From DHVE2 group archaeon (GTDB lineage Archaea; Thermoplasmatota; Thermoplasmata; Thermoplasmatales; Aciduliprofundaceae): a stretch of 64,000 nt of DNA. Below the pieces are notes generated by a model, which was given only the letters and a program-made list of their open reading frames with translations, searched no databases and was not told where the DNA came from. Positions 1-64,000 of the stretch are shown one piece after another (position 1 is the stretch's first letter; every line of letters begins with the position of its first letter). The stretch covers positions 48,187-112,186 of the forward strand of contig JALVVV010000027.1 of NCBI GenBank assembly GCA_027023265.1, given 5' to 3'. The position numbers were made by a program, and so were the translations under genes.

Positions 1-57
1 AGCGACTTGCCCATTTTTGACCGACAATTAAAAATACCTATGTGCGATATTTTGGGT

Positions 58-522
58 ATGGACAAACGCGTGGTCGCCTATGCAGTTGGGGTTTTGCTGA
101 TTCTTACCGCCGCTCTTGTTTTCGTCAATATGATTAATCATGCATCAAGTTACAGTGCATCTTTTTCACTGGAACCTCACGAGAATTATAATAAAACGGT
201 GAGTTTTGTGGCTGGGAAGACGTATATTGTATCATTGCATTCTACAAAAAATGTTAATTTATCTGTTGTGCGCTCACATCATGTTTTGGTTCATGTAACA
301 AACAATACCGTGAGATTGACTTTGAAAATAAATGAAACGGGAAATTATGTGGTATCGGTGACTAATTTTCAGAATTCCAGTGCTTCTGTATCGCTCTCTG
401 TAATTAGTAAAAATGAGATGGCTTCCATGGGCAGGGCGCAGTATTATTCTATGATTATGTGTATCTCCGGGCTGGTAATTGTGCTCCTGGGTATTATTTT
501 GAATATAAGAGTGCATCGTTAA
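58..522 (+). CDS. Membrane-anchored hypothetical protein
   Basis: A 154-residue protein of unknown function. It has a hydrophobic segment near the N-terminus (about residues 7-24), a roughly 90-residue polar beta-rich middle with several N-glycosylation-type N-x-S/T sites, and a second hydrophobic segment at the C-terminus ending in a short basic tail (VHR). This suggests an external domain held by two membrane helices. The ATG at 58 is chosen over upstream TTG/ATG codons because an AT-rich TATA-like element (about 27-38) sits roughly 25 nt before it, as at other leaderless genes here. No family was recognised. Confidence 0.65.
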   Translation: MDKRVVAYAVGVLLILTAALVFVNMINHASSYSASFSLEPHENYNKTVSFVAGKTYIVSLHSTKNVNLSVVRSHHVLVHVTNNTVRLTLKINETGNYVVSVTNFQNSSASVSLSVISKNEMASMGRAQYYSMIMCISGLVIVLLGIILNIRVHR

Positions 523-537
523 TACCGTGAAAATTGC

Positions 538-756
538 CTATGACTTTTTGGGATATGCTGATTTGAGGAAGTATGCAATTGTATGAGCCAACATCCTTCT
601 GTGGAATCCACGCGTAAATAGGAATATACTCAAAATTGCGAACAATGGTCCGTGCAGGATGTCATACGTCAGGAGAACATAAGCCAGGTGTATGTGTGAG
701 AGAAGAGGAAATGAATCGGACGGGACTTTAGACATAAGGAGAAAGTAAGCCAGCAT
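538..756 (-). pseudogene. Short hydrophobic ORF, possible remnant of a DUF457-like membrane hydrolase
   Basis: A 72-codon frame directly downstream of the tRNA-Ala gene on the same strand. It encodes two hydrophobic stretches with histidines between them (SHIHLAY, DILHG). This loosely resembles the His-containing membrane segments of archaeal membrane-bound DUF457/YbcI-type hydrolases, but the frame is far shorter than that family and its metal-binding pattern is not visible. It may be a truncated remnant beside a tRNA 3' end, a genuine small membrane protein, or chance. No clear TATA box or Shine-Dalgarno site was identified. Confidence 0.25.
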
Positions 757-780
757 CCACGACTGAGGGAAGCGAAGGAG

Positions 781-854
781 TGGACCGGGCGGGATTTGAA
801 CCCGCGACCTCCACGTTGCAAGCGTGGCGATCTTCCGAGCTGATCTACCGGCCC
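781..854 (-). tRNA. tRNA-Ala (anticodon UGC)
   Basis: The reverse strand folds as a full cloverleaf. The acceptor stem GGGCCGG pairs with CCGGTCC, the D stem GATC with GATC, the anticodon stem CCACG with CGTGG around loop CTTGCAA (anticodon TGC), and the T arm is GCGGG-TTCAAAT-CCCGC. The G3:U70 pair, the main alanine identity element, is present, and the discriminator is A. CCA is not encoded and there is no intron. A TATA-like element (about 873-886, minus strand) lies about 25 nt upstream of the 5' end. Confidence 0.97.
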
Positions 855-892
855 TTAGTTGCGGGATGGAAAAAAAGTATAAAAACTTTGGT

Positions 893-1276
893 TTATTCTA
901 CCAAATCCACCGCTTTTCTCATCATTTCGTCTGTCTTTTTAATGTACTCTACTATTTCCTTCCCAGCCGCTTTGAGTTTCTCGGAGGGGATGTCCACGCC
1001 CACGTATGTCTCGTTATCTTTAACGTACACTACTCCGTGACATGGTGCCAGAGTGCCGATGTCGTAGTCCATCTGCATCATGTCGTACATGTATTTGGCG
1101 TGGCATATTAGAAGGACTTTATAAGGTGGTATTTCTATACCAATTCCTTTTTTAATCTTCTCACTGGGCATGACCTCTCCTACGACTTTTAATCCTGCTT
1201 CTTCTATGGCCTTTCTGAACTTCTTTTCCGCCTCTTCAAAGCTCAAATTTTTCTTTACTACATACTTGTATGTCAT
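893..1276 (-). CDS. DUF302 family protein
   Basis: A 127-residue protein matching the DUF302 pattern: an N-terminal FEEAEKKFRKAIEEAGLKVV-like helix, a central region with CHAKYMYDMM, and APCHGVVYVKD near residue 85. DUF302 proteins are small alpha/beta domains of unknown function, sometimes proposed to bind ligands or metals. The start at 1276 is preferred over the longer frame because a TATA-like element (about 1298-1306 on this strand) is about 26 nt upstream, giving a leaderless message. The gene therefore seems to be transcribed separately from the YlbF-like gene behind it. Confidence 0.75.
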   Translation of the reverse strand: MTYKYVVKKNLSFEEAEKKFRKAIEEAGLKVVGEVMPSEKIKKGIGIEIPPYKVLLICHAKYMYDMMQMDYDIGTLAPCHGVVYVKDNETYVGVDIPSEKLKAAGKEIVEYIKKTDEMMRKAVDLVE

Positions 1277-1329
1277 AAATGGGGAATGTGTGCTGAGTAT
1301 AATAACATTTGGTAAAAAAATAAGGGGTT

Positions 1330-1686
1330 TCACTCCTGTTCCTGCTCAGGAGATTCTCCCATGGCATTTGCTATTTCTTGATTTGCTTCATCAACTAAGT
1401 TTCTAAAATTTTCCTCAGCTTTGGTGTATTTCTGCATGGATTTTTTTTCCATTATTTTTCCCTCTAAATCATTTAGCTGCTTGATGTCTTCATCTACGCT
1501 TTGCCCCGTCATCTGCTTAATCTGTATTTCGTTTCTCTTTGCATCGTAATTTTTCAGCATTTCCTGTGTTTCCACATCCTCATCCAACTGCTTCTGCGCT
1601 TCCAATAACTCCCTGTATTCCTCGCTGTTTTTGAGTGACTCTCCAAGTTCCCTTGCCTTTTTTATAACATCTTCTCTATTGCTCAT
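1330..1686 (-). CDS. YlbF/YmcA family protein
   Basis: 118 residues, almost entirely alpha-helical and highly charged. The layout is that of the YlbF/YmcA (DUF964) family: ARELGESLKNSEEYRELLEA, a central QEMLKNYDAKRNEIQ helix, and an acidic disordered tail (ESPEQEQE). Bacterial members act in complexes that influence RNA processing and development; archaeal roles are unknown. The start ATG lies about 24 nt from the AT-rich element shared with the divergent gene at 1734, so the message is probably leaderless. Confidence 0.8.
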   Translation of the reverse strand: MSNREDVIKKARELGESLKNSEEYRELLEAQKQLDEDVETQEMLKNYDAKRNEIQIKQMTGQSVDEDIKQLNDLEGKIMEKKSMQKYTKAEENFRNLVDEANQEIANAMGESPEQEQE

Positions 1687-1703
1687 GCTATGCCAAAGGC
1701 AAC

Positions 1704-1715
1704 ATATTTAATAAA
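1704..1715. promoter_or_regulatory. Single central TATA element between two divergent genes
   Basis: Only 47 bp separate the ATG at 1686 (minus) from the ATG at 1734 (plus). The AT-rich block ATATTTAATAAA is centred at about 1709.5, which is 24.5 nt from one ATG and 23.5 nt from the other. No second AT-rich box is present, so one element may serve both leaderless promoters. Confidence 0.6.
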
Positions 1716-1733
1716 CCTTCCCAATATCCTATT

Positions 1734-2444
1734 ATGATTGTCCTAGGACATAAGGGTTATAGCGCCAAGTATCCTGAGAACACCGTTCTCTCTTTCAGAA
1801 AAGCTATTGAATATGGGGCAGACGGAGTGGAGCTTGATGTTTGGCTAACTTCAGATGGAAGGGTTGTTCTTAATCATGACCCGACAATAAAGGAAAATTT
1901 CGGGGTAGATGTGGATATCAAAGGCAGCACTTTGGAAGAATTGAGAAATTATGAATTCAGGGGAGAGCGCATTGCAACCCTGGATGAAGTTTATGAAGCA
2001 TTACCCGATAATGCCGTAATTAACGTTGAGATTAAGGATGTTGATGCTTCTGTGCCGGCCATTGACATTGTTAAAAAATACAACGCACTGGATAGAACTT
2101 TGTTCTCGTCTTTCAAGATTGATGCTTTGAAATTAGTTCGGGAGACATGTGAGGAAGCGAAAATAGGGCTTTTAATAGACAGACCATACAAGGTGCATGA
2201 GTTCGTTAAGTTGATACGTGATTTGAAATTGGATTACGTGAATCCTCCAATAGAGGGAGCCAAGATAATGCGCAAATCCACATTCAAATTTTATCTGAGG
2301 GCAATCAGAGCAATGGGCCCCCGCTTGATAATGTGGACCGTTAATGACTATGAGGAATTTAAACCATACATGGAGTTCTGCCATGGTGTTATCACTGATG
2401 AGGTTGAGAAAATGGTGAAACTTGTGCGTGGTGGTCAGGAATGA
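1734..2444 (+). CDS. Glycerophosphodiester phosphodiesterase
   Basis: A 236-residue GDPD TIM-barrel enzyme that hydrolyses glycerophosphodiesters to glycerol phosphate and an alcohol. The N-terminus carries the catalytic signature (HKGYSAKYPENT, then the metal-ligand block GVELDVWLTSDGRVVLNHD), with VEIKD near residue 100 and WTVND near the C-terminus. The usual first HRG is HKG here. There is no signal peptide, so the enzyme is cytosolic. The start is leaderless relative to the TATA block at 1704-1715. Its TGA overlaps the next ATG (ATGA), so it is translationally coupled to the broken M20 gene. Confidence 0.9.
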   Translation: MIVLGHKGYSAKYPENTVLSFRKAIEYGADGVELDVWLTSDGRVVLNHDPTIKENFGVDVDIKGSTLEELRNYEFRGERIATLDEVYEALPDNAVINVEIKDVDASVPAIDIVKKYNALDRTLFSSFKIDALKLVRETCEEAKIGLLIDRPYKVHEFVKLIRDLKLDYVNPPIEGAKIMRKSTFKFYLRAIRAMGPRLIMWTVNDYEEFKPYMEFCHGVITDEVEKMVKLVRGGQE

Positions 2445-3574
2445 GGGATGAAGAGCTTAGGAATGAAGTTATTGGTTTGAGAAGAAAGATACACATGTAC
2501 CCTGAGCTGGGATTTAGGGAGTACCGCACATCTCAACTTGTGGAAGATTATCTTCATGACATTGGTATAAAAACATGGAGAATTGGAAAAACGGGAGTTG
2601 TGGGGGAAATAGATAACGGAGGACATAAGAGGGTTGCTCTTAGAGCAGATATGGATGCGTTGCCCATACAGGAGGAAAACGATGTCCCTTATAAATCTCA
2701 GATTCCTGGTGTTATGCATGCTTGCGGTCACGATGCCCACACTGCCATGCTTCTTGTAGCTGCACGCGTGCTTTCTTCTGTGGATTTTGAGGGGAAGTTA
2801 CGTTTTATATTTTAACCAGCCGAGGAAGGTCTTAATGGCGCCTTAACAATGGTTGAGGGTGGTGCAATAGACGGGGTGGACAGCATCTTGGGTGTGCATG
2901 TTTGGGCAGGTTTGCCCACGGGTACCATTGCCATAGAGGCAGGTCCGGTAATGGCCTCTGTGGATAGATTCAAGGTAAGCGTTATTGGTCGTGGAGGGCA
3001 CGGCGCCTCGCCTCATGAAACAAATGACCCGGTTGTATGTGCATCTTCTATAATTGTTGCTCTGCAAACTATAGTGTCCAGGAATGTTGACCCTTTGAAA
3101 AGCGCGGTGGTAACAGTTGGAAAAATACAGGGTGGAACTGCGTTTAATATAATACCCGAAACGGTGGAGTTTGAGGGTACGGTTAGATCTTTTGAAGATG
3201 AAACGCATTCACTTGTGCAAAGAAGAATAGAAGAAATAACAAAATCTGTTGCCATGGCTCACGGCTGCAGTGCCAAGATAGATTACAAAATAATAAATCA
3301 TGCTACTGTCAACGATGGGGACCTTGCATCCATGGGTGTTCGTGTTGCAAGCAAGATTGCCAGAGTGGTAGGAGAGGAGAAAAATATGGGTGGCGAGGAT
3401 TTCTCAGAATACGCATCCCGGATACCCGGTTTGTTTGCGTTTTTGGGTGTTCGAAACGAATCCAAAGGAATTGTGTATCCCCATCACAGCCCAAAGTTTG
3501 ACTTGGATGAAGAAGCCCTCCCTCTGGGTGTTGAGTTCGAGGTGCGCATGGCTATGGAAATGTTGAAAAATTAG
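2441..3574 (+). pseudogene. M20 family amidohydrolase/carboxypeptidase interrupted by an in-frame TAA
   Basis: Two pieces in one reading frame (2441-2815 and 2816-3574) together form a complete 377-position M20D peptidase of the IAA-amino acid hydrolase / hippurate carboxypeptidase type. The first piece has DMDALPI and the metal-binding HACGHDAHTA. Codon 125 (2813-2815) is TAA. The frame then resumes exactly with PAEEG, the motif holding the catalytic glutamate, and the position of the stop is normally Gln (FQPAEE). The second piece carries the dimerisation domain and the C-terminal GGEDFSEYA. A single C-to-T change (CAA to TAA) explains it. A restart at ATG 2849 would lack the active site. 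This may be a recent null allele or a sequencing error; UAG-type pyrrolysine recoding does not apply to UAA. Confidence 0.85.
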
Positions 3575-4602
3575 AGTATGTCCTTGACTATTGCCCTGTA
3601 ATCGTGGTTTTTGAACTTTATGCTTTCCTGCAAAGATAGAAACTGTATTTTTGGCTCTTCTTCTAAAACACCCGTTCTCTCTCCAAAATTTTCGAAGAAT
3701 GAAATGATATCTCTGCTTTCTTTCAGCGACTTGAAAGGAGCAATTGCAATTCCCTCCAGTGAGTCGTATGCTAAGAATACTATGCTTGAAAGGTCAATAT
3801 CCATATTCACATCTTTTATTTTTTCAACTTCTTCTATCTTTTTAGGATTTGCGTGCCAATGTGCAAAAACCAAGACTTCGTATCCAAGATTAATTAGATT
3901 GGGAATATATCTCTTGATCACCCATCCTTCTTTGTAAAGTTTTTTTCTTATTTTTGAGGTGGTTTGAACAGTTGCTTTAATTCTTCCTGCCAGTTCTTGC
4001 ATACTTATCCCCGGGTTATTCACGATTTCATACATCGCCAATTTCTCCCTTTTGGTGAGCTCTTTATCTGGTTTTTTCATCTCTTTTGATAGCACGAACC
4101 CTTTTTCTTCTGCAACATCTTTACATACAATACCCGAGTAATCAAACAGGATTGGTATATTTGACATGGAGAGGGGAAGCATGACTAACGCTATCTGGTT
4201 CTCGTTTAGTGCATCTCTTATCCTGATGACCCCCTCTATCTTTGCAAGAGTTTCTTTTATTTCGGTGTAATTTTTTGCAACTCCGAGGACAAATCCACGG
4301 TACGATTCGGCAATACCGTAGAATATCTTTGAATCTTTTCTCAGTATGTTTGATTTTTTAATTTTTTGTAGCTCTTGCAGTTTTTTCTTTGTTAAGCTTC
4401 CGTATCCTGCTACCAAAATCTCGTAATTCAGGAGTCTTATATTTGGTATGTTTATTTCCTTAATCAATCCTTCTTTTTTGAATTTTCCAACCGTTTTGTA
4501 CACTGCCCAGTAATTCATATTCAATTTCTCGGAAATCTCCTTGAGTGTTTTATTGGGATATTTCGTAATTCCGCAAAGCACTTTCATTTCAGCATTTCTC
4601 AT
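3571..4602 (-). CDS. Transcriptional regulator with two winged-helix domains
   Basis: A 343-residue protein built as two similar halves. Residues about 1-60 form a winged helix-turn-helix (LKEISEKLNMNYWAVYKTV, then KFKKEGLIKE), followed by an alpha/beta domain. Residues about 190-245 form a second one (SMQELAGRIKATVQTTSKIR, then KLYKEGWVIKRY), followed by a related domain. Both halves share a 'P-N-L/I-x-L-x-Y-E-(I/V)-L-V' strand after the wing, which points to internal duplication. It is probably a DNA-binding regulator of archaeal type; target and ligand are unknown. It converges on the M20 gene with a 4-nt overlap. Confidence 0.75.
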   Translation of the reverse strand: MRNAEMKVLCGITKYPNKTLKEISEKLNMNYWAVYKTVGKFKKEGLIKEINIPNIRLLNYEILVAGYGSLTKKKLQELQKIKKSNILRKDSKIFYGIAESYRGFVLGVAKNYTEIKETLAKIEGVIRIRDALNENQIALVMLPLSMSNIPILFDYSGIVCKDVAEEKGFVLSKEMKKPDKELTKREKLAMYEIVNNPGISMQELAGRIKATVQTTSKIRKKLYKEGWVIKRYIPNLINLGYEVLVFAHWHANPKKIEEVEKIKDVNMDIDLSSIVFLAYDSLEGIAIAPFKSLKESRDIISFFENFGERTGVLEEEPKIQFLSLQESIKFKNHDYRAIVKDIL

Positions 4603-4748
4603 CTAACCGGGTTTATTGCAGGCTTGTATTTAAAATTTTCCAAAATTTCTGCTATTATCAATTTTAATTTTAATTTTTTGAAATTTTTAAGTCTCTTTCA
4701 ACAAAAATTTAAATAATTTTTTCTTTTTAACCATCCTCGGTGATATGA

Positions 4749-7700
4749 ATGAACATGAGGTCATTAGGTGAATTCGTTAGCAAAAAGCCAGTAACAACAT
4801 TGATTGTGATGATACTACTAACATCTATATTTGGATTTTATGCTTCTCAAATGGAGATGAGCGCTGATTTAAGCACTTTCCTTCCAGACGATAGTATCGC
4901 AAAGGCTCAGAAAAAGATATCCGAGGAGTTCGGAGACACTGACATAGTTGAGGTTATCTTAATCTCTAACAATACAGTTAGCAAGAGCAGTCTCATGGAT
5001 ATGCTAAAAATAGAAAAAGCTCTTGAGAGCAACGAGAGCGTGTTAAAATCACTTAAAACTCCCGAGAATCCCGGAAGCAGCATAATGAGTCCGGCAGATG
5101 TTATAATAACGGGGAGAAATACCCTTGATTTTGAGGGTAAACTTATTCACGTGCTTGAAAATATGAGTGGTAATCTGTCTGAGGTTAATTTTTCCGCTTT
5201 TAATACTCCACTATCTATTATGAATTCCGTAATGGATGATTACAGGGATATATATTACAATGCTACCATGATCAGAGATGATGCGAAGGATGTTGTGCTT
5301 TTGATGTTCTCTGTGCCCACCCAGAATAGCGGGAATATTAGTGAGTTTGTTCCCTTACTGGAAAACGTAACTGCTGCTCTTTTAAGCGGTGAGAATTTCC
5401 AGGTTAAGTCCATGTTCCTCACCCTTTTAACTCCGCCTATAATTGAGAAAAATGAAACTTCAGGGGGTCTGAATAATCCATTGCTGCATTTCTTTAATGA
5501 AGATATGAATTCATCCATGCCACTATCTGAGAAAGAGGTTAGCGTTCGTTATTTCATAAAAGCTGGAAACTTTTCTAAGTTGTCCATGAATTACACCAAT
5601 GTGTCCCTTGCCCAGGGTATTGAAGGAGATGATGGTTTGTTAAATGCACTTGATTACGTGAATTATTCGTTGTCTGCAGGTGACAACAGCACGGCAATGG
5701 CAATTCTCAACAATACAATTGAAAATATGAGTTATGAAATAAAGGGTATGTCCATGGTGGCGCCCTTGTATGAATCGTATAACAGTTCCTTATCCAGTTT
5801 TCTTTACGGGTTGAACACGGGCAATTTGTCCCCGAAGGATATTGTGAGCGTTCGCGAAAACACTTCTGCCATTTTAGGGGTTCTCAATGGGGAGCAGAAG
5901 AAGATGATTGAGATATTCAATGATACCTTAAATGAATGGCAATATCACTCTCATATATACTACGATGTAGCTTATGAAGCAAATGCCACGCAATACATGT
6001 GTAATGGATTTTTGCAATCATACGAGTCCGAAGTTCAGCTAAATAACTCTCTTGCAGACGTTAAGATGATGATAAATCATGATAGTCTGAAAAACACTAC
6101 CTATGTATTGTCTAAAATTATTGATTCTGTCCGTAATAATAAAAATTATATGATTATCGAAAAGCAGCAAGTGGAAGGTATGTTGAGCACAATGAGTTCT
6201 CCGTACTTTAAGTGGTTTAACTCTGTTCTCTCGAATATGGATTATCTTCTTCTTCATTCTAATGTGGCACTAAATACAGTAAATGTTTACAATTATATTA
6301 TGGGGATGATGAATACTGCTTCCGCACCAACAGGTGATAGCAATTTTAAGGCTTTTTATGCGTTGAAAGATGCGTTCGAATCTCCTGTATCGGATACCTA
6401 CAAGTACAAAATACAGAGTATGTATATAAATGAGATTGCTCTGGCATCTCATTTATCCGGTTTTAACATGAATATTAGCTTTGAGAGGCCTCATCTATCA
6501 ACACCTGATTTTAATATGAGTGTTGATAAGAAAATGCAAATCTTACAAAATATGAGCGAGGAGGATATAACAGAAACAATACATAATATCGAAAACTACA
6601 ATTCAACCGTTCTTACAAAAACAGTTAACACCACTCTGGATGCGGTGAATAGTGCTGCTAAATCCATAAAAGATATCAAGGAAAATTTGGATAAAATTCT
6701 TAAAAATATGAAATTTATTTATGCAACAACAGGTGAAGATTCCGTTTTGAACTCAATGGGTATGTACTCAAACATAAGTGCTTCTCTTGAGAACGCCAGT
6801 GTTGGTCTGAAAACATTTACAGAGCGTGTGTCCTATTTCGGTGGTTTCTCATATATGATGAGCAAGATGTCCAGTCAGTTTAAAAACATGTTTTCCAGCG
6901 ATTTTAATGGGAAACATGCCAGCGCAGCTTTAATGCTCGTCACTTTAAACGATAATAAATTATCTGGAGAAAGCTCCAGCGAGCACTCTAAGCGGATGGA
7001 GATTGCTGAGGAAACGGTGGAAAATGTGGCAAACGGAGTTAAGATACATGGTAAGGTCAGGGTTATGGGGTCATACCTGATTTCCCAAGCTACAGAGAAA
7101 ACTTCCGATGAGACCATAAATGTACTTCTTCCTGTTTCTTTTGCTCTCGTAATAATTATACTTTTGATAACTTTCAGGAACGTGCTGGATACCCTTCTTG
7201 GTATAATCGGGCTTGGTATGGCAATTTTATGGGCTTACGGTTTCGGAGTAATTATGAATTACAATTTCAATCAAATAAGCACCATGGTGGCAGTTCTGCT
7301 GGTTGGACTTGGTATTGATTATGCCATTCATACAATTTTAAGGTATAGGGAAGAACTGAGAAAGGGTAAGAAAGTCAGGATTGCTATGAGGGATATGATA
7401 ACAAACCTTGGTATGGGGCTCATTCTTGCCACGGTGACAACTATCGTGTCCTTCCTTTCTAATATCTCTTCTGCGATTCCATCTATAAAAGATTTCGGGG
7501 TGATGAATGCAGTAGGCATATTTGGTGCATTTTTAATATTCACCACTTTTGTTCCGGCAGTGAAGATACTGGTTGATGAAAGAAGAGAGAAAAAAGGAAA
7601 ATTGAAAATAGGTAGAGACAGGGAAAGGGAAGGTTCCGGAGTAGTCATACTGAACAGGTTCATGGCAATTGGTGCGGTGGGTGCGGAAAAGCACAGATAC

Positions 7701-9041
7701 ACCGTAATCCTTGTTATTGTGCTGATAACCGGTTTATCTGTTTATGCGGGAATGAATGTGGGCACATCGTTTGATTTGAAAGATTTTCTCCCCAGTAATT
7801 TGGAGATAACGGATACTATTCAGTACATGATGGAACACTTTAACACCTCAGGAATGAGCGACAACTACATTCTTGTGGAAGGGAATTTGACTTCTCCAAG
7901 TACTCTCACAGCAGTTGACCAGACGGTTCATAATTTAAAGGGTGACGATTATGTGAATTACGCACAGACAAAGAGCATAACTACCGAGATACGCGAATGG
8001 ACTGAAAAGAACTCTACGTTTGCTAAGATGGTCAGTGATAACGACACAAATGGAGACGGGTTACCTGATAAAAACATCACTGCCGTGTATAACTGGCTTT
8101 ACCAGCACGGGGATGGCAAGTCGATACTGCACAAAAGCGATGGCAGGTACGACTCCATGATAATAATAATTAGCAGCTCTGCAAGCTCAAACTCTGAAAA
8201 TAAGGTGTTTGTTAGTGAAGTGCACGCGGCAATGAAACCTCTAAAAGAGGCAGGTTTGAAAGCCACTCTTACTGGCACAAACGTTCTTACTTTCCATATA
8301 CTTGATATGCTCACTGGGAGCCAGTGGCGGTCGATGTTCATAACCATTGTTACTACTCTTATTGTCCTGACCATTGTGTTCTACTACGAATCCAAGAGCT
8401 ATGTGCTTGGTGTAATTGCCTCTCTACCGGTGGTCATCGCTTTGGGCTGGCTTCTTGGCACGATGTATCTGCTAAATATGAGCTTTAACGTGGTAACTGT
8501 TTTGACAACGTCTTTAACGATCGGGCTTGGAATTACCTATGCGATTCACATAACCCACAGATTTCTGGAGGATCTACGCACAGAAGGCACCGTGGAAGAT
8601 GCCATGAGAAAGACCGTTCTCAACACCGGAAGCTCTATATTCGGTGCAGCTACCACTACCATGGCAGGATTTGGAACTTTGATGCTATCGTCCATGCCCC
8701 CAATAAGCCAGTTTGGAGAGGTATCCGCATTGTCCATTCTGTACAGCTTTGTTCTTTCGGTGTTCATACTGCCCAGTTTCCTATATGTTTGGGCAGAGTA
8801 TCGTCAGAGAAAGATAATTAACAAGGAGAACGATGGAAAATACAGGCAATTAGGTGTTGGCCTGATTTTCGCGGGGATAGGCGTATATTTATTTGCTTTC
8901 TATCTCCAGTGGGTAGGCTTTAAGCTACCCCCGGGAATCTTGACCTCTCCTGCGTTTATATTCGGTGCTTTGGCAGCTCTCGGTACGATGGTCATAATAA
9001 TGGGATTTGAAATTTATTACCGTGCAAATGGTAAGCTATAA
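4749..9041 (+). CDS. Giant RND/MMPL-family exporter
   Basis: 1430 residues, well above the usual 750-1000 for archaeal MMPL-type RND proteins. An N-terminal helix (about 15-35) is followed by [11 protein letters not shown], typical of the first porter domain. An unusually long Asn/Ser/Met-rich extracytoplasmic region reaches about residue 790, followed by a five-helix bundle with [20 protein letters not shown], the RND TM4-type motif with its acidic residue. A second half repeats the plan: helix, [13 protein letters not shown], external domain, then [20 protein letters not shown] and final helices. The likely role is proton-driven export of lipids or hydrophobic compounds. A TATA-like box (about 4701-4716) and GGTGAT before the ATG fix the start. 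Confidence 0.88.
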
Positions 9042-9090
9042 ATACGCAAATCCTATTCACACCTACCAAACAAAAAGGAGGCGATTAAAA

Positions 9091-9363
9091 ATGGCAGAGG
9101 AAAACGTTGTGTTCGTAGGAAAGAAACCGACCATGAACTATGTGCTTGCAGTGGTGACCCAGTTCAACAGCGGTGCTGACCTCGTTATTCTCAAAGCGAG
9201 GGGCAGAGCCATAAGCAAGGCTGTTGATGTTGCAGAGATTGTGCGCAATCGCTTTGTGCCTACCCTGAAGTACGGAAACGTAAATATCGGAACCGAATCT
9301 CTTCAGGGCGAGAAAGGAGAGACAAACGTCTCCTCTATTGAAATCGAGCTCAGGAAGGAGTAA
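9091..9363 (+). CDS. albA: Alba chromatin protein
   Basis: 90 residues, the full length of Alba. It begins with [17 protein letters not shown], containing the lysine pair that binds nucleic acid, followed by [24 protein letters not shown] and a C-terminal strand with SIEIELRKE. Alba coats and compacts archaeal DNA and RNA as a dimer. The ATG at 9091 follows a strong AGGAGG site, so the upstream in-frame extension is not coding. A TATA-like stretch (GCTATAAATAC) lies inside the end of the exporter gene. It overlaps the convergent surface-protein gene by 14 nt. Confidence 0.95.
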
Positions 9364-12300
9364 ATTTCCTTCTCCTTTTTATTAGCAAGATTATTACTAT
9401 TGGAACCATAACTATTATTATTTCATGCAGTTCTGGTACTGTGTGTATTGTGTCATATGCGCTGCCTCTTACTGATTGAGATAGGAAAGAATATGCAACT
9501 ACAGTTGTATTTTCTGTTCCGTTGAAGTTTGCTGGTACTGTTATGGCTACCGTTACGTTCACGCTTTTGCCGGGAAGAATCACTCCTGTGTCAGGGTTTC
9601 CGTCTCCATCAGTATCGTATTTGGGATTGACATAGTCCCATACTCCATCTCCGTTGTCGTCCTCCGCAGCCAGTGTTCCGTTTATATACAATTTTACGTC
9701 AAAGCCCCTGTCTGATTTAACTGTTATCTCAAAGATGTTTGCGCCCAATCCAGTGTTGGTTATAGTGTGATTAAATGTTATTGTTTTAGTTTCATTACTT
9801 TTCTCAATAGAAGTATTGTGATTCGGAGACACTGTAACGTTCCACGGTATGAAGAAATGAGTTGTGGCGTTTACCCATATCACAGGGTCATCGTGAGCGG
9901 AAACTCTTACCTGCCAGTATCCTGAGATGGAATCGTTAGAGAGTGTGTAATAATATGAGTAAATCTTTGTGCCCGCTCCTTCTGATGCTACATTCATAGC
10001 GGCATCATTTAACACGCCTTTGTTTAGGGGGTTTGTAATATTTACGTATGCAGAACCGATATCTTCATCACCGAAAGGAGAGGTGATTCTTGCTACTATT
10101 TTTACCCGTTCACCTGCTTCGAAAATATTTGTTTCAGAAGAATAGTTGTATAACTCTATGTCTCTTATTTTTATGAAGTCCGAAGTTGGAATTGTGATGT
10201 TAGAGGGTACATCTGGAGAATCATAGTAAACAGTAGCGCTGGTTCCGTATCCGCTCACTGTGAATTTCAAGGTTATATTGGAACCCTTTGGTATGGTGGT
10301 TATTTTTGGAGAAATAGTAAAAGTGTATAACTTCTCTGAGCTGTCTCCCGTGAGTATCTTGTCATCTCCTATTAATTGAGTTCCCGCATAAAGCTGAACT
10401 TTTAATAGCGTATCGCTCCAGAAGCTCTGTGTGGCCTTAACGTAAAGGTTTACTGTTATGTATCCTGTAAGATTCACATCGTAATATACCTCTCCAAATG
10501 TCCATTCCTTGCTATTCCCGGAATTAATTTTTGATGAATTTTCACTTGTTCCGTGTTTAAGAGCCAGCAGGTTTGTGCCGTGCAAGTACAAGACTTTCTC
10601 TATGGAACGCACGGGCACATTTGTTCTCAACCTAACTGTACTGTTCACAGAACTATTTGAAATGCTCTGTGTGGTGAGAATAAGAAGATCGCTTTCACCC
10701 CAGGTACCTATGGGTACTTTTTTGATAACCGTGATTTCCAAACTTTCTCCTGATGAAAGGTTAATCGCTACTTTATTGTCTTTATCCCAGGTACTATTAA
10801 TCCAGTCCCAGTTTCCATCTCCATCTTTATCCTCTGCAACAAGAGAGCCATTAATAAGCATGTAAAATGGGAATCTACCAGTGGATTCTGATGGCAAAAT
10901 AAAATATGAGTCGTTTACATTACCTATATTGTATACTGTAATATTAAATGTCACGTTGGTTCCGGGATTTCCGTATTCGGTAGTATCAGGATATATTACA
11001 ACACCTCTCTCCGTTCTGACAAAGAATTGATAGGTGTCTTCACACAATACATCGTTAGTTCCTATCCCTGTAATCGTTACTATGTATTCTCCACCGGTAG
11101 ATGGTGCGTTTAGTGAATAAGAAAATATTGTGTAGTTGCCGCCAATCGCTTCAACACTCATGTTCCCATTGCTAACAATAACGTTTCCTTTTTCGTCAGT
11201 TATATTTATTTTAGCACCTAATATATCTTTATATCCAAAAGGATCTGATATTTTTGTCTTAATTGTCATATTTTCTCCTGAATTGAATGTATTTGTTTCT
11301 CCTGATTTATTGTATGATTTAATCCAGTTAACGTGAATATATGTATCTGTGGGAATATCCACTAAGGAGTTGTACTCCGTGGAATTGAAATAAATGTCTA
11401 TTGTTGGGTCATCTATCCATGAGCCCCCCTCTGCAACGGTCAGAAGTACGAGTGTTTCACCCTTATCAAGCTGCGTAGTGTTTCTTATTGTGAAATTGTA
11501 CCACCCAGCATCTTCAATGTCTGGATTGTTATCGTATCCAATGAGTGTTGCTGAATTCTCACTAAAATTGTATTTGTATAGAGATACATTTAACCCGGGG
11601 ATGTAAAGTCCAAGATCCTGGTGGGGTACCAAGTAAAGGGACACAACAGGGTAGTCTGAAATATCAAATTTTTCGTAGAGCGGCGGGTTAATGTACCAAT
11701 ACGCATAATTATTGTTATTGCTTTGCGGGTCTAGGTTTATTTTGTATGCAGTGGTGCCTGAGAATGTATCCATCTCCAAATCATTTGCCGTTTTATTATA
11801 GTGCAGATACAGTTTTTCATGTACGTATTCGCTCTTCGTATTTACTGTTCTCATGGGCGTATCGCTTACATCTCTGTCCGAATCCCAGTCTGACATGATT
11901 ATTATGGAAGTTGCCGTGCTTATATGCAATTCTGAGTTTATTTCAATGGAGTGATATCCCTTGTAGTACTCCACACCTTTTACATATGACCAGTTGTGAT
12001 GGTTGTATTTGTATAAACTTGCATTTTTAACCACTCCGTCTATTCCGTACATCTCTATCATATAATCTGCTCCGAGAGGGTACTGTGGTAAAGAAAAACC
12101 TGTGGATTTGTTATTGTCGGAGTTTATGTATATTCTCAGAGTGTCATATCCATATATAGCATGGTGAGGGACCGGCCCTATGTACACGCTAACGTGCCTT
12201 CCTGCATATGGTTTTGGGAACCAAGAGGGTATGGTGGTATTGAGCCACATGTCCGGGCCGTAAGGGTAATCGGGAATTCCATCGCCGTCCACGTCTGGCA

Positions 12301-14272
12301 GTTTCTTCCCATCTACTACAACATAACTTTCGTTGTCAGGTATGCCATCGTTGTTGAAATCGTGGGGATACGGGTCGAATTTATCTGGCACCGTGTCCCT
12401 GTCTGAATCTGGCAGTGTTGGAAAATGTTTTACAGGACAGTTTGTTCCTCCAAAAAGCTCTCCACTAACTTTCATGTAGTATTCCAAACTGTGTCCGTTG
12501 AACGAGGATGCATATTTTAAGATATCTAAGTTAAAGTCACCTGTTTCAGGATTCCCAGCGCTGCCAACCACATCTCCCGGGCGGTCTTTTTTTGCTAAGT
12601 ATCTCCAATCTAAGAATGAGCCATCTACGTTTACTTCCTGAGGGATTGTGTGAATATACGAGCCCCCATCTATGAAGTTGTAAATGACATATGTTTGATT
12701 TGTTTCAATTTTACTAATATTTGCCACCACTGTTCTTCCAGTTAGCTCTTTTTCTGAGCAGTTAATGGTTAAAAAAATCAAAGCTCTGCCATGCAATTTT
12801 AGATTTATTTTTGAAAATGTTACGTACCTTGCATCTTTAACTATATATTTATCCGATATTTCCTTGTCTGTACTTTTGTTGAAAATTCCATCTCCGTTAT
12901 CGATGTAAATGGATATCTTTTTAAATTGAATGGGTAATGATGTGCCATTGAACAGGAATGTTATGTTTTTTATGTAGGCATCATGTGAGTATATTTCCAT
13001 TTTCAAAACAGGTGCTGTTGTGTTGAACGGTATGACTTCCTGATAATCATTTTCCACTATGTATGCGGTCATTTTTCCGTATTGAGGTATTTTAATTTCA
13101 TCCTGCTCTCCGGCGTAGTTAGTAGATATCACCACGCTTCTAAATTCTCCAAATTGGTGAGGGATAAAACCTTCCATCTTGTTTTTTGACATGAAAACTG
13201 CAACACTGTCAATGGGTATGAACTGTGAGTAATCATTCTGATTTGTTGAGTTGTAAAAGTAAAGTTCCTTGCCTTTTACAGTTTTATTCCATCCATATAT
13301 TTCAACCATGAAATCTGCGCCAATTCCTTCAATGGCGTACCCTGTCTTTGAGTTCATATCCGAATCAATAAATATGTATATTCCACTTGCATTTTCAAAG
13401 AGATCTGTTTTGGATTCTATGAAAAAATAGAGTCCATCGTTAGCTTTGTGGAATTTTACCATGGTGATGTTTATGTCCTGGGGCGCTGACCTTACGCTGT
13501 AATATGGTAGTACGGAATTCCACTCGTTAAAGTTTCCATCAACAGCAAATACCGCTCCTTTTTCAAAAATGACAGTGCCTATGAATGGAGCGTATATTAT
13601 TATGCCAATAATGGCAATGGTCACAAAGAATCTTACAATAGGAGGAGCCTTCTTTTTTCTTCCACCTTTGAAACTTCCCGAACCGTTAACTAACCCGCTA
13701 CCATTTATTATTCCGTTTTTGAATCCATTGCTCAGCCCATTACTTAACCCGTTAACGTTCGAATTCTTTTTACCGTTCAGAAATCCAAGCCCGTTTACGA
13801 GTCCAAAACCATCTCCTTTTGTGGTTAATTTATAAGATAGGCCATGGAGTTTTTCTTCCAGAGATGAAGGAGGTATTTCGCCTTTCTCGTCGTACAATTC
13901 CTTTGCTTTTTTGTACGCATTATTTGCCTCTTCATGCCTATCCATCTTTTCTAAAAGTTCCCCTTTTATCTGCCATATTACCGGAGAATTGGGATATATA
14001 CGGGATAGCTTATTGTATTCTTCATAAGCTTTTTCCAAGTTTTCCTCTGACAAAACCTTGCCCCACCTTTTTAAAAAATCTCTGGCAACTCCATTCTTTT
14101 TAGAAGACAGAAAATTCTTAAGCTTCTTAACATCGTTTATGCTCAATCCAGAAATACCGGCTACTTCAAAATCACTGGAAGAGAGTATGGACTCTTTGTC
14201 TTTATAATACTCATATATTTTTTCCACCTTTTCCGGAGGTAGCCCATACTCATCAAGTTCTTTTTTAAGCAC
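9350..14272 (-). CDS. 1640-residue membrane-anchored surface protein with Asn-Gly repeat linker
   Basis: The order of parts is: a cytosolic N-terminus with helix-hairpin- and TPR-like helices (about 1-140), a Gly/Asn-rich linker of repeated G-(L/F)-x-N-G units (about 155-198), a KKK-flanked transmembrane helix (about 211-235), then about 1350 external residues. The external part starts with VDGNFNEWN, a CBM9/DOMON-like opening that recurs as VDGSFLDW, and includes acidic calcium-binding repeats ([30 protein letters not shown]) and many Ig-like beta domains with N-glycosylation sites. The C-terminus is VPELHE, a hydrophobic helix and KRRRKF, resembling archaeosortase-type sorting signals. The start is GTG at 14272, with a TATA box (about 14293-14303) giving a leaderless message. 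The ligand is unknown. Confidence 0.8.
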
Positions 14273-14350
14273 AAGGTATGCACCTCATCTTAGGTATTTA
14301 AAACATATACAAAAAAATGGGAAAAACATTCAGAAAAAAGGGAACAAAAA

Positions 14351-14557
14351 TCACATCTTAAGGTCCTTAAGCTCAAGTTTCTTGACGATCATGTCTCCGT
14401 TTTCGTTTTTTAGGAAAACTATGTAGTCTCCTCCGTTAACTCCGAGCTCCTTTGCAATTCTCTTTTTAAGGGTAATTCTGTACTGTCCGTTCTTTGTTTC
14501 GGAGACTTTCACCACTTCCCACAGGCTGTAATCTTTCTTTTCTTTTTTCTCTGCCAT
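14351..14557 (-). CDS. AbrB/SpoVT-type DNA-binding protein
   Basis: 68 residues. After a lysine-rich start come the swapped-hairpin features of the AbrB family: NGQYRITLKKRIAKELGVNGGDYIVFL and a C-terminal IVKKLEL strand. Such proteins are small dimeric transcription regulators or antitoxins; no toxin partner is adjacent. The TATA box GGTTATATACC (14578-14588 on this strand) lies 26 nt before the ATG, so the message is leaderless. The divergent promoter of the gene at 14650 sits in the same 92-bp gap. Confidence 0.8.
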   Translation of the reverse strand: MAEKKEKKDYSLWEVVKVSETKNGQYRITLKKRIAKELGVNGGDYIVFLKNENGDMIVKKLELKDLKM

Positions 14558-14649
14558 ATTATTTCTACATATTCATAGGTATATAACCTTTATGCATATT
14601 TGCTTAAAAATCACGCAAAAGATTTAAAATGAGTGGATAATGCCCATAT

Positions 14650-15231
14650 ATGTATATGGTATGTCCAAATTGCGGAGAGGAATCTGAGCATGAAATACTG
14701 TCATTCAAAGATACGAAGGGTGGTAAGGAGTATGTTTTGAGATGTAAAAATTGTGGGTACACATATTCCCGGATAGTTAAGGATAGCAAGATGATAGATT
14801 TGAAGGTGATATTTAGCGAGCAGGGAGAATCCTCTATTAAGAAGTATTCAACGTTTGAGGATGATATTTTATCTGTGGGTGAGGAGATAAGGATAGAGGG
14901 AATAAATTCTCTTGTAACTGCAATAGATTCTTCTGGACGCAGAGTTCAGAAAGCAGTTGCTAAAGATATAGATACTTTGTGGGTCAAGCGGTTTGATACT
15001 GTTATTGTCAAGATATCAATCAATCGTGGTGAAAGGACAATATCTGGAGAAGTTGTTGCGGCCCCTGATGAGGAGTTCTATATCGGAGATATAGTGGAGG
15101 TTAACGGGATACATGGTGTTGTTCACAAAATAAAAACTACTGAGCGGTTTGTACACAGGGGAGGGGCATTGGCCAGAGAGATTGTCCGTGTTTATGCCAA
15201 GGAAATCAGGGAAGGAAGGCGAAAATATTAA
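14650..15231 (+). CDS. HVO_0476-type zinc-finger protein (COG1326)
   Basis: 193 residues. An N-terminal zinc ribbon (CPNCGEESEHEIL with CKNCGYTYS near residue 35) is followed by two OB/SH3-like beta modules, both containing the pattern 'G-D/E-E/I-x-V/I-x-x-G-I-x-(S/G)-(L/V)-V'. This matches the archaeal COG1326 zinc-finger family, whose function is unknown, though the architecture suggests RNA or ribosome contact. A TATA-like TTTAAAAT (about 14621-14628) lies 25 nt before the ATG, indicating a leaderless transcript. Confidence 0.78.
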   Translation: MYMVCPNCGEESEHEILSFKDTKGGKEYVLRCKNCGYTYSRIVKDSKMIDLKVIFSEQGESSIKKYSTFEDDILSVGEEIRIEGINSLVTAIDSSGRRVQKAVAKDIDTLWVKRFDTVIVKISINRGERTISGEVVAAPDEEFYIGDIVEVNGIHGVVHKIKTTERFVHRGGALAREIVRVYAKEIREGRRKY

Positions 15232-15256
15232 ATAATCATAATCTTTTTAATTGGGT

Positions 15257-15694
15257 ATGGAAGGAAGCAATTTACCCCCGCCAGTTTCTCCACAGCCGAG
15301 CATAGGAGAGTCGGGCAAGCTGAGAAGTGCCCTTGACCTGTTAAACATCGCAAAAATACTTGCCCTGATAGTAGGAATATTCAGTTTCTTGGGTGCAGCA
15401 TGGAGTGGCGTATCCATTGCGTATGGTGACTATTCTGCAATTTTTTGGGTAGGCTACTACGTGATATCTGGCATAATAAATCTTCTTTTGTACTCCCGAA
15501 TCCCTGAGTACGAGAATTTGGTGAGGTCCAGGAGATATTCTGAGGCGAAGGATGATATGATGACATGGTCCGTGCTTGGAGTGGTATTCGGTTTTCTTGC
15601 GGGTTTGATACTGCTGATTGTCATATTTATGTACATTGAGGAACTGGAGAGGGGGACACCTGCGTACCAGCCACCTCAACCGCCACCGTACTGA
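15257..15694 (+). CDS. Four-helix small membrane protein with proline-rich ends
   Basis: 145 residues of unknown function. A Pro/Ser-rich N-terminus (LPPPVSPQPS) precedes hydrophobic helices at about 28-50 and 60-78, a charged loop (RSRRYSEAKDD), then a helix at about 102-125 and a short proline/tyrosine tail (YQPPQPPPY). The ends may be cytosolic docking motifs. The start at 15257 rather than the TTG at 15251 is supported by a TATA box (TTAAATAATC, about 15227-15236) at leaderless distance. Confidence 0.65.
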   Translation: MEGSNLPPPVSPQPSIGESGKLRSALDLLNIAKILALIVGIFSFLGAAWSGVSIAYGDYSAIFWVGYYVISGIINLLLYSRIPEYENLVRSRRYSEAKDDMMTWSVLGVVFGFLAGLILLIVIFMYIEELERGTPAYQPPQPPPY

Positions 15695-15733
15695 TGAAAA
15701 TGTTTTTATCCGTTATCCTTTTATTTGATTACC

Positions 15734-15940
15734 ATGCTCCGAAAGGCGTTTGAAAACGTGGTTCCGTATCTCGCGAATATCGGTGCAGTTCGTGAGTTTG
15801 TGGATGATAATGAGGGAAAGGACACAGGATATATTATTAATGAACTTGAGAAAAAAATAAGCACCGAGAGCGGAACCCTCGTCACAGATTATAAAATTTT
15901 GCTAAATGAGTTGAAGAAAATGATTAATACGGAGTTGTAG
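15734..15940 (+). CDS. Small helical hypothetical protein
   Basis: 68 residues, mainly helical and charged, with no recognised domain. The ATG at 15734 sits about 27 nt after a TATA-like TGTTTTTATCC (about 15700-15710). Only 4 nt separate its stop from the ATG of the acidic protein that follows, so the two are probably co-transcribed and may act together. Confidence 0.6.
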   Translation: MLRKAFENVVPYLANIGAVREFVDDNEGKDTGYIINELEKKISTESGTLVTDYKILLNELKKMINTEL

Positions 15941-15944
15941 ATAC

Positions 15945-16955
15945 ATGTCCGTGGACCTTAAAGAATTGCTAAAGAGGATTATCCAGGACATGGGTGGAGA
16001 AATTGTAGATAGGGATGATGATTTTATTTGGGTCAGAATGGGTGAGGGTGTTTTTGAGGTTTACTATCTTGCGGATAAGGAGAAGGTAACGGGGGACCAT
16101 GTAATAATGTTTGCCAGAAATACTGAGCAGGTTAAAGGGGATAAAGCAATATTTTGTGTTAAAGGTTATGATGATTTTGCATTTAATATCGCAAAAAAAA
16201 TGAACATAGTTCTTATCCCTCGTGAGAAACTTGCAAATCTTATCGGGGAGTTTATATTGAAAATTTATGAACAGAGTGCCGAGATTCCCTTGTTTGATGA
16301 AGATGACATTGAAGTTGAAGACATAGTGTTTGATGATGACGAGGAAGAAGGGAGTGATGAAGAAGATGAGTATGACCAGGATGTAATTCCAATAATTATT
16401 GAAGATATAGAGGGAGGAGAAGAGAAAATAATAAGGCCGAACGTATTAAGCGAGGATGATGCACGGGTTTTTTGCGAAGATTATTTGCGTGTTTATCACG
16501 CACAGTTGCAGTTAAAGCCGTATTATATATTCGAGTACTCTCTAAAAGTTATTCTGGAGGGCAGTGCGGAATCAAGGGTAATATCTGGAATAATTGCTGT
16601 TGATGCTCTTGATGGTCATTATGAGATATGGAAGGCAGGTTTTGAAACTACCTCTACCCTCGATGTTCCCTATTTAAAACTTGAACCCGAGATACCCCGG
16701 GAATCTGCGGAGTCACATGCTAGGGAAGGATTGATGAAAGAATACACCACTGAAAAGGAGATATCCATTGAAGATGATGCTATTACAGTAATAGAAAAAA
16801 GAAAGACGCGCCCTTTGGAGAATTCTATAAATATAAATCCTATTGGCCTGCATTATTTGCCAGTATGGGTTTGCGAGGGCAGGGAAGGAAAAGTTTATAT
16901 GAATGCCGTTACAAAAGAAATAATTAAGAGGGATTTGCATAGTCTCATGTTCTGA
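15945..16955 (+). CDS. Acidic hypothetical protein with restriction-endonuclease-like N-terminal domain
   Basis: 336 residues. The first about 110 residues (LLKRIIQDMGGEIVDRDDDFIWVRMG, then a strand ending IFCVKGYDDFAFNIAKKMNIVLIPREKLANLI) resemble the restriction-endonuclease-like fold of Mrr-type proteins, but a convincing D-(E/Q)-x-K nuclease centre is not seen. An extremely acidic linker (about 118-160, runs of D and E) leads to a C-terminal domain ending with YMNAVTKEIIKRD, which looks like a PepSY-type strand-turn. The function is unknown. It is the second gene of a two-gene unit and converges on the transglutaminase gene with an 11-nt overlap. Confidence 0.6.
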   Translation: MSVDLKELLKRIIQDMGGEIVDRDDDFIWVRMGEGVFEVYYLADKEKVTGDHVIMFARNTEQVKGDKAIFCVKGYDDFAFNIAKKMNIVLIPREKLANLIGEFILKIYEQSAEIPLFDEDDIEVEDIVFDDDEEEGSDEEDEYDQDVIPIIIEDIEGGEEKIIRPNVLSEDDARVFCEDYLRVYHAQLQLKPYYIFEYSLKVILEGSAESRVISGIIAVDALDGHYEIWKAGFETTSTLDVPYLKLEPEIPRESAESHAREGLMKEYTTEKEISIEDDAITVIEKRKTRPLENSININPIGLHYLPVWVCEGREGKVYMNAVTKEIIKRDLHSLMF

Positions 16956-18051
16956 TTATTATTGCTATAACAACAAGTATGATTATTATAAACAACAGTT
17001 CCATGAGCCATGACGGTATTGTCTCGCCAACGTAAACCCGTTCTTCTCCTATGTAATCCGATTTTATCACCGAGAATCCTTCTGAGTACGATAAGGATGG
17101 CGGGGATGTATATGTTATGTAATCATAATATGCATTCAGATGTTTGCTGTTTCCATCTTCTATCCATTCGGTTATCCTAAATGGGTCCCTTACCAAAAAT
17201 CCACGTCCAAGGTCCTTTCTTCCAACCTCTGCTGTAACATCTATGTTGACCTTTGCCAATCCTCCGGTGTAAGGTACTGGTGCTCCTACCCATGCATGTT
17301 CGCTCCAAGTATGTCCATTGTAAAGAAGTCCGTATTCTACCCACGCCGGTATTCCCACACTTCTTGCCATGGAGACGAAAACGAAAGATAACTCATCACA
17401 GTCTCCCTCTCTGCTGTTCCAGGTCTCCGGAGCAGTCTTGGGTTCCCCACTTCTCTCAGTTACATAATGGAAATTTTGGACTATGAAATCGTATATTACT
17501 CTTAGTTCATCTTCCACATTATTTTTCCCTTTTACCAATTTTGAAGTAGTTTCCTTTATTTTGCTGTAATCTGGGTCAATCACGTATCTTTTTTCTCCGT
17601 TTTGCCCAATCAAGTATTCTCTGTGGTTGTACTCTTTTTTCAGGTATTCAGGAATGGCAGAGATGTTCTTTGGGTCATGGATATGCCAGACTTTTGCTTC
17701 GGTTACACCCACATATCTTATTTTTATCTCTCCAGAGCCAATCTTTGAATATGTCCACCATGTTCGGTTGTATTCATGGTGAATCTCTTTATTCACTCCG
17801 TTGGTGAGATCATAAACACTAACTTTCTGATATGTGTTATTGCCAGGAATTGTGAAATTTATGCTGAATGACCTTGCTGAAATGACCACTGTTCTATCAA
17901 ATTCAAACTCCATTTTCTTGGGGATTATTATATAGTTCTCCCCTGGGGGATTTTCTATAATCCCGTTAATTACTGGCAAGAATATGTACACTACAATAAG
18001 AACGAGAGCTATTGCTATTGCTTTTGCAACGATTCTTGATTTTCTTTCCAT
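16945..18051 (-). CDS. Membrane-anchored transglutaminase-like protein
   Basis: 368 residues. An N-terminal membrane helix (about 8-28) and a C-terminal one (about 347-366) bracket an external domain. The papain-like transglutaminase core is clear: SREGDCDELSFVFVSMARSVGIPAWV holds the catalytic Cys, SEHAWVGA the His, and VNIDVTAEVG the Asp. Such proteins are usually cysteine peptidases or amidases acting on surface proteins. It overlaps the upstream PrsW-like gene by 37 nt, implying coupled translation and a joint role in envelope protein processing. Confidence 0.85.
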   Translation of the reverse strand: MERKSRIVAKAIAIALVLIVVYIFLPVINGIIENPPGENYIIIPKKMEFEFDRTVVISARSFSINFTIPGNNTYQKVSVYDLTNGVNKEIHHEYNRTWWTYSKIGSGEIKIRYVGVTEAKVWHIHDPKNISAIPEYLKKEYNHREYLIGQNGEKRYVIDPDYSKIKETTSKLVKGKNNVEDELRVIYDFIVQNFHYVTERSGEPKTAPETWNSREGDCDELSFVFVSMARSVGIPAWVEYGLLYNGHTWSEHAWVGAPVPYTGGLAKVNIDVTAEVGRKDLGRGFLVRDPFRITEWIEDGNSKHLNAYYDYITYTSPPSLSYSEGFSVIKSDYIGEERVYVGETIPSWLMELLFIIIILVVIAIIIRT

Positions 18052-18728
18052 TCTTTCATCACCCTCTTTGGTATTGTATAAAGTAGTATTCCCTTATAAA
18101 TTTTGTAGTACATTATGGGTATTGAGATTATAACTCCAAACACATATAAATAGTATGGCATTCCCCAGATATATGGAAGAAGAGTTATGTTAAAGAGAAT
18201 TGCAAATCCAAATGATTCAAGGAGATACTTTTCCCAATCTTTTTTGAATATTCCATAGCCTAACATCGAGCCCGTAGATGCGTGTAATGCAGCCATACCT
18301 ACTGATAGGAAAAATAATGAAATTGATGCTATTAAGTAATCTGTGCTGCTCATGGGTACTCTCAGGTAAAAATATGTAAGTGATACACTCCATATTGCAG
18401 CAATTCCCAGTCCGAATGAGAATCCGTAGTATGGGAGTGCATAATCTCCTCTTTTTTTGGGGGTGTTTAAATAGATGTATTTTGCCATCTCTGTAAATAT
18501 TGCAAATATTACCACAAATATTATGCTTAAATCAAGGTATTGTCTTACGGCTACCATGGATATGAGAAAAAATAGTGCTATGATAATTCCAACAATCCAG
18601 CCTATGAAATAGTTAAAAAACAGTTTTTTCTCGCTGAATAGGCCTTCTAAGTTTCCCCATGATGCATACAGTATGGCAAAAGATGGAACGAATCCGATTA
18701 TAGAAGACACGTAAAAATTCAAATCCAT
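18015..18728 (-). CDS. PrsW-like multi-pass membrane protein
   Basis: 237 residues with about seven hydrophobic segments. The core resembles PrsW-family intramembrane metalloproteases: TEMAKY where the family has EExxK, then GFSFGLGIAAIWS, and HASTGSMLGYG with the conserved His. The first glutamate of EExxK is Thr, so the protease centre may be altered or inactive. The Shine-Dalgarno GAGGTGAT precedes the ATG. It lies 26 nt after taw2 and overlaps the transglutaminase gene, forming a three-gene operon. Confidence 0.65.
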   Translation of the reverse strand: MDLNFYVSSIIGFVPSFAILYASWGNLEGLFSEKKLFFNYFIGWIVGIIIALFFLISMVAVRQYLDLSIIFVVIFAIFTEMAKYIYLNTPKKRGDYALPYYGFSFGLGIAAIWSVSLTYFYLRVPMSSTDYLIASISLFFLSVGMAALHASTGSMLGYGIFKKDWEKYLLESFGFAILFNITLLPYIWGMPYYLYVFGVIISIPIMYYKIYKGILLYTIPKRVMKEWKENQESLQKQ

Positions 18729-18754
18729 AGTTGGATATCACCTCTCTTTATTAA

Positions 18755-19747
18755 TTATTTTCTCACGATTTTTAAATCCAATACCATATGCCAAACTCGT
18801 GGGGCATATGATTTAACAATTCTTTCCTCAAGGTTGTGTATCTCGTATCCTTGGGAGTGTGCCATGCTTTGTAGTTTCTGAATGAGTGACTTTGGATTTT
18901 TATCTTTTACCAGGTCGTGATAGTGTATTGTGCCCCCATCCTCTTTTAAGTATTTTAGAGCATAGGGAAAAAATTTTATGGTGTCAAAGTAACCCATTAT
19001 AATTCTGTCCGCTAAGTTTGCTGGGCAGACTCTTCTGTTATCACCGTACAGGCCTATCACGTTATCCGCTCTATTTGCCTTTATGTTTTTTATCAAGTAA
19101 TAATACGCTATAGGATTTTTCTCGCAGGCGTATATTCTCATGGCTCCTGCTTTTTGAGCGGGTAGGGTAAAATATCCTATTCCTGCAAACATATCTACAA
19201 CAACTTCGTTTGCCATGTTTATTCTTGACATTCTTATACGTTCTTCTATGTTTCCTGATGAAAACATGAGCCTGGATAAATCAAGGTGATACTTTATGCC
19301 GTTTTCTACATGGGTGGTGACAGCGCATTTACCCCATATTATTTTTATTTTGTTTTCTCTGAATTCACCGGATATTCTCTGCTGTATTGCTACGGTTTTT
19401 GCATTTAGCACATTGGCGTAAACTTCCCCGATGAGTGGCATAATGAACTCGTCTGCTCCAAAATCCTGCAATATCACAACATCTCCTATTTTTTCCCATT
19501 TATCCGGTGTTTTAAAGAATATACCTCTTTCTCGAAGTTTTTTAACTATTTTGTTGTATGGCTGTTCCTTCCCTGATCTTTTGGGCAGTTCATATATTTC
19601 TGAGCCTTCTATTTCTTCTTTTACAGGGAAGATGATGAATTCTCCGTCTTCTAAAATTTTCCAGTTCTTGTCTAATAACCCACTTCTAACAAGCTTTTTT
19701 TTGGTTTTTTCAGCGTCTTCTTTGGGAACTCTTATTGCATATACCAC
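18755..19747 (-). CDS. taw2: tRNA 4-demethylwyosine-type aminocarboxypropyltransferase (Taw2/TYW2)
   Basis: 330 residues of the Trm5/TYW2 family. The SAM-binding motif VVDMFAGIGYFTLPAQKAGA lies at about 188-207, followed by CEKNPIAYYYLIKNIKAN. Where Trm5 methylases have the N-P-P-x active-site motif, this protein reads DRIIMGYFDTIKFFPYAL, the pattern of Taw2, which transfers the aminocarboxypropyl group in wyosine synthesis at position 37 of tRNA-Phe. The start is GTG at 19747, with a TATA-like AT block (about 19765-19775) at leaderless distance. It heads the operon with the PrsW-like and transglutaminase genes. Confidence 0.85.
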   Translation of the reverse strand: MVYAIRVPKEDAEKTKKKLVRSGLLDKNWKILEDGEFIIFPVKEEIEGSEIYELPKRSGKEQPYNKIVKKLRERGIFFKTPDKWEKIGDVVILQDFGADEFIMPLIGEVYANVLNAKTVAIQQRISGEFRENKIKIIWGKCAVTTHVENGIKYHLDLSRLMFSSGNIEERIRMSRINMANEVVVDMFAGIGYFTLPAQKAGAMRIYACEKNPIAYYYLIKNIKANRADNVIGLYGDNRRVCPANLADRIIMGYFDTIKFFPYALKYLKEDGGTIHYHDLVKDKNPKSLIQKLQSMAHSQGYEIHNLEERIVKSYAPRVWHMVLDLKIVRK

Positions 19748-19784
19748 ACACGTGAAATAGCATATAAAATTTAATCTTTATGAT

Positions 19785-19807
19785 GCCAGTCATACGCATC
19801 CCTTTAG

Positions 19808-19826
<19 letters not shown>
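19785..19826 (-). repeat. 23S processing stem, 3' arm
   Basis: Bases 19785-19799 are a perfect 15-bp inverted complement of 22779-22793. Bases 19810-19826 pair with 22753-22769 at 16 of 17 positions. The short unpaired stretches between the two helices on each side give the bulge-helix-bulge layout cut by the archaeal splicing endonuclease during pre-23S maturation. Confidence 0.85.
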
Positions 19827-22752
<2,926 letters not shown>

Positions 22753-22770
<18 letters not shown>

Positions 22771-22793
22771 ATGCCGGAATGCGTATGACTGGC
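22753..22793 (-). repeat. 23S processing stem, 5' arm
   Basis: This is the partner of the 19785-19826 arm. The outer helix is ATGCGTATGACTGGC (22779-22793) and the inner helix is 22753-22769, separated by a short bulge (about 22770-22778). Confidence 0.85.
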
Positions 22794-22822
22794 CTCATCG
22801 ATCGTGACGATCTAAGCCCTTC

Positions 22823-22892
22823 CCCGATAACCCTCTTATCGGGTGCATAGGTAAGAAGTGCAAGGAGTGGTATAATGAGGACATATTTAAGG
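22823..22892 (-). promoter_or_regulatory. 23S promoter and leader hairpin
   Basis: On the minus strand, CCCTTAAATATG (about 22881-22892) looks like a BRE plus TATA box, predicting a start near 22862. The transcribed leader contains a perfect 8-bp hairpin (CCCGATAA and TTATCGGG, 22823-22843, 5-nt loop) before the processing stem. Its role, such as RNA folding or transcription control of the stand-alone rRNA, is inferred. Confidence 0.6.
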
Positions 22893-22915
22893 GTATCGAT
22901 TTTCTCGCACATGAG

Positions 22916-25561
22916 TTATTGGCACTTTTTCAATTTTACGGCAGCAACCTTCAATTCCGGTATTTTAGCTTCTGGATCAAGGGCATCGTTAGTTAATATG
23001 TTGGCTGCACTTTCTGCAAAGTGGAATGGTATAAATATCACTCCTTTCTTAATTCCTCCTATCTTTGCACTGACTTTTATTTTACCCCTTCTGGATTCCA
23101 CTTCGATGCAATCACCATCAGAAATTCCTAATTTTTCAGCATCCTCTGGATGAATTTCTGCAAATGCACCGGGGATTAGTTTGTTAAATCCATCTATTTT
23201 TCTTGTTAAAGTACCGGTGTGAAAGTGCTCATAAGTGCGACCAGTAGTGAGAACGAACGGATATTCCTCGTCAGGCACCTCTGCGGGTGCTTCGTATTCA
23301 TATGGAGTGAATTTTGCCAGTCCGTTGATTGTAGGAAACATGTTTTCGTGGAGTATCTCTGTACCCTCATGATTTTCTTCTGGACATGGCCATTGTAATC
23401 CCGCATTTTCCAATCTTTCATAGGTGATGCCGTGGTATTGGGCAACAACGTTCCGGATTTCTTCAAAGATATCTTGGGGGCATTTGTAATTCCAATCTGC
23501 GCCCATCCTTTTAGCAATTTCCTGGATTATCCACCAGTCTGGCTTTGTGTCCCCTACGGGCTCAACTACGCGATGGAGCAATTGCACTCTGCGCTCAGTG
23601 TTCGTGAATGTCCCTTCTTTTTCCAAAGAAGATGCAGCCGGTAGTACAACGTCAGCTAATTGTGCAGTTTCGCTCATAAATAGGTCTTGCACAACAAGGA
23701 ATTCCAAGTTCTTTAGAGATTTAATCACGTGCTTCTGATTCGGGTCGCTTACCGCTGGATTTTCGCCCATTATGTACATGCCCTTTATCATTCCTTTCGA
23801 AGCGGCATGCATCATCTCTACAACGGTCAAACCTTCATTGTCCGGTATTTTTCCACCCCACGTTTTTTCTATTTTCCTTGCCTTTTCGGTTTTCAATTTA
23901 GCATATCCTGGAAGCAAATTGGGTAAAGCGCCCATGTCCCCAGCTCCTTGCACGTTGTTCTGTCCTCGGAGTGGATTAACACCAGTACCTCTCTTTCCAA
24001 CATTACCAGTTAGCAGCGCAAGATTTGCAAGGGAGGCAACGTTGGCAGTGCCGGAAGTGTGCTGCGTTATACCCATTGCGTAAATTATCGCTGATCTATG
24101 GGTCGCATAAAGGACCGCCGCTTTTATTATTTCCTCTTTTGGCACGCCTGTTATCTTTTCCACGTACTCCGGCGTGTATTTTTTAACTATCTCTCTTAAT
24201 TTTTCAAAGCCTTCCGTTCTGTTCTCTATGAACTCTTTATCTTCCAAACCTTGTGAGATTATTATGTGCATCATACCATTGATTAATGCGACATCGGTGC
24301 CTGGGCGCTGTTTTATATGTACATCGGCGTATTCTGAGAGTTCTATGTCTCGAGGGTCCGCCACGATCAATCTTGCGCCCCTTCTTTTCACTGCTCTTTT
24401 AATCATTGTTCCGATTACTGGATGCGCATGCGTGGTATTTGAACCAATTACGAAGTATAGCTCGGCATCGTTTTCCAAGTCATTAAGACTGTTGGTCATA
24501 GCTCCGCTCCCTAATACTTTGAATAATCCAACCACGGTGGAGGCGTGGCAGAGCCTCGCACAGTGATCAACGTTGTTTGTTCCTATTACCATGCGCATAA
24601 ACTTCTGAAAGATGTAATTCTCCTCGTTGGTGCACTTTGCAGATGATAACCCTGCAATACTGTCCGCTCCGTATTTTTCCTTTATTTCTCTCAGGCGTGA
24701 GGCAACGAAGTCTAAAGCCTCGTCCCATGTAACTTCCTCGAATTTTCCATTCCTTTTTATTAGTGGTTTTTTCAATCTCTCTTCGCTATTCACGAATTGC
24801 CAGCCGTAGCGTCCTTTAATGCAGTCGTCTCCTTTATTCACGCCCCTCAGTGAGCCTTTGGCGTAAACTATTTCGTTGTTGGAAACGTAGTAATCTATCG
24901 CGCACCCCACGCCGCAATACGGGCAAATTGAAGTGATTTTCTTCATCTCTTTTTCTACTCTTGCTGTTAAATCCATAAGGGCACCTGTGGGGCATGCATC
25001 CACGCAAGCGCCGCAGAATGCGCAGCCTGCGTCTTTTAACCTCTCGTTTATTCCTGCAACTATTCGCGTGTTCATTCCCCGGTTTTCCCTCACTAACACA
25101 TGATTTTCTTTAATAAGTGAGCAAGCCTGTATGCAGCGAAAGCAAGAAATGCAAGCTTCTGGGTTGAAGGAAATGAATGGATTCTCTACCAATTTTGGAA
25201 TTGCTTTTTTATCATCTCCTTTTAGTTCTATCCCGTACTTCAAAAACAGCTCTTTTGCCTCGCCTCTTATTTCTTTGTGCTCTTCTGCAATCATTTCCAG
25301 AATGGTCTTTCTTGTATCTTCAATTTCCGGTGAATGCGTTTCAATTTCCATTCCTTCGTCTATCTTTGTTGTGCATGCCCTTGAATAGTATGTTTTACTT
25401 CCCTTCTTTATCTTTACCACGCACAAACCACACGAGCCAATGGGTTTTTCCTCTATTAAGTTGCAGAGTGCAGGTATGTCTATTCCCTTCTCTTTTGCTA
25501 CCTGTAAAATGCTTTTGCCCTGTTTAGCCTCTATCTTTTCTCCGTTGATGATGATATTCAT
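22916..25561 (-). CDS. fdhA: Formate dehydrogenase catalytic subunit with N-terminal Fe-S domains
   Basis: 881 residues. A [2Fe-2S] ferredoxin-like domain (Cys33, 44, 47, 63) comes first, then two [4Fe-4S] motifs (Cys137-147 and Cys180-190). A cluster motif at the start of the molybdopterin domain (CPYCGVGC, about 213-220, with Cys247) follows, then the bis-MGD catalytic region. HCARLCHAS places Cys338 where E. coli FdhF has selenocysteine, so this is a Cys enzyme. It oxidises formate to CO2 with Mo or W and passes electrons through its clusters to the NuoE/NuoF-like partners. It starts with an ATGA overlap on the NuoF-like gene, with GGAGGTGAT upstream. It is cytosolic, with no Tat signal. 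Confidence 0.92.
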   Translation of the reverse strand: MNIIINGEKIEAKQGKSILQVAKEKGIDIPALCNLIEEKPIGSCGLCVVKIKKGSKTYYSRACTTKIDEGMEIETHSPEIEDTRKTILEMIAEEHKEIRGEAKELFLKYGIELKGDDKKAIPKLVENPFISFNPEACISCFRCIQACSLIKENHVLVRENRGMNTRIVAGINERLKDAGCAFCGACVDACPTGALMDLTARVEKEMKKITSICPYCGVGCAIDYYVSNNEIVYAKGSLRGVNKGDDCIKGRYGWQFVNSEERLKKPLIKRNGKFEEVTWDEALDFVASRLREIKEKYGADSIAGLSSAKCTNEENYIFQKFMRMVIGTNNVDHCARLCHASTVVGLFKVLGSGAMTNSLNDLENDAELYFVIGSNTTHAHPVIGTMIKRAVKRRGARLIVADPRDIELSEYADVHIKQRPGTDVALINGMMHIIISQGLEDKEFIENRTEGFEKLREIVKKYTPEYVEKITGVPKEEIIKAAVLYATHRSAIIYAMGITQHTSGTANVASLANLALLTGNVGKRGTGVNPLRGQNNVQGAGDMGALPNLLPGYAKLKTEKARKIEKTWGGKIPDNEGLTVVEMMHAASKGMIKGMYIMGENPAVSDPNQKHVIKSLKNLEFLVVQDLFMSETAQLADVVLPAASSLEKEGTFTNTERRVQLLHRVVEPVGDTKPDWWIIQEIAKRMGADWNYKCPQDIFEEIRNVVAQYHGITYERLENAGLQWPCPEENHEGTEILHENMFPTINGLAKFTPYEYEAPAEVPDEEYPFVLTTGRTYEHFHTGTLTRKIDGFNKLIPGAFAEIHPEDAEKLGISDGDCIEVESRRGKIKVSAKIGGIKKGVIFIPFHFAESAANILTNDALDPEAKIPELKVAAVKLKKCQ

Positions 25562-26772
25562 TTTATCACCTCCATGAGGTCATCGTGAAAATTTTTCATT
25601 GCCGATTCGTAGGCGGTCATGGCACTTTTCCCGAGGGGGCACAGTGAAGCTATTTTCATGGCTCTGGCTGTGGCGTTTAATTTTTTAATGTCCTCAGAGG
25701 TGCCTTTCCCATTTACAATTTTTTCAATTATTTCTCTCATCCTCTTGGTTCCATACCTGCATGGAAAACACTGCCCGCAGGATTCGTTTTCAAAAAATCT
25801 TGCTATGTTGTGTAGCACATCCCATATTCTCACAGATTCGTTGAATACAATTATATCTCCCGTTCCAAGAGCCACGCCCCTCTTTTTTGCATCTGAGAAG
25901 CACAGGGGCATGTCAAGGTAATCTTTGTTCAGAATGTAGCCAGATGCTCCACCGCCCAACATTACTCCTTTGAAATTTCCATCCACGCCCCCTGCGAGCT
26001 CTATTACCTCCCCTATAGTTTTTTCGCCCAAAATGTATTCGTAAATGCCCGGTTTCTTGACAAATCCGCTTATACTGAACAGCTGCGGTCCCGAGCATCC
26101 CTCTTTTCCAAGCTTGTGGTACTTCTCCCCACCCATATTTATTATAACTGGTATGTTTGCAAGTGTCTCCACGTTGTTTGTTAGTGTTGGTTTGCCCCAT
26201 AATCCACGCTGTGTAGAATGTGGTGGCTTTATGCGAGGATATCCACGCTTACCCTCTATACTTTCCATAAGCGCCGTGGCCTCCCCGCAAATGTAAGCGC
26301 CTGCGCCCAAAACGACCTCAATGTCAAAAGAGAATTTGGAACCGTATATATTTTCTCCAAGTATTCCAAGTCTGCGAAGCTCTTTTACCTTCTTTCTAAT
26401 ATTTTCTGCAATGTCTCGGTACTCGTATCTTACGTAGAAAAAACCTTTTTTTGCGCCTACAGCGTAAGCGGAGATGATCATTCCCTCCAGAATTTGGTAT
26501 GGATTTTTCTCCATTAAAGCCCTGTCCTTGAAAGTTCCCGGTTCCCCCTCGTCCGCGTTTGCTATTACGTATTTAGGGGTATTCTTTTCATTTTTCACAA
26601 ATTTCATTTTCAATCCCGTTGGGAACGCCGCGCCCCCACGTCCAACCAGTCCAGCGCTTTCCACCTCTCTTATAATTTCATCCTGTTCAATTTCCAATGC
26701 CCTGCGGAGCGCTTTGAAGCCGCCGTTTTCAAGATAATCTTCTATATTTTGTGCGTCATTAAGAAGAATCAT
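25558..26772 (-). CDS. NuoF-like diaphorase subunit of formate dehydrogenase
   Basis: 404 residues. GRGGAAFPTGLKMKF and the acidic NADEGEPGTFKDR form the FMN/NAD(H) site, GAGAYICGEATALMESIEG follows, and the [4Fe-4S] motif ESCGQCFPCRYGT lies near residue 345. It transfers electrons between FdhA and NAD(P) or a similar carrier. The ATG at 26772 is chosen because it overlaps the TGA of the NuoE-like gene and has GGAGGTG just upstream; the GTG at 26781 lies inside that ribosome site. It lacks the N-terminal thioredoxin-like domain and extra C-terminal ferredoxins found in some hydrogenase relatives. Confidence 0.9.
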   Translation of the reverse strand: MILLNDAQNIEDYLENGGFKALRRALEIEQDEIIREVESAGLVGRGGAAFPTGLKMKFVKNEKNTPKYVIANADEGEPGTFKDRALMEKNPYQILEGMIISAYAVGAKKGFFYVRYEYRDIAENIRKKVKELRRLGILGENIYGSKFSFDIEVVLGAGAYICGEATALMESIEGKRGYPRIKPPHSTQRGLWGKPTLTNNVETLANIPVIINMGGEKYHKLGKEGCSGPQLFSISGFVKKPGIYEYILGEKTIGEVIELAGGVDGNFKGVMLGGGASGYILNKDYLDMPLCFSDAKKRGVALGTGDIIVFNESVRIWDVLHNIARFFENESCGQCFPCRYGTKRMREIIEKIVNGKGTSEDIKKLNATARAMKIASLCPLGKSAMTAYESAMKNFHDDLMEVIK

Positions 26773-27221
26773 TGTTCGCACCTCCTAAGAATTTCAACCG
26801 CCCTGTCTGGAGTTAGGTTTCCGTATAATTTTCCATCAACCATCATTACTGGCGATTCCTCGCAGTGGCCGAGTCCTTCAACCATTTTGAATGTATATTT
26901 TCCATCTTTAGTGGTCTCACCCATGGTTACTTTAAATTCATCTTCCAATCTCTTTATTATATCTTCTGCTCCCTTTATGTGACATACTATACAGTCGCAA
27001 ACCAATACTTCGTGTCTTCCCTCAGGTTTGAATCTGAAAAAGGAATAAAACGAGGCGGTATCGTAAATCTCGCCTTTCTTCATCTTCAGTTCCCTGGCAA
27101 TAATTTTAATGGCATCTTCAGGAATGTATCCAAATTTATCCTGCACGTCGTGTAAAATAGCAAGAAGCTTTGCGTCGTCTTTCCTGTGTTTTTCTATTAT
27201 CTCTACAACCTTATCCTCCAT
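26769..27221 (-). CDS. NuoE-like [2Fe-2S] subunit of formate dehydrogenase
   Basis: 150 residues with the NuoE plan: an N-terminal helical part ([18 protein letters not shown]) and a thioredoxin-like [2Fe-2S] domain. The first ligand pair is present as CDCIVC. The second pair, normally C-L-G-x-C, reads G-L-G-H-C, so one cluster ligand is Gly (codon GGA); the extra Cys in CDC might compensate. It is the first gene of the operon. A TATA-like AAATATTTTTG (about 27239-27249) precedes it, and the start codon lies inside a 6-bp inverted repeat (CCTCCA...TGGAGG, 27215-27228). Confidence 0.85.
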
Positions 27222-27269
27222 GTGGAGGTATCATAACAAAAATATTTATGATTTTGCCATGTTCAAGCT

Positions 27270-27974
27270 CTATTTTTCATCTTTCCCCAATCCAGGATTG
27301 TCCGTTGTATCTTTTTCGACAATTTTTCCGTCTTCAATTCTCAGTATCTTGGTGGCATACTCTGTGAGCCGCAGGTCATGGGTGGCGATTATTACCGTTT
27401 TTCCTCCTTCTTGCAGTTTCTTGAACATCTTAATTATCTCCAGTCCGGTTTCCGTGTCCAGTTCTCCCGTTGGCTCGTCTGCGAGGATAATGGGTGGGTC
27501 ATTTGCAAGCGCCACGGCTATTGCAACTCTCTGCTGCTCACCGCCGCTCATCTCGTCTGGATAGTGCTTCGCTCTCTGCTCCATTCCTACCTTTTTTAGA
27601 AGTTCCATTGCTCTCTCTTTTTGTTCGCTTTTTGGAGTGCCCACAAATTGCATTGGTAGCATGACATTCTCCATTGCATTTAGCGTTGGTACCAGGTTGA
27701 AAAACTGGAACACTATGCCCACATCTCTTCTTCTGTAATCTGTTAGCTCTTTATCACATATCATAGCTATGTTTTTACCATTCACCATGACTTTTCCAGC
27801 AGTTGGTCTATCTATGCCACCGAGTATGTGCAGGAAGGTGGTTTTTCCTGAGCCGCTTGGGCCGAGGAGCATGACCATCTCCCCGTCATCTATTTTTAAA
27901 GAAACATCTCTTATCGCTATGACCTCAATCTCTCCTCTTCTGTACACCTTTATCAGGTTTTCTATTTCTATCAT
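27270..27974 (-). CDS. ABC transporter ATPase, MacB/LolD type
   Basis: 234 residues with Walker [10 protein letters not shown] (about 38-46), Q-loop [10 protein letters not shown], signature [12 protein letters not shown], Walker [13 protein letters not shown] and H-loop ATHD. This is the LolD/MacB/FtsE class, which drives FtsX-type permeases rather than a solute channel. Its ATG follows the permease TAA with no gap, and a GGAGGTGAAA site sits inside the permease end. Together they form a two-component exporter or mechanotransmission machine. Confidence 0.93.
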
Positions 27975-30479
27975 TTACATTTCACCTCCAAGTGCCCTTA
28001 TTACATTGGTAATTTTCACCCTCGCGAAAATTGTAGATATGATATACTGTGCGAGGAAAAACACCAGAAGCATAATACCAGTGACCGCGCCGAAGTTTTG
28101 GCCAATCACAAAGTACACAGGAAGAGATGAAGACACGTACATAAAATTCACTAAAGTGTAGGTAAGTGCCAGGCCAATGGATACTCCTATTATGGTTGCA
28201 AGAACTATTATTGTTGACCCCTCCACCATGAGAACGTTGGTCACCTGTCTTTTAGTTGCACCCCTGACTTTATAAAGGGATAGCTCTCCGCGCCTGTTGA
28301 AGTACAGAGAGTACTGAATTATGAATATGGTTGCGCCACCTAACAGGAGCATGAACATGTCTAAGGTTTTTAGGAAAGATATTGTGTATTTGTCTGCATT
28401 TCCTTTCCTTTCTTCGAACTGTAATCCATAGTTTTCAAGCTCTTTTTTGAGAGCATCGTAATTAGATGCTTTGAGTATCAGGGCGCTGGCGTTCTGTGGC
28501 TCCACCTTTTTGTCTATCATTACGTAGCCTATGTCGGTGGATTCAGGCAATCCCGGGAAAGAATATACTATTCCGCTAACCACGTACTTTTTTCCGTTGT
28601 ATGAGGTATCGCTGTATATCTGTATAATATCGCCCACATGTATGTTGCAGCTTTTTGCCAGACGCGAATTTATAACAACTTTCCCTTTTTCAAAAGACCC
28701 GGATTTTATAAACACATTTAGATGGTAAACGGCATTTTTGTAATTGCTGAAATCCACCATGGCGATCTGCACACTCTCTCCAAACACCATCCACGTGTGC
28801 TCGTTTCCTGAATATCCAAACCGTTCTCCATTCACATTTATCCAAGCATACTTGCTTACGTTTTTAGATGCAGTTATGTTCCAATTTATAACATTCCCAT
28901 CGGTTGTTTTGAAGTCTCCCCCCACTTCCTGAATCCTTTTAATCTCCTGCATGGCCTGCTCGTTGTCGTAAGTGGAGGATATGAATGTGGAAAATGTGAG
29001 TATGAATGCAAGTATGAAGGCTATGTACGCCATGTTTTTGGGATTTCTTCTCACTCCTGTTTTTACCAGCTCCCCTGCCACGCCGCTTATTTTGGAGAAC
29101 ATCATGGCAAAGTATTCGTAGAGCCGCTGGGTACCTAAGGTTAAAAGCCTTGCCATGTAAAGGGGAAGAAGTATGAGAATAACAGGGAATAGGAACATTA
29201 GCGTTGAAATTATTATCACTGCAATCAATGTAATCATGTTCAGACCGTTACTCAGTGATACATTTTGAGTTAGAACGATACCTGTTATGATGTATGCCCA
29301 CATAACTGCTGATTTTATGATGTCTTTCATGGGGGAGTAATCCACTTTTTTGAAGCTCTGGTTGTAATGGCTAATCAATTCAAGCATGGGCACGTTTTTC
29401 ATTTTTTTCCATGGCTTGTAAAGCGCAATGAAAAACAGAAACATGGCTGTTATCACGGCACCAATTCCGTACCAGACGTTCCAGTCAGGGGTGAAAAATG
29501 GAAGGTGAAACATCATCTCGTTGCCTGCGTAAGCCAGAAACTCACCTAAAATGTAACCGGTTATTCCACCAATAAGAGAATATATTATTGCTTCGTATAT
29601 CAGGAATTTGAAGCGGTAAGTGTTTGATGCCCCCCTTATTCTGAGAATCCCGAATTCCCTTCTCCTCTCGTTTAGCTCTATTTCTATGCCCACCTTGGAG
29701 AGGTACGCACCCATTACAATAAGGGGTAACGAGAAAATCAAGTACGTTATGGAGGTTAGCAGGTTTGGCGTGTAAGATAACTGGTAATTCACCGAAAATC
29801 CATTAGAATATTGTGCAAGAGCCAGGCGTACTTCCATCTGCACAATTGCAAGCTTTTTATCCACTTCATTTATGTCTCCCGATGATAGTAAGTAATTGAT
29901 GTTTACCTTTACACCTCCGTAAAGATTTGTATCGTTTATAATTTCCATGGTTTTGATTGTAGTCAGTGCGTCCATCATTTGCCATGAAATATGTTCAACT
30001 TTTGAGTAGAAACCAGTTACATGAAAAGTAACTGTTTTTATCCTGTTGCCATCCTGATAACTCACGTTTAGTGTTTCTCCGAGGGTAATGTTGTATTCTT
30101 TTGCCGTGTTTATGGACAAATCTATATCTCCTGCCTTCGATGGGAACTTCCCCACCACAAGCTTTGTATATTTTTCCCAGTTTTCAAAGTAAAATAGCCC
30201 CAGCGTTAAATTTTTCTCCTTGCAGAATGGATAAGACCCCATCATTGCATCCACGGCATCCACATGTGGAATGTTTTGCAATTTTTTAACAACCTGCTCG
30301 TAATTTTTTGCTGCTAAATCTGCGCTGAATGTAATCTGGTAATTCTCTTTAGTGAGAGCATCGTAAAGCTGGGCCTTGACCACGTTGTTTCCCAGCGTGA
30401 ATACTGAAAATACTATCGCTATTGCTATAATTATCCCTATGGTGGTGCTTGCCATCCTCCTTTTAGATGTAATGCGCAT
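27975..30479 (-). CDS. FtsX/MacB-type ABC permease with large external domains
   Basis: 834 residues. An N-terminal helix (about 10-32) is followed by an external MacB-like periplasmic core, then three or more helices including a cytosolic loop (ELNERRREFGILRIRGAS), the FtsX signature. A second external domain follows and a final helix set carries a second such loop (FNRRGELSLYKVRGATKRQV). This doubled FtsX plan is typical of archaeal macrolide-exporter-like permeases that move lipoproteins, peptides or other envelope molecules. It is the first gene of the unit; AT-rich elements upstream (about 30485-30530) are shared with the divergent glycosyltransferase. Confidence 0.88.
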   Translation of the reverse strand: MRITSKRRMASTTIGIIIAIAIVFSVFTLGNNVVKAQLYDALTKENYQITFSADLAAKNYEQVVKKLQNIPHVDAVDAMMGSYPFCKEKNLTLGLFYFENWEKYTKLVVGKFPSKAGDIDLSINTAKEYNITLGETLNVSYQDGNRIKTVTFHVTGFYSKVEHISWQMMDALTTIKTMEIINDTNLYGGVKVNINYLLSSGDINEVDKKLAIVQMEVRLALAQYSNGFSVNYQLSYTPNLLTSITYLIFSLPLIVMGAYLSKVGIEIELNERRREFGILRIRGASNTYRFKFLIYEAIIYSLIGGITGYILGEFLAYAGNEMMFHLPFFTPDWNVWYGIGAVITAMFLFFIALYKPWKKMKNVPMLELISHYNQSFKKVDYSPMKDIIKSAVMWAYIITGIVLTQNVSLSNGLNMITLIAVIIISTLMFLFPVILILLPLYMARLLTLGTQRLYEYFAMMFSKISGVAGELVKTGVRRNPKNMAYIAFILAFILTFSTFISSTYDNEQAMQEIKRIQEVGGDFKTTDGNVINWNITASKNVSKYAWINVNGERFGYSGNEHTWMVFGESVQIAMVDFSNYKNAVYHLNVFIKSGSFEKGKVVINSRLAKSCNIHVGDIIQIYSDTSYNGKKYVVSGIVYSFPGLPESTDIGYVMIDKKVEPQNASALILKASNYDALKKELENYGLQFEERKGNADKYTISFLKTLDMFMLLLGGATIFIIQYSLYFNRRGELSLYKVRGATKRQVTNVLMVEGSTIIVLATIIGVSIGLALTYTLVNFMYVSSSLPVYFVIGQNFGAVTGIMLLVFFLAQYIISTIFARVKITNVIRALGGEM

Positions 30480-30580
30480 AGCTGGTATATATTATGCACC
30501 ATAAAAATACTTTCTGTGGCAGACATTTAAAAAATTATCCCAAAAGGTTAAATAATTTCACAACTAATAGGTTGGAGAAA

Positions 30581-32659
30581 ATGAGGAGCAAAATGAGGAA
30601 ATTACTCGGGGACTGGCGGCTTCTCCTGTTTTTAGTGACTTTATTAGCTATAGCTCTGCGCTCCATCCCTGCCTGGCTATATTCAGGTTGGGGTAATGAT
30701 TTTGGAATATACTATTCAATAACCATCGAATTTCTCCAGAAGAGAAACCCTCTTTACGAGTATCCCGCTTTCTGGGGTTCCTCTGGATATGGCTCCTTTC
30801 CGATGTTCTACCTCATAATAATGGGTGCGTATTACCTTACCGGTGCGGATCCGCGTATTTTGGTGCTTCGCGTTCCTCCTGTAATTGGCGGTTTAACGGT
30901 AATTCCTCTATTTCTGATATCCTATTACCTTACTAAAAGCAGAAAAACATCTTTGCTTGCAGCGCTGCTTCTTGCTATAAATCCCGTGCAGATGTATCAG
31001 ACATCGATGCCTTATTTTCTGACAATCGGGCATTTTTTTCTGTTATTTTCCCTGTACTTCTTTATACGGTGGAAAGATGATACAAAATGGCTTTATTTCT
31101 TAATTCCTTCTTCAGTTGCCCTTCTGCTTTCCCATCATCTTTCCAACTACATGTTTATAATTTCCATAACAGGTATCTGGTTTGTTCTCTCCATTTTTGG
31201 AAAATTAGAACGTAAGATGATTTACAGGTACTTTTTATTCATATTACTTTTTTCAGGGGTTACTTTTACCTACTGGGTTCTGCACGTTCCGGGCATGAAG
31301 GGATTTCTATCTTCGTTGTATCACGGTGCTCTTGGATGGTATTACACCGTTGCTCTATATTATGTGTTAATGCTAACACTTTTTTACTTATCTCTGAATA
31401 TGAGGTTAAGACTCACAGGCCGCATAATAAGAGTTGTGGAAAGATGGAAAGTTCCTTGGATATTTGCTATATCCCTTGGATTTGGCATAGTTTCTTTCGT
31501 TCTTCTATCAGTTATCGGGCTTCACGGATATTATATACCTCCGGTTGCCATACTGTACTCGCTTCCTTTCTTGCTTACCCTTGGGTTCATGGGCGTGGGT
31601 TTGTCCAGGATTTACCTGAATGAGAGACTCTTTTACGTGCTGGGTGCCTGGACAGGCGCAATTGCGTTCTCCGCATTTACTGGTTTTGTTACTTGGAGTG
31701 GGCTTCTTCCATGGCGTCATGTTGAGTACCTGATGGAGCCTCTATCAATAGCCGGTGCAATGGGGATAAGGCTTGTTATGGGTAGCGAAGTGTTCAAGAA
31801 AGTGGCAATTAAGAAGAGAATGATCGTGGAGCTTGAATCTCCAAGTTACATAGTTTCCCATGGGCACAATCCCGAGGTTAGCGGGGGTATGATACATCCT
31901 ATTCCAAAACAAAGCTCCGTTACCGTTCGGGACCCTGTGGAAATCAAGTCCACCTATCCAATTGGAAGAAGTATGCAGGTACTTTTTATTTCAGTTATAG
32001 TTTTCATAGTTGTCATGAGCGGGATAACCGCTTACCCTTTTATGAACAAGGTATCTCCTCCAGAGCAGCAAGTATCCGATGTGGTTATGAGTGCTGTGTT
32101 TTATTTACAGGAATACGGTGATAGAAATTACACAGTCGCCACTGACCACAAGGTTGGTATGTTGGTTGAGGCTTACGGATTCAATTCCAGTTTTGAATAC
32201 GATTACAAAATATGGAACTCCACAACATGGATTGATTGTCTGGATGAGCTTGAAGGCCTGAACGGTACATATCCTCCCGTGGGCTACGTTCTGATAACCC
32301 GCAATATGTTAATGAACGGTGTTTACGGATACGGAGATTTGGAAAATCCCATAGCTCCTCCTGTAATGATGAACAATACTACCTATGAAAAATTCCAGCA
32401 TGAGCCCTTTGAGTTGATATTTAAAAACAGCACCCCTGATAACAGCGATTGGGTGGAAATATACCGGGTAAACTGGACATATATCTGGAACAATCTCAAT
32501 TATAGTCGCGCACCAAAAAATTTTGAAAGTGATTATACCCCGTGGTACTCCCACAGGGATTTCTTAAATTTCTCGATTTCTTGTTCAAGGGAATTCAGAC
32601 GGTCTTTGTTCACGTCGTTTCCTGCAATTTTCATTATGAACAGTAGGGATTTCAAGTGA
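30581..32659 (+). CDS. GT-C superfamily membrane glycosyltransferase-like protein
   Basis: 692 residues from the ATG at 30581, which is preferred because TTAAATAAT (about 30549-30557) is a TATA box at near-leaderless distance. About eleven to thirteen hydrophobic helices precede a C-terminal external domain. The first loop holds WGNDFGIYY, an acidic motif placed like the catalytic Asp of GT-C enzymes such as AglB/STT3 and PMT. A later SHHLSNYMF and the alternating helices fit a dolichyl-phosphate-sugar transferase. It may glycosylate archaellins or surface proteins. The last about 40 residues overlap the convergent FlaD/E gene by 127 nt, so a frameshift near 32500 shortening the true product is possible. 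Confidence 0.7.
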   Translation: MRSKMRKLLGDWRLLLFLVTLLAIALRSIPAWLYSGWGNDFGIYYSITIEFLQKRNPLYEYPAFWGSSGYGSFPMFYLIIMGAYYLTGADPRILVLRVPPVIGGLTVIPLFLISYYLTKSRKTSLLAALLLAINPVQMYQTSMPYFLTIGHFFLLFSLYFFIRWKDDTKWLYFLIPSSVALLLSHHLSNYMFIISITGIWFVLSIFGKLERKMIYRYFLFILLFSGVTFTYWVLHVPGMKGFLSSLYHGALGWYYTVALYYVLMLTLFYLSLNMRLRLTGRIIRVVERWKVPWIFAISLGFGIVSFVLLSVIGLHGYYIPPVAILYSLPFLLTLGFMGVGLSRIYLNERLFYVLGAWTGAIAFSAFTGFVTWSGLLPWRHVEYLMEPLSIAGAMGIRLVMGSEVFKKVAIKKRMIVELESPSYIVSHGHNPEVSGGMIHPIPKQSSVTVRDPVEIKSTYPIGRSMQVLFISVIVFIVVMSGITAYPFMNKVSPPEQQVSDVVMSAVFYLQEYGDRNYTVATDHKVGMLVEAYGFNSSFEYDYKIWNSTTWIDCLDELEGLNGTYPPVGYVLITRNMLMNGVYGYGDLENPIAPPVMMNNTTYEKFQHEPFELIFKNSTPDNSDWVEIYRVNWTYIWNNLNYSRAPKNFESDYTPWYSHRDFLNFSISCSREFRRSLFTSFPAIFIMNSRDFK

Positions 32660-33534
32660 TCCTCTGCACTGAGCCTCCAATCATCCACCTTCTTGTAAAT
32701 TTTTGGCTCTGGGGTCTTAATTGTTCCAGCAGGAGTTTCTATCTCCGCCTCAATCTCTTCCTCGGGGAAGTATTTGGTAACATCCTGTACTTCACCTCTT
32801 GCGTACGCCATGATCTCTGATTTTACCTCCTTGCTAATCCATCCTATGTCCACGTAGTAATCTAAGAGCAGTGTTATCTTGTCTCTTTTAACGTGTTCGA
32901 AGAGGAATTCTATCCATCGCATCAGCAGCACGATGGTGTAGTAGTCCTTCTTTATGTGGGTCAGCAGCGGTTTTTCTCGCCCATTGTACTGTGGTTCCAT
33001 TTCTTTTACCTCCTCTCTTGGGTGTGGTCTCTCTGTTACTCTTTTAACTTCCATAGGTGGTTCCGGAGCAGGAGGTGCCGGTGGCATGTTCACACTTTCT
33101 ACCACTGGTATGCTATCTTCTTCAGGACCTCCGGGTATCACGGTGTCGGGAGTTATCTCCGTTTTATCGTTCATGTTTATGAACGGGTTAATCTTCTGGG
33201 ATACTATCTCGTACACGTCAAGTAGCCTCTTGATGTTGTCCTGCATCTCCTCGTTGGTGTTTCTGATTTCTGAAATTTCGTTTTCCAGTGAGCCTATTAG
33301 TGAGTCGTGTCTTTCCAGTCTGTTCTGTATCTCGTCCAGCTTCCTCGCAAGGTCATCAATCTTCTCCGTGAGCTCATCCATGCCGCTGTTTTTCATCACG
33401 TCTCCCAATATGTTCTGCAGGTCGTTTTCCTCTATGAGCGTCTCTGATACCTCCGTTTCGGGCACTGCCACGTCTTTTTGCATCTCTGGTTCTTCCTTTT
33501 TCTCCTTTTTCTTTTTCTTAAACAACCCTGCCAT
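32533..33534 (-). CDS. Archaellum accessory protein FlaD/E-like
   Basis: 333 residues. A lysine-rich start (KKKKKEKKEE) leads to a long coiled coil (about 45-125, LTEKIDDLARKLDEIQNRLERHDSL), then a Pro-rich linker. The FlaD/E domain follows (LLTHIKKDYYTIVLLMRWIEFLFEHV, then LLLDYYVDIGWISKEVKSEIMAYARG, about 195-260), with a helical tail. FlaC/D/E proteins form the cytosolic ring of the archaellum and link it to chemotaxis adaptors. The ATG at 33534 has GGGAGGTGA upstream. It follows the archaellin gene by 68 nt, and other archaellum motor genes are not in the window. Confidence 0.85.
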   Translation of the reverse strand: MAGLFKKKKKEKKEEPEMQKDVAVPETEVSETLIEENDLQNILGDVMKNSGMDELTEKIDDLARKLDEIQNRLERHDSLIGSLENEISEIRNTNEEMQDNIKRLLDVYEIVSQKINPFINMNDKTEITPDTVIPGGPEEDSIPVVESVNMPPAPPAPEPPMEVKRVTERPHPREEVKEMEPQYNGREKPLLTHIKKDYYTIVLLMRWIEFLFEHVKRDKITLLLDYYVDIGWISKEVKSEIMAYARGEVQDVTKYFPEEEIEAEIETPAGTIKTPEPKIYKKVDDWRLSAEDHLKSLLFIMKIAGNDVNKDRLNSLEQEIEKFKKSLWEYHGV

Positions 33535-33602
33535 TTTTTCACCTCCCTTGGTCATTCAAGGTTCCCTGTTCTCTGGTTCGCTGTTCAAAGAAATAAAGGA
33601 GA

Positions 33603-34232
33603 TCAGTAGAGATCCACGTACTTCGTAGTGAGTGTAGCAGGTACCATGAATGCTGCATAGGTAGGTACTCCATGCTTGGGTATTATCTGAAGAGTTACCT
33701 GGGACTGCGGAGTTAAGTTGAGGCCTACTGCAGTTGCGTTTATCACAAGCTTCACAACGTCTCCCTGTGTCATCACGTACTGGTTATTCCAGTTCTGTGG
33801 GGGCATGTCCCTGAGAAGCACAGCCGTGTATTCGGTTCCACTGCCGGTTATTGTTGCGTTTCCGAGAACACTTGTTGTGTCTGGAGTAAAGCTCAGAGTA
33901 ACGTCTGTTGAGCCGTCTGTTATTTCAATTAGCACACTTTTCATATCAATGGCAGGGCTTCCAGCGAGGAGTCCAACCTTTATTTCTATGGTACTCAACT
34001 TAGGCGGAGATGCGCTAAGGTCTACTTTTCCACCCATGTGTATTATTTTAAATCCAGTTGCGACATCCTGTATAGCTATGTTACCAGTCTCCTCCGCCTG
34101 CTGCTGCAGCTGGTACGCTGTCTGTATTAACACCGTTGCGGCAACGGCAGCCACGATAATCATGGCTATAAAGATTATCAGGGTGCCGATGCCCATCTCT
34201 CCTTTTTCTTTCTTATTCCACACCTTTTTCAT
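33603..34232 (-). CDS. flaB: Archaellin (archaeal flagellin)
   Basis: 209 residues. A class III signal peptide with cleavage predicted after KKEKG is followed by [20 protein letters not shown], the conserved filament-core helix. The C-terminal beta domain has the archaellin pattern [26 protein letters not shown], the VKLVINA strand and [17 protein letters not shown], ending KYVDLY. The Shine-Dalgarno GAGGTGATG precedes the ATG, and AT-rich promoter elements occur at about 34290-34322. N-x-S/T sites suggest glycosylation. It heads the archaellin-FlaD/E unit. Confidence 0.93.
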
Positions 34233-34364
34233 TCACATCACCTCGGGTTTTTGGGAGTTTTTCCCCAATTATTACAAAACCTTCGAGAGTTTAAAAATAT
34301 TTCGTGTTTATTCTATATAAATGATTTGAATTTTTAATTCTCACATTTGAGATTCAGCGAGGGA

Positions 34365-37214
34365 TTATTCTCTGCTCCGGAGTATGTATATTGCCACAAC
34401 GGCCACTGCTGCAGCCACGCCTATTATGATGTAAAGCAGATTGTCCATGATTATGGAAGACAGGCTCCCTCCTGATGCGGGTTTCATGGTGACGGTTATA
34501 TTTTTCACTGTTCCCGTGGCAGATACCATTTTAATTGTTACCCTGTAATTGCCACCGTTAATCTTTTCCCCTGGAGTTATTATTATCTTTGCACTTTGGT
34601 TTATATGCAAAATTACGAAGGTTGTGTTTTTGTATTCTTTTCCAAGATATTTTATTACCCATGTGATATTCTTTTTGGTTTTTGGAATTACAGTTATGGC
34701 TTCCATTGCGTTTCCAGTGTTGTTTATGCTAAGTACTATTTCATTGCCATGCTGCACTGCTGAAGCGGTGAAGGAATAAATGGCATGTACTGTAACAGAG
34801 AGGGGTAGTGTGTAGTTTTCATTGTTTCCAAATATTATTTTCAAGTACATCACGTAGCCTCCTGCGGGGAGCCATTGAGGTAGAGCGATGCACACGCTAA
34901 CTTTTGCAGATTTGTTAATTCCTTCTAAAAGTGAGTACTCGCTTATTATTGCGTAGTTAGACAACTGCCCGGTGATATTCAGGATATAAAGTTCTGGCAG
35001 GTTTCCCGTGTTTCTGAGCAAAATGGTGAAATTAACTATCCTTTTTATTGATGATTCATTGAGTACGGTGGCTTCTACCCCGTGAACAGGGGCTATGGTT
35101 AGCGAGATGGAGTAGTTTCTTATTTCCCATTTTTCTGACCATATTTTTAGGGTAACATTAATGCGAGAAAACGCAGGTAAATATGGTACGTACGCGAGAA
35201 TGTGCGTCTTTGCTTTCTCTCCGGGTGTCAGGTTAAGAGTGTTGTTGCTCAATGATATAGGCCATGTTGTGTTATAGATTATTTTCAGATGCAATGTTTC
35301 GTTGCAGTTGCCCGTGTTCTCCACTGTTATGTTTATTTTTTGCATTTTGTTTGGCTTAACATAATATGTTGGTAAGAAGTACAGTTTGAAATCTAAATTT
35401 GGGCTTACTATTACGGTAATTGTCTTGTTTTTTGTTGTCCCGCTCTCTGAAGAAATGCTCATGTTGAGCGAGTAATTTCCAATGGGTGTGGATTGATTGG
35501 TAGTTATTTTAAAGCTCAGGTTTTGCGTTGCTTCTGCGGGAACTTTCACTGTGCTAATTTCAGGAGTAACTTTAAATTCCCGGGTGTAATTTCTAATGGT
35601 TACAGTGTAATTATCCTCGGCATTCCCTGTGTTGACTATGCTCACATTAAATATTGTGCTGTTTCCAGGTTTTATAAATATCTCGCTGGGAGTGAAAACT
35701 TCGTATTGGTATATTTTCACGTAGACGCTTATGCTCCTTTCGTTGTTTGATTCGTTACTTTCATATATCGTATTATTTGGATCCAGAATCAATGTTATTC
35801 TGTGCATGCCGCCCTGCAAGGTGTAATTTTGCTCTATTGTTTCTTCTCTGTACACTCTTATTTTGCCATGAGTAACGGCCTTACCGTCAATTTCTACTGT
35901 ATAACTTGAGGTTATATTTGTGTCTATTGAATTACCCACTTCTGCGGTTATCTCTATTTTTCCATTTGTTTCCTCTCTTGCGGAAATATTCTTTACAAAA
36001 ATATCCGGAAATTTGCCAAGCCTTACCATTATTTCGCTATTATTTCCGTTTTTCGAGCACCATATAACGCTTACTTGGGATTTATCTATTGAGATGAGTG
36101 GATGGGATACATTGATGCCTGAATACAGTGCCATCGGGGTGTATATCTCTTTACCCATTGTTGAGTAAACTCCAAAGGATACGTTGTTGCCATTCTTCCA
36201 GGTTACGAACATTCTGTTTCTGCTTGTGTACATTGCTGGCTCTATTGAATAAACTTTGCCCATGGAAGTTAGGTTAGTATCATCTATTATTGTTATCCCT
36301 GTTTCATTTAATTTTGTGTATACCAGCCCGTATATTCCGTCTTCTCTGGAGCACGAGAATACAACGTTAAAACCATCATCGTAGCTTACGCTTATGGAGG
36401 TACCAGGAGATACCACGCTGATTCTCCTTATTGGTGTTATAATCTCTCCGTTGGCTTTCAATCCCCTGTACATCACGCTGTATCCGGGAGTGCTGTTTTC
36501 GTTAATCCATAAAACTGCCACGTTATCGTTTTTTCCCATGGTTATAACAGGTCTCGTGGAGTTTGATTTTTCGTCTGAAATTATTTCTGGGGATATCATT
36601 TTGTTTCCATTTTTATCAAGTGTGTCGTACATTATCACCCATTTATTGTTAATCATCTCCTGCCATACTACATGTATCTCTCCGTTACTGTCAATTTTTA
36701 TTTTGGGGGATGTTGCGTTGTATGTTCCGTCGCTTACCTGTTTTGGAGGTACTACTATTGATATGTTCTCATCGTTGTACTGGAGGACGCAAAAGTATAT
36801 TGACCAGTATCCTGTTATCATTCTTTGCCATACAATATACACCCTGCCGTTATTAGAAGCCACATCCGGGTTCTCGTCCGCTCCAGGATAATCGGTTATC
36901 CTCGTATCATTTACTAACTTGAACCCGTAGCTGTTAAGTTTGGTGTAATATATTTCCCAGTTACCGTTTCTGTTATCCTGCCATACAATATCAAACGTCC
37001 CGTTGCTTTCGCTCATAGCGGGGTTCTGTGCGTTTCCCATCCACGTTACTGTACGTGGGGATGACCAAAGAATACCATTCTCGTATTCTCCACTGTCACG
37101 CAGAATTGCTCCGTTCTCCATATATCTTGTTAAATTATGGTTTCCCGCGTACATCCCGGGGATTGATAGCAGTACGATGAAAATCAAGGGTATGATTATC
37201 GATGCTCTTTGCAT
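34365..37214 (-). CDS. Large secreted surface protein with CARDB-type domains
   Basis: 949 residues with a cleavable-looking signal peptide (about 1-23), a repeated beta-propeller-like region (about 50-410: repeats of V-W-x-(D/E/N)...N-G-x-W and INYT-like strands), and then several CARDB/NPCBM-like Ig domains. These include NNTIYESNESNNERSISV and repeated 'N-T-G-N-x-x-(D/E)' turns. A single membrane helix (about 924-943) ends in RSRE. Numerous N-glycosylation sites are present. It is probably an S-layer or adhesin protein anchored from outside. It lies 12 nt after the winged-helix gene with GGAGGGAT upstream, so it is likely controlled by it. Confidence 0.8.
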   Translation of the reverse strand: MQRASIIIPLIFIVLLSIPGMYAGNHNLTRYMENGAILRDSGEYENGILWSSPRTVTWMGNAQNPAMSESNGTFDIVWQDNRNGNWEIYYTKLNSYGFKLVNDTRITDYPGADENPDVASNNGRVYIVWQRMITGYWSIYFCVLQYNDENISIVVPPKQVSDGTYNATSPKIKIDSNGEIHVVWQEMINNKWVIMYDTLDKNGNKMISPEIISDEKSNSTRPVITMGKNDNVAVLWINENSTPGYSVMYRGLKANGEIITPIRRISVVSPGTSISVSYDDGFNVVFSCSREDGIYGLVYTKLNETGITIIDDTNLTSMGKVYSIEPAMYTSRNRMFVTWKNGNNVSFGVYSTMGKEIYTPMALYSGINVSHPLISIDKSQVSVIWCSKNGNNSEIMVRLGKFPDIFVKNISAREETNGKIEITAEVGNSIDTNITSSYTVEIDGKAVTHGKIRVYREETIEQNYTLQGGMHRITLILDPNNTIYESNESNNERSISVYVKIYQYEVFTPSEIFIKPGNSTIFNVSIVNTGNAEDNYTVTIRNYTREFKVTPEISTVKVPAEATQNLSFKITTNQSTPIGNYSLNMSISSESGTTKNKTITVIVSPNLDFKLYFLPTYYVKPNKMQKINITVENTGNCNETLHLKIIYNTTWPISLSNNTLNLTPGEKAKTHILAYVPYLPAFSRINVTLKIWSEKWEIRNYSISLTIAPVHGVEATVLNESSIKRIVNFTILLRNTGNLPELYILNITGQLSNYAIISEYSLLEGINKSAKVSVCIALPQWLPAGGYVMYLKIIFGNNENYTLPLSVTVHAIYSFTASAVQHGNEIVLSINNTGNAMEAITVIPKTKKNITWVIKYLGKEYKNTTFVILHINQSAKIIITPGEKINGGNYRVTIKMVSATGTVKNITVTMKPASGGSLSSIIMDNLLYIIIGVAAAVAVVAIYILRSRE

Positions 37215-37226
37215 TTTATCCCTCCT

Positions 37227-37544
37227 TTACAATATGGAGGATTTCATGGTAACTTTTTCCTCTTCAACGGACATCTCCACATGCATCTCGTTATTGTCAA
37301 AATTTAGCACTGCTTTGAAGTTATCCACAGTGGAAAGGTACTTTACCCTTTTACCGTGCTTTTTTTCTTTCAGTATGCCCTTTTCCACAAGCATCTTAAC
37401 TCGCCGGTAGCAAACCGAGAGCGGTATGTTAAGTTTCTTGCTAATCTCCCGTATTCCCATCTCTTTTTCCATAGTACCCATTATTATTTGTGATGAATAC
37501 GGATCCAGCATGATTTCTAACACGTCTTTTGCCTGAAGTTCCAT
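37227..37544 (-). CDS. Winged-helix regulator A, ArsR-like
   Basis: 105 residues. A helix-turn-helix (IREISKKLNIPLSVCYRRVKML) and wing (GILKEKKHGKRVKYL) are followed by a C-terminal beta segment (MHVEMSVEEEKVTMKSSIL). It resembles regulator B (37725) across both parts, so they are paralogues. A TATA-like TTTTAATAAAC (about 37565-37575) lies about 26 nt before the ATG, indicating a leaderless transcript. It is co-transcribed with the large surface protein. Confidence 0.78.
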   Translation of the reverse strand: MELQAKDVLEIMLDPYSSQIIMGTMEKEMGIREISKKLNIPLSVCYRRVKMLVEKGILKEKKHGKRVKYLSTVDNFKAVLNFDNNEMHVEMSVEEEKVTMKSSIL

Positions 37545-37724
37545 ACTTTGAAATTGTTGTATGGGGTTTATTAAAATTGCGAAGTAATTTTATATTTAAA
37601 TATCAATATCTTGCTTTCACAAATTGTTATTTCCTCAGTTTTTCAGGGTTTCTAATCGATTATGATTATCTTTTTGGAGAATCATGGCGAAATCGTTTTA
37701 AGTATTCTTTGGGATTTGTATCCT

Positions 37725-38069
37725 ATGTCGGGAGGAAGTGATAGTTCAGCAATAGGCGTAGTATTGATGGACGAATACAATTTGAAAATTCTGGCTGCGA
37801 CTGCCCTGAAACCCATGTCAGTGCGTGAAATTGCATATAAGTTTGACATCCCCCTTGCGAGTGCATACAGAAAGATAAGGGAACTGGAGGGTTTTGGCCT
37901 TATAAAAGTTGAAGAGACGCGCTTGACCAAGGATGGCAAGAGGTACAAGCTTTACCGCTCGCAGGTTGAGAATTTTGAGGTCAGCTATCACAGAAACACG
38001 CTAAAAATAAAATTGCATATCAAGTGGAAGGAGCCAGAAGTTATAGAGAAGAGCATACTCACCCAGTAA
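37725..38069 (+). CDS. Winged-helix regulator B, paralogue of A
   Basis: 114 residues. VREIAYKFDIPLASAYRKIREL is the recognition region, GLIKVEETRLTKDGKRYKLYR the wing, and LKIKLHIKWKEPEVIEKSILTQ the C-terminal strand, matching regulator A in layout and in the final K-S-I-L. The ATG at 37725 is preferred because GTTTTAAGTATT (about 37694-37705) is a TATA-like box 26 nt upstream; ATG 37662 or 37767 are alternatives. It is divergent from regulator A and converges on the epimerase gene with an 11-nt overlap. Confidence 0.72.
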   Translation: MSGGSDSSAIGVVLMDEYNLKILAATALKPMSVREIAYKFDIPLASAYRKIRELEGFGLIKVEETRLTKDGKRYKLYRSQVENFEVSYHRNTLKIKLHIKWKEPEVIEKSILTQ

Positions 38070-39003
38070 GCTCTTTAACAAGGTGTCTGGCGGTAAGTCT
38101 CACGCTCTCCTCACTTTGATGCTCAGGTAACCATCCGTAAGATTTAATGCGCTCAATGGACAGCATCATCTTCGGCACATCGCCTTTCCATCCACGACTC
38201 CCTCCCGTGAAAACGTATTTCACATCTGATAAATTCATTTCTTCAACAACTATATCTGCAATCTTCCTGACATTTATCCAGTCCTCGCTGCCTATGTTAA
38301 ATATCTCCACATCTTTTTTCCTGTTTTTGTATCCGAACATTATTGCGTCCACGCAGTCTTTCACATACAGATACGACTTTGTCTGGGTACCATCTCCTAA
38401 AATCTCCAGTTCCTTGGGATTATTCTTCAGTTTCATTATGAAATCGTAAATCACGCCATGGGTTCCTCTCGGCCCTACAATATTCGCAAAGCGGTAAATT
38501 ACAGCTTTCATATCGAACGTGTGCACGTATGAAGTTATAAATGCTTCAGCTCCTAATTTAGATGCTCCGTATAGCGATATAGGAATCAATGGTCCGTAAT
38601 CTTCAGGTGTTGGAATCTTCGTTGCTTCTCCATAAACGGTTGATGTGGAGGTAAATACTATTTCTCTTACTCCGTTTATTCTCATTGCTTCCAGCACGTT
38701 GTAAGTTGCCATCACATTTTGCTCCATGTGCACGCGTGTGTCCGAGGCGCCTAAACGCACGTCGGGATTTGCGGCCACGTGGAAAACAACATCCACGTTT
38801 TTCATCTCTTTATTTAGCCTCTCTTTGTTAAGAAGGTCATCTTTCACAAACCTGAAATTTTCCTTGCCGAGATGCTTCTCTATGAACTCCATTTTTCCAG
38901 AGCTTAAATTGTCGTACACTATAACTTCATTATTTTCCTTCATCAGCCTGTCTACTATGTGGCTTCCTATGAACCCCGCGCCGCCGGTTACCATTACTCT
39001 CAT
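38059..39003 (-). CDS. NAD-dependent sugar epimerase/dehydratase (GalE-like)
   Basis: 314 residues of the extended SDR family. The Rossmann motif TGGAGFIGSHIVD is at the N-terminus, TSTSTVYGE and the catalytic Y-x-x-x-K (YGASK) at about 150, and RFANIVGPRGTHGVI and GDGTQTKSYLYVKD follow. It most likely acts on UDP-sugars (4-epimerase or related), supplying precursors for glycoproteins and cell-surface glycans. The ATG at 39003 with GAGGTGG upstream is preferred to the GTG at 39012. It overlaps the upstream membrane protein by 74 nt. Confidence 0.88.
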   Translation of the reverse strand: MRVMVTGGAGFIGSHIVDRLMKENNEVIVYDNLSSGKMEFIEKHLGKENFRFVKDDLLNKERLNKEMKNVDVVFHVAANPDVRLGASDTRVHMEQNVMATYNVLEAMRINGVREIVFTSTSTVYGEATKIPTPEDYGPLIPISLYGASKLGAEAFITSYVHTFDMKAVIYRFANIVGPRGTHGVIYDFIMKLKNNPKELEILGDGTQTKSYLYVKDCVDAIMFGYKNRKKDVEIFNIGSEDWINVRKIADIVVEEMNLSDVKYVFTGGSRGWKGDVPKMMLSIERIKSYGWLPEHQSEESVRLTARHLVKELTG

Positions 39004-39715
39004 TCTTTCCACCTCTTATCCATACTGCAGCCACTATAAACACGCCAACAAATATAATTATTCCTATGTACAGGAAAAATATTTTTGGGAAGTTTTCAAA
39101 GGAGAATATTGCAAAGTAGGTGGCTATTGCTATCAGGAAAGAGCCGAACAGCGAGCCCAATATTATTGAGTACAGAACCTTGTACTTGTTCATTCCCAGA
39201 ATTCTACCGATTACTGTTGCTCCAACACCTCCTGAGCCCTGGAAAGGAAAAGCCACAAAAAGTGCTAAGCCTATGTAAGCGAGTCTGCTTAGATGCTTGT
39301 GCTTCTTCCATTTTTTCTCACCAACTTCTTCCAGCTTTTTGACATATGTCCCCAAGAAAGGAATGAGCTTTATGAGCTCCCAGTTCCACATCATCCACAG
39401 TCCCACTATGGAGTCTATGAAGGCGATGGACATGCTCGTTATCACCACGCTCCAGGTACCGTAGCTGTTTTTTAGAAGTATCACTCCAGCAGGTACCATG
39501 CTCTCTTTTCCAGCGGGAGGTATGAGGTACAGAAATGTGATGGTTATTAGCCCCATATTTATCTTTGGAGGGAGGGTAAAGTACACACCAACCATGTAAA
39601 GAAGGTATAGTGCCCACGGAAAGAAGAAATAAAACACTATGCGCCAGGATTTCATTTCCCTGTAAAGTTCTTTGACATGCATTATCTCTTCAACAAATCT
39701 GTCGCTAAAGCTCAC
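38930..39715 (-). CDS. Small multidrug export protein family (COG2426) membrane protein
   Basis: 261 residues with about five hydrophobic helices. PPAGKESMVPAGVILLKNSYGTW is followed by a long hydrophobic segment, and FPFQGSGGVGATVIGRILGMN carries the G-S-G-G-V-G loop typical of the Sm_multidrug_ex family. The biochemical role is uncertain despite the family name. It starts with GTG inside a GTGA overlap with fibrillarin, and its charged C-terminus is encoded within the epimerase start region. Confidence 0.75.
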   Translation of the reverse strand: MSFSDRFVEEIMHVKELYREMKSWRIVFYFFFPWALYLLYMVGVYFTLPPKINMGLITITFLYLIPPAGKESMVPAGVILLKNSYGTWSVVITSMSIAFIDSIVGLWMMWNWELIKLIPFLGTYVKKLEEVGEKKWKKHKHLSRLAYIGLALFVAFPFQGSGGVGATVIGRILGMNKYKVLYSIILGSLFGSFLIAIATYFAIFSFENFPKIFFLYIGIIIFVGVFIVAAVWIRGGKNESNGNRRRGVHRKPHSRQADEGK

Positions 39716-40347
39716 CCAATCACCACGAAGGCGTAATGGTCCTTTTGAAAACGGGATATGTTGATAACCTCCTTTATATCATAGTACTCTTCAATCTTTT
39801 TTTTGCTTTTTATCATAACTTCTTTTGGTTGAGAGCGCATGTCAATGGTGCGGGTTTTTAGCATTAAGAAGCCTATGTTAGGCGAGAAACGTTCCATGTT
39901 TTTTAGAAAAATTTCCACTTGGTCTCTCTGAGATATATCCTGGTATATAATGTCAGGGTTGGATACCCAGAGTGCTATGGCATCCGTGTTTCTCGCATCT
40001 TCTAATAAAGGAATTATATTTTTTCTCCTCTCTGCGAGTTTTACCAGCTTGTTCATGGAGATTGGGGATATTTCCACTGCCCACACCCACTTTGCCATAT
40101 CAGATACATGGCTAACGGTGGTTCCCGTTGATGCACCTAAATAAAGAACATTTGAGTTTTTGAATGGAAAACTCTTGAGCTTCATGTGCATTGCCGCGCA
40201 GAGTTTGCTTCTGAAAGGTACCCATTGATGAAAATATCCTTTCTTGTTTTTAATAACTTTCTCTCCATAAACATCTTCTTTATCTTCGGATAATGTGTAA
40301 AAATGCCTTCCGTCAGTGAACACTCCCGGGTACCTGGATTTTTTCAT
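39712..40347 (-). CDS. flpA: Fibrillarin-like rRNA/tRNA 2'-O-methyltransferase
   Basis: 211 residues. The short N-terminal domain (GVFTDGRHFYTLSED) is followed by the SAM-binding domain with VLYLGASTGTTVSHVSDM, VWAVEISP, DARN and IIYQDISQRDQ, all fibrillarin signatures, and a final YAFVVIG strand. It methylates RNA guided by box C/D sRNPs with Nop5 and L7Ae. Nop5, its common neighbour, is not adjacent. The TATA box (TTTAAATAC on this strand, about 40368-40376) lies about 26 nt before the ATG, giving a leaderless message. It heads a three-gene unit. Confidence 0.93.
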   Translation of the reverse strand: MKKSRYPGVFTDGRHFYTLSEDKEDVYGEKVIKNKKGYFHQWVPFRSKLCAAMHMKLKSFPFKNSNVLYLGASTGTTVSHVSDMAKWVWAVEISPISMNKLVKLAERRKNIIPLLEDARNTDAIALWVSNPDIIYQDISQRDQVEIFLKNMERFSPNIGFLMLKTRTIDMRSQPKEVMIKSKKKIEEYYDIKEVINISRFQKDHYAFVVIG

Positions 40348-40441
40348 CAAATTTGTATGTGCGGGCTGTATTTAAATTTTTGTAGTTTTTCTTGATTTCA
40401 TTTATTATTTTGTGTGGCGAATAAATGCAATATTTTATTTA

Positions 40442-40719
40442 TATTGGTGTTATGCGGTTAATTATGAAGATAAAACTATTGAATACAGTGAACTTCAGGA
40501 GCTCGTTGCTCATTGGGTTGTGGTTATAGGGCAAGTTGACTTCCTTGGAAAACATGAAAAAATAGAGATAAAAAGAGGATAAAGTTAGACATAGAGGTCA
40601 TAGGCAAGTACTTTAAATATGAGGAGCTTAAAAGCGGAAGAGAAAGAATGGGCGAAGATTTAATCGCCAACCACTCTTTTGAAAGAGTGGAAGACAGAAT
40701 CTACTACATTTCTATGTGA
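40442..40719 (+). pseudogene. Decayed gene fragment with a frameshift
   Basis: Frame 2 from about 40442 to the TAA at 40580 encodes a protein-like stretch (AVNYEDKTIEYSELQELVAH, then GQVDFLGKHEKIEIKRG). Frame 1 from 40585 to TGA 40717-40719 continues in similar style (LDIEVIGKYFKYEELKSGRE, then RIYYISM). A shift near 40583 would join them. There is no start codon in the first piece. The family is not recognised. A 20-bp inverted repeat (CCACTCTTT-TG-AAAGAGTGG, about 40671-40690) lies inside. Confidence 0.4.
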
Positions 40720-40964
40720 GTACTTCTTTTTCCACTCTGCTGCTCTGCTCTTTTCCAGAAGTATTCTTTGCAATCTTATATGTGCATTTTGCTATACTTC
40801 CAATGTAATGCGCCAGTAAATTGGAATTTTTGCCCTCTTCATCTCTTTTTGTCCCATTTTTACTGTTCTGTACATGTGTAATTTCCTGCTCATTCTTTCA
40901 TTAATTTTCTCTATTTTATTTTTATGCTGTTTTCAATTAACTCCGGTTGTATATACACGGAAAA
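40720..40964. other. AT-rich gap with no intact gene
   Basis: This stretch holds no complete coding region. On the minus strand about 61 codons (40712-40897) stay open and look protein-like (HYIGSIAKCTYKIAKNTSGK) but lack a start codon, so they may be another remnant. The right end leads into the promoter of the STAND regulator gene (GTTAAATAGG, about 40966-40975). Confidence 0.35.
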
Positions 40965-40999
40965 GTTAAATAGGTGCTATTATAATATGTTATCCAATT

Positions 41000-43525
41000 A
41001 TGGTAAGACACTATTTGTCAAATAGAGAACGTATACTACTACACCTATACTCGTACTCAAGTGATATAAATTACTACAATGCCCCTTATGGAATAACTCA
41101 GGAAGGCATAGCAGAGGGAATAGGTATAGGGAGAAACAATGTTCCCCGGGAGTTGAAAATACTTCTGAATGAAGGAATAGTGGGAATCAAAAAGGCACGT
41201 GTTGCAAATTTAAAAAACAGGAGAAATGTGTATTATCTAACTCCAAAGGGAATTGCAGAGGCAAAGAAAATAAAGGTCAGGTTAAAAAATATGAAAATTC
41301 ACGTGGTTCTTTCGCCGGGTAAGGAAGTGGAAATATCTCTTGGTGAAATTACAAAACGTTTCGGTCTGGATTTTGAAACGGCTGCTTTGAATGTTGATAA
41401 AAACAGGAAACTTGATATAATATCAGTTGTTAGAAAACGTACCCGCAGTTTGCATTACCTTGAAGAGAACCTGGTTGTTTCTAACATTTACGGAAGGGAT
41501 AGAGAGTTAAATAAGCTTGATGAGTTCTTTCGAAGCTCAAAGAAAGTACTGTTTATGACGGGGAGTTCAGGAATGGGCAAGACCTACCTGATGGTTCATT
41601 ACTTGAAGAAAAGGTTAATCCAAAGGGACGTATTTTTTGTTAGCTTAAGAAATTATGGTGGTGTCATGGACTTTTTGAATTCTCTTTCATCATTTCTGTC
41701 CACCACCGGGCATCCCCAGTTGGAAAGATACCTGAGTAATCACGGTCGTTTTGAAATTTTTGATGATAATTTGAAGAGCGTGATGTTAATATTGATGGGC
41801 ATAGTTAATAATCTTATATTCGTTTTTGATGATGTACAGGAAGCTTCGAAGGAAGTTTTAAAATTCTTAAAAAACTTCATTGATGTGGGTATTTCAAATA
41901 ACTGTAAATTTGTTATTATGGGAACAGGCATTCCCTCTGTTTTGACTTTGTTGGACGCAGGTAACTTTACAGAAATTCATCTGTTGCCTCTGGACAGGGA
42001 GACTTCTTATCGTCTTTTGAAAGATAGAGGAGTGGAATATGAAGATGCGGTTAATATTTACCGGAAATGTGGGGGAAATCCGCTGCTTTTAACCATATCT
42101 GCGCAACACGGTTTCAATGATTCTTCATGTAAATCTCTTTTTGAAGTTTCCTGCGGAGAGTGGGAGGCTTTGAAATTTTTAAGTGTGTTTAATAAGCCAG
42201 TTGATCTAAAAGCGATTTTAGTTAGTGGGGTTGAGTATCATATTTTGTATTCTTTGATATCGAAAAATTTGGTCCAGGAGCTTGAAGATTCTAAAGTAAC
42301 TCTGCATGATATTGTGAAGGAGCACGTGGTTGAAAAGATGAATGAGCTGGACAAGGTGAAATATCACGAGTTGGCTGCCAGTTATTTCGAGGAGAATGGA
42401 GATATTATTGAAGCAGTATATCACTTTATTCACGCTGGAAAACTCATTCGTGCGAGCATACTTTTAGATGAGAATTATGAAAAATACCTTTACAGAAATC
42501 CTGCGTTGATAAGGAAACTTGCCAAGGAAATACTTGTTAATGGAGCCGATGAACGCTCAAAATCGTGGATTATGCACGGTATCATAGGGGATACATATAT
42601 TGTGGAGGGCATGTGGGACGAAGGCAGGGAAGAATATGAAATTGCAATAAGGGAATCCGAGGATAAGGATTTGAGATACAATTCAAAAGTCATGGTTAAG
42701 TTAGCAGGAATATTAATAAAAAGGGGTGAGCTGGATGTTGCAGAGCGCAATCTTGTTTCTGTCATTTCCCGTCATATCTATTCTGTGAGAAAGAAAGATC
42801 TGATTATGGCATATTATTATTTGAGCAATATAATGTCAGAGCGTTGCAATTACGAGGGTGCTGAAGAGAATCTCCTGAATGCAAAGGATATTGTTGAGTT
42901 GATAGGAGATTACGGGATGATGGGATACATTTACAACGGTTTATCCATTGTATACAGGCACATGGGTGATTATGAGAAATCACTGTTTTATGCTGAAGAA
43001 GCTAAGAACATAATGGAAAATACGGGAGATATGGTGGGGCTTATCAAAACTATCCTTAACATTGGACATGCGTATTATATGAAAATGGACAACAGAGCTG
43101 AGGCGTACTTTAAAAAGGCAAAGAGTCTCAGCGGGAGGATATACTCTAAATACATGGAGGCACAGGCTCTACAATCGCTTGGAGTATGGTATGTTTTCAG
43201 GGAGAAATACATGGATGGTGAAAAAAATTTGAAAGATGCCCTGTCCATATATAGACGTCTTGGCTTGAAGAAAAGCGAGGGCTATGTTCTTGTTGCCCTT
43301 GGCAGTCTCTATGCTGCGATGGGTAATGTACCTGTTGCCAGGGATTATTTTGTATCTGCTGTGGAGCTTGGAATGGATATTGAAGATTGTAAATTGGTAT
43401 ATTATGCCGGTAGCGAGGCAATAAGAGAACTCTCAAAATATAGTGATGTAGTAGATATGGGTTATTTTGAGGAAGCTGTGAGAGTTGCTCAGACTAAGAT
43501 GAATCTTAATAGAGCGTTTGCGTAG
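41000..43525 (+). CDS. STAND ATPase regulator: winged helix, NTPase, TPR repeats
   Basis: 841 residues. An N-terminal winged helix (about 25-95, TQEGIAEGIGIGRNNVPRELKIL) is followed by an NTPase domain with Walker A TGSSGMGKT (about 187-195) and Walker B IFVFDDVQEA, with a GGNPLLL-type sensor motif near 355. A winged-helix-like region precedes at least seven TPR-type repeats (about 480-830). This is the MalT/STAND plan, in which TPRs receive a signal and the ATPase controls DNA binding. The target may be the adjacent PAPS-reductase-like gene or unlinked. A TATA box near 40966-40975 suggests leaderless expression. Confidence 0.82.
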   Translation: MVRHYLSNRERILLHLYSYSSDINYYNAPYGITQEGIAEGIGIGRNNVPRELKILLNEGIVGIKKARVANLKNRRNVYYLTPKGIAEAKKIKVRLKNMKIHVVLSPGKEVEISLGEITKRFGLDFETAALNVDKNRKLDIISVVRKRTRSLHYLEENLVVSNIYGRDRELNKLDEFFRSSKKVLFMTGSSGMGKTYLMVHYLKKRLIQRDVFFVSLRNYGGVMDFLNSLSSFLSTTGHPQLERYLSNHGRFEIFDDNLKSVMLILMGIVNNLIFVFDDVQEASKEVLKFLKNFIDVGISNNCKFVIMGTGIPSVLTLLDAGNFTEIHLLPLDRETSYRLLKDRGVEYEDAVNIYRKCGGNPLLLTISAQHGFNDSSCKSLFEVSCGEWEALKFLSVFNKPVDLKAILVSGVEYHILYSLISKNLVQELEDSKVTLHDIVKEHVVEKMNELDKVKYHELAASYFEENGDIIEAVYHFIHAGKLIRASILLDENYEKYLYRNPALIRKLAKEILVNGADERSKSWIMHGIIGDTYIVEGMWDEGREEYEIAIRESEDKDLRYNSKVMVKLAGILIKRGELDVAERNLVSVISRHIYSVRKKDLIMAYYYLSNIMSERCNYEGAEENLLNAKDIVELIGDYGMMGYIYNGLSIVYRHMGDYEKSLFYAEEAKNIMENTGDMVGLIKTILNIGHAYYMKMDNRAEAYFKKAKSLSGRIYSKYMEAQALQSLGVWYVFREKYMDGEKNLKDALSIYRRLGLKKSEGYVLVALGSLYAAMGNVPVARDYFVSAVELGMDIEDCKLVYYAGSEAIRELSKYSDVVDMGYFEEAVRVAQTKMNLNRAFA

Positions 43526-43561
43526 GAAGTGTTTTTGTAATAGAAGATATTATTCGGGGAC

Positions 43562-45310
43562 ATGGGTAAACCCGTATATCTTGGAAAGTTGAGGTTGAAA
43601 TGGTGCGATACCTGCAATGTACCCCTTATAGGAGATAAGTGTAGTAAATGTGGTTCAACAGGAAGAAAAGTTTCCATAACTCCTCCCGGAGAAGTTAGGA
43701 TAGGTTATGAGGGGGATTTGGAGGTATTGAACAACGCGCTACGTCGCGATTTTGGATGCGAGATTAACAGGAATGTGGTACTTTTTAACAGGGTTCCTCA
43801 CAGGGATAGAATGGATGAGGTAATTATTGCAGGAAGGGTAATATGTACTCTTAGATACGACGTGCAGGATAGGACGTACAGGGTCTCTTTGAGGATGCCC
43901 GGAGCTTATCTGTTGGGTAAATGCGCCAAGAAAAACGTGGTCGTTGCAGATGATGGCGCTATAAATCCTGTGCTTTCTGGAAAGAACTTGATGGTACCCG
44001 GTGTTGTGAGCGCAACAGATGGTATATCTAAGGGCGATGAGGTTATAGTTAAAGATAAATCAGGTAGGGTTTTTGCAGTGGGTATTGCAAAGATGAGCAC
44101 GGAAGAAATGCGAGAGTTTACGAGGGGGGTTGCTGTGAAGATAAGGTATGCTGAATACGGAGATTTTGATTCGGGTCAGGATTCTTATATCAGTGATGTC
44201 ATAGACGCAAATATTGAGCATCTCAAGCATATTGAGAGTGAGGCTGTTAATTTCATAAAATCCACACATGAAAAATACGCTCTACCTCTCGCAGTTTCTT
44301 TTAGCGGTGGTAAGGACTCCCTTGCAACTCTTCTTCTTGCTATGGAAAGTGGAGAGGATTTTAGAGTGTTCTTTCTTGATACGGGTATAGAATTGCAAGA
44401 AACGGTTGATTACGTTGAGTATGTTGGAAAAAAGTACGGCATTGATGTGGATATTATCTCAGCAGGTAACGCGTTCTGGGACAGCCTTGATGTTTTTGGC
44501 CCACCTGCTCGGGATTACCGGTGGTGTTGCAAGGTTACCAAGCTTGGGCCAACTACGAGGTACATACTTGAGAAGTATCCTGAGGGGCTGTTGACTTTAA
44601 TCGGACAGAGGCGATATGAGAGTGAAGATAGAATGAAAAAGGGCAGGATTTGGAAAAATGAATGGGTGCCAAATCAACTATCTGCAAGTCCAATACAGAA
44701 CTGGACATCTCTTGAAGTGTGGCTCTACATACTGTGGAAAAATGCCCCTTTTAACGTTTGGTACCGGCGAGGATTGACGCGAATAGGATGCTATCTTTGT
44801 CCATCTTCGGATATTGCAGACTTGGAGATTGTAGCAAGGTATTATGATGGTGTGGAGCGATGGTTTTCGTACCTGAAACGCTTTGCATCAGAACATGATA
44901 TTCCGGAAGAATGGGCCGAGAACGCGTGGCGGTGGAGGCATCCGCCAAAGTGGGCGGGAGGCCGGAGCGTTCACAGGGAGTTTCCCAGAGTGGAATTTGG
45001 AGAGGGGACATGGGCCGAGCTAAATGTTCGCGGAGAATACGATTTTAAAAGAGCGATAAACCTACTAAGCGCTTTGCCCCCGGGCACCTGGAAAGTTGAA
45101 AATGAACACGTTTTTGTCAGGGAGCAGTTTAAACAAGAAGCTAAGAGCTTAGTTGTTCGGGCAATAGGCTGTGTTGGATGCGGTGTATGCCTCGGGAGGT
45201 GTCCTGTCAATGCTCTGTTGTTAGATGAAGAGAACAAGGTGGTGATAAACGAGGATAAATGTGTACACTGCCTTGATTGCCTGGGACCATGTCCTGCGGA
45301 GAACTTTTAG
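43562..45310 (+). CDS. PAPS reductase-like protein with zinc ribbon, PUA and ferredoxin domains
   Basis: 582 residues. An N-terminal zinc ribbon (WCDTCNVPL, CSKCGSTG) is followed by a PUA-like RNA-binding domain (about 105-195, GVVSATDGISKGDEVIVKD) and an adenine-nucleotide alpha-hydrolase domain with the P-loop LAVSFSGGKDSLATL (about 240-255). CCKVTKLGP and GCYLCPSS follow, and a C-terminal 2x[4Fe-4S] ferredoxin (CVGCGVCLGRCP and CVHCLDCLGPCP) ends it. This is the archaeal PAPS-reductase-related fusion. The PUA domain argues for sulfur transfer to RNA or a related reaction rather than sulfate assimilation, but the substrate is not known. Confidence 0.82.
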   Translation: MGKPVYLGKLRLKWCDTCNVPLIGDKCSKCGSTGRKVSITPPGEVRIGYEGDLEVLNNALRRDFGCEINRNVVLFNRVPHRDRMDEVIIAGRVICTLRYDVQDRTYRVSLRMPGAYLLGKCAKKNVVVADDGAINPVLSGKNLMVPGVVSATDGISKGDEVIVKDKSGRVFAVGIAKMSTEEMREFTRGVAVKIRYAEYGDFDSGQDSYISDVIDANIEHLKHIESEAVNFIKSTHEKYALPLAVSFSGGKDSLATLLLAMESGEDFRVFFLDTGIELQETVDYVEYVGKKYGIDVDIISAGNAFWDSLDVFGPPARDYRWCCKVTKLGPTTRYILEKYPEGLLTLIGQRRYESEDRMKKGRIWKNEWVPNQLSASPIQNWTSLEVWLYILWKNAPFNVWYRRGLTRIGCYLCPSSDIADLEIVARYYDGVERWFSYLKRFASEHDIPEEWAENAWRWRHPPKWAGGRSVHREFPRVEFGEGTWAELNVRGEYDFKRAINLLSALPPGTWKVENEHVFVREQFKQEAKSLVVRAIGCVGCGVCLGRCPVNALLLDEENKVVINEDKCVHCLDCLGPCPAENF

Positions 45311-45657
45311 TCGATTACCCTGTTTATTTCTTCGATTATGTACTTTATGCCTGCGCTCTTGGAGATGAATTTAACTGCACCAGCTCTTTTTGCATCTTCT
45401 GCAACGTTGTAGTTATCTATGCCGCTAAGCACGACAACCCTTGCATCTTCGTCCTCCTCTCTAATCTTTTCTATAACTTCAATTCCACTTAGGTCGGGTA
45501 ATATCAGATCAAGCAGCACAAGGTCCGGTTTGAGCTGCGGGTACTTTTCTATGGCCTCCTCTCCGTTTCGTGCCCACTCTACCTTCGCATTTTTAATAGC
45601 ATTTTTAAGAAGTCGATAGAACATCTCCGAGTCATCTACAATCAGTATGTTTTTCAT
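45307..45657 (-). CDS. CheY-like response regulator receiver
   Basis: A 116-residue single receiver domain. ILIVDDSE gives the acidic pocket, LVLLDLILPD the phospho-accepting Asp (about 52), VVLSG the switch Ser and FISKSA the conserved Lys. It has no output domain, so it probably acts by protein contact, as CheY does on the archaellum. The ATG at 45657 overlaps the TGA of the GvpD-like gene (ATGA), with GGTGATAGT upstream, so the two are translated together. It converges on the PAPS-reductase gene with a 4-nt overlap. Confidence 0.9.
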   Translation of the reverse strand: MKNILIVDDSEMFYRLLKNAIKNAKVEWARNGEEAIEKYPQLKPDLVLLDLILPDLSGIEVIEKIREEDEDARVVVLSGIDNYNVAEDAKRAGAVKFISKSAGIKYIIEEINRVID

Positions 45658-47015
45658 ACTATCACCTTCGGTATCAATTTTGGATACTCTTCGTATTTTA
45701 TGTCCAAGTGATGAACCCTTGTCCATGGCTTTATTCCGTACATTACCACATCCCCGTTTATGTTTTTGAATTTCACGTATATGTCTGAGATGCTAGAACT
45801 GAACTTCTTGTTTTCCTCACCCATTATATTGCCTGCAATCAGCGTGACCCCACCTAATTCCTTTACTGTGTCTTTGAGGCGATACATCGTTTTCATAGTG
45901 TCATGTGAGCTCATGTAACTGTTAAGGCGGTCGTATCCCACTACTATCAACGGCGCAAATTCGGATACATTTTTGTGAATCTCATTGTGTATTACTTTAA
46001 CTATCTCTTTTGAATTTGAAAAATCAACGAGTCTTGCAAATTCCTCCACGTCTCCTTCTCCGTATAGATAGGTTATGTTTTTGTAATATCTTTCAAGCTT
46101 GTAAATGTATATGCTGTACTTCAAATCGCTCATGTCAAATCCATTTGGTGGTATAATTATGACTCGGGAGCCGTGATACGAGAAACTTGCAATAAAGCCC
46201 ATCAAGCTTGCTACTTTGTAGGGTACGGGAACGTGCTCCCCGAAGTCAAACACTACTGTGTGGCTTCTGCGCACGGTAAATATATCATCGAAATATGTGC
46301 TGCCCGGGATTTCTGAGCTTGGCTTGTATCCTAAAATCTTTTGGGGATGCTTGAACCTGCTTGAATGTAGGTAGTTAAACTTGTTTTCCTTCAATGTGAA
46401 AAAATACACATTTTTTTCTATTTCCACACCCCTGAGCTTGTCTATCGTAAACCATCTGTAAAGCCGACCCTCTTTTACATTCTTCCAGGCTGTTACCACT
46501 CCATCTGCCAGGTATGACAGGTTATCGTCCTCGTTTCCCTCTCTTACCACGATGAAATTGACATCCATGTCCGAGAGCCTTATGAGTTTAAGGAAAAAGG
46601 ATGAAGAATCGTAAATTTTCTCTCTCTCCTTTTCCTCCATTGCGAGTATGTTCAGTTCATTAATTATCCCGTGCCAGCTATCTATAATTATCCCATTTAT
46701 TTTACCATCTTCAACGAGGTTCAGCACTTTCCGTAGTGCCTCTGGAATCAGGTAAAACACCGAGCCAAATCTGTCAGTTTCTCTGTAATCATATTTTTCG
46801 TCTATTGCAAACATGTGTTCCTTCATCTCTTCTGTGATCCATGGGTATTCTCTCTTGATTTCCTCCACTGTTCTCTTCGTTCCCACATATGCCATGTTGT
46901 AGTTTTTCATCAATTCAAGGGACATTTTGGTTTTGCCAGTACCCGGCTCCCCTCTTATTAAAAGAACCACGCCGCTTCGGTTTAGAAACTTTGAAATCTC
47001 TTTGGGAACAGACAT
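45654..47015 (-). CDS. GvpD/KaiC-like P-loop ATPase
   Basis: 453 residues. SVPKEISKFLNRSGVVLLIR leads to Walker A GEPGTGKT (about 25), the opening of GvpD-like RecA-superfamily proteins. Walker B is INGIIIDSWHG. The C-terminal half has a second RecA-like fold without a clear P-loop (VVFDFGEHVPVPYKVASLMG, LIVVGYDRLN). Haloarchaeal GvpD represses gas-vesicle genes, but none occur here, so a signalling or regulatory role coupled to the CheY-like partner is inferred. A TATA-like ATTTAAAT (about 47040-47048) is leaderless to ATG 47015; ATG 47027 is the alternative. Confidence 0.78.
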   Translation of the reverse strand: MSVPKEISKFLNRSGVVLLIRGEPGTGKTKMSLELMKNYNMAYVGTKRTVEEIKREYPWITEEMKEHMFAIDEKYDYRETDRFGSVFYLIPEALRKVLNLVEDGKINGIIIDSWHGIINELNILAMEEKEREKIYDSSSFFLKLIRLSDMDVNFIVVREGNEDDNLSYLADGVVTAWKNVKEGRLYRWFTIDKLRGVEIEKNVYFFTLKENKFNYLHSSRFKHPQKILGYKPSSEIPGSTYFDDIFTVRRSHTVVFDFGEHVPVPYKVASLMGFIASFSYHGSRVIIIPPNGFDMSDLKYSIYIYKLERYYKNITYLYGEGDVEEFARLVDFSNSKEIVKVIHNEIHKNVSEFAPLIVVGYDRLNSYMSSHDTMKTMYRLKDTVKELGGVTLIAGNIMGEENKKFSSSISDIYVKFKNINGDVVMYGIKPWTRVHHLDIKYEEYPKLIPKVIV

Positions 47016-47063
47016 CAGAAAAACCATCGTCTTTAAAGATTTAAATTTTTCGTTATAAAAATC

Positions 47064-47672
47064 TTATCTTTTTATTGATATTTCTTTCAACTCGTTTTGG
47101 AGCATGGCTCTCTCCCTGTCATCAAGGCTATTCATGTTTATGGAGATCAAAAGTATCCCGTGTTTTTCGCTAACAGCATCTTTTGCAGTTTGTATGAACT
47201 TTAGAAATGAATTGAATCCGTTATTTACTATTAATGAATTAACGCCATCTATTACAATTGCTCCGCGTCCCTCTTTCTTCAGAAAGTCTTTTATTATTGC
47301 AAGTAACTTGTGAAGGTCTCCGGGAGAAACTGAATTTTCCTTCTTCATGGTGGTTAGCCAGTAAAATTCTGTGTTTTCCAATACGCTGCTAAATGGCATG
47401 TTGTCAGGGTTGGTCCTTGTTATGCACAGCCCCCTGTATCTTCTCTTCAGTACCTGCTGAAACACGGTATATACTATTCTTGCCTGCTCTTCCTGAACAT
47501 AATATGATTCTCCTGAGTTCAGAGTGTAACCCCCGCGGACATTTACATCGGATCCGCTTTGACAGTTTTCATATTTCTTGATAATACGTATAACGTCCCT
47601 CTTCAAGTTATTCCCCTTAACTGCTCGCTTCAAATCCCGAATAATGGCCTTATTGCACAACGAGCTATCCAT
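47064..47672 (-). CDS. DUF835 domain protein
   Basis: 202 residues. After a helical N-terminus (about 1-55), the DUF835 domain shows SYYVQEEQARIVYTVFQQVL, GLCITRTNPD, NTEFYWLTT, and then GAIVIDGVNSLIVNNGFNSFL with an Asp placed like a degenerate Walker B. DUF835 proteins are common in archaea, often fused to or beside sensor domains, and appear RecA-like without a P-loop. The TATA box (TTTTTATAC, about 47693-47701) is 25 nt before the ATG, so it is transcribed separately from the KaiC-like gene behind it. Confidence 0.78.
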   Translation of the reverse strand: MDSSLCNKAIIRDLKRAVKGNNLKRDVIRIIKKYENCQSGSDVNVRGGYTLNSGESYYVQEEQARIVYTVFQQVLKRRYRGLCITRTNPDNMPFSSVLENTEFYWLTTMKKENSVSPGDLHKLLAIIKDFLKKEGRGAIVIDGVNSLIVNNGFNSFLKFIQTAKDAVSEKHGILLISINMNSLDDRERAMLQNELKEISIKR

Positions 47673-47718
47673 AGTGAATAATCCTGTATGTAGTATAAAA
47701 AGATGCCGGTGGAGGGGT

Positions 47719-48438
47719 TTAATGAGATACTATTCTGAACCCCCTCTCGTCAACTAACAGTGGGTAATAATCGGTGCTGTGTTTCACACCTCTCATTTTT
47801 ATCACTGATATGTATCTTCCGAGGGTCCTGCCCACTCTTTCCATGGATAGATGTATTATTCCGTCTGCGAGGAATCCTTCCACATCGTAAGTTCCGAAGT
47901 TCATCGAGTTGTATGTGGATTCTGAGATGATGAACGTGGTGGAGCTCAGCTCTCTCAGTGACTCAAATAGGAAGAACAGTTGATTTCTCGGATTTTCCAT
48001 CTCTGCTATTGCGTACAACGCCTGCAGAGAGTCTAAAATCAATATGTCTATCTTCTTATCCTTCGCATATTCTCTAATAGGCGTTTCTATAGCCTTGATC
48101 CAGTCAACTTTATCATAAGTTCCCGATTCTTTAACCATCTTTCTTACCAAGCCCCAGTCAAACACGTTGAACTCCGCACCCTTTGGCAACTTTTCTGTAT
48201 CCATATTTAAGCTTACCATCTGGCGAAGCAGGCTCTCGCGGCTCTGCTCCAGAGACACGTAAATCACATTCCCCTTTTTGTTGTTCTGAAGGTATTTGTA
48301 GCCCATATAGAAGGTCAGAGTGGATTTCATGCTTCCAGTAGGTCCGGAGACCAGTACTATATGCCCAATAGGTATGCCTCTTTCTATTTTCTCGTCAAGT
48401 CCTGCAACATATGTTTTTAGATATTCTGCCATTTCCAT
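47719..48438 (-). CDS. KaiC-like ATPase with altered P-loop (GPTGSMKS)
   Basis: 239 residues, a single KaiC domain. GLDEKIERGIPIGHIVLVSG leads to Walker A GPTGSMKST, where the usual second Gly before Lys is Met (codon ATG). Later motifs include VIYVSLEQSRESLLRQM, ILILDSLQALYA (Walker B) and VIKMRGVKHSTDYYPLLVDE, typical of archaeal KaiC family members such as FlaH relatives. Whether it hydrolyses ATP is uncertain. The ATG at 48438 overlaps the preceding TGA (TGATG), so it is coupled to the 83-residue gene. Confidence 0.82.
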   Translation of the reverse strand: MEMAEYLKTYVAGLDEKIERGIPIGHIVLVSGPTGSMKSTLTFYMGYKYLQNNKKGNVIYVSLEQSRESLLRQMVSLNMDTEKLPKGAEFNVFDWGLVRKMVKESGTYDKVDWIKAIETPIREYAKDKKIDILILDSLQALYAIAEMENPRNQLFFLFESLRELSSTTFIISESTYNSMNFGTYDVEGFLADGIIHLSMERVGRTLGRYISVIKMRGVKHSTDYYPLLVDERGFRIVSH

Positions 48439-48689
48439 CACCCTACATGCTCATTTTCCAGTAGTTTTATCATATCGTTATATATCTCATCGGCAATTTT
48501 TCTTCCTGCAAACCTCTCAATTGATTCCCTTATGTCCTTCATCAAAAGGATATATTCTTCCTTACTTAAAACTTTTCCTGAAAGCCCCAATCTCTTTTTA
48601 TGCAGCTCCACAATTGTGCTGCTGAGCCCATCTATAAGCTTTTCAAGTTTTTTCTTCAACTCTATTTCAATGAGAGTATCCAAGTCCAT
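48438..48689 (-). CDS. Small helical protein coupled to KaiC-like ATPase
   Basis: 83 residues, charged and helical (LIEIELKKKLEKLIDGLSST, YNDMIKLLENEHVG), with no recognised family. The ATG at 48689 has TTTATAT (about 48714-48720) about 27 nt upstream, giving a leaderless start; the upstream in-frame extension is not coding. It is translationally coupled to the KaiC-like gene, so it may be a partner subunit or adaptor. Confidence 0.65.
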   Translation of the reverse strand: MDLDTLIEIELKKKLEKLIDGLSSTIVELHKKRLGLSGKVLSKEEYILLMKDIRESIERFAGRKIADEIYNDMIKLLENEHVG

Positions 48690-48858
48690 CGTAAGATGTA
48701 ATATCTTCAAAGGATATAAAATTTTTCTATTTTTGCTGATGATTCGTGTATTTTGATTTTTCTCAAGCTTCTTGGTTTTCAAAATTGTTTTAATTGTGAT
48801 TTTATGACGTGATAATCATGTGTAATTCTTTAAATAAGGATTTTTGAGATTTTTAATT

Positions 48859-50475
48859 ATGAAAAAGGTGTATCACAAGGAGGAAGGAGACATAGGGATT
48901 GCTACTCTGATACTTTTCATTGCAATCATAATAGTTGCAGCTATCGCCTCATCACTAATAATATACGTTGGTGTTACTCTAAGGGAGCAGGGGGAGGAAG
49001 TGGCTAAAGAAGCTACGGAGCAGATAACAAGCTCCCTGCGCATTTTGAATATATTAGGAGATAGGGATACCGATGGAAAGCCTGCAAATATAATCTCGGT
49101 TAGAGCGCCAATTCAGCACGATAGCACGCCTCCTGTTGGTGGGGTTATTGAGAACGTGAGTTTGTATTCCACGAACCCTCTCGGGGTATTAATTAGATGG
49201 AAATCTGCTGTTGATTACGAATCAGGAATGTGCTGCGAGAAGATATACCGGGTTAGCGGTGACGATACCACCTTAAAGTACGTTTTGAGTAATATAAATT
49301 ATGTAAAGGAGATGGGGACTTTAGTTGCAAATATTACTGGTAATTTCAGTTCTGATAGAAGCTATGTTGATTATTCTGTTGATTCTGGACAAACATACGG
49401 GTATGCTATAATTGGCTATGACCACGCGGGTAATGCTCTTCTGTATGAAGAGAATGACAATATTATTACCGTCTCAACGGGCACAAAAGATACAACCCCT
49501 CCCTCAGGAAGTGTTAATAATATAAAATCTGCAGGTGTGGGTGTATTAATAACATGGACTGCTTCAGATTCAGGCTCGGGAATAGCAAAGCAGATAGTCT
49601 ATCGCTCAAGGTCCGAAATAAGCGCTTCCAATATAAACAATGCAACGGTGGTTGCTGTTCTTAACGGGACTGCAAGAAGCTATATGGACTATCCGCCAAG
49701 CAACGGCACCTGGTATTATGCTGTCGAGGGAATTGATAGAGCTGGCAACACTGCTATTTATACGAGCAATGTAGATTCTATAGATGTATCCATGGTGGAT
49801 ACTGGAAAACCAAGAGACATCGGTGGTATGCATGCTTATACTGGAGATTACTGGATAGACATATCTTGGGCGCCATCGCGGGATAATGAATCAGGTATTG
49901 CTGGGTATTATGTATATCGGAGCTTAAATTATGAGGCTCTGACCTCAAACGCAATACTGAGCTCCAGGCCTTATGCATTTGTGAATACCACTCATTTTAA
50001 GGATTATGTTTATCAACCGTATCAGGTTTATTATTATCTGGTAATTCCTGTGGACAGGGCTGGCAATGTTGGAGATATAATATATCCTCAATCAACCATA
50101 CAAATTCTTGAGCTAAAGGTTGCTTTGGGCCCTGGCTCTCAACCCGTGGATTTTAATGATGTTATCGTTGAGCTTACCGATGGACACGTGGAAGCATCTT
50201 TGCAGTTGAACTCAAGCGGATTTGGGGTTAATTACAGTGATGGGAAGCATTTTTCCGTGGGAGTGGTACGGGACCCTTCAGGGGAGTTTAGAAGCAATTA
50301 CATACTAGGAGATGGCGGAGTTGTCATTATTTACATAAATGCCCGTAAGGTTGGTCTTTCTCTGGAACCCCAGACGGTTTTAACTATGAAAATATTGCCG
50401 GGAAATGGCATTCCAATTTACGTGAAGGTGATAATACCGTCAATAATGTTAAATAGGTTTGTTCAGATATACTGA
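48859..50475 (+). CDS. Oversized archaellin with three fibronectin-III-like domains inserted
   Basis: 538 residues. The N-terminus is a class III signal peptide cut after HKEEG, then DIGIATLILFIAIIIVAAIA, matching the archaellin core helix at 33603-34232. The C-terminal about 120 residues match the archaellin beta domain in order: LELKVALGPGSQP, IVELTDG, VVIIYINARKVGLSLEPQTV, KILPGNGIPIYVKVIIPS, ending RFVQIY. Between them (about 87-414) sit three FN3-like repeats. Each opens with D-(S/T)-(T/G)-(P/K)-P, has a W then SGI and an IYR/VYRS strand, and ends D-(H/R)-A-G-N. This looks like a filament or tip subunit carrying adhesive domains. CTTTAAATAAGG (48828-48839) is leaderless to ATG 48859. It is followed by a coupled small gene. 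Confidence 0.88.
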   Translation: MKKVYHKEEGDIGIATLILFIAIIIVAAIASSLIIYVGVTLREQGEEVAKEATEQITSSLRILNILGDRDTDGKPANIISVRAPIQHDSTPPVGGVIENVSLYSTNPLGVLIRWKSAVDYESGMCCEKIYRVSGDDTTLKYVLSNINYVKEMGTLVANITGNFSSDRSYVDYSVDSGQTYGYAIIGYDHAGNALLYEENDNIITVSTGTKDTTPPSGSVNNIKSAGVGVLITWTASDSGSGIAKQIVYRSRSEISASNINNATVVAVLNGTARSYMDYPPSNGTWYYAVEGIDRAGNTAIYTSNVDSIDVSMVDTGKPRDIGGMHAYTGDYWIDISWAPSRDNESGIAGYYVYRSLNYEALTSNAILSSRPYAFVNTTHFKDYVYQPYQVYYYLVIPVDRAGNVGDIIYPQSTIQILELKVALGPGSQPVDFNDVIVELTDGHVEASLQLNSSGFGVNYSDGKHFSVGVVRDPSGEFRSNYILGDGGVVIIYINARKVGLSLEPQTVLTMKILPGNGIPIYVKVIIPSIMLNRFVQIY

Positions 50476-50484
50476 GGTGTGATT

Positions 50485-50841
50485 ATGTTCACTAAGAAGA
50501 ACAAGGTCGATGAGAAAAAGGAGCTGTTAAAGGAAGCTTACAAGTTAGGCTTTGAGGTTGGGTACTACCGCCATTACGAATCTGTAGGCTGGGTTCGTAG
50601 AAAGCGAGAGGAAATAGAGAGCATTGCGGAGCAGGAAGGTATATTGGATAAAGTTAGGGAAGCGTATGACAGAGGCAAGGTTGATGGGGAGCGAAAAAAA
50701 AGCGTTGATCTGATAGAAGAGAGGAAGATAGCGGATAAGCACAAAAACATGCCTGTGAGGGAGCTGGCGGCTATCGAGATTCCAGATTTGCAGCCTAAAT
50801 TTTTCAGCGTTCCCCGTTTTCTCAGAAAAAATCACAAGTGA
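50485..50841 (+). CDS. Charged hypothetical protein co-transcribed with the FN3-archaellin
   Basis: 118 residues, soluble, helical and lysine/glutamate-rich (KELLKEAYKLGFEVGYYRHY, REAYDRGKVDGERKKSVDL), with a short basic end (RKNHK). It has no signal or membrane segment. It is separated from the FN3-archaellin stop by 9 nt, with GAGGTGATT directly before the ATG. No family was recognised. Its position suggests a cytosolic helper (chaperone, assembly or control) for the unusual archaellin. Confidence 0.65.
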   Translation: MFTKKNKVDEKKELLKEAYKLGFEVGYYRHYESVGWVRRKREEIESIAEQEGILDKVREAYDRGKVDGERKKSVDLIEERKIADKHKNMPVRELAAIEIPDLQPKFFSVPRFLRKNHK

Positions 50842-50900
50842 TAATCTCCTGAGATTTTCATCGCGGGGGGTTTAAATAGGTATTTGAAGTAGAATTAATC

Positions 50901-50987
50901 ATGAACTCGAAAAAAGATACCTGGATAATAATATACGATGAAAAAATTAAAAAAATGTTTGAGAACTCACATGAATCCTCTAAGTAA
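50901..50987 (+). CDS. 28-residue microprotein with its own promoter
   Basis: An ATG at 50901 opens a 28-codon frame (starts MNSKKDTWIIIYDEKIKK) ending in TAA at 50987. GTTTAAATAGG (about 50870-50880) is a good TATA box centred about 26 nt upstream, the spacing seen at other leaderless genes here. The end overlaps the convergent zinc-ribbon gene by 21 nt. No family is recognised and expression is unproven. Confidence 0.4.
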   Translation: MNSKKDTWIIIYDEKIKKMFENSHESSK

Positions 50988-51623
50988 TCTCAATGTATTT
51001 TTTGAGGGTAGAAATAGAAGCTCTCCCTTTGGTTTTTCATCGGAAATTAGCTGGTAGTTAAGCATGAGTATGTTCTTGTCTCTATCAACCTCTGAGGAGA
51101 GGTAATTCATGAGTGCATTCATAGTGTCGTATGCTATGTCTATGTTCTTTATTTTTGCATCCCAAGAAAGCTTTTTGATGAAAGCCTCAAAGGAATCTCT
51201 TGCCATGGATTTCAGAGAAGATACTACTCCCCCTTTGTACTTGTTTATTATTCCTGATACTTCGCTTTCCGGAATTATCAAAAGCAACGTGCCCGACACA
51301 CTGTCTTCAAAATCAATGAATATTCCATAAAGATATTCACCCTCTCCGTATCTGGTGGCAATGTCTTCTAAGGACACGTCCTTTCTGAACATGTGTTTGA
51401 TATCTTCGCTGTACGTTTCCTTTGTCATCTCTTCTCCCGCTTCTTTTACTTTTTCGCCTATTACTTCTTTCTCTTCCTCTGAGAGTTCGTCTGCACTAAC
51501 AAAATCTCTGAGGTCTATGATGGCATCTCTTTCAGGATAAAAAATAAATCCGCAATCGAGGCACTGGTAGCTTCCAGTTTTTAACTTTTTCACATTTCTT
51601 GAACCACATACAGGGCATCTCAT
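50967..51623 (-). CDS. Zinc-ribbon protein with CheC/CheX-like domain
   Basis: 218 residues. An N-terminal zinc ribbon (CPVCGSRNV, CLDCGFIFY) is joined by an acidic helical linker to a C-terminal alpha/beta domain. The strands SVSGTLLLIIPESEVSGII and KGELLFLPSKNTLRLLRGF have the paired 'G-x-L-L-(L/F)-(I/L)-P' pattern seen in CheC/CheX CheY-phosphatases, although the catalytic E..N residues are not clear. It lies 3 nt after a KaiC-like gene. A role in CheY-linked signalling is inferred from the neighbours only. Confidence 0.6.
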   Translation of the reverse strand: MRCPVCGSRNVKKLKTGSYQCLDCGFIFYPERDAIIDLRDFVSADELSEEEKEVIGEKVKEAGEEMTKETYSEDIKHMFRKDVSLEDIATRYGEGEYLYGIFIDFEDSVSGTLLLIIPESEVSGIINKYKGGVVSSLKSMARDSFEAFIKKLSWDAKIKNIDIAYDTMNALMNYLSSEVDRDKNILMLNYQLISDEKPKGELLFLPSKNTLRLLRGFM

Positions 51624-51626
51624 ACC

Positions 51627-52334
51627 TCACACCTTCGTGTTAAACACTTTAATTCCATCGGTGGTTATCTCCATCTTGTGCATGTCGCAGTCGTGTTTTG
51701 TTCCCCTCATTTTAATTACCTGTAGTGCCCTTGTCATGGTGTTACCATTTAAGAAGTTATGCAGGAATATTACCCCATGTGCCATGTAATGTTCAGGACT
51801 GTAATTGGACAGGTCAGTCATTTCTGAAAGAATCAGGGTTGTGGCTTTGAGGTCCTTTAGACTTCTGAAGAATCTTGCAATCTCCCTGTTCTGGTCCTCT
51901 TTCGTTCTGCTCCCGTACTTGAGGGTCAAAACGGAATCAATTACTATCCGTTTCACTCCTTTTAGTTTTACTAAAGCGCTTATTTTCTTGAATACCTCAT
52001 CAACGTACGGACTTTTGACATTTTCTTTGTTCTTTATGGCGTTCATGTACTGTATGCTCAGAGGACCCATATCCACAAACAAAACGAGACCTGCCAGGGT
52101 GTACCTTCTTATGTTAAATGAATATGAAGACATGTCCTCTATGATATTCCTCGGATCTTCAGTCAGAGACACGTATAATCCCCTTTCCCCCTCCTTTGCA
52201 CCCTGAATCAAAAACTGCACGCCAAAAGTGGTCTTGCCAGCTCCGGGAGGTCCCGCTACTATGTAAACCCTGTTGGGAATGAATCCCCCTTGAACGATGT
52301 TGTCAAATCCAAGTATTCCTGTCCTAATTCGCAT
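51627..52334 (-). CDS. KaiC-like ATPase
   Basis: 235 residues, a single KaiC domain with canonical Walker A GPPGAGKTT (about 29-37), LYVSLTEDPRNIIEDM, Walker B RIVIDSV, and C-terminal QVIKMRGTKHDCDMHKMEI. It opens with RIRTGILGFDNIVQGGFIPN, the usual KaiC start. The ATG at 52334 has CTTAAATAAT (about 52356-52365) about 26 nt upstream, leaderless. It is transcribed with the zinc-ribbon/CheC-like gene. KaiC family proteins act as ATP-dependent switches in archaeal signalling and archaellum control. Confidence 0.85.
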   Translation of the reverse strand: MRIRTGILGFDNIVQGGFIPNRVYIVAGPPGAGKTTFGVQFLIQGAKEGERGLYVSLTEDPRNIIEDMSSYSFNIRRYTLAGLVLFVDMGPLSIQYMNAIKNKENVKSPYVDEVFKKISALVKLKGVKRIVIDSVLTLKYGSRTKEDQNREIARFFRSLKDLKATTLILSEMTDLSNYSPEHYMAHGVIFLHNFLNGNTMTRALQVIKMRGTKHDCDMHKMEITTDGIKVFNTKV

Positions 52335-52413
52335 ATAATCTAACACTGCAAAGTGATTATTTAAGTTTTGTGTAGTGATTATTAAAAATGAAAATAGAAG
52401 AAAAACGTAGATA

Positions 52414-52899
52414 TTATTGATTATTAAGCTCGCCCAGGCGCTTCCTGATTTCTTCAAGTCTCTCTTTTATTCTTGCCGCTTCTTCTTCCAGCATCCTGAT
52501 TTCTTCCTCTGGACTTATTTCCACAGGCATGTACTGCTGAGCCATTGGTGCTGGTGCAACCTGAGTGTATCCTATCTTTAGATTTCCGTTTTTGATAGCC
52601 TCTACAGCGTCAATTATTCTCCCCTGAAATCCGTTGACTACCTGGATCCCTGCCTGTGCCAAAATCATTGATGCGTTAGGTCCAGCAACTCCTGCAGTTA
52701 CCAGCGTATTGACTCCCTGTTCTATAAGGAACTGCGCCGCCTGCACTCCTGCACCTCTGGGCATCATACCTCCTGGATTAGCAACAAAATCAAGACTCCC
52801 TGTATTCGTGTCATATATGGCATAGTATGGGCATCTTCCGAATACCATTGAAACCGGTGCTGTTTCACTCGCCACATCTGCCGTGATTGCAACTCTCAT
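52414..52899 (-). CDS. NifX/NafY-type (dinitrogenase cofactor domain) protein with coiled-coil tail
   Basis: 161 residues. The NifX-like domain (about 1-110) shows RVAITADVASETAPVSMVFG, YYAIYDTNTG, and GAGVQAAQFLIEQGVNTLVTAG, the metal-cofactor-binding fold. A flexible Pro/Ala/Gln linker leads to a coiled coil (EEEAARIKERLEEIRKRLGEL). No nitrogenase genes are present, so a general iron-sulfur or metal carrier role is inferred. The ATG at 52899 has AGGTGAAAA upstream, overlapping the end of the DUF5320 gene. It is the last gene of a four-gene operon. Confidence 0.85.
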   Translation of the reverse strand: MRVAITADVASETAPVSMVFGRCPYYAIYDTNTGSLDFVANPGGMMPRGAGVQAAQFLIEQGVNTLVTAGVAGPNASMILAQAGIQVVNGFQGRIIDAVEAIKNGNLKIGYTQVAPAPMAQQYMPVEISPEEEIRMLEEEAARIKERLEEIRKRLGELNNQ

Positions 52900-52904
52900 G
52901 TTTT

Positions 52905-53279
52905 TCACCTTTTGAGTTCTTTGAGCCTTGCTTCTATTTCTTTCAGTCTCTCTTCCAAGAATTTTGCTTCGTCCTCCAAGGCAGTTTTTTCATCAACTTG
53001 GAGCTGCTGCGGGTTTTGCCCGTAAGGGTAATACTGCCCGTAGGGTGTGTACGCTCTAGGAACTACCTGTGGGTAATTTCCGTATGGTCCATAACTTCCG
53101 TAAGGAGCTCCGTACGGGTACGTCCATCTCCACCCACGGGGCATGCCTGTCCAGGGGCAGTATCCGAGTGTGGCACCGTATCCAAATCCTCTACCAAATC
53201 CCCTGCCCCTGCCGCGTCCCCGGCGGCCGAATCCAAATCCTCTTCCGTATCCATATCCGTAGCCATAATATCCATACAT
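52905..53279 (-). CDS. Gly/Tyr-rich DUF5320-type protein with coiled-coil tail
   Basis: 124 residues. It opens with a repetitive Gly/Tyr/Arg stretch (MYGYYGYGYGYGRGF, then GRGRGRGFGRGFG) and LGYCPWTGMPRGW, typical of DUF5320. A Tyr/Pro-rich part and a C-terminal coiled coil (EDEAKFLEERLKEIEARLKEL) follow. The coiled coil is built like the one ending the NifX-like protein encoded next, suggesting they pair. GGAGGTGAT precedes the ATG at 53279. DUF5320 proteins commonly sit with NifX-like genes; function unknown. Confidence 0.78.
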   Translation of the reverse strand: MYGYYGYGYGYGRGFGFGRRGRGRGRGFGRGFGYGATLGYCPWTGMPRGWRWTYPYGAPYGSYGPYGNYPQVVPRAYTPYGQYYPYGQNPQQLQVDEKTALEDEAKFLEERLKEIEARLKELKR

Positions 53280-53302
53280 CTTATCACCTCCTTTTTGTAT
53301 TT

Positions 53303-53524
53303 TTACCATCTTCTACCTCTACCATAATACCTTCCGTATCTGTAGTTTCCCGCGATATACCTGCCAACGAGAAGTATTATTAGAAGTATGACGTAGGGCA
53401 GAGCCACGAAGAGCAGAGCTATTAATACCGCAATTATACCAACATCTATTAATATTCTCACCACATCAAGCGGTGCGGTTCTTGCGGGAAACCCCAATGC
53501 AAATGAATTTCTGCATCTGGGCAT
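53303..53524 (-). CDS. Small membrane protein of the DUF5320/NifX operon
   Basis: 73 residues with one long or two short hydrophobic helices (about 20-58, VGIIAVLIALLFVALPYVIL) and a Tyr/Arg/Gly-rich end (RYGRYYGRGRRW) similar in composition to its DUF5320 neighbours. Its ATG follows the stop of the first DUF5320 gene with no gap. It may anchor the operon products at the membrane. No family was recognised. Confidence 0.65.
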   Translation of the reverse strand: MPRCRNSFALGFPARTAPLDVVRILIDVGIIAVLIALLFVALPYVILLIILLVGRYIAGNYRYGRYYGRGRRW

Positions 53525-53791
53525 TTACCATCTTCCTCCTCTTCTTCCCTGTCCCCGTCCTCTTCCTCGGCAGGAGCCCTGTCCGTAACCTTGCCATTTT
53601 CTTCCGTTACCACCTCTGCCACGTCTCCTACCAAATCCATAGCCCTGCGCATAACCGTACGCTGGTGGGACTTCATTATACACATTGTATCCATATCCAT
53701 TATCCCTGCCTCTAAAAAGGTCGCCTACTCTTCCCAGTAATCTTCTTCTCGGACCTCTTCCATCAGGCCCTGTGCAATCTCCATACGGCAT
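53525..53791 (-). CDS. DUF5320 protein, first gene of metal-handling operon
   Basis: 88 residues beginning MPYGDCTGPDGRGPRRR, the DUF5320 N-terminal signature (M-P-x-G-D-x-T-G-P-x-G-x-G-P), followed by a Gly/Arg/Tyr-rich tail (GRGRGQGRRGGRW). The ATG at 53791 is preferred for that motif and for GGTGAT upstream; ATG 53803 would be leaderless relative to the TATA palindrome and is an alternative. Its promoter carries the operator shared with the cation transporter gene. Confidence 0.75.
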   Translation of the reverse strand: MPYGDCTGPDGRGPRRRLLGRVGDLFRGRDNGYGYNVYNEVPPAYGYAQGYGFGRRRGRGGNGRKWQGYGQGSCRGRGRGQGRRGGRW

Positions 53792-53806
53792 GTTTATCAC
53801 CATATT

Positions 53807-53836
53807 ACTCAAATGCGAATTAATATTTAAATATTT
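53807..53836 (-). promoter_or_regulatory. Shared promoter/operator module, copy 1
   Basis: ACTCAAATGCGAAT (53807-53820) followed by the palindromic AT block AATATTTAAATATT (53822-53835), which acts as the TATA box for the leftward operon. It matches 55001-55030 at 27 of 30 positions, with the same 21.5-nt distance from motif start to palindrome centre. The motif lies between the TATA box and the start codon, where a bound repressor would block initiation. Confidence 0.75.
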
Positions 53837-53849
53837 TGCACAAAGGCGA

Positions 53850-54995
53850 TTATTTGGTAGATATAATTATACCAGAATCTTCCAGAATTTTACGGCTATC
53901 CTCACCTATGTTTAACACTTCCACGCGGTCAACTCCCTGCTCTATAAGGAACAGCGCAGCCTTAACACCTTTCTTCTTATCCAGATGTGCTCCTGGATTT
54001 TCAACTCTTTTCAGTAATTCTCTCTTGCCGTTGTATTCTTGGTATATGTCAAAGTATGGCGCAGAACCAAATTCCTTGCTTGATGAGCCATTTTCTTTAA
54101 CGGGAATTGCTATTATTTTACCACTGTTGTTGGGGGGCTCCACATGGACAAATGCATGGTCCACTTCTTTTAGCTCTACAAGTCTTTTTTCCACTTCAGT
54201 GGCTACCATGTGTGCCTGATTAACATTTAGGTTTGCTGGAACTGAAATCTCTGCTTCTACCATAACAAATGGACCTGAGCGTCTCGCGTAAATTCTTTTT
54301 ACTTCTCTTACCCGGGGGGTTTCCAAAATCACCTTTTTTATCTTTTCAATTTCCTCTATGGATAATCCAGCATCCATGAGGGAGAGAATGGAATCCCTCA
54401 TGCTCTGGTATCCTGCGTGAATAACAAGTAATGAAATTATAAAACCAACAGCGCCACCTATCCATGTGTAGCCCATACTTGCAAACACAAAACCCACCAA
54501 AACAACGGAAGAAAACACCACATCCATTTTAGTTTCCCTTGCGTTTGCCATGAGTGCCTGGGACCCGGTTTTCTTTGCAGCGCTATGTTGATACAGGTAA
54601 AGGCCGTATGATAGGCCAACAAACACTATCATGGTTACTGACCCTAAAAGAGTGTGGGTCACTTCTGAATGGTGGTATATAGAGGATATGCTTTTTGTGA
54701 TTATTTCATATGCTAAAATGAATATGAAGATGCTTGCCACAAATGTAGCCAGGTTTTCAGCTTTGTAGTATCCGTATGGGAATTTTTCGTTTCTTGGTTT
54801 CTGTGCTATTTTTAATCCCACCCATGCTGCGGATATGGGAATTATGTCCGCGAAACTGTGGTATGAATCTGCCATGATGGAAATAGAGTTTGTGTAATAC
54901 GCAAGAATTAGCTTGGAAAATGCCAGAGCAAGAGTTATCAAGCTGACGTTTCTGGCCACGTGTGCCCCGTATATTAGCGCGTTTTTCGAATCCAC
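53850..54995 (-). CDS. Cation diffusion facilitator fused to a NifX-like domain
   Basis: 381 residues. Six-helix CDF transporter core (about 10-205) with the metal-site pattern SIMADSYHSFADI (HxxxD) and a second site in ARETKMDVVFSS, where D is kept but the usual H is T-K. A cytosolic CDF domain (about 210-290, ETPRVREVKRIYARRSGPF, HAFVHVEPP) precedes a C-terminal NifX-like domain (about 295-381, IIAIPVKEN, ALFLIEQGVDRVEVLNIG), closely like the NifX protein at 52414-52899. It probably exports divalent iron, manganese or zinc with the NifX part as sensor or cofactor dock. The start is a leaderless GTG downstream of the shared operator. Confidence 0.87.
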   Translation of the reverse strand: MDSKNALIYGAHVARNVSLITLALAFSKLILAYYTNSISIMADSYHSFADIIPISAAWVGLKIAQKPRNEKFPYGYYKAENLATFVASIFIFILAYEIITKSISSIYHHSEVTHTLLGSVTMIVFVGLSYGLYLYQHSAAKKTGSQALMANARETKMDVVFSSVVLVGFVFASMGYTWIGGAVGFIISLLVIHAGYQSMRDSILSLMDAGLSIEEIEKIKKVILETPRVREVKRIYARRSGPFVMVEAEISVPANLNVNQAHMVATEVEKRLVELKEVDHAFVHVEPPNNSGKIIAIPVKENGSSSKEFGSAPYFDIYQEYNGKRELLKRVENPGAHLDKKKGVKAALFLIEQGVDRVEVLNIGEDSRKILEDSGIIISTK

Positions 54996-55000
54996 TTTTT

Positions 55001-55030
55001 ACTCAAATGCGAATTTATACTTAAGTATTT
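55001..55030 (-). promoter_or_regulatory. Shared promoter/operator module, copy 2
   Basis: ACTCAAATGCGAAT (55001-55014) plus the perfect palindrome ATACTTAAGTAT (55017-55028), upstream of the transporter GTG at 54995. It differs from copy 1 at three of 30 positions. Read on the minus strand, TCGCATTTGA is a degenerate dyad, suitable for a dimeric repressor. Confidence 0.75.
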
Positions 55031-55080
55031 CTTATATTTTTGTATGTCCGGTGCGTTTTTGAGTTTTGAAGTCATCTACT

Positions 55081-55392
55081 ATGTATCTGGTTGTGTGTAC
55101 TTCCAAGTTCAACCTGTGGTTTAGGAAAAACATAAATATCGGTGAGTTATTCTCTTCTCTGATGATGAGGACTTACCTGAAGGTGACTTTCAACAGCGAG
55201 GGTGCTCCGCCCAGCGAGGTTATAGCAAGATTGCAGTCTCTGGGGTTCAAACCTATAACAGGTGCCTATGATATGGTTTACGAGTGGGATGACGGTGCAG
55301 GTGTGGACGAAGCTATCTGGTTTGCCGACAAAATCCACGCCACGCTAAAAGGATATAATGTCCTGTTCCAGATAGAAACCATCACAGAGTAA
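55081..55392 (+). CDS. Conserved-looking hypothetical protein
   Basis: 103 residues, apparently a single compact alpha/beta domain (LVVCTSKFNLWFRKNINIGE, GFKPITGAYDMVYEWDDG, IHATLKGYNVLFQIETI). It has no signal peptide or cysteine cluster. The ATG at 55081 is the first good start; an AT-rich TATA-like CTTATATTTTTG (about 55029-55041) lies upstream. It is divergent from the cation transporter and may share its control region. It converges on rnp4. Function unknown. Confidence 0.65.
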   Translation: MYLVVCTSKFNLWFRKNINIGELFSSLMMRTYLKVTFNSEGAPPSEVIARLQSLGFKPITGAYDMVYEWDDGAGVDEAIWFADKIHATLKGYNVLFQIETITE

Positions 55393-55398
55393 AACTTT

Positions 55399-55725
55399 TT
55401 ATTTTAAGTCTGTTCTTTTTATGGGATATCTCTTGTAATTACCGCATCTCTCGCATTTTACCACAACTTTACCTCTCTTGAGTCTTACCTTTGCCGTTTT
55501 TCCGGGAAGCAGATAGGTGTGGCATTTTTTGCAAATCATGTATTTCTGCTCTTTTTTTAGCCTTACCTTGTACTTACGGGATATTTTTAGAATTAACTCC
55601 ACATATCTTCTTGCAAGCTCGAAATCGTTATTTTTTGTGGCTTTATCTGCCAGAGTAAACAGTATATCTATCCTCTCTTTAGCTATCTTTTTTGCGTACC
55701 TCTTTTTTCCCTGATACTTTCTCAC
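55399..55725 (-). CDS. rnp4: RNase P protein component 4 (Rnp4/Rpp21)
   Basis: 108 residues. The basic N-terminal helices (KKIAKERIDILFTLADKATK, RRYVELILKISRKYKVRL) are followed by a zinc ribbon with CKKCHTYLLPG and CERCGNYKRYPI, the Rpp21/Rnp4 layout. It helps the RNase P RNA mature tRNA 5' ends, pairing with Rnp1/Rpp29. The start is GTG at 55725 with a TATA-like AAGTTTTTTAGG upstream at leaderless distance. Confidence 0.9.
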   Translation of the reverse strand: MRKYQGKKRYAKKIAKERIDILFTLADKATKNNDFELARRYVELILKISRKYKVRLKKEQKYMICKKCHTYLLPGKTAKVRLKRGKVVVKCERCGNYKRYPIKRTDLK

Positions 55726-55920
55726 AGAGGATTATTGTTGCAATGCCTAAAAAACTTTGTTTTCAAGAGAAATACTTTTGAAAATGGCTATTTTACTGCT
55801 TTTTAAACATATTTATTATTTGTTATTTTTTTTATAAATTAATTTTTTACGGGTTTTCCAAGCAATAGTCACAAAAAAATATATATACAGGTATACGCAT
55901 ACCCATACGGGGTGACCAAA

Positions 55921-56190
55921 ATGGTAGGTATAAGCGAACTTGCAAAAAATGTGGCAAAGAAAACGGGTGTAAGCCAGAAGCAGGCGAGAGAAGTAATAAA
56001 GGCATTTGTGGAAGAAGTGGTAACTCAGGTGAATAACGGAGAGCGTGTGAATCTCGTGGGGTTCGGCATATTCGAGCGTCGGGTCCAGAAGGCAAGAAAG
56101 GCAAGGAATCCAAGAACAAAGGCAGTTATACACATACCCGAGAAGAAGAAATTCACGTTCAAGCCGTCTGGCAAGATAAAGTACCTGTGA
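55921..56190 (+). CDS. HU-family DNA-binding protein (HTa-like)
   Basis: 89 residues, the HU length. VGISELAKNVAKKTGVSQKQ and the helix KAFVEEVVTQVNNGERVNLV lead into GFGIFERRVQKARKARNPRT, the DNA-binding arm motif, and the FTFKPSGKIK end. HU folds are bacterial in origin; among archaea they mark Thermoplasmata relatives, where HTa packages DNA. Here Alba (9091) is also encoded. The ATG at 55921 follows GGGGTGA, and the TATA-like AAAAATATATATAC (about 55876-55889) lies upstream. Confidence 0.93.
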   Translation: MVGISELAKNVAKKTGVSQKQAREVIKAFVEEVVTQVNNGERVNLVGFGIFERRVQKARKARNPRTKAVIHIPEKKKFTFKPSGKIKYL

Positions 56191-56279
56191 GCATACAGCG
56201 TTGGATGTTTTTTCTTCTTTATATTTTATCTTTTGGCTTTATGTAAAAATCCTTAAAGTTTGTATTCATTACCCCCCCT

Positions 56280-57350
56280 ATGAACTTCCTTACCCCGCGA
56301 GATGTGTATTTTGGATGGAACAGCGCTTCTGCTATTTCAGAGTTAAAAGGTAAAATTGCGGTAATAACAGGGAAAAGCGTGTGGAAAAACGTCTCCGAGT
56401 TTCTGGACATTGGTGCCGAGGTTTACGCAATGGAACGAAAAGGTGCGAATGGAGAGCCCCACCAGGAAGATGTTGATTCTGTGGGTGAATTTTTGAAAGA
56501 AGCAAAGCCCGAGTGGATTGTTGCGGTGGGAGGGGGTAGTGTTATAGACTCCGCAAAGTTGGGGTGGGTAAAGTACGAGAATCCCTCGATAACTTGGGAG
56601 CAGATATATGCGAGAAATATACCCGTTCTTCGAGAAAAAGCTCGGTTTGTTGCAGTGGAAACAACGAGTGGGACGGGTACAGGGATATCTGCGGCTGCGG
56701 TGGTTGCAGATGATAATGGGATAAAGCACGGTGTTGTGAGCCCCCATCTCATACCCGATATGTCCATTTACGACCCCAATTTTGTTCTGAGCATGCCAAA
56801 ATCAGTGGCAGTCTTTTCTGGTATGGATGCCCTTACCCATGCCGTGGAGTCTTACGTTTCCAATGTGGATAACATTGTCGCAGATACCCTTTCTTTTAAG
56901 GCTATCCAGGTGATATTTGAGAATATTAAATCCAGCGTGATGGGGGTCGTGGAGTCAAGGGGGTTGATGCACTATGCGAGCATGATGGCTGCTATGGGAT
57001 TCACCAATTCAAGGCTTGGGCTCTGCCATGCTGCCGCCCACAAAATAGGAGGGAGATATGGTATAGAGCACGGGAAGGTAAATGCCATTTTGCTGCCACA
57101 TTTTATAAGGGCAACCGAGAAGTACACTGAGAGATTCAATGACATAGCCCGAATGTTAGGTGTGGAAGACTTTGCACGTGCCGTGGATGAATTGAACAGG
57201 TATTTTGGCATACCCAAACATATACCTGAGCTGGATACTCTGGAAATCCTTGCAGACGAGATAATGGCAGATCCTTTGATGCAGTTTAACCCCGGAAAAA
57301 TGAGCAGGGAAGAGGTTATAGAATTTCTGAAGAATGTTAAGGGGGATTGA
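56280..57350 (+). CDS. Iron-containing (group III) alcohol dehydrogenase
   Basis: 356 residues. The NAD(P)-binding GGGSVIDSAK lies at about 84-93, and TTSGTGTGISAAAV follows. Metal ligands sit in GMDALTHAVESY and CHAAAHKIGGRYGIEHGKVN, with the usual Asp and His residues. It reduces aldehydes or oxidises alcohols in the cytosol; the substrate is unknown. The ATG at 56280 follows a TATA-like CCTTAAAGTT (about 56249-56258). It overlaps the following membrane protein start by 17 nt. Confidence 0.88.
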   Translation: MNFLTPRDVYFGWNSASAISELKGKIAVITGKSVWKNVSEFLDIGAEVYAMERKGANGEPHQEDVDSVGEFLKEAKPEWIVAVGGGSVIDSAKLGWVKYENPSITWEQIYARNIPVLREKARFVAVETTSGTGTGISAAAVVADDNGIKHGVVSPHLIPDMSIYDPNFVLSMPKSVAVFSGMDALTHAVESYVSNVDNIVADTLSFKAIQVIFENIKSSVMGVVESRGLMHYASMMAAMGFTNSRLGLCHAAAHKIGGRYGIEHGKVNAILLPHFIRATEKYTERFNDIARMLGVEDFARAVDELNRYFGIPKHIPELDTLEILADEIMADPLMQFNPGKMSREEVIEFLKNVKGD

Positions 57351-58050
57351 GTTATTGAATATTCTTGATTATTATTTCTTGCTATCCTTTTTTGTTGTTA
57401 CCGTTGCTGCTGCTTCTGGTCTTGTTTTGCACATGCTTTTTTTCAAAATTAGGCACTTCAAACAGAGCAGGGATTTAGCTGATAAATTTAAAAGGAGAGA
57501 GGTAAAAGGAAATCTGGTTCATTGCGGGAAGTGCTATTTGTGGATTGATGATATGGTGTATCCTGTGGATTTGAACTGTGGAGAAGCTGCTACTAACATA
57601 GGGGATATGACACCCGGTTCAAAAACTGATTTTTTAATTAGCAGGGAAACAACCAGATTGCGAGAATCTAAGAAAGAGCTCAGAGCTCTTTTAGTATATC
57701 CTCGTTTTTTAATAGTAACTTTTTTCGTTTTGGTTATTCTCAGATACGTGCTCTTTCAATCTTTAAATATTTATTATTTGTTACTAATCTTTGCCGCTTT
57801 ATTTCTTCTCCTGTTTTACGAACTTTTCGTTGTACGTTTTTTGGTGAGGCAATATATAGGTTTGAAATTCAGAATTGTAGCTTGTGATGCAAATACTGAA
57901 GATTTGGTTGCATTGGTCAAAAGGTACGCAGATACCGTTATCAGGAAGACCGATAAAGATGAGTTTGAAATTGTGGTTCAGGATGCAAGGGTTGCTCGTA
58001 GTATTCTTGAAGAAATTATGGGAAAAGATAAATGCTGCACTGTTTTGTGA
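57334..58050 (+). CDS. Four-helix membrane protein ending in a CaaX-like tail
   Basis: 238 residues from ATG 57334; TTG 57355 after AGGGGG is an alternative. A helix at about 14-36, a cysteine-containing loop (VHCGKCYLWIDD, about 62-73), helices at about 122-140 and 145-165, and a C-terminal soluble domain with DANTEDLVALVKRYADTV follow. The last residues are CCTVL, formally a CaaX-type box, though no archaeal prenylation system for it is established. The family is not recognised. It is coupled to the alcohol dehydrogenase gene by overlap. Confidence 0.6.
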   Translation: MLRGIELLNILDYYFLLSFFVVTVAAASGLVLHMLFFKIRHFKQSRDLADKFKRREVKGNLVHCGKCYLWIDDMVYPVDLNCGEAATNIGDMTPGSKTDFLISRETTRLRESKKELRALLVYPRFLIVTFFVLVILRYVLFQSLNIYYLLLIFAALFLLLFYELFVVRFLVRQYIGLKFRIVACDANTEDLVALVKRYADTVIRKTDKDEFEIVVQDARVARSILEEIMGKDKCCTVL

Positions 58051-58371
58051 TTTTTGTAATATGTTGTGTTATTTCTTTTAATATATGACGTGTATCAAGG
58101 TATCAAGTTTGAGGTTTCAAAGACATGGAAAAAGAAATACCCGCATAGAAACGTAATTGAATCGGTTATCTCTCATTCAAAAGTGCGGTTGGGATTACAT
58201 CTTCGCCCATTCTTTTACATTGCTTCTAAACTTCTTCTCTTTAAAGTTTTTGCTTATGTCCTCTATATCTAATCACTCCTCCTTTTTATCCTCCTTTTTT
58301 CATGTTTTCCAAGGAATTCAACTTGCTCACTGTGAGGAAACCGTTTTATACTTTATGAAAAATCACCCTAC
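58051..58371 (+). pseudogene. Transposase C-terminal remnant and promoter of thrS
   Basis: This is the gap between the membrane protein and thrS. From about 58090 to the stop at 58272 the plus strand keeps a frame with WKKKYPHRNVIESVISHSKV, then LGLHLRP and LLLFKVFAYVLYI. That is the pattern of the C-terminal end of IS5-like DDE transposases (R-x-x-I-E-S-x-x-S-x-x-K-x-x-x-G, then L-K-x-x-A-Y-x-L). No terminal repeats or catalytic domain remain. The region closes with the thrS TATA box GTTTTATAC (about 58342-58350). Confidence 0.5.
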
Positions 58372-60216
58372 ATGCGAGTACTTTTCATACATGCAGACTA
58401 CATAGAGTACGTGGCAAAGGAAAAGGCAATCAAAAGCGCCGAGGAAATTGATAAAAAGGAAGAAAGGTGCGACGAGTGCCTCGTTGCTTTTATATCTGTG
58501 GAAGAGGGTGATGAGGGTATAGAAAAAAAAGCCGCTGGGGAGATTGAAGAAGTGGCTAAGAAGTTAAATGCGGAGAGAATAGTACTATACCCGTACGCCC
58601 ATTTGAGCTCAAAGCTTGCGCCTCCTGATGTTGCCGTAAATGTTCTAAGGAATCTGGAGACAGCTCTTAAAGAAAATTATGAGGTTTGTAGAGCTCCATT
58701 TGGATGGTACAAGAGCTTCGTGATATCATGCAAGGGTCATCCCCTAAGCGAGTTGAGCAAGGAAATAAGAAATGAAAACGATAAAGAAGAAGAAAGCGAG
58801 GCACTAAAGGCGGAAAAGAAGACAACCTACTGGTATATAATGACTCCAGATGGTACGCTTCATGCCGTGGATGAATTTGATTACAGAAACTACCCCAACC
58901 TGAAAAAATTTGTTGATTACGAGATTTCTGGAACAAGGGCGGTAAAGCAAATACCTCCCCATGTTGAGCTTATGCAGAAGTTGGAGCTGGCAGATTACGA
59001 GCCGGGAAGCGACTCAGGCAATATGAGATATTACCCAAAAGGTAAGCTGATTAAGGCACTGATAGAGGATTTTGTAGAGCAAAAGGTGCTGGATTTTGGA
59101 GCCATGGAAGTGGAAACACCCATAATGTACGACTTCAACCACCCGTCCCTGAAATCATATCTCAATAGATTTCCTGCGAGGCAGTACCAGGTGCTCAGCG
59201 GCAAGGACAAGTACTTTTTGAGATTTGCCGCATGTTTCGGGCAGTTCCTGATGATGCACGATGCAACTTTTTCTTACAAACAGCTTCCTATTCATATATA
59301 CGAGCTGGCTAAATACGCGTTTAGAAGGGAGCAGAAGGGCGAGCTTGTTGGGCTGAGGAGGCTCAGGGCATTTACCATGCCAGACATGCACACTTTGGCA
59401 ATGGACATGGAACAGGCAAAGAGTGATTTCAAAAAGCAGTATGAAATGGCTATTGAAGTTTTAAAATCGTTTGGATTGGAGCTTGGTGATTACGAGGTAG
59501 CGATAAGGTTTACCCGGGAATTTTACAACGAAAACAAAGAATTCATAAAGTCATTGGTAGAGCTGGTAAAAAGGCCAGTGCTGATTCAAATGTGGGACGA
59601 GCGGTTCTTCTACTTTGTACTGAAGTTTGAATTTAATTTTGTGGACAATATGGATAAAGCAGCAGCACTCAGCACCGTACAAATAGATGTTGAAAACGCC
59701 AGGAGATACGAGATTACATATTATGACGAAAACGGGGATAAGAAGTACCCATACATACTGCACTGCTCTCCAAGCGGGGCTGTGGAAAGGGTTATGTACT
59801 CCATCCTTGAAAAAGCGTACAGAGACTCAACGAAGGGGATTAAACCATCTTTTCCTGTATGGCTCTCGCCAGTGCAGGTGCGCATAATCCCGGTGAAAGA
59901 CGATTTTACAGGATGTGCTATTCAGGAGATGGATGCAATAAAGAACGGTGGATTCCGCGTGGACATAGATGACAGGGATTTGAGCGTGTCCAGGAAAATA
60001 AGAGACGCTGAGAAGGAGTGGATTCCATACATAGTGGTCATTGGTGAAAAGGAAAAAGAAAGCGGAAAGCTTACAGTGAGAATAAGAGGCAACGGAGTGA
60101 AGGAAATGAGCAGGGAAGAACTGATAAATACCCTACATAAAGAAACAGATGGATTCCCCAAGCGCAAACTTCCACTACCCGAGATGCTATCCATGCGTCC
60201 AAAATTCAGGGGATAA
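58372..60216 (+). CDS. thrS: Threonyl-tRNA synthetase, archaeal type
   Basis: 614 residues. The archaeal N-terminal editing domain, related to D-aminoacyl-tRNA deacylase ([37 protein letters not shown], about 1-145), is followed by the class II catalytic core. The core shows [16 protein letters not shown] (motif 1 area), [20 protein letters not shown] (motif 2), and [16 protein letters not shown] (motif 3). The anticodon-binding domain closes it ([14 protein letters not shown]). It charges tRNA-Thr and removes mischarged serine. The TATA box at 58342-58350 makes the ATG leaderless. Confidence 0.96.
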
Positions 60217-60258
60217 AAACAATAGAAATGATATTTAACACAATTCGCATGTGGGGAC

Positions 60259-61242
60259 ATGGACTACCGAGAAGCAGGAGTGGATATAGGAACAGAGGCA
60301 CAGTTCGTGAAGAGAATCATATCCCAGCTAAAGTTTTCAAGGGATGATTTCAGAAAGTTGCCGTTAGAGCTGGGTTTCACGGGCCTTATTGAATTTGGAG
60401 ATTATTACCTCGCACTGAATACAGATGGCGTTGGCACGAAAATAATAGTGGCAAACGAGATGAAGAAATGGGACACTATTGGAATCGATTGCATAGCCAT
60501 GAACGTCAACGATACGATAACCGTGGGTGCCGAGCCCCTTGCGTTTGTTGATTACCTTGCAATAGATTCCTACAACCTCAAAATGGCAGAAGAGATAGGT
60601 ATTGGACTAAACAGAGGGGCTGAAGAAGCAAATATAACCATAGTTGGAGGGGAAACGGCTACCGTTCCCGAAATCACAAAAGGTGCAGATTTGTCGGGAA
60701 CGAGCATGGGCATTGTTAAAAAGAATGAGTTAGTAAGCGGAGAGGCCGTGAAAGAGGGCGATATAATTTTCGGAATACCGAGCTCCGGGATACATTCAAA
60801 TGGATTAACACTTGCAAGAAAACTATTTCCTGATTTGCACGAGAAAGTCAGGGGAAAAGAGATAGGTTTGGAGTTACTCACGCCGACCAGAATATACGTT
60901 AGAGACATCATGGAGCTGTTAAAAATCGAGAATTGCAAGGTGCACGGGATGGCACACATCACTGGAGGCGGGTTGCTTAACATTCTCAGAGTGAAAGATA
61001 TAAGGTATGTAATTGAGTACCCTATGAAACCACAGTGGATATTCGATGAGATAAAAGAAAGGGGAAATGTGAGCATAGGAGAAATGTACAGAACTTTCAA
61101 CATGGGAATGGGGTTTGCTGTCATTGCTCCTGAAGAATGCGAAAATGAAATTAAAGAAATAATAAAAGATGCGAAAGCCGTGGGACATGTGGAATCTGGG
61201 CACGGTGTCGAGGTTCCAGAGTTTAATATAATATTTGACTAA
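60259..61242 (+). CDS. purM: Phosphoribosylformylglycinamidine cyclo-ligase (AIR synthetase)
   Basis: 327 residues. The GVDIGTEAQFVKRI start, the ATP/substrate loop ALNTDGVGTKIIVANEM, GIDCIAMNVNDTITVGAEPLAF, and GGETATVPE and GIPSSGIHSNGLTLARK are hallmarks of PurM. It closes the imidazole ring in purine synthesis. The TATA box GATATTTAAC (about 60229-60238) is leaderless to ATG 60259. It converges on the regulator gene with a 4-nt overlap. Confidence 0.95.
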   Translation: MDYREAGVDIGTEAQFVKRIISQLKFSRDDFRKLPLELGFTGLIEFGDYYLALNTDGVGTKIIVANEMKKWDTIGIDCIAMNVNDTITVGAEPLAFVDYLAIDSYNLKMAEEIGIGLNRGAEEANITIVGGETATVPEITKGADLSGTSMGIVKKNELVSGEAVKEGDIIFGIPSSGIHSNGLTLARKLFPDLHEKVRGKEIGLELLTPTRIYVRDIMELLKIENCKVHGMAHITGGGLLNILRVKDIRYVIEYPMKPQWIFDEIKERGNVSIGEMYRTFNMGMGFAVIAPEECENEIKEIIKDAKAVGHVESGHGVEVPEFNIIFD

Positions 61243-61991
61243 ACGGACTTTAAAGTGTAGGGAACTCCTTTCTCTTCAAGAGTGCTTAGAGAATGAGGTA
61301 ACATCATGTGGGAGACAAAAAGTAGCGTGGATATGCCCCGATAGTGCGCATCTATCGCAGAATTCACCGCGGAAAACTGAAAATCTATTTTTACTCCGGC
61401 CTTCTTCAATGCCAAATACGCAACAACACCGCAAGCTCCCACCATGGCGTTGGGATTCTTCTCTATTATTTTCTTAAGTTTATCCTTACTCACTTTTCGA
61501 GTTCCGCCTTCTTCAATAGATGGCATGGCGTAAATTGCTATCTCTCCGTACTTTATATTTAAAAGCCCTGCCAGGTTTGTCACTCCTAAATCCTCGCCTT
61601 TTCTCGCCGAATTTATTGATATTCCAGAAGACTTACCGCTGCCACGATATGCGTGAATGTACCCGTTCTCCATAATTAGCATTACTTCGTCTCCTTTTTT
61701 TATGGACTCTCCAGCAATGGCTTCAATGACACCCACTTTTCTAACAAGGGCATTGCCCTTGACCAGAAAATCACCTAATTCATCAAGAGCTTTTGTTAAG
61801 AACTCCATTCCCTTAATTGTTATCTCCCCGTTTTCAACAAGTCCCTCACGCTCCATTACCCTCATGTACTCAGACACGCCCTGAACGGTAATATCTATGT
61901 TCTCTGCTATCTCCCTAAGTTTCCTGCGACCCTTTACGAGCTCCAAGAGAATCAGCATCCTGGTAATTTCGCTCTTGTCCCTTAGTATCAT
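61239..61991 (-). CDS. Archaeal winged-helix regulator (COG1497-like)
   Basis: 250 residues. A winged helix (about 10-70, LREIAENIDITVQGVSEYMR, REGLVENGEITIKG) is joined to a C-terminal ligand-type domain (AGESIKKGDEVMLIMENGYI, LGVTNLAGLLNIKYGEIAIY, VGACGVVAYLALKKAGVKID). This layout matches the COG1497 group of predicted archaeal regulators. The target is unknown, possibly purM across the shared 3' end. AAATATAAAATC (about 62013-62024) is a TATA box at leaderless distance. Confidence 0.78.
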   Translation of the reverse strand: MILRDKSEITRMLILLELVKGRRKLREIAENIDITVQGVSEYMRVMEREGLVENGEITIKGMEFLTKALDELGDFLVKGNALVRKVGVIEAIAGESIKKGDEVMLIMENGYIHAYRGSGKSSGISINSARKGEDLGVTNLAGLLNIKYGEIAIYAMPSIEEGGTRKVSKDKLKKIIEKNPNAMVGACGVVAYLALKKAGVKIDFQFSAVNSAIDAHYRGISTLLFVSHMMLPHSLSTLEEKGVPYTLKSV

Positions 61992-62082
61992 AGCAAGTGA
62001 TGTGTGTTAAAGATTTTATATTTTCCCTTCAAAGAGTTTGCCTGCAAATATTTATATTATTTTCTTTCATTCACCTGCATGT

Positions 62083-62631
62083 ATGCAAAAAAAACTTGCA
62101 CTGCTCGGCATCACAATACTGGTATTTTTGGGTAAATACCTGCAGATATTTTCCGTTGCGAAGATTAACACGTCTAACTGGATATTGACCACGGCGAACG
62201 CCATTATCCTGCTATCTTTCATATTGATAATTGTACTATCTGCAGTTTTGCTGGGTGGCAGGTGGAGGCTCGGAACCGTTGCCACTGGAATAACCGGCCT
62301 TGCAATACTTGGAATTGAGCTGTTTATCAACAACGCAGCTCTTTATACGTTATACAACTTGTTTCTGATAACTTCTCTGTTTCTACTGCTGTATCCGTTT
62401 CACCACTACGAGATAAAAAAATTCGCGGCCTTCGGGTACGCTTTTTTCGTAATATACGTGATGATGGAAGGCACTTCCCTGTGGTACGGAAACGCAAATT
62501 CCATTGTGTTTTTCGTGTACCTGACACTCACGTTAATCATGTTCGTGCCGGGTATTTTGAAAATAAGGAAAGAAGTTGAAGAAGAAACGAAGGAAGAGCC
62601 GAAAATGGAGGAAACTGTGGAAGTGGAGTAA
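62083..62631 (+). CDS. Multi-pass membrane protein with acidic tail
   Basis: 182 residues with about five hydrophobic helices (5-22, 32-55, 58-78, 82-98, 105-125, 132-150) and a highly charged C-terminus (RKEVEEETKEEPKMEETVEV). The family is not recognised. The ATG at 62083 follows the TATA-like ATATTTATATTAT (about 62047-62059). A small basic protein is encoded immediately after; the acidic tail and that basic product may interact. Confidence 0.65.
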   Translation: MQKKLALLGITILVFLGKYLQIFSVAKINTSNWILTTANAIILLSFILIIVLSAVLLGGRWRLGTVATGITGLAILGIELFINNAALYTLYNLFLITSLFLLLYPFHHYEIKKFAAFGYAFFVIYVMMEGTSLWYGNANSIVFFVYLTLTLIMFVPGILKIRKEVEEETKEEPKMEETVEVE

Positions 62632-62634
62632 TAA

Positions 62635-62802
62635 TTGAAAAGTGCAGAAGAAATAAGCAAATATGGTAAGAAAATGACTGAATTCCTGTACGCAGCAATT
62701 GTTGATTCCGGAGATTATGACGAGGAGATGAAGAAAAAATTGCACAAGCACGTGAAAAGATATGTGTCAAAGCATGTTGGAAAAGCTATAAAAAGAAAGT
62801 AA
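62635..62802 (+). CDS. Small basic helical protein
   Basis: 55 residues read from TTG at 62635, only 3 nt after the preceding stop; ATG 62674 is an alternative start. It is rich in Lys and His, with a helical pattern (LKSAEEISKYGKKMTEFLYA, KLHKHVKRYVSKHVGKAIKR). It is absent from longer gene-calling lists because of its size, but the tight spacing after the membrane protein and protein-like composition support coding. Function unknown. Confidence 0.5.
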   Translation: MKSAEEISKYGKKMTEFLYAAIVDSGDYDEEMKKKLHKHVKRYVSKHVGKAIKRK

Positions 62803-62891
62803 AAAAGAGTGGACATAAAATACTACTAATTGGTATAGTGCTAAATGGTAGTATTTACGGTAAGTTGCAACCTTAAAGAAAAATAAAAAAA

Positions 62892-64000
62892 TTAGTGGTC
62901 GCACTTGCCCGTGGGGCAAGCGGGGTCAAAGGTGCCGTCCAGTGTTAGCAGGCCGTCTTCAACCTTTACTTTGAAGTCGAAGGGCATCTCAGCCTCATCC
63001 TTTTTCTCATTCTTCTCGACCACCGGCTGCTTCTCCTTGCTCTTTATTCCCTGATATATGACCTGCTCTTTCTTGCTCTGATCCCTATACACTGTTATGC
63101 CCTTACAGCGCATCTGCCAAGCGGTGATGTACGCATTTTCCACGTCATCAATTGTGGCATCATGCTTCATGTTTATCGTCTTGCTCACCGCATTGTCCAC
63201 GTGATTCTGGAACGCTGCCTGCATCTTGATGTGCCATATGGGTGCGATATCGTGCGCAGTGCGGAACAATCTCCTTATCTCTTCGGGTATTTCTTCCATG
63301 TGCTCGATGCTTCCAGTCTCGGCGACTTTCATCATCAATTCTTCTGAATATAATCCTTCGCGGCGCATTACCTCCTCGAATAGCGGATTCACCTCTAACA
63401 GTTCTTGCCCGTCCAGCACGCGGCGAATGAACGCAATTGCAAACAGAGGCTCGATACTCGAAGATGTGCCGGCGATTATTGAAATCGTGCCCGTGGGTGC
63501 TATCGTGGTCGTCGTGGCATTCCTTATTTTTATCCCTTTCTTCCACCACTCGCTGCCTTCCCACGCCGGGAACACGCCTCTTTTCTCCGCCAATTTCATG
63601 CTGGCTCTGTGCGATTCGTCGTTTATGAATTTCATCACTTTCTCCGCCAACTCCACTGCTTCCTCGCTGTCGTACGGTATGCCCAACTTTATCAGCATCT
63701 CCGCCCAGCCCATGATTCCCATCCCAATTTTGCGGGTGCTTCTCGTAACTTGTTCAATCTGCGGAAGAGGGAAGTTGTTAGCGTCAATTACGTTATCAAG
63801 CAGGTGTACAGCCTTCCAAGTCACGTATTTTAGCCTCTCCCAATCCACATCGCCATCCTTTACAAATAGAGACAAGTTTATCGAGCCCAAATTGCACGAT
63901 TCGTAAGGGAGCAGGGGTTGCTCACCGCAGGGATTGGTGCTCTCAATCTCCCCCAAATGCTTCGCAGGATGCCTCCGATTAATCTCGTCTATGAATATTA
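62892..64000 (-). CDS. nrdJ: Class II (adenosylcobalamin) ribonucleotide reductase, C-terminal part
   Basis: Partial gene, open to the right edge, with about 369 codons visible. LGEIESTNPCGEQPLLPYES, with the catalytic N-x-C-x-E loop, and CNLGSINLSLF are the RNR active-site block. ATTTTIAPTGTISIIAGTSS is the phosphate-binding region, and DVENAYITAWQMRCKGITVYRDQS the conserved end. A linker leads to a C-terminal CPTGKC, where a redox-active Cys pair is expected. It makes deoxyribonucleotides using vitamin B12. No activity or regulatory domain is visible in this part. The N-terminal half lies outside the window. Confidence 0.93.
   Translation of the reverse strand, partial: IFIDEINRRHPAKHLGEIESTNPCGEQPLLPYESCNLGSINLSLFVKDGDVDWERLKYVTWKAVHLLDNVIDANNFPLPQIEQVTRSTRKIGMGIMGWAEMLIKLGIPYDSEEAVELAEKVMKFINDESHRASMKLAEKRGVFPAWEGSEWWKKGIKIRNATTTTIAPTGTISIIAGTSSSIEPLFAIAFIRRVLDGQELLEVNPLFEEVMRREGLYSEELMMKVAETGSIEHMEEIPEEIRRLFRTAHDIAPIWHIKMQAAFQNHVDNAVSKTINMKHDATIDDVENAYITAWQMRCKGITVYRDQSKKEQVIYQGIKSKEKQPVVEKNEKKDEAEMPFDFKVKVEDGLLTLDGTFDPACPTGKCDH

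Follow-up and report, generated by a model that had tools for sequence, protein, structure and literature searches.

Can an archaellin whose chain is interrupted by several hundred residues still serve as a filament subunit, and what would the extra domains do there? The question is raised by a gene in a stretch of 64,000 nucleotides (the window) from a DHVE2 group archaeon. A sequence-only reading had described the product as an archaellin split by three fibronectin type III (FN3)-like domains. This description holds overall, as judged by Pfam, BLASTP, repeat scores and predicted fold, and we call the protein FN3-archaellin. Coordinates are given in Table 1.

Table 1. Features of the FN3-archaellin gene, its neighbours and the archaellin used for comparison (window coordinates).
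Feature	Position	Strand	Residues, basis or remark
FN3-archaellin gene	48859..50475	+	538 codons + stop; open frame, start, Pfam, BLASTP
Leader MKKVYHKEEG	48859..48888	+	residues 1-10; sequence, conserved in alignment
N-terminal helix	48883..49029	+	residues 9-57; predicted fold, Pfam, conservation
Hinge S58-S59 and first head strand	49030..49062	+	strand, residues 60-68
FN3-like repeat 1	49117..49485	+	residues 87-209; predicted fold, repeat scores
FN3-like repeat 2	49486..49797	+	residues 210-313
FN3-like repeat 3	49798..50091	+	residues 314-411; predicted fold, repeat scores
Archaellin beta head	50092..50472	+	residues 412-538; Pfam, BLASTP, predicted fold
orf120	50479..50841	+	downstream neighbour, no family match
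Zinc-ribbon protein	50967..51623	-	conserved neighbour; no family above cut-off
KaiC-family ATPase (KaiC2)	51627..52457	-	conserved neighbour; KaiC models
Ordinary archaellin (comparison)	33603..34232	-	
ArlC/ArlD/E-type protein adjoining ordinary archaellin	32533..33555	-	PF04659, PF05377

The start codon occupies the same position as in the aligned orthologues. The leader is presumably of class III type, as judged from its motif (KEEG/DIGIATL), and would be cleaved by the class III peptidase. Pfam Arch_flagellin (PF01917) matches two stretches of the protein with 68.2 bits (cut-off 29.5) and is found in all 39 FN3-archaellins scanned. The proposed resemblance of both chain ends to the ordinary archaellin is borne out by BLASTP, which aligns two blocks: residues 1-82 at 37% identity (E 1e-10) and residues 417-538 at 31% (E 5e-22). 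The predicted model aligns with archaellin structures at the same two ends, through the N-terminal helix, which would pack in the filament core, and the C-terminal part, which is modelled as an archaellin beta head. With 77.9 bits against a cut-off of 210, the protein falls outside NCBIfam flagellin subfamily NF006325 (PRK08541). At the hinge position, S58-S59 is small but not of the archaellin S-G type, and GG is found in most members of the other lineage. Pilin hinges read QQT, QVT or QGT and archaellin hinges have small residues (S-G) (excerpt of PMC8821640). Sequence and predicted fold, and in relatives also the locus, identify FN3-archaellin as an archaellin.

The large middle insert is confirmed, at about 325 residues (87-411) instead of the 330 first estimated. 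Its three repeats measure 123, 104 and 98 residues. The FN3-like pattern read from them (Pro-Pro opening, SGI, DRAGN end) is not uniform, however: repeat 1 has SGM and ends in DHAGN, and repeat 3 opens with KP. Pairwise scores are 137 for repeats 1 and 2 (shuffle maximum 67), 67 for 1 and 3 (56) and 80 for 2 and 3 (62), every pair exceeding all 2000 shuffles. Structure prediction models the repeats as FN3-like beta-sandwiches. Of the two prediction outcomes that the sequence-only reading had named as refuting it, a C-terminal part unlike an archaellin beta-domain or repeats without an Ig/FN3 fold, neither occurred. PF00041 has no match in FN3-archaellin at E <= 1; of 39 relatives, seven match it at E <= 0.1, with a best value of 5.7e-4. 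Compared alone with PDB sequences, the insert gives weak matches only, the best being MreC (E 0.0074), so that the FN3 assignment rests on the predicted fold, the repeats and the family evidence. Eight of the ten N-glycosylation sequons lie in the repeats and two in the head. Searches of PHROGs and of phage genomes gave no match for the protein.

The insert follows the first head strand. In an ungapped alignment with PDB sequences, D68, at the end of this strand, sits opposite N70 of M. villosus ArlB2, which is glycosylated in the assembled filament (excerpt of PMC8821640). Oxyplasma meridianum ArlB has sequons at chain positions 61, 71, 90 and 112, one below each of N62, N72, N91 and N113, which are among the published glycan sites (excerpt of PMC12448462). 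If this offset is right, N62 and N72 fall in the same first-strand loop. Glycan sites there indicate that solved filaments expose this loop, from which an FN3 array would point outward. The site of the Sulfolobales insert, after the fifth head strand (excerpt of PMC11607397), is not where the present insert sits. Able to take up over 300 additional residues, this head loop is also a possible site for protein display on archaella.

Both core and insert are conserved. A protein search returned 27 full-length own-family relatives besides the query (59-65% identity, 535-546 aa), together with one match covering 89%, one fragment, two distant full-length matches and two weak partial ones. From one distant relative, a search with the helix only gave 36 proteins of the other lineage, 31 of them of 567-578 aa; the alignment took in all but one of the 36, P0048 (326 aa). 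Such helix-only searches return long archaellins that align as FN3-archaellins; they require shared five-residue words and exclude nothing. When 28 sequences are compared in pairs, residues 1-70 are on average 90% identical, the head 78% and the repeats 60-63%. The dN/dS of the repeats in three close pairs is 0.050, 0.053 and 0.031 (dS 0.30-0.56), and that of residues 1-70 and the head 0.00-0.04. Archaellin core and insert are under purifying selection.

Among 389 genomes of the phylum, a full-length match occurs in seven, which are all seven sampled from the window's own family; the G042 match is cut by a contig end and the G055 match is split. Of 400 genomes drawn from across the class, 73 have a PF01917 match, and 21 of these 73 carry FN3-archaellin at E <= 1e-30. 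Carriers are 13 of 14 genomes in the family holding the window (f1, with DHVE2 and Aciduliprofundum as named relatives), 7 of 7 in f10, 1 of 1 in f61, 0 of 25 in f2 and none of the remaining 26. The match in carrier G430 covers positions 63-572 only. The f1 non-carrier, G579, is 87% complete, and a fifteenth f1 genome, G639 (72% complete), shows no PF01917 match at all. As 52 of the 73 archaellin-bearing genomes do without FN3-archaellin, archaella as such do not depend on it.

We built a tree of 57 cores (34 ordinary, 4 second paralogue, 19 FN3) from 176 columns without insert edges; the motif filter used to choose the sequences left out at least the L076 archaellin. FN3-archaellins of the own family and of the other families form one group (SH-aLRT 97.8, UFBoot 100), separate from the ordinary archaellins that these genomes also encode. 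Genome G055 encodes a 649-residue archaellin (L070:6465-8414) whose sequence reads as a similar triple FN3-like array. A first tree that kept the insert-edge columns joined all 19 (support 85), but a single origin of all FN3 archaellins could not be upheld, since the G055 protein no longer groups with the others once these columns are removed. One ancestry is therefore claimed only for the two main lineages, and the G055 array is perhaps a second, independent acquisition. Of four other large frames that resembled split archaellins, G017:C6, G013:C110 and G069:C32 are ordinary archaellins with frames extended upstream, which leaves G022:C94 as a candidate.

The window's own genome also encodes a second archaellin paralogue (L009:7956-8894, contig C1), with about 90 extra residues after the first strand and orthologues in L071-L075. 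Those in L071 and L074 match phrog_6128 (E 1.1e-4 and 1.8e-7), a phage family of unknown function.

The gene surroundings differ between families. In the own family, FN3-archaellin stands alone, away from the arl operon, which counts against the explanation we prefer below. It is followed by orf120 in all 12 loci (L046-L057). The genes for the zinc-ribbon protein and KaiC2 come next in ten of these, and the remaining two contigs stop before reaching them; six of the 12 loci have KaiC1 upstream. In the window, a cluster of receiver-like, GvpD/KaiC-like, DUF835 and KaiC1 genes (45307-48441, minus strand) is divergent from FN3-archaellin. All eight f10 and f61 carriers have the gene flanked on both sides by archaellin genes of the same strand. 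The genes that follow in one of them (L060) match ArlF (102.5 bits, cut-off 110) and ArlG (97.1, cut-off 110) just below cut-off, and ArlH and ArlI above it. In L058, KaiC2 and orf120 relatives follow the gene within the archaellum cluster, the orf120 relative lying near it, so that this gene company is old. The filament role first proposed finds support in the archaellum linkage of other families.

Some further genes deserve mention. Two ArlF-like proteins, L060:14076-15269 (397 residues) and L008:2008-3093 (361 residues), are much longer than the ArlF model (137); their long C-terminal parts carry YVLD-type repeats with, by eye, a beta-propeller look. Directly upstream of the ordinary archaellin, the window encodes a secreted-looking protein of 949 residues with Ig-like matches (34365-37214, minus strand), and G068 has a 966-residue protein at the equivalent place. 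Two small Gly/Tyr/Arg-rich frames (52905-53812, minus strand) lie beside a gene that we take to be NifX-like. A 23S rRNA gene is found at 19815-22763 (minus strand), with no other rRNA at gathering score in window positions 19500-64000.

Codon usage was examined in one complete genome, G068. An index trained on ribosomal proteins ranks FN3-archaellin at percentile 0.93 of 1164 genes, ahead of an ordinary archaellin (0.915), the second paralogue (0.876) and the operon archaellin (0.395). With a log-ratio index the values become, in this order, 0.79, 0.83, 0.59 and 0.68. A PF00181 search for ribosomal genes in G068 found nothing, and the ribosomal cluster used for the index was located by composition. 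Codon usage speaks weakly against a protein of few copies.

Taken together, we consider it probable, though by no means certain, that FN3-archaellin, its head interrupted by the predicted FN3 array, co-assembles with ordinary archaellins, arm outward. After leader cleavage, the archaellum machinery would add the subunit to the filament, its helix in the core and its three FN3 modules forming a lateral arm. Besides the solitary own-family locus, the points against this reading are the missing PF00041 match, the SS hinge, the low NF006325 score and the 52 archaellin-bearing genomes that lack the protein. The near-constant size and slow evolution of the arm make it most likely that it meets a conserved partner and does not act as a variable antigen. 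This partner could be the surface layer of the cell itself, a neighbouring filament, a sister cell or, in a sheath, another arm. Adhesion is possible, but the constancy again points to a conserved partner.

Conservation and constancy of the arm would also suit a minor archaellin restricted to the base (hook or collar) or to the tip, with arms touching the surface layer or a target surface. In some methanogens, minor archaellins build a hook-like base, and a cap or base role was proposed for ArlB3 (excerpts of PMC8821640 and PMC7349177), and each of the eight f10/f61 clusters has a single dedicated copy beside ordinary archaellins. We nevertheless hold this restricted placement to be the less likely one, although a real contender: the sequence bears no mark of base or tip, and the codon index, a weak indication from one genome, reaches the level of an ordinary archaellin. 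The stand-alone own-family locus with orf120, the zinc-ribbon protein and KaiC2 would fit a separate, non-swimming adhesive filament in Aciduliprofundum, the more so as type IV pilus ATPases are likewise present in A. boonei (excerpt of PMC4858521). This is improbable given the archaellin-type core, the small hinge residues unlike those of pilins, the position between archaellin genes in the eight other-family clusters and the KaiC2 and orf120 relatives in L058. Least credible by far is a protein that does not assemble, whether secreted, membrane-anchored or a decaying relic. The size of the insert and the hypothetical-protein annotation of the A. boonei copy could suggest it; the identity and dN/dS values of residues 1-70 and the head argue against it, as does the finding that all 21 carriers have their best match in a stop-free frame.

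Filament composition is directly testable, since the cultured archaea A. boonei T469 and Aciduliprofundum sp. MAR08-339 encode close relatives of 539-546 aa, that of MAR08-339 being annotated as an archaeal flagellin. More tentatively, and with clear doubt, the first hairpin of Thermoplasmata archaellin heads might be a display socket for unrelated modules: the FN3 arm, the module of about 90 residues and the perhaps independent G055 array. If so, the archaellum would be a mixed, functionalised propeller, sheathed or anchored by a conserved arm-bearing subunit.

Archaellins with inserted surface parts are already known from Sulfolobales, Oxyplasma and the long Halorubrum FlaB2. In Sulfolobales ArlB (S. 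acidocaldarius 8qx4, S. islandicus 8cwm), one mixed alpha/beta glycosylation sub-domain of about 108 residues follows the fifth strand of the major subunit, whereas FN3-archaellin is an extra paralogue with three FN3-like domains after the first. O. meridianum ArlB (8rh5), from the same class of archaea, has a surface barb that widens the filament; this barb (V126-L153) is short and located elsewhere, and the operon has one archaellin candidate (excerpt of PMC12448462). Like FN3-archaellin, Halorubrum FlaB2 (up to 456 aa) greatly exceeds the usual archaellin length and has a conserved N-terminus (excerpt of PMC7349177). Two PDB entries named 'Flagellin' (9v95 and 9v96, 454 and 463 aa) are also overlong, and only their N-termini matched, by sequence; they are absent from the fold-search matches listed, and we found no paper for either. 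M. villosus ArlB1/ArlB2 and the methanogen hook protein FlaB3 are paralogues with separate places or roles per filament, as proposed here (excerpts of PMC8821640 and PMC7349177), but they are of ordinary size and without inserted domains. The analogy with bacterial flagellins that had been drawn stands for the architecture, a core from both chain ends and surface domains from the middle. It is weakened where variability is concerned, and there is no homology: D2/D3 are hypervariable (excerpt of PMC7018530), whereas the FN3 insert is conserved, with dN/dS of 0.03-0.05 and near-constant size.

Among the open-access papers that our searches listed, no title or opening of an abstract describes an FN3-bearing archaellin. 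We found no earlier description there of a dedicated paralogue, kept across families, with an array of three FN3-like domains behind the first strand. The role of minor archaellins and the reason for surface sub-domains are described as open (excerpts of PMC8821640 and PMC11607397). FN3-archaellin bears on those questions: it is retained alongside ordinary archaellins, and its large conserved arm stays constant.
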